A stretch of 44,491 nt of DNA from Terriglobales bacterium (lineage in GTDB: Bacteria; Acidobacteriota; Terriglobia; Terriglobales; Acidobacteriaceae), in NCBI GenBank assembly GCA_016201265.1, contig JACQDD010000154.1:1-44491 (forward strand), written 5' to 3'. The notes under the pieces were generated by a model, which searched no databases, had not been told where the DNA came from, and was given only the letters and a program-made list of their open reading frames with translations. The position numbers and the translations under genes were made by a program. Below, piece by piece: positions 1-44,491 of the stretch. The number at the start of each line of letters is the position of its first letter. Within the stretch, counting starts at the first letter, position 1.

Positions 1-103
1 CTATCTTAGGACTGACCGCGGCGACCACCGCCCGCTGTCTGCTCAATTGGCAGCCGGACTCCTGTACGTCATTCGGTCCTGATAGCGGCGGCGGTGATAA
101 AGC

Positions 104-2335
104 TTATCGCCGGAATGTCCAGCGGAGCTTTACGGCGATGGCATCGCTTTGTGGCACGATGCTGGTGTCGTGAGGGCTCAGGATCAGTCGCTGCCAGCCC
201 CGGTTCCATACAAGAAATAAGTCATTCCCCGGCTTGATCGTCCAGCGGAGCCGCGTATTCGTACCGACACTTTGAGATTCGGTGTCATACTGCACAAAAC
301 TGCTCAGCACGAGATTCGGAGTCCACGCATACGCACCCTGCAGCTGCCACAGGCGTTGCACAAAGTTGCCTTCCGGAAGCCGTCCAAAATCATTCTCCGC
401 ATCCGCTTCGAGTTGCACTCGGCCCTTTGGGGATGTCCACTTGATGTAGTTTTCCCACTGAGTCAAGTGGCCATTGAAGAAAGCGCCGAACCAGTTTGTC
501 GTTCCAAACTGCAATGGCCGGTGACTGCTGGTCTGAGCTTCGAGGCGGTACCGCGTGAACTGGTAAGAACCTGTAGGGATCACGACTCCGGGGGCGATTT
601 CAAAGGGGACCAGCAATATCTCCCCGTGCGGGTTCCAGTTGAACTCGAATCGGTCGCCGGTTTCGAATCGCACGTTGATCGGCGCCATGAAATACTCCCA
701 GGATTCGAGCACTCCCTGTGGGTCTGTGTAGCGGACGTACTCGTTCTCGAAGAACTCCTGGCGGATCCAGCGGAACGGACCGGTCTTGGAAGGGCGCGGT
801 TGGTAGGCGCAAAACGCAGATGTGCGGCGTGTACCAAGCCGCGGAAGAAATCCAAGTAACGGCTCCAGTGCCTCACCGTACTGGTTCACGCTCGTAGCAC
901 AATCCAACAGGTCGTTTGGGTAATCCGCGCTAAAGCCCCAGCCCATCTTGCTGCCGGGTCCAACGTCCCCTTGGGTGGTCGCGGTCCACGCGCCGAACTG
1001 GAGGTTCTTGTTGCCGAGGAACTTCGAAGTGCGCCATACAGCATCGACGCCCGCCAGCGTATTGTTACGGAACGCTGCCGGATCGCCGTGAGTTAAGATC
1101 GCTCCGACTCGGAGGTTTTCATTGAAGTCGTAAGAGACACGACCGGCGAACAAATTCGTGCCGGGGACTACCGTGGATGGCAGTCCAAGGTCCTGTACGA
1201 CTTGGCTGGGCACGGTCGTTTCACGCGTCTGCACATCCAGAGCGGCGAGATTCCATTTTCCGATGCGCCCATTTAGTTTGACGCCAGCGTCGATTGGAAT
1301 CTGGGCGCCGTCCAGCAGCCCCACGTTTCGACTGAAGAATGGGATGAACTGCTCTCCAAGATTCAGCCCGAAAGCGTACTGATTTGCTCCTTCCAGGAAA
1401 AAGGAGCGTTTCTCCGGGAAGAAGAGCGGGAAGCGAGTGAGATTGATCTGCCGGGTATCGACTTCGGTCTCGGCAAAGTCGGTGTTGGCGGTGAAGACGG
1501 TAACCAACTGCGGAGTAATCTTCCAGGTGATCTCGCCACCCACAGCTCCCTGCCATGCTCGTGGCCTCTCGCCGTAGAAGCGCGTGGTCTTTCCCGTCGC
1601 ATACGGAGTGATCTCGATGCCTTTGCCTTGTTGTAGCTCTCCAACTCCGGTCAACCGGCCGGCACGACTCAGATCGTATAAGAATGAGTCCAACGTCGGC
1701 GACGACCAGCGCAACCACAGGCGTTCGCGTGGAATAAATCGCTCCAAGTTCAGTCCCCAATCGTTCAGGCGGGGAGTGAAGCTCAGGGTACACGATGGAA
1801 TGACAATCTCCGCCGACCAACCGTCAGGCGTCCTCGCGGTGTGCGCATCCCAAATACCGTCCCAGTCGAGCGAGGCGCTCTCTGACCTGGAAATCAACCC
1901 GTCTACTCGCGCTCCGGCCGCGTTGATCTGGAAGTCGTCGCCTTTCATATCGCCGTCGCGTCGCATGGTGTGAATGGCGATGCGTCGCGGATCAGGATCT
2001 TTGCAGGTAAAGCCGAAATAGATTCGGTCGCTGGTCACGATGACCTGGACTTGGGTTTCATAAGGTGTCGGCTGTCCCGGTTTCGGGGCCTGCTGTACGA
2101 GTGTCATTACTGGCGCATCTCGCCAAGCCGGTTCGTTCAATAGACCGTCCAATGTTATCGAGGCGGACGAGGTAGCTGAGGCCTTTACATCAGGCCCATC
2201 ATCGGAACGGGCACTTGCTAGAGTAGCGGTGACCAATAGCACACATAAGAACCAGTGCCGTCGACTTCGGCGATGACTTGGAGGCCCAGCGATCAGTTTG
2301 AGCGATCCTGGTCCCGGTCTGTTTCTCCTGTTCAT
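104..2335 (-). CDS. DUF5916 / carbohydrate-binding family 9-like protein with putative C-terminal outer-membrane barrel
   Basis: N-terminal 'ITLDGLLNEPAWRDAPVM...VQVIVTSDRIYFGFTCKDPDP' is typical of the CBM9-like domain; long barrel-like C-terminus ending 'KLRWTFRR'. Start placed at MNRRNRPG (2335) so it no longer overlaps the MFS gene (ORF track begins at 2416). Confidence 0.75.
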   Translation of the reverse strand: MNRRNRPGPGSLKLIAGPPSHRRSRRHWFLCVLLVTATLASARSDDGPDVKASATSSASITLDGLLNEPAWRDAPVMTLVQQAPKPGQPTPYETQVQVIVTSDRIYFGFTCKDPDPRRIAIHTMRRDGDMKGDDFQINAAGARVDGLISRSESASLDWDGIWDAHTARTPDGWSAEIVIPSCTLSFTPRLNDWGLNLERFIPRERLWLRWSSPTLDSFLYDLSRAGRLTGVGELQQGKGIEITPYATGKTTRFYGERPRAWQGAVGGEITWKITPQLVTVFTANTDFAETEVDTRQINLTRFPLFFPEKRSFFLEGANQYAFGLNLGEQFIPFFSRNVGLLDGAQIPIDAGVKLNGRIGKWNLAALDVQTRETTVPSQVVQDLGLPSTVVPGTNLFAGRVSYDFNENLRVGAILTHGDPAAFRNNTLAGVDAVWRTSKFLGNKNLQFGAWTATTQGDVGPGSKMGWGFSADYPNDLLDCATSVNQYGEALEPLLGFLPRLGTRRTSAFCAYQPRPSKTGPFRWIRQEFFENEYVRYTDPQGVLESWEYFMAPINVRFETGDRFEFNWNPHGEILLVPFEIAPGVVIPTGSYQFTRYRLEAQTSSHRPLQFGTTNWFGAFFNGHLTQWENYIKWTSPKGRVQLEADAENDFGRLPEGNFVQRLWQLQGAYAWTPNLVLSSFVQYDTESQSVGTNTRLRWTIKPGNDLFLVWNRGWQRLILSPHDTSIVPQSDAIAVKLRWTFRR

Positions 2336-2342
2336 GCTCGTT

Positions 2343-3557
2343 CTAGTGCTCCTCCGGTGGTCTAAGCTTCCGAAAAGCACGATAGAGGAGCAGGTCGTAA
2401 CTGATCTTTGCCCCACCGCCGATCACCAGGGGAGTCGAGAAAGCCACGCTCTGCATGAAAAAGCCTGCCACGGTCGAGCCGATGGCCCAGAACACGTTGC
2501 GCGCCAGATTGGTGATGCCGCTGGCAAATGTCCGCTCACTCGGCAGAACCACTGCCGCCACGTAGGATTGGCGCGTGGGAACGTCCATTTCGACGAGTGC
2601 TTCGCGGCACAGGAACAAGAGCACTGCCAGTTTCAATGAAGGTGCAAAAGCCGCGCCGATCAAGAACAAGCTGGAAGGAAGGTGAGTAAAGACCATCGTG
2701 TTCACCAGGCCAATGCGGCGCGCCAGCCAAGCTGCCCCGAGGTGGGAGGCGGCATTTAGCAGATGCACAGCGAAGAACAGGACACCCAAGCTTTCCTCCG
2801 CCACCCCGAAACGGCGAAAGAACCAGTAGGCAACCAGCGCATCAGTCAGAAACCCACCCCCGAAAGCATCCAGGGAAAACAAGCCCCCCAACTTGGCGAC
2901 GATGTTCTTTGTTTCACGTGAAACTCGTTGCGCAGGGGCTGTGGCTGGCGTGTGGACCTCGACGGCAGCAGAGGCGAATGGGTAAAGGAACGCGGTAGCC
3001 GCACTCAAGAATGCGCACCCGATGAAGACCGCCCTGTAGGACGTGAGCAGCGAAAGCGCGAGCCAACGCTGGAGAAGAAACGGCAGCGCAGCCGCCAGGG
3101 CTCCAAGCGAACCGGCCGCGTCAAGAACAACGTTGTACCAGGACAGGCTCCACGTTCTCGACTCGTCCGTCACCAGTCCGGGAATGATCGCCTGCTCAAG
3201 AGAGAACGCAGCGGAACGATCGGTACCGGTTCCATTCAGCATTCCCACGAAGGCGATCAGCATGAGGATCGGTGCAGCGGGCGTCACAGCCAGGCCCACA
3301 GCACCTGTGGCGCTCAAAAGGGAAAGCAACACCAGTGTGCGTCTCCTTCCCACACGGTCTGCCTGCGCCGTCACGCCGACCGTTGCCAGAGCTGAACCAG
3401 CCAGGCCAGCGGCGATGATCACGCCGATATTGAACGAGGAGAGACCAACACGGAACAAGTAGATTCCGAGAACTACGCCGGTGAGGCCAAAGGTAAATGA
3501 ACGCAGGAAGGCCGCTGCATTGATGACGAGCAGGTCCCTCGATACGGGCACCCTCAT
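2343..3557 (-). CDS. MFS transporter
   Basis: 404 aa with about 12 hydrophobic segments and 'AQADRVGRRRTLVLLSLLSATGAV' MFS motif; ATGA overlap with the upstream chrB-like gene. Confidence 0.8.
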   Translation of the reverse strand: MRVPVSRDLLVINAAAFLRSFTFGLTGVVLGIYLFRVGLSSFNIGVIIAAGLAGSALATVGVTAQADRVGRRRTLVLLSLLSATGAVGLAVTPAAPILMLIAFVGMLNGTGTDRSAAFSLEQAIIPGLVTDESRTWSLSWYNVVLDAAGSLGALAAALPFLLQRWLALSLLTSYRAVFIGCAFLSAATAFLYPFASAAVEVHTPATAPAQRVSRETKNIVAKLGGLFSLDAFGGGFLTDALVAYWFFRRFGVAEESLGVLFFAVHLLNAASHLGAAWLARRIGLVNTMVFTHLPSSLFLIGAAFAPSLKLAVLLFLCREALVEMDVPTRQSYVAAVVLPSERTFASGITNLARNVFWAIGSTVAGFFMQSVAFSTPLVIGGGAKISYDLLLYRAFRKLRPPEEH

Positions 3558-3988
3558 AGGGCTTGACGCGCGAACTCGTAGAGCGCGTCATAGACAGGAA
3601 ACTGCCTGACCAATCGTTCTTCATCGGATAGGCCCATAGCAGCGAAGCCATGGGCAATGGCTCGCAGGCCGATGCCTTCGGGAGCGACCTGCTCCTGCCC
3701 CTTAACGTCGGCAGCACGGACGATCAATGCCAGCCGCTCCAGCCCTGGCGCTTGGAGATGGTAGTCCTCAATGATTGCTTCGAACGAACAGCGTGGACCT
3801 CGATGGTTGAGCTTGACTTCGGAAAGGCGCGGTGCGTCGAAGGGTATCGCATTCTCCCGTGCAGCACTTTCCAGGAGTTGACTCTCTTCCACGAACAAGA
3901 ACTGTGCTTGCGGATCGACGAAGCGTCGAACCAGCCATGGGCAAGCGACGCGATCTACCTTGATGTCTTTGCGCGTAATCCACTTCAT
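3554..3988 (-). CDS. ChrB C-terminal-domain-type protein (chromate resistance protein family)
   Basis: 'MKWITRKDIKVDRVACPWLVRRFVDPQAQFLFVEE...' matches the ChrB C-terminal domain style; start at 3988 preceded by GAGGTGG. Confidence 0.75.
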   Translation of the reverse strand: MKWITRKDIKVDRVACPWLVRRFVDPQAQFLFVEESQLLESAARENAIPFDAPRLSEVKLNHRGPRCSFEAIIEDYHLQAPGLERLALIVRAADVKGQEQVAPEGIGLRAIAHGFAAMGLSDEERLVRQFPVYDALYEFARQAL

Positions 3989-4001
3989 GAATCCACCTCT
4001 A

Positions 4002-4703
4002 TCAGTTAGGACCAACTACGGCGGTCGGTGAAGGCTGGCTCTCGATGCGTTCGATCCTCCCGGACCTCATGAAAACGACCCGTGTGCCAAGCTCTGCACT
4101 TTCCTCGCGGTCATGGGTTACGAACAGAAGAGTGAAACCCAGGGCCTGGTGCAGACGCAGGATTTCCTTGCGCAGACGCCGGTTCAACTCTTCATCCAGG
4201 TTCGACAACGGTTCATCCATGAGAAGCGCTTTCGGCTGGAGAACCAGCGCGCGAGCCAGCGCCACCCGTTGTTGTTGGCCACCAGACAACTCCGTGGGCC
4301 TGGCCTTCAAGTACTCCGTCATCTCGACCAGGCGCAATATCTCGTGAATTCGTTGCTTCCTGTCGGAGGCCGAAAGTTTCCTGGCTCGGAGCCCAAATTC
4401 CAGGTTGCCTTTGACCGATAGATGAGGCCAGAGGGCAAGGTCTTGGAAAACCATTCCAAGGTCACGCTCCTCTGGCTGCCGAAGATTCTGCCCGTCGCGC
4501 GCCACTAGCTCGTTACCAATACTGATTGAGCCGGTGTCTGGGGTTATGAACCCGGCCAACAAACGAAGCACAGTGGTCTTTCCACATCCCGATGGACCGA
4601 GGATGACAATCCGCTCGCCCGGCTCAACGGATAGGGAGAAATCCTCGACCGCGAGGCGGCCGTTATAGGACTTCGAGACGGATTGAAACTCGATAAGCTT
4701 CAA
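4002..4703 (-). CDS. ABC transporter ATP-binding protein
   Basis: Walker A 'GPSGCGKTT', signature 'LSGGQQQRVALARAL', Walker B 'ALLMDEPLSNLD'. Likely TTG start at 4703 overlapping the permease stop (TTGA); the extra N-terminal sequence in the ORF track reads over the permease. Confidence 0.88.
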   Translation of the reverse strand: MKLIEFQSVSKSYNGRLAVEDFSLSVEPGERIVILGPSGCGKTTVLRLLAGFITPDTGSISIGNELVARDGQNLRQPEERDLGMVFQDLALWPHLSVKGNLEFGLRARKLSASDRKQRIHEILRLVEMTEYLKARPTELSGGQQQRVALARALVLQPKALLMDEPLSNLDEELNRRLRKEILRLHQALGFTLLFVTHDREESAELGTRVVFMRSGRIERIESQPSPTAVVGPN

Positions 4704-6286
4704 GCCATCCTCGCAGTCGGCCGAAGCGTTGTGGCCAGAATCACCAGCGGCAGCAGTGCAGCGGCGACCATCAGGATGCAGAGGGCCGCGATCAACTCGG
4801 GAGTGCCGTTGGCCATGAGAGTGAATGTCCGGACGGGCAGCGTGTCGTGACCCGGCGGGTACACCAGCATGGTCATCCCCGTGTCGCGCAGACAGAAAAC
4901 ATATCCCACGATCCATGCTGCAACCAATCCCTTGCGTACCAGCGGCACAACAATACCCACCAGTCGCCTACCCCAATGGACGCCAGCCACCTGTGCTGCT
5001 TCTTCCATGGATGGGGGAACATGCTCCAGCGCCGAGGCGCACATACGGCTGGAGAGTGCCGTGTACTGCGCAAGGTAGCCCAGGATGATGATGGCTGGCG
5101 TGGCATATACAAAGCTCGTGACGCTCCGGTTCCACAGGGAGATCAAACCTATGGCGATGACCGGACCAGGCAAGGTGAAAAGGAAGACAGTCAGGAAGTC
5201 GAGTTTCCTCCACAGGGGCAGTGCTCTCGTCTGAATCAGGTAGCCACACAGAAAACCGATTAACAGCAAGCCCGTAGCTCCGGCCGCGGCGTAGGCCATG
5301 CTGCGAACCAGACTCGCTCCGCCGCGAGCGATCGCTTCGTGGAAAGCGCCTGCGGTAGAAGATCGAACGATGAGCACACCTAGGGGCAGGACCACGAGGA
5401 CGAGCGCGATGATTCCAAGCACGACCAGAAGAAGCGTTCGCCGGGACTTCAGCGCGATAACCATCGTTTGGGCATCTGGACCACGGCGCAGGGCGTAGCT
5501 GCGGCTCCGAAGGAATAGTGCTTCCAGGAAGAGAAGCAAGAATGTTACGAGTCCCAAAGGCAACGCGGCCGCCGTCGCCGCCCCGAAGTTGTAGAAGGCT
5601 GAGAACTGCGCAAAACTCTCAACGGGGAAAACATCAAAGCGCAGGAAAATCGGTACTCCGAATTCTCCCAGTGAAAGCAGAAAGACAACGACTGCGGCCA
5701 GCGATATCCCCGGAGCGATCAGGGGTAGCGTGACGTGCCATAAGGTGCTTGTCCACCCAGATGTCAGTCGGGCTGCTTCCTCGTAGCTCGGCCCGATCGA
5801 GGAAAGCTGCGCCACCGTGATGAGCACAACAATGGGCAGAAATGTCGTTGCGAGGACGAGCACGCAGCCGCCAAGACCGAACAGCCAATCCGACGAATGC
5901 GAAGCTAGTGCAGGCCCCAGCCAGTGCGCGAGGGTGCCTCCGCGCCCCAAGATGTTGAACCACGAGACCGCCAATACGTAGGGCGGGATCGCCATGGGAA
6001 TCGCGAAAAGCAGCAGGAGCGAGCGACGCAGGGGAAGGTCTGACTTGCCGAGTAAGATCCCGAGCGGTGTCCCGATACCAACGGTCAGCAGTGTCGTAAT
6101 GGAAGACAGTGCCAGACTGTGCCCTGCCAGAGTCCATGCACGGCCGGAGGCAAGGAGGCCGCGATAGTAGGCGAAACCCGTGTGGAACTCGGCAGCGAGG
6201 CTCTGGCCGACCATCACGAGAACCGGGACGAGGCCTGCTACCACAACTACACTGACCGCTAACGTTAGCACGAGGCGGCGCGACAT
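4700..6286 (-). CDS. ABC transporter permease, fused double-permease type (iron(III)/ThiP-like)
   Basis: About 530 aa with two repeats of binding-protein-dependent permease EAA motifs ('EEAARLTSG...LPLIAPG' and 'EEAAQVAGVHWGRRLVGIVVPLV'); start MSRRLVLT at 6286 overlaps the SBP stop (TGATG). Confidence 0.87.
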   Translation of the reverse strand: MSRRLVLTLAVSVVVVAGLVPVLVMVGQSLAAEFHTGFAYYRGLLASGRAWTLAGHSLALSSITTLLTVGIGTPLGILLGKSDLPLRRSLLLLFAIPMAIPPYVLAVSWFNILGRGGTLAHWLGPALASHSSDWLFGLGGCVLVLATTFLPIVVLITVAQLSSIGPSYEEAARLTSGWTSTLWHVTLPLIAPGISLAAVVVFLLSLGEFGVPIFLRFDVFPVESFAQFSAFYNFGAATAAALPLGLVTFLLLFLEALFLRSRSYALRRGPDAQTMVIALKSRRTLLLVVLGIIALVLVVLPLGVLIVRSSTAGAFHEAIARGGASLVRSMAYAAAGATGLLLIGFLCGYLIQTRALPLWRKLDFLTVFLFTLPGPVIAIGLISLWNRSVTSFVYATPAIIILGYLAQYTALSSRMCASALEHVPPSMEEAAQVAGVHWGRRLVGIVVPLVRKGLVAAWIVGYVFCLRDTGMTMLVYPPGHDTLPVRTFTLMANGTPELIAALCILMVAAALLPLVILATTLRPTARMA

Positions 6287-7305
6287 CAGTATCCGACCCA
6301 CTCCTTCAGGAACGGTTGAATCTGTTGCATCTTGGCCGCTACTTCGGCGTAGTTGACACTCATAATCTTGAGCTTCTCGATGTGCGGTACATGCGGAGGA
6401 GTGTCGACACCTGGATGAAGCGGAATCTGGGCACAGTTTGCGTAAGCCAGTTTGCGCTCGGTCTCTCGCGAGAGCAGGAAATCGACCAGCTTGTGCGCTT
6501 GGGTTGCATGAGGGCCGCGCTGAATCGCAACAACGGCGTTCGGTACGATGAGAACGCCGATTCCGCCCTCTTGCTGGTCGGGATACACGGCTTCAACGGG
6601 CCTGCCCTGCTGAATGCGGTTGAAGGCGTCGTCGCTGTCGACCAATCCGAATTCGGATTCACCCGATGCAACAAAGTCAGCGCTCTCCCCGTTACTGGTT
6701 GAGATTCTCACACCGTTCTTCTTCGTCTCTTGCAGGAATGCTTTTCCGCGATCATCACCCCAGATGGTAAACAGCGCTGCCATTTCCGCTGTCGTGGTTC
6801 CGAACAGCGGATTGGCTACGACGCCTTTGTTCTTCCATCGTGGTTCGGTGTACGCAAGAACAGAGTGCGGCCCGTCTTTGACGCTCTTGTTGACCAGCAG
6901 AATACGTGCCCGGGCAGAAAATCCCGTCCAATATCCGCTGGCATCCTTGAACGTGGCGGGAATCTCTGCTGCATTCGGAGAAATGTACGGCGCCGCAATG
7001 CCACGCTGCTGAAGCACTGCGGCCCGCATTGGTTCGTTGGCCCAATACACGTCAGCCTGGGGATTGTCCTTTTCGGCAAGCAGGCGATTCATGACGCCGG
7101 TACTCTTGGCTTCTTCGGTGTCATAAACTGCGCGGACTTCGATGCCAGTCTCTTTCTCAAAGTCTTTAAGGATGGGCTCGGCGAATACCTGGTCTTCGCT
7201 GACGTACACCACAACCGTCGGAGCGGTGGAGTGCTTACCGTTACAGGCAATTCCCGTCACTATCAGGGTGACAGTAAACAGCAATATCCACCGACGCTTC
7301 GTCAT
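6286..7305 (-). CDS. ABC transporter extracellular solute-binding protein (iron(III)-family fold)
   Basis: 'VVVYVSEDQVFAEPILKDFEKETGIEVRAVYDTEEAKSTGVMNRLLAEKDNPQADVYWANEP' typical of Fe3+-type SBPs; N-terminal lipoprotein-like signal 'VTGIACNG'; start MTKRRW at 7305 with GGAGGTG upstream. Confidence 0.85.
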   Translation of the reverse strand: MTKRRWILLFTVTLIVTGIACNGKHSTAPTVVVYVSEDQVFAEPILKDFEKETGIEVRAVYDTEEAKSTGVMNRLLAEKDNPQADVYWANEPMRAAVLQQRGIAAPYISPNAAEIPATFKDASGYWTGFSARARILLVNKSVKDGPHSVLAYTEPRWKNKGVVANPLFGTTTAEMAALFTIWGDDRGKAFLQETKKNGVRISTSNGESADFVASGESEFGLVDSDDAFNRIQQGRPVEAVYPDQQEGGIGVLIVPNAVVAIQRGPHATQAHKLVDFLLSRETERKLAYANCAQIPLHPGVDTPPHVPHIEKLKIMSVNYAEVAAKMQQIQPFLKEWVGY

Positions 7306-7345
7306 GAGCACCTCCATGAGTCCGGAACGTCCAACTGGTGCAACC

Positions 7346-8284
7346 TCATTTTGCTGAGTTCGTCTCGTCGAGCGCGCTGCGCAGGGCCTTCGCCAGCCTT
7401 ACCGCGTCGTCATTCGCCCAGAAGTGCATATAGAAGAGTCTCGGCACGTCATCCAGTGCATGGCTGTGCAGGGCTACGGCTTGAATCCCGTTGTCATGCA
7501 GAACCTTCATGACGGGTCCAACCTCTTTCCCCGTCATGGCGAAATCCCCAGCTATTGCCGCCCGTCCATTTCCAGTGGGTTGGAAATTGATCACCGTGCC
7601 TGCCCCCATGGAGGGGGGTGTATCCATCCCTTCTTCGGTGAGCTTTTCGGCACGCGGCGCGCTGTAGTGCAGCACTCCGCCACTCACGTTGCCTTGCCGA
7701 CCCATGATCTTTTCCACAGCGGCGACGTCGAATCCAAGATCCGCCGCGCTTTCCTTTGCGCCGCCACCCGGCGGAAGAGGCGTCTTGGTCAGCCCCACCG
7801 CTTGCTTGATCGTCTGGGCCATCTTCACCGGGTCACCGTGTCCGCCCATGTGGATGTAGGTAATTTTCGGCGATTCGCCGATAAGGTGGTTGTGAACCGC
7901 TGTGACTTCGACTCCTCCGTCTATCAGGGCCTTCATCGCCGGAGCGACTTCGTCGTCAGTGAGGACGAGATCGCCCATAACCATCGCATCGTTGTCGCCG
8001 ACGTGGTGGAAAGCCGCCCAAGCGCCGAGTGCAAGACCTGGCTTGATTTCGGTGCCGGCGAGAGTGACATGAAGGTCTTTGCGCGGCATGTTGAACCGGA
8101 CCACGCCTTCAGGCAGATTCGCTCCTGGAAATCCAAAGACATCTTCGACCGTCTTCCATTCCCCTGCTGCTTTCTGGTCTCCAGTTGTCTGTGCCGGAGA
8201 GTTGATGGACAGGGAGACAAGAAGAATGATTGCCGCAGCAAGGGTGCACGTCCTGATCGATGACAGCTTTGTATTTTTCATCAC
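7346..8284 (-). CDS. DUF1259 family exported protein
   Basis: Two repeats 'GVVRFNMPRKDLHVTLAGTEIKPGLALGAWAAFHHVGDNDAMVMGDLVLTDDEV...VTAVHNHLIGESPKITYIHMGGHGDP'; signal peptide. Confidence 0.8.
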   Translation of the reverse strand: MMKNTKLSSIRTCTLAAAIILLVSLSINSPAQTTGDQKAAGEWKTVEDVFGFPGANLPEGVVRFNMPRKDLHVTLAGTEIKPGLALGAWAAFHHVGDNDAMVMGDLVLTDDEVAPAMKALIDGGVEVTAVHNHLIGESPKITYIHMGGHGDPVKMAQTIKQAVGLTKTPLPPGGGAKESAADLGFDVAAVEKIMGRQGNVSGGVLHYSAPRAEKLTEEGMDTPPSMGAGTVINFQPTGNGRAAIAGDFAMTGKEVGPVMKVLHDNGIQAVALHSHALDDVPRLFYMHFWANDDAVRLAKALRSALDETNSAK

Positions 8285-8317
8285 CTGTTCCTCTCATATA
8301 GTAGTTTGCCATGCCGA

Positions 8318-9136
8318 TTATTTTGCTGTGACTTTTAAGTCGTCGAAATAAGTGACGGAGTCCGCCTTTGTCCACAGTCCGACCTTGCCGGCATCCTTGA
8401 ACGTGTCATCGCTGGCCTCGATCTTCTTGACGCCATCGTAGTAGCAAGTGATCTTGTTCCCGACGGTTTCTACCCGGAGTTCATGCCAAGCACCTGGAGT
8501 GACTTTGAAGTTGGCACCTGCAAACTGTCGACGGCGCCCGTCAACGACATGGTAGAGCCGGTAATTGTCCTCAAGAGCGTTCGCACGGACGATGTAATAG
8601 TTGTTGGGATCTTTCAAACGGAAGACGAGTCCTGCTGCCTGATCGACACTTCCGGAGACCGCCTTGAACTTGACGCTTAGATCCAGATCACGAAATGACC
8701 CTTCGTCGGCTATCAGCAACGGAAAGCGATAATCGGTTTTGTCAGTTGATGTTTGGGCGACGACGTTCGGTTTTGAGGGAGCAGTAGGATCGGCCATCAC
8801 GGCCCATTTGCTCTCCTCGCCCTGACCGGTTCGGGCGCTATGGAATTTGGCAGGCGACCGCCCGGCTGAGTCAGTGTCAAAGTTGTAGGCTAGCTGTTGG
8901 CCCGCGGCTTGTTGGGGTGCCAGCTTTTCGGCTGCGGAAGCCGTCGGTGCCGCCGTACCCGATTCGTCTTCGTCGGCATCCGGCTTTTCTTCGGGCTTTT
9001 GTTGGGTCGCTGACTGGCTCGCGGACGCGGCGGAAGTGCTCGTGCGCTTCTCATCCTCGTCACTGTTATTACAGGCCAGGAGAGCTGTCAATCCTAAAAG
9101 CACGACGGCAACCAGAGAGATTTTAGGCGTGGCCAT
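8318..9136 (-). CDS. Lipoprotein with LamG/DUF1080-like (concanavalin-type) domain
   Basis: Lipobox-like 'LGLTALLACNNSD', low-complexity linker, then 'LSVKFKAVSGSVDQAAGLVFRLKDPNNYYIVRANALEDNYRLY...GAWHELRVETVGNKITCYYDGVKK'. Start MATPKISL at 9136 with AAGGAG. Confidence 0.7.
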   Translation of the reverse strand: MATPKISLVAVVLLGLTALLACNNSDEDEKRTSTSAASASQSATQQKPEEKPDADEDESGTAAPTASAAEKLAPQQAAGQQLAYNFDTDSAGRSPAKFHSARTGQGEESKWAVMADPTAPSKPNVVAQTSTDKTDYRFPLLIADEGSFRDLDLSVKFKAVSGSVDQAAGLVFRLKDPNNYYIVRANALEDNYRLYHVVDGRRRQFAGANFKVTPGAWHELRVETVGNKITCYYDGVKKIEASDDTFKDAGKVGLWTKADSVTYFDDLKVTAK

Positions 9137-9201
9137 AAGGTGCTCCTTTGCTTCCCAATTGGAGGGTGGTAGCACCTTAAACGAACGGGATTAATTGGCT
9201 C

Positions 9202-9227
9202 TGAACCCAGCATGAAATTTCGTTCAG
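9202..9227. promoter_or_regulatory. Putative OmpR-family response-regulator box (copy A)
   Basis: TGAA at 9202 and 9213 (11-bp spacing) followed by CATGAAATTTCGTTCAG; near-identical copy at 11420-11445. Confidence 0.5.
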
Positions 9228-9282
9228 GATTCGGGTGCGAAAAATTCGAGTGGCGAGCAGGGCTCTGAACATAACGCGGCTG

Positions 9283-10698
9283 TCAGTTCAGAGCTAACGG
9301 AAGTTCCACGCGGAATCGGCTGCCGCTGCCTTCTGTGCTACTGACCGTCACTTGGCCGTCATGAGCAGTGCAGATCGAGCGCACAATGGACAAGCCCAAG
9401 CCAGCTCCTCCCATCTGCCGGGAACGAGCCTTGTCGGCTCGATAGAAGCGATCAAAAATATGTGGGAGGTCACTGGCCGATATCCCCAGTCCAGTGTCCG
9501 CGATTTCGAGCACCGCTCTGCCATCCTGGGCGATGACGTGAATGCTAACCGAGCCGCCGCCGTCGGGCGTGTACTTGATCGCATTGTCTAGCAAGTTGAC
9601 TACGACCTGCTTGAGGCGCGAAGGATCACCTTCCACTTCAACCGAGGCTGTGCCATCACAATTAAGCGATATGCGCTTTTCCTCTGCGAGCAGTCGCATC
9701 TGGTCCGCCGTCGTCCGGACCAGTTCAGCCAGATCCAGACGTCCGCGCTCCACGCGTGCCTCGCCGGCGTCTAGGCGGGAAATCGCCAGCAGGCTTTCCA
9801 CGATCCTCGCCAGCCGTTGGGTCTCTTCCAAGGCGCTGCCGATTGTGTCCCGGATGTCATCCGGCACATCGCGTTCCTTCCCTGCTAATGCTTCCAGCTC
9901 TCCGTGAAGAATCGTCAATGGAGTGCGCAACTCGTGAGACGCGTCCGCAGAAAAGCGGTTGATCTGATGGAACGACTCCTCTAACCGTTCAATCATGTTG
10001 TTCAGGGCTGTTGCCAATCGTTCCAGTTCATCTCCGGTGTGTGCGACTGGCAACCGCTCACTTAGACTGCGGGAAGTGATCTGCTCAGCCTTTTGCCGAA
10101 TCTCGTCCACTGGACGCAAGGCGCGCCGCATCAGCACGTACCCACCTCCGATGGCGACCGCGACGATCAACGGCAGCCCCAGCGCGAAAGTGAACAGAAG
10201 ACCACGGAGCACTCCCTCGATCTGGTTGTAGGGGGCTCCTACCTCAATCAGAAATTGGCTACCATCGCTAGCCTTGAAGCGTAGTCCATGGAGGAGCAGT
10301 TCGTGGCCGTCGGGCATTTCAACTTCGTGGGAGAATTCTCGCCCTGATAACGATACTGTTGCGGGGACGAGGGATGGATCAAAGCTCCCGTCTCTCGGCC
10401 GTCCAGATACGAATATCTGCTTTCCGTCGGCTCTTGTGACTCGAATCAGGCGACCATTGATCTCAGGCGCGTAGTGCTCATTGATCTCGTTAACGACATA
10501 GTCCTCACCACTCTGGCCGATGGCAATGACCAGGGTCTCACCGATGGATCGTGCCTGCTTGCTGAGCGTCTCCTCCAGAGACTTCTGTAGATAACGTTCG
10601 AGTCCGAGGTAAGTGGCTGCTCCAAAGAGAAACAGCGCTCCCGCCAGCAGACCTGCGTACCAGAGTGCCATGCGGAAGCGGATGGAACGGGTGATCAC
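9283..10698 (-). CDS. Heavy-metal-type sensor histidine kinase
   Basis: HAMP, H-box 'FSADASHELRTPLTILHGELE', N-box 'NLLDNAIKYTP', G-box 'GAGLGLSIVRSI'; GTGA overlap with the response regulator. Confidence 0.9.
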   Translation of the reverse strand: MITRSIRFRMALWYAGLLAGALFLFGAATYLGLERYLQKSLEETLSKQARSIGETLVIAIGQSGEDYVVNEINEHYAPEINGRLIRVTRADGKQIFVSGRPRDGSFDPSLVPATVSLSGREFSHEVEMPDGHELLLHGLRFKASDGSQFLIEVGAPYNQIEGVLRGLLFTFALGLPLIVAVAIGGGYVLMRRALRPVDEIRQKAEQITSRSLSERLPVAHTGDELERLATALNNMIERLEESFHQINRFSADASHELRTPLTILHGELEALAGKERDVPDDIRDTIGSALEETQRLARIVESLLAISRLDAGEARVERGRLDLAELVRTTADQMRLLAEEKRISLNCDGTASVEVEGDPSRLKQVVVNLLDNAIKYTPDGGGSVSIHVIAQDGRAVLEIADTGLGISASDLPHIFDRFYRADKARSRQMGGAGLGLSIVRSICTAHDGQVTVSSTEGSGSRFRVELPLALN

Positions 10699-11378
10699 GT
10701 TTCGACCTCATCTACGCTAATGACGTATCCCAGTCCACGGATCGTGCGAATCAACTTCCGCTCGTGGGGATCATCGACCTTGCTTCTAAGGTGACGCACG
10801 TAAACGTCAACGATGTTGGTCGCCCCGTCGAAGCTCTGGTCCCAAACGTGTTCCAGGATCATGGTTCGGGAAAGCACGCGGCCCGCGTTGGCCATCAAGT
10901 ACTCAAGCACTCCGTATTCTTTTGAGGTCAATTCAACCCGTTTACCCGCCCTTTTCACCTGTTGCGATAGACGGTCCAATTCCAGGTCTCCCGTCCGCAG
11001 CACGCTCGCTCTGGTAATCGGTCCGCGCCGGAGAAGGGCCTTGACCCGAACCAGAAGTTCGGCAAACGCGAAAGGCTTCGTCAGGTAATCATCAGCACCA
11101 GCTTCGAAGTGGTCGACCTTGTCACTGACGGAATCACGGGCGGTCAGAATCAGAACTGGGACCTGAGACTTCGATTTCCGGATTCGGTTCAGAACCTCAC
11201 CGCCCGTGAGGCCAGGAAGCATTAAGTCAAGAATAATGAGATCGTACTGATAGGTCTGGGCGAGTTCCCAGCCAGTCTTGCCGTCCCGCGCCACGTCGAC
11301 CGCAAAACGCTCCGCAGTCAGGCCTTTTACGACGAATCGGGAGACCTTGTCTTCGTCCTCGACCACGAGAATACGCAT
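10695..11378 (-). CDS. OmpR/PhoB-family response regulator
   Basis: 'MRILVVEDEDKVSRFVVKGL...DLIILDLMLPGLTGGEVL...LTKPFAFAELLVRVKALLRR' plus winged-helix C-terminus 'LTSKEYGVLEYLMANAGRVLSRTMILEHVWD'. Confidence 0.93.
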   Translation of the reverse strand: MRILVVEDEDKVSRFVVKGLTAERFAVDVARDGKTGWELAQTYQYDLIILDLMLPGLTGGEVLNRIRKSKSQVPVLILTARDSVSDKVDHFEAGADDYLTKPFAFAELLVRVKALLRRGPITRASVLRTGDLELDRLSQQVKRAGKRVELTSKEYGVLEYLMANAGRVLSRTMILEHVWDQSFDGATNIVDVYVRHLRSKVDDPHERKLIRTIRGLGYVISVDEVET

Positions 11379-11419
11379 TTCCCAGCCTGCCAAAGTAGAA
11401 GCTGAAAATTAAGTCCGCA

Positions 11420-11445
11420 TGAATGCTACATGAAATTCCGTTCAG
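11420..11445. promoter_or_regulatory. Putative OmpR-family response-regulator box (copy B)
   Basis: TGAA at 11420 and 11431 (11-bp spacing) then CATGAAATTCCGTTCAG, between the divergent TCS and efflux transcription units; matches copy A at 9202-9227. Confidence 0.5.
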
Positions 11446-11501
11446 TTAATGAGCAGGTCGATTTGACGGACAGCCTGGAAATAGTAGAACATTGTGAAAC
11501 C

Positions 11502-11894
11502 GTGACTCGTCTTGTGGGGATAGTCGCATTGCTCTCTGTGCTGCCGTCATTTGTGACGGCACCGCTAACCCACGAGCATGCGAATAACGGCGGGCCGCGT
11601 GCGGAGAGTTTCGTCCATGCTCACTTCTCTTCACATCTGAAATCTAGTGATAGCAGGAGCGAGATCGGCCATGGAGAAAAAGGAGAGATCAGATACCTTG
11701 ATCTTTTCCAGGCGCAACCAGTTTCTGCGAGTGTCCCCCACTTTGTCGTGACCTCAGCATTCCGCATCTCAAGCGAATCTTCGAGCCACGGTTTTGTAGT
11801 TCTCGTCGAGCCGAATGCGCTCGCTCCGCCTCTAGTTCTCTCACTTCCAGCTCGATCCCCGCCTGCGCATCTACTTCTCCCGCATTTAGTGTGA
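11502..11894 (+). CDS. Small exported His-containing protein at head of efflux operon
   Basis: In-frame GTG at 11502 gives 'VTRLVGIVALLSVLPSFVTAPLTHEHANN...' signal-peptide-like start and C-terminal 'LSLPARSPPAHLL'. The ORF-track ATG (11430) lies inside the putative regulator box. Confidence 0.55.
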   Translation: MTRLVGIVALLSVLPSFVTAPLTHEHANNGGPRAESFVHAHFSSHLKSSDSRSEIGHGEKGEIRYLDLFQAQPVSASVPHFVVTSAFRISSESSSHGFVVLVEPNALAPPLVLSLPARSPPAHLLLPHLV

Positions 11895-11987
11895 CCGCTG
11901 GGGTGGCGGTTTCTTCCCCTTACATTTTGTGTCGTATCCACTGGGCCGAAGCTGCGTTCGCCAAAAGGCGAGTGTGACCAGTCCAGC

Positions 11988-13232
11988 ATGCGCGTGGAGA
12001 CTTCTTACACCGTGATGATGATCCGCAAATTTGCTATAGCAGCGATGATCTTGTTGCCGAGTCTTTGTGCTGGCCAGATACCGCTTGGTCTCGACCAAGC
12101 GATAGCAATCGCGTTGTCGCAACGGCCGGAACTCAAGGCGGCCGCGGCGCGCATCGAATCCGCGGAGCAACTACGAAGGCAATCGGGGTTGTTCCCCAAC
12201 CCCCGTTTCATATTTCAGTCAGAGAACATCCGAGCTTCCGATTTCAACTATGGACAGGATGCGGACACGTTTGCCTACGCCTCACAGGTAATCGAGACCT
12301 CTGGTCGGCGGAAGAATCGTATTGCGGTTGCCCAAGGGGCGGCGAATCGCAGTGAGCTTGAGGCCCAGTTGGGTCGGCGCGATATTGCGGAGATGGTCCG
12401 CGACGTCTACTGGAGTGCTCTTGCGGCTGAGGTAACGCGATCTCTTTACGACGAGAACCTGCAATTCTTTGATCAGATTCTTCAGTATCACGAAGCGCGT
12501 TTAAAGGAAGGCAAGGTGGCGGAAGTTGATGTGCTTCGTGTGCGTTTGGAGAGTGGCCGGCTGCGCGCTGCGGCTGACAATGCTCGCCTGGACGCCGAAC
12601 GGGCCCAGTTGGAGTTAGCTCGTGAACTGGGCACGCCCAGCGGGGGGCCGTGGAAACTGACCGAGGATATTGGACAACTCGAAACACCACGGACTGCTCA
12701 GAAATCGAGTATTGGGGAGCCGCGACCGGAGGGACGTTTGGCGGAACTGGCGGTTGCCCAAGCTCACAGTGTCCTTGGGCTGGAACGAGCGAACGGCCGG
12801 CCGGACCTGGACGCACTATTCGGGTACAAGCGGACAGGCGGACTCAATACGGCGATTGCGGGGCTGCAATTCAATATTCCGATCTTTAACCGAAATCAAG
12901 GTGCGAGGGCGGCCGCTGCTGCCAACGTCCGCGCTGCAGAACAAGATCTTGCCGCTACGCATGCCGTGCTGGAAACGGACCTGAGCCTCGCCCGCAAACA
13001 GTATGGCGCCAGGCGCGAACAGGTAGAAAGCATTTTCCGGCCATTGAGGGACCAGGCGGTTGAGATTTCGGATATCAGCAGGGCCGCCTATCGTGAAGGT
13101 GGGCTGGACTTGCTGCGCCTCCTGGATGCCGAGCGGCTACGCGTGGATGCCCAAATCTCATTAGTACGCGCTCTCAATGAGTTTCACCGCAGTGTGACAG
13201 CTCTGGAGCGAGCAGAAGGAGTACAGCCTTGA
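11988..13232 (+). CDS. TolC-family outer-membrane factor (CzcC/CusC-like)
   Basis: 'LGLDQAIAIALSQRPELKAAAARIESAEQLRRQSGLFPNPRF' outer-membrane efflux repeat; followed by an ATGA overlap with the adaptor. Confidence 0.87.
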   Translation: MRVETSYTVMMIRKFAIAAMILLPSLCAGQIPLGLDQAIAIALSQRPELKAAAARIESAEQLRRQSGLFPNPRFIFQSENIRASDFNYGQDADTFAYASQVIETSGRRKNRIAVAQGAANRSELEAQLGRRDIAEMVRDVYWSALAAEVTRSLYDENLQFFDQILQYHEARLKEGKVAEVDVLRVRLESGRLRAAADNARLDAERAQLELARELGTPSGGPWKLTEDIGQLETPRTAQKSSIGEPRPEGRLAELAVAQAHSVLGLERANGRPDLDALFGYKRTGGLNTAIAGLQFNIPIFNRNQGARAAAAANVRAAEQDLAATHAVLETDLSLARKQYGARREQVESIFRPLRDQAVEISDISRAAYREGGLDLLRLLDAERLRVDAQISLVRALNEFHRSVTALERAEGVQP

Positions 13233-14437
13233 TGCACCGTTTAGGGACGATCTTCGTGCTGATGTGCATTCTGTGGTTAACCGCTTGTGATCGGGCCAAT
13301 CAGACTGCCGCGGCCTCGCAGGAAAAGGCCGCGCAGCATAAGAGCGATGAAGTCTCGCTGCCGGTTTCGGAGCAGACCGGAAGCACCTTTCAAGTGGAAA
13401 CCTTGGCGGCGAGCAATGAGCCAGAGTTGCTGCGAGTTCCTGGCAGGATCACCCTCGCCGACAACGGTAGCTGGCGCGTAGGTGTCCTTACCAGTGGCCG
13501 GGTGGAACAGGTGTACGTGAATTCTGGAGACTTCGTTGACAAAGGCCAGGTTCTGGCCGGGATGCACAGCCACGATGTACATGAGGCTCGCGCGGCGTAT
13601 CAAACATCTAGGTCCGATCTGTCTCGCGCTGAGGCCGCCGCTGCTCTTGCTCAGAAAAACTACGACCGTACGCAGCGGCTGTACTCGCTGAAGGCGGCGT
13701 CCCTCGAAGAGGTGGAACGTGCTCGGCAAGAACTGGTGAACGCGCAGGCCGCCGTTCGCGACGAGCAGATCGACGTCGAGAAGGAGCGCGTTCACCTTAA
13801 GGACACTCTTGGGATTCCTCCCGATCCAGGTGTGGAATATCGCGGTAACGATGCCGATTTGATCCCTATCCGCGCTCCAGGCGCGGGATACGTTCTGGCA
13901 AAAAATGTCTCAGCAGGAACCGTGGTTGACCCGACCAAGGATGTATTTGTCATCGGTGATTTGAAACGTCTTTGGATGATCGCATCCGTCAACGAAACCA
14001 ACATAGCGCGCCTGCGCGCCGGGCAGCGTGCCAATGTGAATGTCAACGCATTCGCCAACGAACATTTCACGGGAAAGGTAACCAACCTCGGGCAGGAACT
14101 CGACCCGGTGACGCGTGTTATGCGAGTGAGAATCGAGCTTGAGAATCCGTCCATCAAGCTGCGCCCCGAGATGCTGGCGACGGCGGAAATCGCGGTGGGT
14201 GGCTCCAGGCCTCTGTTGCTTCTGCCCAGTGAAGCAGTGCAACAAATCAATGGCCAGGACGTAGTTTTCGTGCGCAAGTCCGCGGATCGTTTTGAGATGC
14301 GACCGGTTCGTACAGGTGAGACAGTCGGCGGTCGGCTTGCAATCCTTGAAGGTGTCAAAGCGGGCGATGCTGTGGTGATACGAGGTAGTTTCCTGCTGAA
14401 GTCGCAACTCTTGAAATCCTCGATGGAAAGCGAGTAG
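13229..14437 (+). CDS. RND periplasmic adaptor (CzcB-like membrane-fusion protein)
   Basis: Lipoprotein-like N-terminus 'LWLTACDRAN', 'GRVEQVYVNSGDFVDKGQVLAGMHSHDV' barrel/lipoyl motif and coiled-coil hairpin. Confidence 0.88.
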   Translation: MMHRLGTIFVLMCILWLTACDRANQTAAASQEKAAQHKSDEVSLPVSEQTGSTFQVETLAASNEPELLRVPGRITLADNGSWRVGVLTSGRVEQVYVNSGDFVDKGQVLAGMHSHDVHEARAAYQTSRSDLSRAEAAAALAQKNYDRTQRLYSLKAASLEEVERARQELVNAQAAVRDEQIDVEKERVHLKDTLGIPPDPGVEYRGNDADLIPIRAPGAGYVLAKNVSAGTVVDPTKDVFVIGDLKRLWMIASVNETNIARLRAGQRANVNVNAFANEHFTGKVTNLGQELDPVTRVMRVRIELENPSIKLRPEMLATAEIAVGGSRPLLLLPSEAVQQINGQDVVFVRKSADRFEMRPVRTGETVGGRLAILEGVKAGDAVVIRGSFLLKSQLLKSSMESE

Positions 14438-14445
14438 ACGTCGCG

Positions 14446-17571
<3,126 letters not shown>

Positions 17572-17626
17572 TTGCAGCACCTGACCCGTGTCTTGGCCAC
17601 CAATCTGGGTCACAAGGAAACAGCGT

Positions 17627-18640
17627 TCAGTGCGAGTGGGGCGCCAGGCCATCGTGGCCGTGCTCAGCTATCTGATGATAGCTTTCCCCCGCCTTATCAG
17701 AGGGGTCCACGTGAACCACTGCAAGCGAAAGGTATCGGAGGTGATGGAGCAATTCATGGTTCACCTGGGCAGCGATAGCATGGCCCTCTGCCACAGATAA
17801 GTGAGGAGTAACGGCAATGTTCACCTGTGCATGAAGCCGGTGTCCCAACCACCTGGCGCGTACTTCGTTGACGCCGACAACGCCGGGAACATGGCTGACA
17901 GCATGTCGAATCTCATCGATCACGTCCGGCTCGACTCCGTCCAGTGCACGAGTGAACACATCCTTGCCCGATTGCCAGACGATGCCCAGGATGGCGACCG
18001 TGATTAACAGACCAACAATCGGATCGGCTAGTGGATATCCGAAGTAAACACCTAAAGCTCCGAAGAGCACGGCCAGGCTGGTCCAGCCGTCAACGCGCGC
18101 GTGGTACCCATCGGCCACCAGCGCGGCGCTGCCAATCTCCTTGCCGACCTTGATACGGAATAAAGCGACACCTTCGTTGCCGAGAAAACCAATGATCGAC
18201 GCCACCATGACTGCGCCTAAATGACCGATGGCTACCGGGTGAAACAGCCGGTCGATAGACTCATAGGCCGCGACGACTGCACTGAACAAAATCATCGCCA
18301 CGACGGTCATTCCGGCCAGGTCCTCTACCCGGCCATAGCCGAACGAAAAACGTTTGCTGGCTTTCTTGCGGGCGAAAAGGAAAGCAATGCCCAGCGGGAC
18401 TGCGGTAGCTGCATCGCCAAAGTTGTGGATGGTATCGGCAAGCAGAGCGACACTGTGCGAGAGAACGACAATGACGATCTGGAACAGGGCAGTTACCAGC
18501 AATCCCACAAAGGACCACTTCACAGCCCAGAGGCCGCGGGCCGAGGTCGTGATGGAAGGATCGATGCGACCATGCAGATGAGAATGGGGATGGTCTCCAT
18601 GCCCGCCATGTTCATGGTCGCCGTGGGGGTGGTCGCTCAT
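17627..18640 (-). CDS. Cation diffusion facilitator family transporter (CzcD-like)
   Basis: His-rich N-terminus 'DHPHGDHEHGGHGDHPHSHLHG', 'SHSVALLADTIHNFGDA' and 'DGYHARVDGWTSLAVLFG' motifs; His-containing C-terminal tail. Confidence 0.9.
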   Translation of the reverse strand: MSDHPHGDHEHGGHGDHPHSHLHGRIDPSITTSARGLWAVKWSFVGLLVTALFQIVIVVLSHSVALLADTIHNFGDAATAVPLGIAFLFARKKASKRFSFGYGRVEDLAGMTVVAMILFSAVVAAYESIDRLFHPVAIGHLGAVMVASIIGFLGNEGVALFRIKVGKEIGSAALVADGYHARVDGWTSLAVLFGALGVYFGYPLADPIVGLLITVAILGIVWQSGKDVFTRALDGVEPDVIDEIRHAVSHVPGVVGVNEVRARWLGHRLHAQVNIAVTPHLSVAEGHAIAAQVNHELLHHLRYLSLAVVHVDPSDKAGESYHQIAEHGHDGLAPHSH

Positions 18641-18678
18641 CGGGCCCTAGCTCGCAGGTGGCTCCTCATTATCTCCCA

Positions 18679-19716
18679 TCACCGCGCAGCGAGAGCGGGC
18701 CTTTCCACGAGAACAAACCATGTGTTGTTGAACACGCCTTCATCGACAACCTTGAAACCCGCGCGCTGAGCCATGGTCCGCCATTCTCTTCTTGGTGTGA
18801 GAAAGAACGAAAATACGTTCCCGACCGCGAACATCGGCCAGCTTGGAACCCAGACACCCATCAAGAAACGTCCTCCGGGTTTGAGAGTACGGAAGATCTC
18901 GCGGAGTCCCTGCTCCTTCTGATGTCCGAGGTGATCGTAAACGTGCGTACTCACCGCGCTGTCGAAGGTCTGATCCTCGAAAGGCAGGGCGGTCAGGTCT
19001 GCTTTCTCGATCGTGACGCGCTCGTTGAGATTGGCGAGTCGCAGGTTCTGTTTCAGCAGATCAAGGCCGCCATCCTCTATGTATGTCGCGTCGAAGCGGT
19101 CCACGGCGACCACACGGCCGTTTTTCAGGATCCGGCTCAAAGCGATCGTGGTGCGACCCGCGCCGCTACCAGCATCCAGCACCAAGTCATGATCGCTTCG
19201 CAGCAGGTCCACCATGGGAAGAACAACGTAATCACGCCAGCGGAATGAGGACATGATGAGGTTCCCCACAACGAAGCCTTCGCCCAACAGAAGGGCCAAG
19301 AAAGACAAGGGCCACAGGTTCGGCTTTGTGACCTGCAGCACGATCGCCGCGGAAACAGCTATGGCGCTGACAACCGCGAGTCCATTCATCCACCCTGGCC
19401 CCCACCCGAACCTGTACTCGTTGCTGGCAGCGGCAGCATGACCTGTGATCCGATGTAGGCGCTGGACCAATCTCACCGGAGCGAGGACGTAAGCCGACGC
19501 CAGCAATACGAGTCCGCCGAGAACGTGAAATCCGCCAAAGAGGAAGATAGAACTGGATACTGGTTTCAGCCCCGGCACATACAGTAGAAGAACCGACCCA
19601 ACAGCAATGCCGCCAAGGCCTACAATCCACATGTGACGATGTGCGTTGCTGTGTTTTCGATGGCTAGCGGTTGGTTTCCCTTCCAGAGTGCTCATTGCCA
19701 GTTTGTAGTTTTCCAT
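18679..19716 (-). CDS. Membrane-anchored class I SAM-dependent methyltransferase
   Basis: Four hydrophobic N-terminal segments followed by 'LVLDAGSGAGRTTIALSRILKNGRVVAVDRFD' and 'FDSAVSTHVYDHLG...LKPGGRFLMGVW'. Confidence 0.78.
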   Translation of the reverse strand: MENYKLAMSTLEGKPTASHRKHSNAHRHMWIVGLGGIAVGSVLLLYVPGLKPVSSSIFLFGGFHVLGGLVLLASAYVLAPVRLVQRLHRITGHAAAASNEYRFGWGPGWMNGLAVVSAIAVSAAIVLQVTKPNLWPLSFLALLLGEGFVVGNLIMSSFRWRDYVVLPMVDLLRSDHDLVLDAGSGAGRTTIALSRILKNGRVVAVDRFDATYIEDGGLDLLKQNLRLANLNERVTIEKADLTALPFEDQTFDSAVSTHVYDHLGHQKEQGLREIFRTLKPGGRFLMGVWVPSWPMFAVGNVFSFFLTPRREWRTMAQRAGFKVVDEGVFNNTWFVLVERPALAAR

Positions 19717-19855
19717 TCGGATGCTCCTCTCGGTTCCGATCTGTTTCAGGACACTGTGTACAGAAACGATCTACTCGTCCATAATGAGGAAGCGTACGAG
19801 TTCGGTCAATGAACACTGATCCAAAACTGTTGTTTTCAAGACACACCAGGGCAGA

Positions 19856-20473
19856 TTGTTCAGAATTGAGGAACAGCGAGTGAAAACAAGAACCGAGGAC
19901 CGTCGAGTTGCGCGCACCCGCCAACTTCTGCGGGACGCCCTGGTATCCCTGATTATTCAGAAGGGGTACGAGTCTGTCACAGTGAAGGATGTAACCGACC
20001 TGGCGAACGTAGGACGTTCCACGTTTTACGCGCACTTTGTGGACAAAGAGCAGTTGCTTCTGAGCGGCCTCGATCGGCTTCAAGAGGTCATGAGTCAGCG
20101 GCAGGAGGCTGCCCTGACGAAACAGGCGAGTCCGCTCGCGCGTGGTTTAGCATTCAGCCTTCCCTTGTTTCAGCACGTCTATCAACAAAGGAACGTTTGC
20201 AGGGCGATCTTCGGGCGACAAGGTGGAGCCGCAGTTCAGCATAGAGTCCGCCGTCTCCTTGTGAAGCTGGTTCGAGAGGATCTAAAAGGGCTGGGTCTGA
20301 CGGAGATGCGCCGGACTCTGCCTTCCGAGGCAGTAGTTCACTTTGCGGTAGGTTCTCTGCTGGCAATCTTGAGCTGGTGGGCAGAAGGACGATCCGGTCT
20401 GTCGCCAGAGGACGCCGACAATCTCTTTCGTGAACTCACAATGCCAGGCGTCGTTGCAGTCCTGGGCTCCTGA
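19856..20473 (+). CDS. TetR/AcrR-family transcriptional regulator
   Basis: 'RRVARTRQLLRDALVSLIIQKGYESVTVKDVTDLANVGRSTFYAHFVDKEQLLLSGL' TetR HTH. A GTG slightly downstream (VKTRTEDR) may be the true start. Confidence 0.87.
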   Translation: MFRIEEQRVKTRTEDRRVARTRQLLRDALVSLIIQKGYESVTVKDVTDLANVGRSTFYAHFVDKEQLLLSGLDRLQEVMSQRQEAALTKQASPLARGLAFSLPLFQHVYQQRNVCRAIFGRQGGAAVQHRVRRLLVKLVREDLKGLGLTEMRRTLPSEAVVHFAVGSLLAILSWWAEGRSGLSPEDADNLFRELTMPGVVAVLGS

Positions 20474-20518
20474 AAAAGGGAGAGCCGGCGCCCTTTCGAT
20501 AGCCGCAAGGCTTCGCAC

Positions 20519-20653
20519 ATGGCTCATGCCACTTCAGTCCGAACTGGGCGAGTGATCCTCGCAGTGGGGATTGTGCTGCTGATACTGACCTTGTTGATGT
20601 ATGGTTCAGACTTGCTTCGCTGGATCGTAGATCACCAGAACTGGTTGGACTAG
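20519..20653 (+). CDS. Putative 44-aa single-pass membrane protein
   Basis: ATG...TAG reads MAHATSVRTGRVILAVGIVLLILTLLMYGSDLLRWIVDHQNWLD; below the ORF-track length cut-off. Confidence 0.4.
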   Translation: MAHATSVRTGRVILAVGIVLLILTLLMYGSDLLRWIVDHQNWLD

Positions 20654-20880
20654 GCCACTGGGGTTTTGCTCGGCCATTTTGCCGCGGAAAAGGACCGACA
20701 TGCGAAACCGTGTGGCGAGCACCTCCACTGTGTCCATTTTGTGTCCTACCGCATTAAATCGCATTCGATTTCCCAAGCTTTTTCAACGTTGTCGAGAAGC
20801 CATCTGTGCGGGCGTCAATTCTTCTATATTATTGTTAGAGCTGCGTTTACATACGTTTCGCAGCCACTTGCATGAGCTAA

Positions 20881-20925
20881 CTCTTAATCAGTAGGTTGTA
20901 GGTTCGATTCCTACCGCGCTCACCA
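20881..20925 (+). tRNA. Partial 3' half of tRNA-Lys(CUU) (remnant, not a functional gene)
   Basis: Anticodon loop CTCTTAA (20881-20887), T-arm GTAGG-TTCGATT-CCTAC (20898-20914), acceptor 3' strand CGCGCTC + A + CCA (20915-20925); no matching 5' half upstream. Confidence 0.75.
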
Positions 20926-21032
20926 CTCCTGATCCTCCGAGTTCTTCCTATCGTTCTCGTAGAGCGCATTCAGACAAGAAGGCCGGGGCAGCCCGCTGCT
21001 CCGGCCAGGCGAATCAAGCGATCATGCGCGGT

Positions 21033-21355
21033 TCAGGCGGCCAGCGCCTGCACAAAGTGCTCACACAGCGTGGTCTCGACCGTATACACCTTGCATGTGA
21101 TCGGGGTCTCCAGATACGGCTTCAGAATTTCCTCTACCTTTGGGAACCACTCGCGCTCATAGCGCTCCATGTAATGCTTCTCCATCCACAGGCTGATAGT
21201 GATCATCTTTTCATCCTTCAGCTCTGGGACGAAGGGCAGGATCTCGAGGAAGCCCGCCTGCTTTTTCAGGATGGGCAGGACCTCTTTCTTTACGACGTTG
21301 ATGACTCCTCTTTCCTCTCCAGCTTCGGAACGAATTCAAGGACACGTGCAAACAT
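21033..21355 (-). pseudogene. ABM-like (antibiotic biosynthesis monooxygenase-type) small protein with apparent 1-nt frameshift
   Basis: Frame 1 from ATG at 21355: MFARVLEFVPKLERKEE..., then the shifted frame continues VVKKEVLPILKKQAGFLEILPFVPELKDEKMITISLWMEKHYMERYEREWFPKVEEILKPYLETPITCKVYTVETTLCEHFVQALAA*. Adding one T at about 21304 (GAGGAGTTCATC) restores 107 aa. Confidence 0.65.
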
Positions 21356-21571
21356 GGGGGATTGTCTCCTTTCGTTAGGATTGAGGTGAGTCCCGAAGTG
21401 TCCCGCCTGACAGCGGGGCATCTGCGAGCAAGATTCTGACTCATCGACCTTATTCCCGGGCCTGCCAGAAAAGCAGTGACAACGGGCCCACCATGCGTGT
21501 GATCCGTGGGATCTGTTCCCGAAATGTGACGGCTTCCCGAATTGGTGTGCGTCCTCGGTTAGCATAAGAAC

Positions 21572-22309
21572 GTGCGGGAGAACAAAAGATCAGGTCTGGC
21601 GCGGGCGCTTTCCAAGATGGGCTACTGCTCACGATCGCAGGCGGCCGTTCTCATTCGGGCCGGGCGTGTCACCCTGAACGGAAGGGCAGTGCGGGATCCG
21701 GAAACTCCAGTACGAATCGGTCCGGACCGAATCGGTGTGGATGGTTCGGCGATCGCGGAGCAGACGAAAATCTATCTCGTGATGAACAAACCGCGGGGCG
21801 TAGTGACGACCGCTTCCGATGAAAAAGGGCGCGAGACAGTCTACGGCCTGCTCCCCGGTGGAGAGTGGGTCGGTCCCGTGGGGCGACTGGACAAGGCGAG
21901 CGAAGGGCTGCTGCTGTTGACCAATGATTCCCAGTGGGCAGCGAAGATTACGGATCCGGCCAGCCATCTCGACAAGCGCTATCACGTGCAGGTGAACTGC
22001 ATCGCCGGCGACCATCTGTTGGAGCAGCTTGGGCGAGGCGTCACACTTGGAAGCGAAGATCTGCACGTCAAAGCGGTGCGCGTCCTGCGGCTCGGGCTCA
22101 AGAACAGTTGGCTGGAAATTACCCTGGACGAGGGAAAGAACCGGCAGATCCGCCGCCTGCTGGAAGTGTCTGGCGTGCAGGTCTTGCGGTTGGTGCGTGT
22201 GTCGGTCGGGACGCTCGAACTAGGCGATCTGAAGAAGGGCGGTGTGCGACGGCTGACAGAACGAGAGAAATCTTCGCTGGACCGGGCTCTGGGTCGTGAG
22301 ACGAAATAG
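21572..22309 (+). CDS. RsuA/RluB-family 16S/23S rRNA pseudouridine synthase
   Basis: S4 domain 'RALSKMGYCSRSQAAVLIRAGRVTLNGR', 'MNKPRGVVTTASDEKGR', catalytic 'PVGRLDKASEGLLLLTND', 'EGKNRQIRRLLEVSG'. Confidence 0.92.
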   Translation: MRENKRSGLARALSKMGYCSRSQAAVLIRAGRVTLNGRAVRDPETPVRIGPDRIGVDGSAIAEQTKIYLVMNKPRGVVTTASDEKGRETVYGLLPGGEWVGPVGRLDKASEGLLLLTNDSQWAAKITDPASHLDKRYHVQVNCIAGDHLLEQLGRGVTLGSEDLHVKAVRVLRLGLKNSWLEITLDEGKNRQIRRLLEVSGVQVLRLVRVSVGTLELGDLKKGGVRRLTEREKSSLDRALGRETK

Positions 22310-22326
22310 TCGCCCAAAAAGACAAC

Positions 22327-22374
22327 GGGCGCGTGCCGATAGATGTGGGGTGAGGATGGCAACGGCACGCGCCC
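22327..22374. other. 12-bp perfect stem / 24-nt loop inverted repeat
   Basis: GGGCGCGTGCCG (22327-22338) and CGGCACGCGCCC (22363-22374) are exact reverse complements; no T-tract follows. Confidence 0.6.
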
Positions 22375-22508
22375 TATCGAGTTGAATTCAGGCTAGCTTT
22401 GCGGTCGGGAAATGTCAATGTAAATCTCTTGTATTCATATGTTTACAGACGGCTCTAAGATCACCATTCAGTCTTTTCCGCAAGTGCATACGTCACAGCT
22501 TCGTGTGA

Positions 22509-23033
22509 TTACGCGTCGGGGGTAGTTTTTCGCCATTGGGCGGTCTCCGGAAGAAGACCGCGGGTCGCAAGGTAGTCCTGCGCCTGGCGAAGCACCTTGC
22601 GCTCGTCGCTGTATGCCAGCTGCCGCGAAGCCTCGGCAAGCGGAACCCAGAGCGCGCGCGTTACTTCGATTCGCATTTCAGGAGTGACGTCATCGATCTC
22701 TCCCGAGCCATAGCGCAGCAAATAGAAACTCACGATTTTGAAGACGCGTTCGCCATCGCCCCAGGTGCGGACATACACGTACTTGATGTCCGCGAGTTTC
22801 GTAATCAACTCGGCGACGATGCCAGTTTCCTCCTGCACCTCGCGGACGGCCGCGGCCTGAGCCGTTTCGCCCGGATCGAGCAGCCCTTTCGGAAGAGCCA
22901 GCACGGCCTGAGTGCGCTTGCGGGGCGCTTTCGCAGTTGCGGGGCTTTCCTTCTGCGGCTCGATCAGAGCGACGTGCCACACGCCAGAGATTTCCCGCAG
23001 CACCACACCGCCCGCTGAGATCTCTCGCACCAT
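22509..23033 (-). CDS. NUDIX hydrolase
   Basis: Nudix box 'GLLDPGETAQAAAVREVQEETGIVAEL'. Confidence 0.92.
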   Translation of the reverse strand: MVREISAGGVVLREISGVWHVALIEPQKESPATAKAPRKRTQAVLALPKGLLDPGETAQAAAVREVQEETGIVAELITKLADIKYVYVRTWGDGERVFKIVSFYLLRYGSGEIDDVTPEMRIEVTRALWVPLAEASRQLAYSDERKVLRQAQDYLATRGLLPETAQWRKTTPDA

Positions 23034-23048
23034 ATTCGCCTCAAAATA

Positions 23049-24491
23049 TCAGGATTGCCCAAGCTGTGCAGTCGCCTGCTGAATCCGCTGCCATGCGCGT
23101 TCCACGTGGCGGGCCTCAGTATGCGTCTGTCCCACGCAGAGTCGCAGCGTCATTTTGCCGTCGAGCCGGGTGTGCGTGAGATACAGGTCTCCGCTGTGGT
23201 TAAGTTGGTCCATCAGCTTCTGATTCTCCGCATCTCCAGAGCGCAAGCGGAAGCAGACCAGGTTGAGGGGCACGGGAGCAGCCAGTTCGAATCGCGCATC
23301 CTCTCGCACCCATGCGGCAAACTGCTGCGCCAGGCGCACGTGCTCGCGAACGTGCCGCTGCAAGCCCTCGATCCCGTAATAGCGGATCACGAACCACAGC
23401 TTCAGTGAGCGGAATCGGCGTCCCAATGGGACTTGCCAGTCGCGGTAGTCGATCACCGCGCCCGATTCGGTTGCCTGGTTCCGCAGATACTCAGGCAGCA
23501 CCGAGAGAGTGCGAATCAGGTGCTTGCGGTCGGCGACGTAGAAGCAGTCGCAGTCGAAGTTCGTGAGCATCCACTTGTGCGGATTGAAGCAGTAGCTGTC
23601 GGCGAATTCCATGCCGTCATGCAGGAAGCGGAACTCCGGGCAGAGGGCGGCCGTCCCACTCATCGCAGAATCCACGTGCAGCCAGAGATTGTGCTCCCGG
23701 CAGATCCCGCCGATTTCGCGGACGGGATCGATGGCGTTGGAAGAGGTTGTGCCCACAGTGGCGCAGACGAAGCAGGGAACCAGGCCCGCTTTCTCGTCAG
23801 CCTCGACCTGACGGGCGAGGGTATCAGGGCGCATGGCGAAGTTCTGATCCACTTCGATTGCGCGCAGATTGTCGGAGCCCAGGCCAGCGATCTTCACTGC
23901 CTTCTCGACCGAGGAGTGGGTCTGGGTGGAGATATACGCAATGAGCCGGCCGTCGCATCCCTTTCGATTGCTGGCGAACTGCGTTGCGCGCTCACGGGCC
24001 GCAAGCAGAGCGCAGAGAGAGGCGCTGGAAGCCGCGTCCTGGATCACGCCGCCCCCGCTGCTCGAGGAGAGCAATTTGTCCGGCAGTCCTAGCATGGGGA
24101 CGAGCCAGTCGAGAACGTGCGTCTCAAGTTCGGTACAGGCCGGGCTGGTGGACCAGAGCATGCCCTGCACTCCGAGTCCAGTCGAGAGCAGGTCACCCAG
24201 TATGGCCGGTCCCGACGTGCTGGTGGGAAAGTAAGCGAAAAAATTCGGCGACTGCCAGTGAGTGATGCCAGGCAGAATGATGCGCTCGACATCGGCGAAT
24301 ATCCGGTCGAACGATTCGCCTTGCTGCGGTGGGTGCTGCGGCAGCTGCGCACGAATTTCTCCCGGCTGCACGCGGGAAAGAACCGGGAAGCTTTCAACGC
24401 GGGAACAGTAGTCCGCAATCCAGTCCACGACCGCGTGGCCCTGGCGGCGAAATTCCTCGGGAGACATGTGGAAAGACTCTGGGTCAGGCAT
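23049..24491 (-). CDS. PLP-dependent group II decarboxylase (aromatic-L-amino-acid decarboxylase-like)
   Basis: 'FFAYFPTSTSGPAILGDLLSTGLGVQGMLWSTSPACTELE', PLP-lysine motif 'DSYCFNPHKWMLTNFDCDCFYVAD'. Confidence 0.93.
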   Translation of the reverse strand: MPDPESFHMSPEEFRRQGHAVVDWIADYCSRVESFPVLSRVQPGEIRAQLPQHPPQQGESFDRIFADVERIILPGITHWQSPNFFAYFPTSTSGPAILGDLLSTGLGVQGMLWSTSPACTELETHVLDWLVPMLGLPDKLLSSSSGGGVIQDAASSASLCALLAARERATQFASNRKGCDGRLIAYISTQTHSSVEKAVKIAGLGSDNLRAIEVDQNFAMRPDTLARQVEADEKAGLVPCFVCATVGTTSSNAIDPVREIGGICREHNLWLHVDSAMSGTAALCPEFRFLHDGMEFADSYCFNPHKWMLTNFDCDCFYVADRKHLIRTLSVLPEYLRNQATESGAVIDYRDWQVPLGRRFRSLKLWFVIRYYGIEGLQRHVREHVRLAQQFAAWVREDARFELAAPVPLNLVCFRLRSGDAENQKLMDQLNHSGDLYLTHTRLDGKMTLRLCVGQTHTEARHVERAWQRIQQATAQLGQS

Positions 24492-24496
24492 AAGCG

Positions 24497-24592
24497 TAAT
24501 TGTTGATTGCTGATTTCTGATTGTTGATTCAAAACACTCGGAGGTATCTTCGGCTTTTCAATCAACAATCAACCATCAAGAATCAACAATTG
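24497..24592. repeat. TTGATTG-rich imperfect inverted repeat
   Basis: taattgttgattgctgatttctgattgttgattca versus the reverse complement of tcaatcaacaatcaaccatcaagaatcaacaattgt. Confidence 0.6.
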
Positions 24593-24603
24593 TCACCCCC
24601 ACA

Positions 24604-25362
24604 CTACAGCTTCCCGTAGTACACCCGCGTGTTGTACTCGAACTCGACCACGCCCTGCTGGGCGTGCGTGCGAAAGATGCGCTGCAGATCCTGCATCATG
24701 GGCTGGTGGTTGGGGTGGCCTGCGAGCGGGGCGTACGATGACGACAGCAAGCGCCCGGCCGCGCCTTCGTAGTCGAACTGCTGCCGAAGATCGAAGACAC
24801 GCTCCCGGCACGGCGCGGGTGCAAAGAATTCGTGAATCGTGGCCGTCGTTCTTTCGTGGCGCACCTCTTTATAGTCGGTGCTGTAGGTCAACAGGAGCTG
24901 CTCATAATCGCGCAAGAAAGGAGTGATCACGGTCCGGCGCTCGTTCCAGATCAGGACGCACCATCCGCCCGGCCTCAGGATGCGGGCAAACTCCGCGCGC
25001 GCGCGGGCACGGTCGAACCAGTGCGCCGCCTGGGCAGCCGTAACGAAGTCCGCGCACCCAGAGGGCAGGGTAGTTTCCTCGGCAGTGCCAGCCACGGAAG
25101 TCAGCTGCGCGAAAGACTGGAGCAGGCGGCTGCCCGTCTCGCGCATCTCCGCATTCGGTTCGACCGCAAACACCCGGTTCCCGTTTTCCAGGAGAAGCCG
25201 TGTAAACGCTCCGGTGCCCGAGGCGATGTCCGCGATGACATGCGCGGGTTGCAGCCCGCACTCCGCGCGCAGAAGTTCGAGAACCTCGGGCGGATACCCC
25301 GGGCGATAGCGGACATAATCCTCCACCCGATCGGAAAATCGCGCGGTTGGCGCCTGGCTCAT
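24604..25362 (-). CDS. Class I SAM-dependent methyltransferase
   Basis: 'VIADIASGTGAFTRLLLENGNRVFAVEPNAEMRE', 'LRPGGWCVLIWNER'. Confidence 0.88.
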   Translation of the reverse strand: MSQAPTARFSDRVEDYVRYRPGYPPEVLELLRAECGLQPAHVIADIASGTGAFTRLLLENGNRVFAVEPNAEMRETGSRLLQSFAQLTSVAGTAEETTLPSGCADFVTAAQAAHWFDRARARAEFARILRPGGWCVLIWNERRTVITPFLRDYEQLLLTYSTDYKEVRHERTTATIHEFFAPAPCRERVFDLRQQFDYEGAAGRLLSSSYAPLAGHPNHQPMMQDLQRIFRTHAQQGVVEFEYNTRVYYGKL

Positions 25363-25421
25363 GACTTTTCAGTGTAACGCGGCGGCGGCGTAATCCTCCC
25401 GCACGGTACAATCTTCATTTC

Positions 25422-25934
25422 ATGGCAAAAGAGCGGGCGCGGGAAGTTCTCGAAAGCGGACCGGTGAGCGTGGGCGATGCCGCGCCCGACTTCGAGTTAC
25501 CGGCGCTGATCGGAGGCGTCCGAAAAAGTTTTCGCCTGAGTGAATACCGTGGGAAGAATGTAGTGCTCGCGTTCTATCCGTTCAACTGGCTGGAGTCGAG
25601 CGCACGCCAGATGGGCGCCTATCAGGCGCAACGCGCGCGCGTGCTGGCGAGCAACGCGGAGACAGTCGCGATCAACGTCGAATCCATCATGAATACGACG
25701 GCTTGGGAGCGGGAAAACGGGCCTTTCGATTTTCCGATGTGCAGCGACTTTTGGCCCCATGGCGAAGTGTGTGCGCGCTACGGGGTTCTGCCAGAGTCCG
25801 GTCCGCACGCAGGCGTCAGCGTGCGCGCGATCTTCGTTGTCGATCGCGGCGGCCGAGTCGTATTCCGCAAGATCTACAAGTGGGATGAAGTTCCACCCCT
25901 GGACGAAATCTTTCCACTGCTGGAGAAGACCTGA
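25422..25934 (+). CDS. Peroxiredoxin / AhpC-TSA-type redoxin domain protein
   Basis: 'VGDAAPDFELPALIGGVRKSFRLSEYRGKNVVLAFYPFNWL' thioredoxin-fold motif; the usual peroxidatic Cys position reads NWLESS. Confidence 0.82.
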   Translation: MAKERAREVLESGPVSVGDAAPDFELPALIGGVRKSFRLSEYRGKNVVLAFYPFNWLESSARQMGAYQAQRARVLASNAETVAINVESIMNTTAWERENGPFDFPMCSDFWPHGEVCARYGVLPESGPHAGVSVRAIFVVDRGGRVVFRKIYKWDEVPPLDEIFPLLEKT

Positions 25935-25963
25935 ATTAGACGCGGTCGTTTTACAGGAGCCAC

Positions 25964-28066
25964 ATGAAACTTGTTTCGGGTGCAATCCTCTTACTGGTGC
26001 TGCTCGGTTCGAACCTGCGGGCATTTGACCATCTGGGTGGAAGCGGCAGTCCTCCAGAAGGCGCGAGCATTACCGGGTTTCGTGACGCGTCCGGAGAGCA
26101 GGAAGTCGAAAAGCGTTTCCTGGCGGCACCCGATCCGAAACTGGCCGAGGAGCATCTGCGCATCCTGACTCAGTCTCCGCACATTGCCGGGTCACCCGAG
26201 GACAAAGCCACCGCGGAATACGTGGCGAAAAAATTCCGCGAAGCTGGACTCGAAACCGAGATCGTCGAATACAAGGTCTGGCTCAACTATCCCTCCCAGG
26301 TCAGCGTGGACCTGACCGCGCCCGACGGCGTCGTGATGCACGGCCCGCGCCCCGAGCATGTGGACGGCGATCCCTTCCAGGACGATCCACGTGTGGCCGT
26401 CACGTACAACGGCATGTCGCCTTCGGGCGATGCGGAGGCGGAAGTTGTTTACGCAAACTACGGCTCGCCCGAGGACTTCGACAAGCTGAAGCAGTTGAAC
26501 ATCGATGTGCGCGGCAAGATCGTCATCGTTCGTTACGGCCAGAATTTCCGCGGCGTGAAGGCATTTGTCGCCCAAGAACGGGGAGCAGCCGGCGTCATTA
26601 TTTATTCCGATCCCAAAGACGACGGCTACTATCGCGGCGACGCCTATCCCAAGGGTCCGTGGCGTCCGGCGAGCGGAACGCAACGGGGATCGGTCGGATA
26701 CATGTTCCAGTTCGCCGAGTCGGCGCAGCTTTCGAAGATTCCCGTCACCCCGCTCTCCTACGCCGATGCCTCGCCGATTCTGGAGCACCTGAGCGGACCG
26801 GCCTCGCCGCGAGAGTGGCAGGGAGCGCTGCCGTTTACTTATCACGTTGGTCCGGGGCCGGCGAAAGTAAAGACTCACCTGAAGCAGGACTACCAGTTCC
26901 GCACCATCTGGGACGTGATTGGCAAAGTGCAGGGAACGTCGTCGCCGGCCGAGTGGGTGGTGGCTGGGAATCACCGTGATGCGTGGGTGTATGGAGCCGT
27001 CGATCCCAACAGCGGCACTGCCGCCATGCTCGAGTCGGTGCACGGCATCGGCGAACTGCTGAAATCAGGATGGAAGCCGAAGCGAACCATCGTGATCGGG
27101 AGCTGGGATGCCGAAGAACAAGGACTAATCGGGTCGACGGAATGGGGCGAGGACCATGCCCAAGAACTGGCGAATGCTGCCGCCTACTTCAACATGGACG
27201 TAGCAGTCTCGGGTCCGAAATTCGGGGCGTCGAGCGTGCCCAGTCTGAAGCAGTTTATCCGCGAGATCACGAAGGCGGTTCCGTCTCCACAGGGCGGATC
27301 GGTGTATGAAACGTGGAAGAAGACAAGTCAGCCGAGTCAGGAAAACTCTCGCTCCCAGGAGTCTCTTACCGGCACCTACCGGCCGCCCGCGGCCCAGGTG
27401 CGCAGCGATACGCCAGTCGGCGATCTTGGCAGCGGTTCCGACTACACCGTGTTTCTGCAGCACCTGGGAGTGCCTTCCACCGACGTGGGTTCCACCGGAG
27501 ACTACGGCGTCTATCACTCGGTGTTCGACAACTTTGCCTGGTTCAAGAAATTCGGCGATCCCGACTTCCGCTACGAGCAGCAGATGGCCCGGGTTTACGG
27601 TCTGGAGATCGTGCGCATGGCCGGCGCCGACGTGCTTCCGTATGACTACGAGGACTACGGGAAGGAAATTCTGGTGTATCTGGATGCCGCCAAGAACAAG
27701 GCCAAAGAGCGCTTCGGAGATAAAGCTCCAGATTTTTCCGCGGCCGTGGAGGGTGCGCGTCACCTGGAGCAGGCGGGCGCGAAGATGCTGCAGAAGCAAC
27801 GCAAACTCCCCGCCGATCCGGAGCGCATGAACGCGACCCTGCGAGACACGGAGCGGGCGCTGCTGATTCCCGAGGGACTGCCCAACCGCCCGTGGTATCA
27901 CCACGCGATTTATGCGCCCGGTCAGTACACCGGCTACGCGGCAGTGGTGATTCCGGGAGTGAACGAAGCGATTGATGGCGGCGATGAGCGGCGGACCGAA
28001 CAGCAAATTTCCGTGCTGGCGGCAGCGTTGCATCGCGCCGCCATGGCGCTGGAACAGTATCGGTAG
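25964..28066 (+). CDS. M28 family peptidase (glutamate carboxypeptidase II-like)
   Basis: PA-domain 'GKIVIVRYGQNFRGVKAFVAQERGAAGVIIYSDPKDDG', catalytic 'GNHRDAWVYGAVDPNSGTAAMLE', 'SWDAEEQGLIGSTEW'. Confidence 0.92.
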   Translation: MKLVSGAILLLVLLGSNLRAFDHLGGSGSPPEGASITGFRDASGEQEVEKRFLAAPDPKLAEEHLRILTQSPHIAGSPEDKATAEYVAKKFREAGLETEIVEYKVWLNYPSQVSVDLTAPDGVVMHGPRPEHVDGDPFQDDPRVAVTYNGMSPSGDAEAEVVYANYGSPEDFDKLKQLNIDVRGKIVIVRYGQNFRGVKAFVAQERGAAGVIIYSDPKDDGYYRGDAYPKGPWRPASGTQRGSVGYMFQFAESAQLSKIPVTPLSYADASPILEHLSGPASPREWQGALPFTYHVGPGPAKVKTHLKQDYQFRTIWDVIGKVQGTSSPAEWVVAGNHRDAWVYGAVDPNSGTAAMLESVHGIGELLKSGWKPKRTIVIGSWDAEEQGLIGSTEWGEDHAQELANAAAYFNMDVAVSGPKFGASSVPSLKQFIREITKAVPSPQGGSVYETWKKTSQPSQENSRSQESLTGTYRPPAAQVRSDTPVGDLGSGSDYTVFLQHLGVPSTDVGSTGDYGVYHSVFDNFAWFKKFGDPDFRYEQQMARVYGLEIVRMAGADVLPYDYEDYGKEILVYLDAAKNKAKERFGDKAPDFSAAVEGARHLEQAGAKMLQKQRKLPADPERMNATLRDTERALLIPEGLPNRPWYHHAIYAPGQYTGYAAVVIPGVNEAIDGGDERRTEQQISVLAAALHRAAMALEQYR

Positions 28067-28090
28067 CTGGGAGCTGGCTTGAGCCTTGCA

Positions 28091-28118
28091 GCGACGCCTA
28101 TCACTGAGCTACGAATCA
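28091..28118 (+). repeat. Direct repeat copy 1 bounding the TA cassette (possible relE 3'-end relic)
   Basis: gcgacgcctatcactgagctacgaatca versus gcgaagcctaccgctgaactacgaatca at 29742-29769; 24/28 identical. Confidence 0.6.
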
Positions 28119-28189
28119 GGTACGTGTTCTCGCATTATTCCCATGGTCATGATATTATGACTACAATATTCCGATCCGGAGGTGGTGCT

Positions 28190-28420
28190 GTGAAGGAGAT
28201 GGCAGCTGGCACATTCAAGGCGCAATGCCTGGCGATTATGGACCAGGTTTTCCAAAGCGGCGAGCCGGTCTTGATCACCAAACACGGCAAACCCGTGGCC
28301 AAGCTGGTTCCCGCCGAAAAACAGGCCGATGACATCTTCGGCTACATGGCAGGCAAGGTAAGGATCGTGGGCGACATCGTGGGACCGATCACTCCGCTGA
28401 AAGACTGGGAGTGCAAATGA
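28190..28420 (+). CDS. Type II antitoxin, Phd/YefM family
   Basis: 'VKEMAAGTFKAQCLAIMDQVFQSGEPVLITKHGKPVAKLVP'; GTG start after GGAGGTGG. Confidence 0.85.
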   Translation: MKEMAAGTFKAQCLAIMDQVFQSGEPVLITKHGKPVAKLVPAEKQADDIFGYMAGKVRIVGDIVGPITPLKDWECK

Positions 28421-28806
28421 TTCTTCTCGACACCCACGTTCTGATCTGGATGGTCAGCGACCCGAAGCGGCTTTCCAGGAAGGCCCGCGCGGCCATCCGC
28501 GACGCGCGCCAGAAGACGGGGGTCGCCGTCGCCACGATCACCCTTTGGGAACTGGCGTGGCTGGCGGAGAATGGCCGCATTCAGGTTGTGGGCAGCGTCG
28601 AGTCGTTTGTTCGTGAAACCGTGACGCGGGTCATTCTTCAGCCGATCACCCCGGAGATTGCCGCTCTCGCGGTCCAATTACGGGCTGACTTTCCCAAAGA
28701 CCCAGCAGACCGGCTGATCGCGGCCACGGCAATGGTCGAAGGCGCGCCGTTGGTCACGGCGGACGAACGGATCCGCCAGGCAAAGGTAGTACAGACCATC
28801 TGGTAG
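28417..28806 (+). CDS. Type II toxin, PIN domain (VapC-like)
   Basis: 'MILLDTHVLIWMVSDPKRLSRKARAAI...DPADRLIAATAMVEGAPLVTADERI'; ATGA overlap with the antitoxin. Confidence 0.9.
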   Translation: MILLDTHVLIWMVSDPKRLSRKARAAIRDARQKTGVAVATITLWELAWLAENGRIQVVGSVESFVRETVTRVILQPITPEIAALAVQLRADFPKDPADRLIAATAMVEGAPLVTADERIRQAKVVQTIW

Positions 28807-28927
28807 ATTGCAACGCCGGAATTCAATTGGCGACCACGGAACTGCCTAAGTGGACTTCCGTCTCGGCCTGGCCAGCCGTCGGTTGATGTCCGTTGGTTGT
28901 TTTCGACGATCCGACTACAATGTGCGT

Positions 28928-29155
28928 ATGGAAATCTCGTTTGCCCCTGAGCTCGGGGCTAGGCTAAACCAGATCGCCTCACAAACCGGCAAGGGACCGG
29001 ATGAAGTGGTGCGGGAATTGGTGGCAAACTACCTTGACCACGATGTATGGGTCAGGCAAGAGGTTGCGCAGGGACTCGCCGCCCTTGATCGCGGCAAATT
29101 CGTTTCCCACGACGACGTACGCCGCCAGATGGAGCGTATTCTAACCGATCCGTAG
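28928..29155 (+). CDS. Ribbon-helix-helix antitoxin-like protein
   Basis: 'MEISFAPELGARLNQIASQTGKGPDEVVRELVANYLDHDVWVRQEVAQGLAALDRGKFVSHDDVRRQME' RHH/ParD-like pattern. Confidence 0.7.
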   Translation: MEISFAPELGARLNQIASQTGKGPDEVVRELVANYLDHDVWVRQEVAQGLAALDRGKFVSHDDVRRQMERILTDP

Positions 29156-29188
29156 CGCGAGGCAGCGGATTTCGCTAGACTTATTCTT

Positions 29189-29503
29189 ATGGCACAAGGT
29201 TCCACGGACGAGAAGCAACACGCGCACGAACTGATCGACCGCATGGCTCCCGGCCAAGTCTCAGCCGTTGTTGGCCTCTTGGAGATCATCCTCGATCCGC
29301 TTGCCCGCACCCTGGCCAGCGCCCCCTATGACGATGAACCGGTCAGCGCGGAAGAGGCCCGCGAGGTTGAGGCAGCCAAGGCCTCGCTCGCCCGTGGTGA
29401 AGGCATTCCCCACGAAGAGGTTCTGGCCGAGTTCGGCCTCACCTCCGAGGACTTCGAGCGCATGGGACGCACGCCGCTCAAACCGCACGGCTCGGACCAG
29501 TAG
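29189..29503 (+). CDS. Putative antitoxin partner of downstream RelE/ParE toxin
   Basis: 104-aa acidic protein ('VSAEEAREVEAAKASLARGEGIPHEEVLAEFGL') 3 nt upstream of relE. Confidence 0.65.
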   Translation: MAQGSTDEKQHAHELIDRMAPGQVSAVVGLLEIILDPLARTLASAPYDDEPVSAEEAREVEAAKASLARGEGIPHEEVLAEFGLTSEDFERMGRTPLKPHGSDQ

Positions 29504-29506
29504 CAG

Positions 29507-29758
29507 ATGGCGAAGAAGATCGTTTGGAGCGACCGGGCCAAGGCCAACCTCCGTGCTATCGAACAAGCCACAGCCCTCCGTATCCTTCAGACTCTGGCCC
29601 GCGTCCTCTCCACGGGCGAAGGCGACGTCAAGCGGCTTCGGAACATCGAACCCCCAGAGTTCCGCCTCCGTGTCGGCGACTACCGCGTCCGCTTCTATGA
29701 CTTCGGCGAGTCCATCGAAATCCTCTCCGTAAAGCATCGCCGCGAAGCCTACCGCTGA
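29507..29758 (+). CDS. RelE/ParE-family toxin
   Basis: 'KIVWSDRAKANLRAIEQ...LRNIEPPEFRLRVGDYRVRFYDFGESIEILSVKHRREAYR'. Confidence 0.88.
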   Translation: MAKKIVWSDRAKANLRAIEQATALRILQTLARVLSTGEGDVKRLRNIEPPEFRLRVGDYRVRFYDFGESIEILSVKHRREAYR

Positions 29759-29769
29759 ACTACGAATCA
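29742..29769 (+). repeat. Direct repeat copy 2 bounding the TA cassette (3' end of relE)
   Basis: See copy 1 at 28091-28118. Confidence 0.6.
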
Positions 29770-29792
29770 CGCAGTCGAGCCAGCGACCGGCG

Positions 29793-29983
29793 AACACCCC
29801 CGCCCAAGCGGAGCTTGGACGGGCCACCGCCGAGATCGGTTAGCGTCTTTTGCGTGTCGAGGAGGCGGTAGTCCACTTGGGCAAGGCGCCGTAAAGATTA
29901 GTTGGGCGGGTGGCCGGACCTATTGCAGTTATTTGAATTCTGGAGGATGCCCCGTCCAAGCCTGCTTCGGCGGGGGGGGTGTT
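29793..29983. mobile_element. MITE-like noncoding element with about 31-34 bp imperfect inverted ends
   Basis: aacacccccgcccaagcggagcttggacggg (29793-29823) matches the reverse complement (aacaccccccccgccgaagcaggcttggacgggg) of 29950-29983. Confidence 0.55.
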
Positions 29984-30018
29984 GTTTGTCCATTTCTAAG
30001 ATGGCCGGTTCGTGAGTA

Positions 30019-31524
<1,506 letters not shown>

Positions 31525-31590
31525 TTATACGCCGCGCGGGCAGCCTGCCAGGACCGGCAGAGGTCTCCGCAACGCGTGCCGGCACCGTTG

Positions 31591-32292
31591 TTATTTTCTG
31601 GCGAGGGCGCTGAAGTTGGCCGTGAGCTGATCGTTGTCCGTTCGGGCCAGCCCTTCGAGCAGCACCGCCAACGCGTTCAATGCGGGTATCACGGTGAATC
31701 GCACAATCGGTCGCACCATCCGGGGAGTAAACGTCGCAAGCGCAACGTTCAGCGTTCGCAGCATCCCCGTGATTGTGGAACCCTCGGCGGCAACCTGAAC
31801 CTCGGAGAATTCCCGCAGCAGCAGTCGCAGGGAAGACGGAAGAAATCTCCAGTAATCCGTGCCGGAGTCGCGAGGCCATATCGCCGGCACGCTCAGCAAC
31901 AGGTATCCTCCGGAGCGCAGAACGCGGTGGACTTCGTCCATGGCCTTCTGCGGTGAAGGGACAAACTCAAGCATCTGCGTGCATATGACTACATCGAACA
32001 GTCCGGCGCCGAATGGAAGCCCTTCGGCACTGCCCATAACGCTTACGAAAGGGCCGGGGACGATGTCCAGTGAGTAGTATTCGTGAACCCGGCTGCCGAA
32101 CAGGGGCCGGTACGGCTGGATGCGTCCCCCGACATCGAGAATTCGCAGGCGCTCTCCCCCCACCCGAGCGGCCCAGTCCGTGAAAAGTTTTCTCCGAGCA
32201 CGCAAAATCAGCCAGTGGGGACTTGTGATTGAGGGATGCAGCCGCTGCCTGGCTTCCCGGCTGATCCGTTCGTAACTCTCGCGCTCTAACAT
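31591..32292 (-). CDS. Class I SAM-dependent methyltransferase
   Basis: 'LRILDVGGRIQPYRPLFGSRVHEYYSLDIVPGPFVSVMGSAEGLPFGAGLFDVVICTQMLEFVPSPQKAMDEVHRVLRSGGYLLLSVP'. Confidence 0.88.
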   Translation of the reverse strand: MLERESYERISREARQRLHPSITSPHWLILRARRKLFTDWAARVGGERLRILDVGGRIQPYRPLFGSRVHEYYSLDIVPGPFVSVMGSAEGLPFGAGLFDVVICTQMLEFVPSPQKAMDEVHRVLRSGGYLLLSVPAIWPRDSGTDYWRFLPSSLRLLLREFSEVQVAAEGSTITGMLRTLNVALATFTPRMVRPIVRFTVIPALNALAVLLEGLARTDNDQLTANFSALARK

Positions 32293-32308
32293 GTGCTCCA
32301 GAAGTAGA

Positions 32309-33871
32309 TCATGCCGTACTCTTGGCGTGGCCGGTCATCTCCAAAATCCTGGACCAGATGGCGCGCGCGACGACCCGGTCGTCAGAATCCAGAGCCCGCA
32401 ACGAAGCGCCGGCAAACGCCACGCCCCCGATCGTCAAACCAGCCAGAATTGCTGTCCAAGCCGGCCACGTCGCCGCGATGAATTGCTTGAACACTAGAAC
32501 GATCACCATCATGGCAGCAGTGGGCGCAACCAGCGCGACGTACTTGCTGGCAGAAGGCAGGATTCCAAGCGACCTGCGAACTTCGGCCAGACACCAGAGG
32601 TTGGTGGCGGCATTCACCACGGCTCCCGCCAAAGCGGCCCCCAGCAGCCCCATCCGCGGAATCAAAGCCAGGTTCACGACAATCAGGACCACAGCCATGA
32701 CGGTCTGGACCCGAAGCAGTCTCCTTTCTTTTCCCGACATCAGCAACAGATATCCCACCGATCCCACGCCGCAATTGATCACCTGGCCTACCGTGCCGGC
32801 TACAAGTACCGGCCACCCCGGTTCGAATTCAGGACCGAACAGCCCCATGATGGGTTTGGCAAACAGAATCATCACCGCGGCCAGCGGGAGAGTCAATCCC
32901 AGCGTCCACTTGACCAAAGAACGGAAGAGCCGCGCTAATAATTCGAGGTCGCCCCGAGCGTGCAACTCGGCAATCGTCGGCGAGAAAATCTGGTTCACCG
33001 ACTGCAGCGCCAGCGGGACGAACGCAATCAGCGCGGCCGCAATGGAATAGATGCCAACCTCTCGAGGGTTGATATAGATACCCAGCAGAATCCGGTCAGA
33101 TTGGCTGAGCAGAAACGCCAGACCCTGCACACCAAAAAAAGCGTTGGAAAACGACACAACTTCCGGTTCCAGGATTGGCCAACCGAGTGAAGGCCGGCGT
33201 GCTGGTTCAGGGCTGAGTTTCCAGGTGGCCCATCCCAGGAGAAGCAACACGGCGGCGGCGCTGGCAATCTGGGCGACGAGGTATCCCTTGAGGCCGAATC
33301 CCAAGGTGACCAGCGCGACGGAAAACGCAATGGTCAAGGTTTGACCGATGAAGTTGGTGATGACGGTGCGCCGGGCCACATCTTTGTATCCCGCCAGAGC
33401 CTGCCCCAGAAAACCCGTGAGCCCCCCGGTCAGCATGATGGGTACAAAGAGATGCATGTACCCGGAAAGCGCAGGGGTGTGGTAAAGGCTCCCCGCAATC
33501 CAGGGCCTCGCCAGCAGGACAAGAACTCCAACCAGCAGGTTCGAAACGACCAGTACGGCGAGCGCGGACCACAGGAACCGTCCCAGCTTTTGAAGCTGAG
33601 CGGTGGCGGAATAAACGGCGACGAACCGGCTGGCGGCTTGCGACAACCCGCCCGCTGCCAGGACTCCGGCGAGGCCAACCACCGTCATGCCCAACGCATA
33701 GATGCCGAGCGCTTCCGCGCCCAGGACCCGGGCCAGGTAGATTTTGAAAAAGTAGCCGGCCGCGACCGAGAACACGGTTCCGAGCAGAAACACTGAAGAC
33801 TGATGCGAGATGCTCTTGACGTGACCTCGGAAGTCCGACGGAGGAGCGGGCGCGATGGAAGGAGTCGTCAA
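32309..33871 (-). CDS. Flippase / polysaccharide biosynthesis protein (Wzx/MATE-like)
   Basis: 520 aa, about 14 hydrophobic segments, 'SVFLLGTVFSVAAGYFFKIYLARVLGAEALGIYALGMTVVGLAGVLAAGGL'. Confidence 0.88.
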   Translation of the reverse strand: MTTPSIAPAPPSDFRGHVKSISHQSSVFLLGTVFSVAAGYFFKIYLARVLGAEALGIYALGMTVVGLAGVLAAGGLSQAASRFVAVYSATAQLQKLGRFLWSALAVLVVSNLLVGVLVLLARPWIAGSLYHTPALSGYMHLFVPIMLTGGLTGFLGQALAGYKDVARRTVITNFIGQTLTIAFSVALVTLGFGLKGYLVAQIASAAAVLLLLGWATWKLSPEPARRPSLGWPILEPEVVSFSNAFFGVQGLAFLLSQSDRILLGIYINPREVGIYSIAAALIAFVPLALQSVNQIFSPTIAELHARGDLELLARLFRSLVKWTLGLTLPLAAVMILFAKPIMGLFGPEFEPGWPVLVAGTVGQVINCGVGSVGYLLLMSGKERRLLRVQTVMAVVLIVVNLALIPRMGLLGAALAGAVVNAATNLWCLAEVRRSLGILPSASKYVALVAPTAAMMVIVLVFKQFIAATWPAWTAILAGLTIGGVAFAGASLRALDSDDRVVARAIWSRILEMTGHAKSTA

Positions 33872-33899
33872 TGCTGTGCTATGAGCTTGGTTTCGCGTT

Positions 33900-34235
33900 T
33901 TAGCGCCGCATCCCCAACTGGAGAAGCACTGCTTTTTCTACGGCGCCCATATCGGCGGCGGAAATGCTCCCTAGCCTGTCCCGCAGTCTTTGTTTGGCAG
34001 CGGTCATGATTTGATCTGCCATGGCTTTCCGCTGCTCACCGTTGAGGGTAATCAGGGCTTCTCCAGGATAGACTTTTGCTGTCTGGCTCGTCAGCGGAAC
34101 CACCGTGACGCGGTTCAGAACTGCATTTGCGGCATTATTGCTCAGAATCAGGGCGGGGCGAGTCTTTTGAATCTCTCCACCCACCGACGGATCGAACGAC
34201 ACCCACCAGACCTCACCTCGGCGCGGATTCATCAC
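33900..34235 (-). CDS. Type II toxin, MazF/PemK family
   Basis: 'MNPRRGEVWWVSFDPSVGGEIQKTRPALILSNNAANAVLNRVTVVPLTSQ'. Confidence 0.92.
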   Translation of the reverse strand: MMNPRRGEVWWVSFDPSVGGEIQKTRPALILSNNAANAVLNRVTVVPLTSQTAKVYPGEALITLNGEQRKAMADQIMTAAKQRLRDRLGSISAADMGAVEKAVLLQLGMRR

Positions 34236-34587
34236 CGATCAGTCCTTCTGACCATTCTTCCGCCTCGCCTTCGCGGGTGGCGTCGTTCGCCATCTCGGCG
34301 TATTTTTCGAGCAGGCCGCCAGGGCCGCTCACTGACAGCTCTTCAACCCTGTTCAGAATCGCTTCCTGCAACTCATCCGGAAGAATGAACCAGGTAGCAT
34401 TTCCGCGCGATTGCGGATTCCCGATCCCGGGCCCGTCGCCGCCGTTCCAGCGAATTCCGATTGACTCTTTTCCTTCCCAGTCAACCCGAGCCACTGACCA
34501 GCCGTTGCAGCCAGTGTTGTACAGAACCTCCAGCGAGCGAACTGACGTCTTAGGCGCCCAAACTGTGACGGGCTCGACGTAGGCCAT
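34213..34587 (-). CDS. Uncharacterised protein overlapping mazF; candidate antitoxin
   Basis: MAYVEPVTVWAPKTSVRSLEVLYNTGCNGWSVARVDWEGKESIGIRWNGGDGPGIGNPQSRGNATWFILPDELQEAIL...; GAGGTGG ribosome-binding site; about 20-nt overlap with the toxin gene. Confidence 0.75.
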   Translation of the reverse strand: MAYVEPVTVWAPKTSVRSLEVLYNTGCNGWSVARVDWEGKESIGIRWNGGDGPGIGNPQSRGNATWFILPDELQEAILNRVEELSVSGPGGLLEKYAEMANDATREGEAEEWSEGLIGDESAPR

Positions 34588-34607
34588 GACAGCCACCTCG
34601 GTATGAT

Positions 34608-34661
34608 TGTATGTAATATACAGACATAATGTCAACACATAATATAGCTACGTATATAGCT
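34608..34661. promoter_or_regulatory. Cluster of three short palindromes upstream of the mazF pair (putative autoregulatory operator)
   Basis: TGTAT-gtaat-ATACA (34608-34622), GACAT-a-ATGTC (34623-34633), AGCTA-cgtata-TAGCT (34646-34661). Confidence 0.45.
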
Positions 34662-34695
34662 GCAAGAGATCACCAGACATGAACTGAGGCAACCC

Positions 34696-37119
34696 TCAAT
34701 TTCTCAATGTCTTCCCTGTCTTCAGCGTGTACTGAATCCGCTCCTGTGTCTTCTTCTCGCCGCACAAGGACTTGAAGGCCTCGCGCTCCAAATCGAGCAA
34801 ATACTGTTCGCTGACGGGCGTTCCGGAAGTGACATTTCCGCCGCACAGTACCTCGGCAATCTTGTTGCCCAGCTTCTGTTCGTGGTCGCTGATGAAATCG
34901 CCCTGGCGCATCAGGTACACACCCATCTTCAGGGCGGCGAGGATGTTCTCCCCCGGCGCGGGGATGTCCGTGCGCATGACCGGAGGTCTGCAGCCAGCCC
35001 GTACCAGTTCGAGCGCACGGGCCTTTGCGTCGAAGAGCACGCGCTCGCGGTTCATGGTGATGCGGTCGGAATCGCACAAGAAGCCGAGCCCGCGCGCTTC
35101 GTGTGCTGAAGTCGCGACTTTCGCAGTCGCAATGGTTTCGAAGGTCTTCTTCATCGCCTCCATCATTTCGACGGATTCGCCGCGCCCATCGGGGCGGATG
35201 GAACTCGCGCTGTCCACGGCACGCAGCAGCATCTCCTTGCAGCCTCCGCCGCCGGGCAGCAGGCCCACGCCCACTTCCACCAGCCCCATGTAGAGTTCAG
35301 CGTGCGGCTGGCGGGCGGCAGCGTGCAGCGACATTTCGCAGCCGCCGCCGAGCGTAAGCCCGAATGGGGCCAACACCACCGGCTTGGCGGAAAACTTGAT
35401 GGCTTGCGTCATGCTCTGGAATTGGCGGATGACGAGGTCGATCTCGTCCCATTCCTCCTCCTGAACGGACATGAGCAGCATCATCAGGTTCGCGCCCACG
35501 GAAAAGTTCTGCGCGTCGTTGGTGATCACGAAGGCATCGAAATTCTCCCCGGGGCCGCCCGGCTTGAGCGACTGCGTGATCAGCGAGATGATATCCGCTC
35601 CAATGGCATTCATCTTGGAATGGAATTGGATGCACCCGACACCTTCACCGAGGTCCACCAGCGAAGCTCCGGCATTTTTCTTGACTACGCCGTTGGACTT
35701 CTTTGCGACTTCGACCGACCACACGCCGACAGGTACATCGACCCGTTGCCACTTGCTGGCTGCCAGATCCCAGTACTTGCGGCCGGAAGCGGCCGCCGGA
35801 TCCTCGGCGTACCAAAACTTCTGTCCCGAGGCGAGCAACTTCTCGACATTGGCCGCGACCGGATGCCCTTCCTTCTTCATGCGGGCGACGGTAGCTTCCA
35901 CGCCGGCTGCATCCCAGAGTTCGAACGGCCCCAGCTCCCAATTGAAGCCCAGCCGCATGGCGTGATCGATTTCAACCACCGATTCAGAAATTTCCGGAAT
36001 ACGGTTTGCGGAATACGTCCAGAGATCCGACAACGCTGCCCACAGAAATGCTCCGGCTTCATCGCCCTTCTGCGGACCAGCGCCCTCGAGCCCCAGCAGC
36101 ATGCGCACCCGCGCGCCCGTCTCCTCGACGTTCTTCGCCATTTCGAGAGCGGCAAATTTCGTCTTCTGCCGCGGCCGATACTCCAGCGTCTTCCAGTCCA
36201 AGCCCAGGCGCGCGTCTTCCTCGCCTTCGCCGCCCTTGACCTTCTTGTAGAAGCCGGCCTTCGTTTTGTCGCCCAGCCATTTGCGTTCGATCATCTGCTG
36301 AAAAAATAGCGGCAGCCGCAGGTCGCTGCGCTCATCGCGCACATTCTCGGTCATGTTCGAGACCACGTGCCCGAGAATGTCGAGCCCGACCAGGTCAATG
36401 GTGCGGAACGTCGCCGAGCGCGGCCAGCCCACCGCTTGTCCGGTGAGCGCGTCCACGTCCTCGATGCTCATGTCCATTTCCTGCATCAGCCGGATCACGT
36501 TGAGCACGGAAAACGTCCCGATGCGGTTGCCGATGAAGTTAGGCGTGTCTTTCGCGAGCACGACTCCTTTGCCCAGTTGGGTATCGCAGAAATGTGCGAC
36601 CGCCTCGATCAACGCCCGGTCCGCTTCCGCGGTGGGAATCAGTTCCAGCAACCGCATGTAGCGCGGCGGATTGAAAAAATGCGTGCCGAACCACGAGCGC
36701 CGGAAGTCCTCGGAGAAGCCTTCCGCAATTTTGGCCACGGGCAACCCGCTGGTGTTGGTCGTAACGATGGTTCCCGGCTTGCGGATGGCTTCAACTTTTT
36801 TAAGAAGAGAGCGTTTGATGTCGAGGTTCTCGATCACGGCCTCGATGATCCAGTCCACGTCGGCCAGCCGTTTCAGGTCGTCCTCGAAATTGCCAACCGT
36901 GATCAGTTGCGCGAGCGACGGCTCGAAGAACGCGGCTGGCTTGGATTTCTTGGCTGCCTCCAGTCCAGCAGCGGCAATCTTGTTGCGCGCCGGACCGTCA
37001 GCGTCGGGCGGAACGATGTCCAACAGGAAAGAGGGAACTCCGGCATTGGCGAAATGGGCAGCGATACGGGCGCCCATGGTGCCGGCGCCCAGGATGGCAA
37101 CCTTGTGGATGCGTTTCAT
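34696..37119 (-). CDS. Fatty-acid oxidation multifunctional protein (3-hydroxyacyl-CoA dehydrogenase / enoyl-CoA hydratase)
   Basis: N-terminal 'KVAILGAGTMGARIAAHFANAGV', 'GTHFFNPPRYMRLLELIPT'; C-terminal crotonase 'GVGLLPGGGGCKEMLLRA'. Start MKRIHK at 37119. Confidence 0.92.
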   Translation of the reverse strand: MKRIHKVAILGAGTMGARIAAHFANAGVPSFLLDIVPPDADGPARNKIAAAGLEAAKKSKPAAFFEPSLAQLITVGNFEDDLKRLADVDWIIEAVIENLDIKRSLLKKVEAIRKPGTIVTTNTSGLPVAKIAEGFSEDFRRSWFGTHFFNPPRYMRLLELIPTAEADRALIEAVAHFCDTQLGKGVVLAKDTPNFIGNRIGTFSVLNVIRLMQEMDMSIEDVDALTGQAVGWPRSATFRTIDLVGLDILGHVVSNMTENVRDERSDLRLPLFFQQMIERKWLGDKTKAGFYKKVKGGEGEEDARLGLDWKTLEYRPRQKTKFAALEMAKNVEETGARVRMLLGLEGAGPQKGDEAGAFLWAALSDLWTYSANRIPEISESVVEIDHAMRLGFNWELGPFELWDAAGVEATVARMKKEGHPVAANVEKLLASGQKFWYAEDPAAASGRKYWDLAASKWQRVDVPVGVWSVEVAKKSNGVVKKNAGASLVDLGEGVGCIQFHSKMNAIGADIISLITQSLKPGGPGENFDAFVITNDAQNFSVGANLMMLLMSVQEEEWDEIDLVIRQFQSMTQAIKFSAKPVVLAPFGLTLGGGCEMSLHAAARQPHAELYMGLVEVGVGLLPGGGGCKEMLLRAVDSASSIRPDGRGESVEMMEAMKKTFETIATAKVATSAHEARGLGFLCDSDRITMNRERVLFDAKARALELVRAGCRPPVMRTDIPAPGENILAALKMGVYLMRQGDFISDHEQKLGNKIAEVLCGGNVTSGTPVSEQYLLDLEREAFKSLCGEKKTQERIQYTLKTGKTLRN

Positions 37120-37184
37120 GAGAGCACACTCCCAGTATGAAAAACGATGAATCGCGAACGACGAACGACCAACGGCCAACGACT

Positions 37185-37667
37185 CTAAGGAAGTTTATCT
37201 ACCGCCCAGTCGTTCTTGCCAGTGTTGACCACGATGATTTCGGAAAACCGGCGGCGAACCCGGGCCCCCGGCGCCGTAACCAGCACCACCGCAAAGCGGT
37301 AGCGCCCGCGATTCCCCGTGCCGCGCGCCATTTCGAACGCCCGGTCGCTCGCGGCGGAAAAGAACTGCTCAAAACTCTCAGGGTTGTGCGAGTGCCGCAC
37401 GTGGTCGGTGAGCAGAGCCATGCCGGTTTCGAGGTCGCCGGACTGCCAGGCGTGCAGGAAGCGGTTGGCAGTTGCCAGTGCGAACACGTAGCCCGGGTCC
37501 GCAGGCGCGGCCTGTTTCGCGTGTTGCTTGTGCCAGCCCGCAGGCCAGGCTGGGAGAGACAGAAGCAGGATTGCACAGGCTGCCATCGCCAGTTTTGCGC
37601 TGCGGCAGTCCTTCCGTCGGGCAGGCGACTTCCAACCGAGGCAGGTATCGGATAACGTCACTTTCAC
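37185..37667 (-). CDS. Exported hypothetical protein
   Basis: Hydrophobic signal-like 'LAMAACAILLLSLPAWPAGWHK' and a compact downstream domain; no family recognised. Confidence 0.55.
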   Translation of the reverse strand: MKVTLSDTCLGWKSPARRKDCRSAKLAMAACAILLLSLPAWPAGWHKQHAKQAAPADPGYVFALATANRFLHAWQSGDLETGMALLTDHVRHSHNPESFEQFFSAASDRAFEMARGTGNRGRYRFAVVLVTAPGARVRRRFSEIIVVNTGKNDWAVDKLP

Positions 37668-37894
37668 CCCCCATTGTGCTTGGCAGGGCGGTCCAACTTC
37701 AAGTAGCAGAGTCCTGCGGCTTAGAGCGCGACAGTCTTTTTGGGGTACTCAAACTGTGCTTGCCGGGCCGCGTCCAACACGCTCGCGAACCGCCGCCAAT
37801 TGTCAGGGCGTGCCTCTGGCAGTTTGGATGGCTATGCTAATATCCCGTAGAGCATCACGTAGGCTGGCGTATCATGTCTGCGTGGGGGTAAGTC

Positions 37895-38611
37895 ATGAGT
37901 TCGCCCTATGGATTACAAATTACGGAAAGCTGTGTTCTTTGTAAGCTGCGTCATTCCGGCTTTTTTTGTGATCTTCCCAAGCAGTCGGTAGAACAGCTCG
38001 ACAAGATCAAGTACGCCAGCGCCTTCCCGCAGGGAGCAGTCTTGTTCGTGGAGGGCCAGGCGCCCCGTGGTATTTACATGATCTGCGCCGGCCGGGTAAA
38101 ACTGACCACCACCTCACGCGATGGCAAGACGCTGATCCTGCGCATCGCCCAGGCCGGCGAAGTGCTGGGCCTTCACGGCACGGTATCGGGCAAACCCTAC
38201 GAGTTGACGGCTGAGACGCTGCAGCCCTGCCAGTTGGATTTCATCAAACGCGATGATTTTCTGAAGTTTCTCCAGACCCACGCCGATGCCTGTCTGCACG
38301 CCGCGCAGCACCTGAGCCAGAACTGCCAGAGCGCTTATGAAATGATCCGTTCGCTGGGCCTGTCGCATTCCGTATCCGAAAAACTGGCCCGGCTGCTCCT
38401 GGAATGGGCCAGCGATGGCGAAGAGACCAAGGAAGGCATTCGCATCAAGATCGCGCTCACCCACGAGGAGATCGCGCAGCTCATCGGCACCTCGCGCGAA
38501 ACCGTGACCCGCGTGCTGGGCGAATTCCGCGACAAACAGTTCGCGCAGCTGCGGGGTTCGACCCTGTTGATTCGCAACAGGGCGGCCCTGGAGAAACTGA
38601 TCGGGGCGTAG
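37895..38611 (+). CDS. Crp/Fnr-family transcriptional regulator
   Basis: cNMP-type 'GAVLFVEGQAPRGIYMICAGRVKLTTTSRDGKTLILRIAQAGEVLGL' and HTH 'THEEIAQLIGTSRETVTRVLGEFRDKQ'. Confidence 0.93.
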   Translation: MSSPYGLQITESCVLCKLRHSGFFCDLPKQSVEQLDKIKYASAFPQGAVLFVEGQAPRGIYMICAGRVKLTTTSRDGKTLILRIAQAGEVLGLHGTVSGKPYELTAETLQPCQLDFIKRDDFLKFLQTHADACLHAAQHLSQNCQSAYEMIRSLGLSHSVSEKLARLLLEWASDGEETKEGIRIKIALTHEEIAQLIGTSRETVTRVLGEFRDKQFAQLRGSTLLIRNRAALEKLIGA

Positions 38612-38654
38612 CCGCCTAGGTTCACGATCATTACCCTTCCAAGTTTGGCCGGGG

Positions 38655-38691
38655 CCTTCTCTGTGCTCCTCTGTGTCCTCATGTGGTTATG
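38655..38691 (+). repeat. Single-arm copy of a CTCTGTG-type repeat
   Basis: ccttctctgtgctcctctgtgtcctcatgtggttatg resembles the right arm at 43360-43393 (ttttctctgtgtctctgtgtctctgtggttaatg). Confidence 0.5.
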
Positions 38692-38750
38692 AAAGCTCTC
38701 TCTTTGCCTGTGTGGCTGCGTGATAGACTGCGTTTTCTTCTACGAAAGTC

Positions 38751-40166
38751 ATGTCGCAACAAACCTTGCCCTCTGCCAGCCGCATTGCTTCCGAAATCCG
38801 CTCGAAGTCCATTTCTCCGGTGGAAGTTGCCCGCGTTCACCTCGAACGCATCGAGCGGCTCAATCCCAAACTGAATGCCTTCGTAGACTGGCAGCCCGAG
38901 CGCGTGTTACAGCAGGCCGGAAATGCGGAAAAGGCGGTAATGCGCGGTGGTGCGCTCGGCCCGCTGCACGGCGTTCCGGTTTCCATCAAAGCCGCGATCG
39001 ACGTGGCCGGACATCGCTGCGAGGCGGGCACGAGGCTCCGTGCCGGATACGTGGCGCCGCAGGATGCACCTCTCGTCGCGCGCCTGCGGGCTGCGGGCGC
39101 GGTGATTCTGGGCGTAACCAACACTCCCGAAATGCTCATGGCGTGGGAGACCGACAATCTGCTCTACGGCCGCACCAACAATCCCTGGGACCTGACCCGA
39201 ACGGCCGGCGGATCGAGCGGCGGAGAAGCAGCAGCTATCGCGGCCGGACTCTCCGCCGGCGGAGTGGGCAGCGATGGCGGCGGTTCGATTCGTGAGCCAG
39301 CGCACTTCACCGGCATCTGCGGACTCAAGCCCACGCCTGGACGTATTCCGTCGACCGGGCACTTCCCAAAATCCGGTGGTCCCTTCGCGCTGCTCGGAGT
39401 GGTCGGCCCGATGGCGCGCACGGTTGAGGACATTCGAATTCTCTTCGAAGCAATGGCTGGCGCCGATGACGGCGATCCTTGTTCTGCGCCCGTGCCAGTG
39501 CGCGAGATTCGTGAAATAGAACTCTCGACCATCGGCATCGGCTTCTTCGAGGACGATGGCCGAACTCCGGTCACTGCAGAAACCAGGTCGGCGGTGACCC
39601 GCGCGGCGAGCGCTTTGTCGCAGCTCGGAATGCGAGTCGAACGATTCCGTCCTGAAGGTCTCGAAGAATCTCGCCAGCTATGGTGGAAGTTTTTCGGCAT
39701 CGCCGGAGGCATGATCCTCGGCCCCATGCTACGCGGCCACGAGACAGAACTGAGCCCCATCCTGCGCGAATTTTCTTCATGGACGGCTGCCGAACCTCCG
39801 CACACCGGCGACTCGCTGCTCGCGACCTGGCTCGGACGCGATGACGTCCGGGAGAGAATTCTGCTGCAAATGCGGAAATATCCCGTGTTGCTTTGCCCTA
39901 CTGCGGCGGTTCCGGCCTTCCGTCACGGCGAGCGCGAGTGGCGGGTGGAGGGAAAGACGGTGAAGTATCTCGATGCCTGGAGCTACTGCGAGTGGTTCAA
40001 CCTGTTGGGTTTTCCCGCTGCCGTGGTTCCGATGGGACGTTCCGTCGAGGGCCTGCCGATCGGCGTGCAGATTATCGGACGCCCGTGGGAGGAAGAACTG
40101 GTGCTCGCGGTTGCAGCGCAACTGGAATCAGCGCGCGGCCCCTGGCAGTCGCCTCCGACGTCCTAG
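38751..40166 (+). CDS. Amidase signature family protein
   Basis: '[18 protein letters not shown]', '[42 protein letters not shown]'. Confidence 0.93.
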
Positions 40167-40180
40167 TAGCGCCGCCATCC

Positions 40181-40233
40181 CGTAGCGCCGGCGCCCCGCC
40201 GGCTGTCGCGAGGGCAACTCGCCCTCGGCGCGA
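40181..40233. repeat. REP-like double-hairpin element
   Basis: GTAG + GCCGGCG-ccc-CGCCGGC (40187-40203) + CGAGGGC-aactc-GCCCTCG (40209-40227). Confidence 0.6.
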
Positions 40234-40364
40234 GGGGAAATTGGGGGCCTAGTATTTTTGTACTATTATCCTGTCGAGCACCGATGGATTAGGCTGTTTA
40301 CCCTGCGAGCCAGCGCGCCGTCTTGCGTGGGGCAAGTGGCGTTTCTCTGAGGCAATGCAAAATC

Positions 40365-43295
40365 ATGTTTGGTTCTAACCTCTCGACCACTCAGAAGCTC
40401 CTGCGCGCCCTGATACTCGTTTTGCTCCTCACCGCGCTATATTTGTATCCCTTTCCGCAAGCGAACATTCTCTATCCGGCAGTTGTGCTGGTTCACGCGT
40501 TTGGTGGCATCGTGGCCACCGTTCTGATGGCCGTGCTGCTCTGGCGTCTCCTGCGCGAGGGCAACTTCATTTGGAAAACAGGATGGATTCTGCTCGCGGC
40601 TGGTGCCGTTCTCGGTCTGGTGCTCATCCGCACCGGCACACCGCACAGCGAGTTTACCTTGCTATACGCGCACATCGTTGTCAGCATGGCAGGCATCGGG
40701 TGCCTGCTGGCCGAGTTGATCGGGCGTCGGGGCTGGTTGAGTTCCAGCGCCGCCATCCGGGTAGTCGTCTGTCTTGCTGTGCTCGCGAGACTCGGCTGGG
40801 CTGCACGCTACCAGCGCGAAACTCGCTGGCTGAGCTACTACCTCATCAAGAACCCGCCGCTGCCTCCAGCGAGCATGGACGCTGAAGGCGATGGCCCGAA
40901 AGGCCCGTTCTTCCCCAGTTCGGCGCAGGTCTATGGCGGCCAGAAGATTCCCAGCAAGTTCTTCATGGAGTCGGAGTCCTGCAAGCGCTGCCACGAAGAC
41001 GTCTACAAGCAGTGGTACAGCTCGGCGCACCACTTTTCATCTTTCAACAATCAGTGGTATCGCAAGTCCGTCGAGTACATGCAGGACGTGGTCGGCACCC
41101 GGCCTTCAAAGTGGTGCGGCGGATGCCACGACCCGGCGGTGCTCTACGCCGGGAAAATGGACACGCCGATCAAGCAGATCGTGCACACCCCGGAAGCGCA
41201 GGCCGGACTCGGCTGCATGATGTGCCACGCCATCGCCGACGTGAAAAGCACCATGGGCCAGGGCGATTTCTACCTGGAGTACCCCAAACTGCATGAACTC
41301 GCGGCTAGCAAGAACCCGGTGATTCGCTACCTGCACGACACCATAACGAAGCTGAATCCCGAGCCCCACCGCCGCGTGTTTCTCAAGCCCTTCATGCGCG
41401 ACCAGACAGCCGAGTTCTGTTCTTCCTGTCACAAAGTGCACCTGGATGTGCCCGTTAACCACTATCGCTGGATTCGCGGCTTCAACGAGTACGACAACTG
41501 GCAGGCCAGCGCAGTCTCCGGACAAGGTGCGCGTTCGTTCTACTACCCGCCCAAGCCGCAGCAGTGCGCCGACTGCCACATGCCGCTGGAGCCCTCGAAT
41601 GACATGGGCAATGTCGCCGGCAAGGTGCACTCGCATCGTTTCCCGGCTGCCAACACTGCTCTCCCGACGGCGAATGAAGACGCCGAGCAATTGAAAGCGA
41701 CCGTAGATTTCCTGACCAGCGGCGCTCTCACGGTTGACATCTTTGCTCTTTCTCCGGCGCGCGCCGAGGTGAAGGCCGGAGCGATGGCCCAACATGAAGT
41801 CTCCACCACCTTCGCCGTGGGAGAAGAAGCCGAAGCCAAAGTTACGCCCGGGGCCGGAGGCGAGGCGCTGCCTGTCACTGCGCCCCTCGACCGCGTGCAA
41901 GCAGCCGTCCGCCGCGGCGACACCGTGCGCGTGGATGTCGTGGTGCGCACCAAGCGCGTCGGCCATTTTTTCCCCGGCGGCACGGTCGATGCCTACGATA
42001 CCTGGCTCGAATTGAAGGGAGTGGACGAGCACGGCCAGATCGTTTTCTGGAGCGGCATGGCGGAAGACAACGGCAAAGGCCCGGTGGAGAAAGGCGCGCA
42101 CTTCTACCGCTCGCTCCAGGTGGACGGGCACGGCAACCCCATCAACAAGCGCAATGCCTGGGCGACGCGCGCTGTGGTGTACGTTCGGCTCATTCCGCCC
42201 GGAGCCGCCGACACCGTGCATTTCCGCATGAAAATCCCGGCTGCGTCGGGCGCCGTGGGCAACAAGATCACTTTGACTGCCCGCGTCTGCTATCGCAAGT
42301 TTTCCTGGTGGGGAACGCAATTCTCGTTTACTGGAGTTCCCGATCCGAGCCAGCCAAATGCCGGAGTCACACCCGACTACGATGATCGGAAGTTCGTTCT
42401 AACCGGCTCGCTCCAGGGAGTCTCCGCAAAAACCGAAAAAACTCCCGACCTGCCAATTGTTACCGTCGCTCAGAGCGAAGTCAGTTTGGACGTTCTGCCC
42501 GCCGGCGCATCCGCCCCTCAACCCAGGACAGAGATCAAGAAAGAAGACTGGCAGCGCTGGAACGACTACGGCATCGGCCTGCTGATGCAAGGCGATCTGA
42601 AGGCTGCGCAAGCGGCGTTCGAGAAAGTCGCCGAGGCCGATCCTCAGAATCCTGACGGCTGGGTGAACATCGGCCGCGCCGCATTGCAGGAAGGCGACGT
42701 GGCTCGCGCCCGCACGGTCCTCGAAAAGGCGCTTGCCCTCAGCCCCGATCTCGCCCGGGCGCACTTTTTCTACGCCGGCGTCTTGCGCCAGGAAGGAAAC
42801 TACGACGGCGCTGCGCAACACTTGGCGACAGTCCTCGCCCAGTATCCCCGCGACCGCGTGGCGCTCAACAACCTGGGACGCGTACTCTTCTTGGAGCGCC
42901 GGTATTCTGACGCCGTAAAAACTCTGCAGCAGGTGCTGGTCATTGATCCCGAAGATCTCCAGGCCCATTACAACCTGATGCTCTGCTACAACGGGTTGGG
43001 TGACGAGAAGATGGCCAAAGAACATCAGGCGCGCTACCTGCGCTTCAAGGCCGATGAAGCTTCCCAGGCCATCACCGGCCCGTATCGCCAGCTCAATCCC
43101 GAAGACAACAACGAGCGGCAAGGCATCCACGAGCACGTGTCCGTGCCGCTGTTGCGGCCGATACCGCGTTCGAAGCCGCAGATGCAGGTCGCCGTCCCCG
43201 AAAAGAAGCACGTAGGGACGGCCGCCCCCGGCCGTCCAGCCGGGCAAAGCCCGGCAGCTGTCAGCCACGCCAAGTCGTCGGGGGAAGACCGCTGA
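40365..43295 (+). CDS. Membrane-anchored multiheme cytochrome c with C-terminal TPR repeats
   Basis: Hydrophobic N-terminal segments, five CXXCH motifs (CKRCH, CGGCH, CMMCH, CSSCH, CADCH), TPR-like 'NDYGIGLLMQGDLKAAQAAFEKVAEADPQNPDGWVNIGRAALQEGDV'. Confidence 0.88.
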   Translation: MFGSNLSTTQKLLRALILVLLLTALYLYPFPQANILYPAVVLVHAFGGIVATVLMAVLLWRLLREGNFIWKTGWILLAAGAVLGLVLIRTGTPHSEFTLLYAHIVVSMAGIGCLLAELIGRRGWLSSSAAIRVVVCLAVLARLGWAARYQRETRWLSYYLIKNPPLPPASMDAEGDGPKGPFFPSSAQVYGGQKIPSKFFMESESCKRCHEDVYKQWYSSAHHFSSFNNQWYRKSVEYMQDVVGTRPSKWCGGCHDPAVLYAGKMDTPIKQIVHTPEAQAGLGCMMCHAIADVKSTMGQGDFYLEYPKLHELAASKNPVIRYLHDTITKLNPEPHRRVFLKPFMRDQTAEFCSSCHKVHLDVPVNHYRWIRGFNEYDNWQASAVSGQGARSFYYPPKPQQCADCHMPLEPSNDMGNVAGKVHSHRFPAANTALPTANEDAEQLKATVDFLTSGALTVDIFALSPARAEVKAGAMAQHEVSTTFAVGEEAEAKVTPGAGGEALPVTAPLDRVQAAVRRGDTVRVDVVVRTKRVGHFFPGGTVDAYDTWLELKGVDEHGQIVFWSGMAEDNGKGPVEKGAHFYRSLQVDGHGNPINKRNAWATRAVVYVRLIPPGAADTVHFRMKIPAASGAVGNKITLTARVCYRKFSWWGTQFSFTGVPDPSQPNAGVTPDYDDRKFVLTGSLQGVSAKTEKTPDLPIVTVAQSEVSLDVLPAGASAPQPRTEIKKEDWQRWNDYGIGLLMQGDLKAAQAAFEKVAEADPQNPDGWVNIGRAALQEGDVARARTVLEKALALSPDLARAHFFYAGVLRQEGNYDGAAQHLATVLAQYPRDRVALNNLGRVLFLERRYSDAVKTLQQVLVIDPEDLQAHYNLMLCYNGLGDEKMAKEHQARYLRFKADEASQAITGPYRQLNPEDNNERQGIHEHVSVPLLRPIPRSKPQMQVAVPEKKHVGTAAPGRPAGQSPAAVSHAKSSGEDR
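43211..43257. repeat. REP-like double-hairpin element inside CDS 3' end
   Basis: GTAG + GGACGGCCG-cccc-CGGCCGTCC (43216-43237) + GCCGGGC-aaa-GCCCGGC (43239-43255). Confidence 0.65.
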
Positions 43296-44491
43296 TGGGC
43301 TCCTCGGATAGAAGATCCACCACAGAGCCACAGAGTCACAGAGAAAAATCCGGCCATGCTTTTCTCTGTGTCTCTGTGTCTCTGTGGTTAATGGTTTTGT
43401 TGTCGTTGGCAGAATGCCGCGCGCAGACCATCACCTTCCGCGACGTCACCGCCCAGGCCGGAATCCGCTTCACCCACAACAACGGCGCCTTCGGAAAGAA
43501 ATGGCTTCCCGAAACCATGGGCCCCGGCTGCGCCTTCATTGACTACGACAACGACGGCTATCCCGACATCCTGCTCCTCAACGGCCAGGACTGGCCCGGC
43601 CATGCAAAGAACGGCCCGACCACGCCGAAGCTCTACCACAACAACCACGACGGTACTTTCACCGACGTGACCCGCAAATCCGGCCTGGGGATTTCGCTTT
43701 TCGGGCTGGGCGCGGCCGTCGGCGACTACGACAATGACGGCTTCGACGACCTTTTCATCACTGTCGTTGGCCAGAGCCATCTGTTCCGCAACAACGGCAA
43801 CGGCACTTTCAAGGATGTCACACTGACGGCCGGCCTCTGGGGCCCCAACGAGTTCTCCACCAGCGCCGCCTGGGTGGACTACGACCGCGACGGCAAACTC
43901 GATCTCGTCATCTCGAACTATGTACAGTGGTCGGAGAAGGGCGATCTCTATTGCACGCTTGACGGCGCACGCAAGTCCTACTGCACGCCCGAGTCGTACA
44001 AGGGAACGTCGGCGCGCCTCTGGCACAACCTCGGCGGCAGCAAGTTCGAAGACGCCACGCAGAAAGCCGGGTTCTACGATCCAACCTCGAAGAGCCTGGG
44101 CGTCGCCATTCTCGACTACAACAACGACGGCTGGCCCGACATCCTGATCGCTAACGATACCCAGCCCAACAAGCTCTACCTCAACAAGAAGAACGGCACG
44201 TTCGAAGAGCGCGCCGTTTCCGCGGGCATAGCCTTTAGCGAAGACGGCATAGCCCGCGCCGGGATGGGCGTGGACGCCGCCGACTACGACCGCTCTGGAC
44301 ACGCCAGCCTGATCATCACCAACTTCTCGAACCAGATGCTTTCGCTCTACCACAACGAAGGCAACGGCCTGTTCGTGGACGAAGCGCCGCGCTCCGAAGT
44401 GGGCCGCGCAACTCTCGTGACGCTGGGCTTCGGCTGCTTTTTCTTCGATTACGACAACGACGGCTGGCCCGACATTCTGGTTGCCGACGGC
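43295..44491 (+). CDS. FG-GAP/VCBS repeat (CRTAC1/ASPIC-UnbV-type) exported protein, truncated by window end
   Basis: Open to the window end (399 codons), start overlaps the upstream stop (TGATG); Ca-binding-like repeats FIDYDNDGYPDILLLNG, VGDYDNDGFDDLFIT, WVDYDRDGKLDLVIS, ILDYNNDGWPDILIAND, AADYDRSGHASLIITN, FFDYDNDGWPDILVADG. Confidence 0.85.
   Translation, partial: MGSSDRRSTTEPQSHREKSGHAFLCVSVSLWLMVLLSLAECRAQTITFRDVTAQAGIRFTHNNGAFGKKWLPETMGPGCAFIDYDNDGYPDILLLNGQDWPGHAKNGPTTPKLYHNNHDGTFTDVTRKSGLGISLFGLGAAVGDYDNDGFDDLFITVVGQSHLFRNNGNGTFKDVTLTAGLWGPNEFSTSAAWVDYDRDGKLDLVISNYVQWSEKGDLYCTLDGARKSYCTPESYKGTSARLWHNLGGSKFEDATQKAGFYDPTSKSLGVAILDYNNDGWPDILIANDTQPNKLYLNKKNGTFEERAVSAGIAFSEDGIARAGMGVDAADYDRSGHASLIITNFSNQMLSLYHNEGNGLFVDEAPRSEVGRATLVTLGFGCFFFDYDNDGWPDILVADG
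43319..43388. repeat. CACAGAG-type inverted repeat (29-bp arms, 12-nt loop)
   Basis: accacagagccacagagtcacagagaaaa versus ttttctctgtgtctctgtgtctctgtggt; arms 27/29 complementary. Confidence 0.75.

Follow-up and report, generated by a model that had tools for sequence, protein, structure and literature searches.

A displaced tRNA-Lys(CUU) 3' fragment as the probable right end of a metal-efflux island at an integration hotspot in Acidobacteriaceae

The window analysed here is a whole contig of 44,491 nucleotides (C233) from a MAG of 2.93 Mb, 300 contigs and 76% completeness. It carries a 46-base remnant of tRNA-Lys(CUU) that we interpret, with a probability of about 93%, as the attR core of an island inserted in that tRNA gene by a tyrosine integrase crossing over at the anticodon loop. 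DNA from the adjoining arm leftward to at least the contig start would then be the element, with metal-efflux cargo. Observed directly were the identity of the core, a break point common to relatives, a conserved arm, two backbones kept on either side of variable DNA and, in one relative, an entire island. Coordinates of the features are collected in Table 1.

Table 1. Features of the window and of the probable island
Feature	Position	Strand	Evidence or remark
Right-hand part of probable island, left end outside assembly	1..20879	.	lower GC/GC3; no match at relatives' tRNA-Lys hotspot
MFS transporter and ChrB C-terminal-domain protein (chromate-type pair), cargo	2343..4015	-	
ABC transporter (ATPase, permease, SBP_bac_6/8-type solute-binding protein), cargo	4002..7317	-	
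Two-component system (histidine kinase, OmpR-type regulator), divergent from efflux operon, cargo	9283..11393	-	
CusCBA/CzcCBA-type heavy-metal RND efflux operon (outer membrane factor, membrane fusion protein, CusA/CzcA pump), cargo	11988..17571	+	Pfam, TIGR00914
CDF cation efflux transporter, cargo	17627..18640	-	
Methyltransferase	18679-19716	-	near end before arm
TetR regulator	19856-20473	+	final gene preceding arm
Attachment-site element arm (probable)	20727..20879	+	~74% conserved in other islands of family, different cargo attached
TGTGTCC direct repeats, two copies, 11 bp apart	20729-20735, 20740-20746 (20729..20746)	+	arm alignments
Probable attR core: displaced tRNA-Lys(CUU) 3' part, base 31/anticodon loop to CCA	20880..20925	+	46-nt identity to relatives
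B'-side chromosomal backbone: RsuA-type pseudouridine synthase (21572), NUDIX, PLP decarboxylase, methyltransferase, peroxiredoxin-like, M28 peptidase	21572..28066	.	
Phd/YefM-type antitoxin and PIN-domain toxin pair, right flank	28079-28806	+	

A tRNA-Lys fragment cut at the anticodon loop

Positions 20881-20925 read CTCTTAATCAGTAGGTTGTAGGTTCGATTCCTACCGCGCTCACCA, which reproduces without a mismatch the stretch of tRNA-Lys(CUU) between the anticodon loop and the CCA end, both included; an exact search located it once in the assembly. The intact gene of same-genus relatives, called by ARAGORN as tRNA-Lys(ctt), consists of GGGCGCGTAGCTCAATTGGCAGAGCAACTGA followed directly by CTCTTAATCAGTAGGTTGTAGGTTCGATTCCTACCGCGCTCACCA. 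The A at 20880 matches as well, giving 46 identical nucleotides out of 46 (20880-20925), and identity to the relatives' intact gene ends there. A match of this length to the same-genus tRNA-Lys(CTT) excludes chance.

An earlier note, made from the sequence of the window, had described a tRNA-Lys(CUU) 3' half that starts at the anticodon loop and lacks its 5' half. The match to the relatives' gene bears out the first part; the second agrees with the best match in the window to the 31-nt 5' half, which has 12 mismatches. The same note called the residual anticodon stem broken. That is right insofar as the stem, GCTAA/TCAGT, departs from the native ACTGA and has an A.C mismatch, but the damage is milder than claimed, being that one mismatch plus one G.U pair. 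The covariance-model check that it proposed for an intact tRNA at this position came out in its favour: the Rfam tRNA model scored the fragment at 17.2 bits, short of its gathering score of 29, no Rfam family reached its gathering score anywhere in the window, and ARAGORN called no tRNA there. We regard the 45-nt observation as confirmed and real. Positions 20881-20925 should accordingly not be annotated as a tRNA gene; confusion of insertion-derived tRNA fragments with genes is documented (PMC9897764).

A break point common to unrelated islands

Copies of tRNA-Lys truncated at the 5' side numbered ten in nine genomes, namely that of the window and eight same-genus relatives (G003, G007, G008, G009, G011, G016, G017 and G023; the G017 copy borders an assembly gap). 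All ten start at the identical base, after an A, and the sequences to their left belong to at least five unrelated arm types. A single break base amid unrelated surroundings points to site-specific crossover, since decay or random duplication would not cut in this way. The break point at the anticodon loop is thus common to independent islands, and the displaced fragment in the window is identical to the 3' part of the tRNA of the host genus.

Some genomes with truncated copies, G023 (L068, L069), G075 (L174), G007 (L073) and G017 (L010), showed no intact tRNA-Lys(CTT) within 3 mismatches, G023 and G075 despite completeness of 95-96%. The assemblies may be broken at the hotspot, or the gene may have been lost.

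One relative retains a complete island on a single contig. On G008 contig C4 a tyrosine integrase lies ~110 bp beyond the intact tRNA-Lys at 51362; after it come a DDE transposase, a PIN-domain protein and a restriction-modification protein, and 12 kb on stands a footprint with the orientation of the intact gene. On G016 contig C25, 18 kb separate the intact tRNA-Lys from the footprint and an integrase adjoins the intact gene. Integrases were likewise found ~50-135 bp behind intact copies in G002, G003, G005, G009, G018, G022 and G024, and at the same spacing past the intact gene in G196 and G198. In G011 it is the footprint that is followed by an integrase, the arrangement that tandem islands would produce. 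The nearest phage integrases shared <30% identity. The gene next to the integrase of G198 encodes a small HTH_17 protein, which its position and family suggest to be excisionase-like.

By the mechanism that we propose, a tyrosine integrase would insert the element into tRNA-Lys(CUU) by crossing over in the anticodon loop. At the left end (attL) the gene would be made whole by the tRNA 3' part that the element brought with it; the host's own 3' part would be displaced to the right end, where it would now form 20880-20925. Element DNA would run from the arm (20727-20879) leftward to at least the contig start, and host backbone would begin with RsuA (21572).

The T stem of the intact tRNA-Lys within one genus (L059-L078) read either GTAGG/CCTAC or GAAGG/CCTTC, a paired change that falls in the part of the tRNA that an incoming element would supply. 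These variants may record past integrations.

A conserved arm with exchanged cargo

The bases immediately left of the core, 20727-20879, are ~74% identical to those preceding the footprints in G003 and G011. A family-wide search with the arm only, the core excluded, also matched G075, a member of another genus, where the arm is again followed by a tRNA-Lys footprint; that contig too begins inside its island. Scanning GTDB r220 for the arm repeat together with the start of the core returned nine contigs, all titled as MAGs of Acidobacteriaceae, Acidobacteria or Terriglobia, and the arm was not found in viral contigs. Besides the window, six genomes (G003, G011, G022, G075, G196 and G198) have the arm with the full tRNA tail. 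The element sides of the arm-bearing loci have no proteins in common, so these elements share the same end and carry different cargo. The proposal in the earlier note that the fragment is an attachment-site footprint is upheld by this recurrence of the arm before footprints with different cargo, by the relatives' same break point and by the complete G008 island.

The two TGTGTCC repeats lie ~130 bp from the core and are conserved where the arms align, the first copy differing by one base at most. If other tyrosine integrases are a guide, the repeats may be arm-binding sites of the integrase. Between them and the core, at 20840-20864, lies a small inverted repeat (GCTGCG/CGCAGC); the G003 and G011 arms have a hairpin in the same position made of other bases (GGCTAC/GTAGCC in G003).

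The arm may also go with one type of integrase. Among genomes with the arm and footprint, four (G003, G022, G196 and G198) have a readable integrase of the G003 group after the intact gene, at 73-100% identity to that of G003; genomes with other footprint arms (G008, G009 and G016) have clearly different integrases. In the few related genomes compared, this pattern suggests that the element in the window used a G003-type integrase.

In four further arms (L176, L179, L182 and L184), just ACTCTTAATCAG(T) precedes unrelated sequence and the tRNA tail is missing; the tails of L176 and L184 look partly tRNA-like. Such arms could reflect secondary insertion, deletion or the decay of a footprint. The loci compared offered no comparator from which to read empty sites for these four.

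An occupied hotspot between two conserved backbones

DNA 5' of the intact tRNA-Lys aligns over many kb across most of the genus; DNA 3' of it differs in nearly every genome, with agreement only in pairs such as G005/G009. The right backbone, from RsuA, NUDIX and the decarboxylase onward, was found in 22 of 23 relatives. Its homology to the right flank of the window stops at 21.55-21.59 kb, and the sequence preceding RsuA is unrelated between genomes save for the arm and short patches. Conserved backbones thus stand on both sides of variable DNA, the right one seen in the window and the left one in relatives. Three genomes tie these parts together. G003, from a separate sample, has arm, footprint and right backbone in the window's order. 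G029, of another genus, has the left backbone, tRNA-Lys, 19 kb and RsuA on a single contig. In G016 both backbones are joined through tRNA-Lys on one contig, with ~70 kb between. In G002 (C28, L076) and G006 (C83, L078/L125), these backbones flank an intact tRNA-Lys of reversed orientation, an arrangement that inversion of the segment would produce.

None of 23 same-genus and several family genomes showed an exact empty site, with an intact tRNA-Lys joined directly to 20926-21559; in every readable one the tRNA-Lys site was occupied or rearranged. Such a site is a usual proof of an island and no strict requirement. The loci compared contain no counterpart of the 634 bp in question (20926-21559), a stretch that another element could have left behind. 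Within it, between the footprint and RsuA, a small reading frame on the minus strand (21034-21355) is apparently frameshifted. Its downstream part, ...INVVKKEVLPILKKQAGFLEILPF..., is open and had no Pfam match; the frame may be either a pseudogene or the product of a base-calling error.

Cargo and left end of the island

DNA left of the core differs in composition from the right flank, with a GC content of 57.2% against 60.5% and a gene GC3 of 0.65 against 0.73 (p = 0.0003). GC3 of the genes is even across 1-20.7 kb. The RND pump of the efflux operon scored 1164 bits against TIGR00914, for which the cut-off is 701. An orthologue of this operon, at ~81% nucleotide identity, occurs on contig C10 of G016, away from the tRNA-Lys site, and G016 and G010 carry further parts of the window's cargo elsewhere. 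The G016 operon (L119/L120) lies ~1.8 kb from a tRNA-Asp(GTC) gene, on its 5' side. Among the genes and sequence inspected in 1-20.7 kb we found no integrase, transposase or second footprint, and no relaxase or type IV secretion gene was annotated in this visible part of the island.

The earlier note had taken the region to the left, described as all metal genes, for the inserted island. An island is supported by the arm, the break point and the conserved right backbone, with nothing shared on the left. 'All metal' is too strong, however: besides the ABC transporter, methyltransferase and TetR regulator of Table 1, the 20.7 kb encode a DUF5916 protein, a DUF1259 protein and a sugar-hydrolase-like protein. 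Syntenic metal genes in relatives that lack the footprint, which the note had named as evidence against itself, did not turn up: none of the window's cargo was present at the relatives' tRNA-Lys site in the loci compared.

The contig starts at base 1 within the probable island. In the 76%-complete MAG we found no intact tRNA-Lys(CTT), only tRNA-Lys(TTT) being among the calls. Nor did it yield the left backbone in a search with a 587-aa marker protein (a 1169-aa query from the left backbone matched a large paralogous family, was uninformative and was replaced by this marker), and its only matches to the G003-type integrase were distant relatives at 25-29% identity. Given the completeness of the MAG, these three gaps are an absence of data. 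We infer the left end to be an intact tRNA-Lys with a G003-type integrase; the earlier note had predicted an intact tRNA-Lys and an integrase to the left of the window. This fits the relatives: in G008 and G016 an intact tRNA in the same direction stands at the opposite end of the island.

Alternative explanations

Three readings would deny the footprint itself. The fragment might be an old pseudogene of tRNA-Lys that arose by ordinary duplication or decay with no integrase involved, in keeping with an assembly that holds only a fragment and a window that holds no integrase. The fragment is undecayed over all 46 positions, however, and this reading would not explain why copies in eight relatives break at that very base next to at least five unrelated arms, or why integrases sit ~50-135 bp behind the intact copies. 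The common break point in practice refutes this reading, which we consider very improbable. A metagenome misassembly at a repeated tRNA-Lys segment is conceivable in a MAG of 300 contigs, where a 46-nt repeat can mislead assembly, yet the same order of arm, footprint and RsuA in G003 from another sample, and the arm preceding the core in six other genomes, make an artefact slightly less credible still. The least credible of the three, with hardly any weight, is that the fragment is the 3' exon of a split tRNA, either an intron-bearing gene with an upstream 5' half or a permuted one. It has in its favour the position of the break, since the anticodon loop is where group I introns of bacteria are located. 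We rejected it because the 5' half is absent from the window, where no candidate has fewer than 12 mismatches in 31; moreover, neither a group I intron nor any other Rfam family reached the gathering threshold, and the intact genes of relatives are contiguous.

A different question is whether the metal genes came with the footprint. They could have arrived separately, through tandem or nested elements or by homologous exchange at the hotspot. Tandem islands do occur in relatives (G011 and L177 have a footprint followed by another integrase), the metal operon stands alone at another site in G016 (C10) with other modules elsewhere in G016 and G010, and only the last 150 bp are common with the sister islands. 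Against this, no second footprint, integrase or transposase was seen between 1 and 20.7 kb, and gene GC3 is even over the stretch. We consider separate arrival unlikely, though a serious contender, and favour the reading that the metal genes and the footprint probably belong to one element.

Relation to known islands

The window locus belongs to the well-documented tRNA islands of the anticodon-loop type. The Islander database lists 3919 islands, of which 3760 have a 3' fragment and 2083 an anticodon-centred site, and the Islander paper gives three crossover sublocations in tRNA genes (PMC4383910). Islands of its anticodon-loop (A) class share with the window locus a displaced 3' tRNA fragment at one end and a crossover in the anticodon loop; they share with the relatives of the window a regenerated tRNA next to an integrase at the other end, and tandem arrays. 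The window differs from the class in that its assembly makes one end visible and in having a host group and an arm sequence of its own. The PAPI-1 and pKLC102-type islands of Pseudomonas aeruginosa, which are large, cargo-bearing and attached at the 3' end of a tRNA-Lys gene, resemble the window by description in that attachment site and in carrying cargo. They differ from it in that no conjugation genes were seen in the visible part of the window's island, whose crossover lies at the anticodon loop with a 46-bp core. PYG1 of Pyrococcus yayanosii is a ~21-kb island at tRNA-Gln, bounded by a complete and a partial tRNA gene with 44-bp direct repeats (PMC9897764); in these respects it is similar to the island proposed for the window, and it differs in being archaeal and in using another tRNA. 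In a narrow literature search we did not meet the hotspot and conserved arm of this genus.

It is possible, and we offer it tentatively, that the arm defines an undescribed group of Acidobacteriaceae islands, characterised by a ~150-bp arm with paired TGTGTCC and a G003-type integrase. Such a group would swap its cargo wholesale while keeping its end, would cross over at the base that several unrelated integrase lineages also use in a single tRNA-Lys(CUU) hotspot, and would also insert at non-tRNA sites, keeping only ACTCTTAATCAG(T).

The right border of a probable metal-efflux island is hereby fixed to the base. Arm and core together form a probe for related islands in incomplete MAGs, which commonly lack the integrase end. 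The comparison across relatives shows that tRNA-Lys(CUU), with the rsuA-led backbone beyond it, is a busy integration hotspot in this genus of uncultured soil Acidobacteria.
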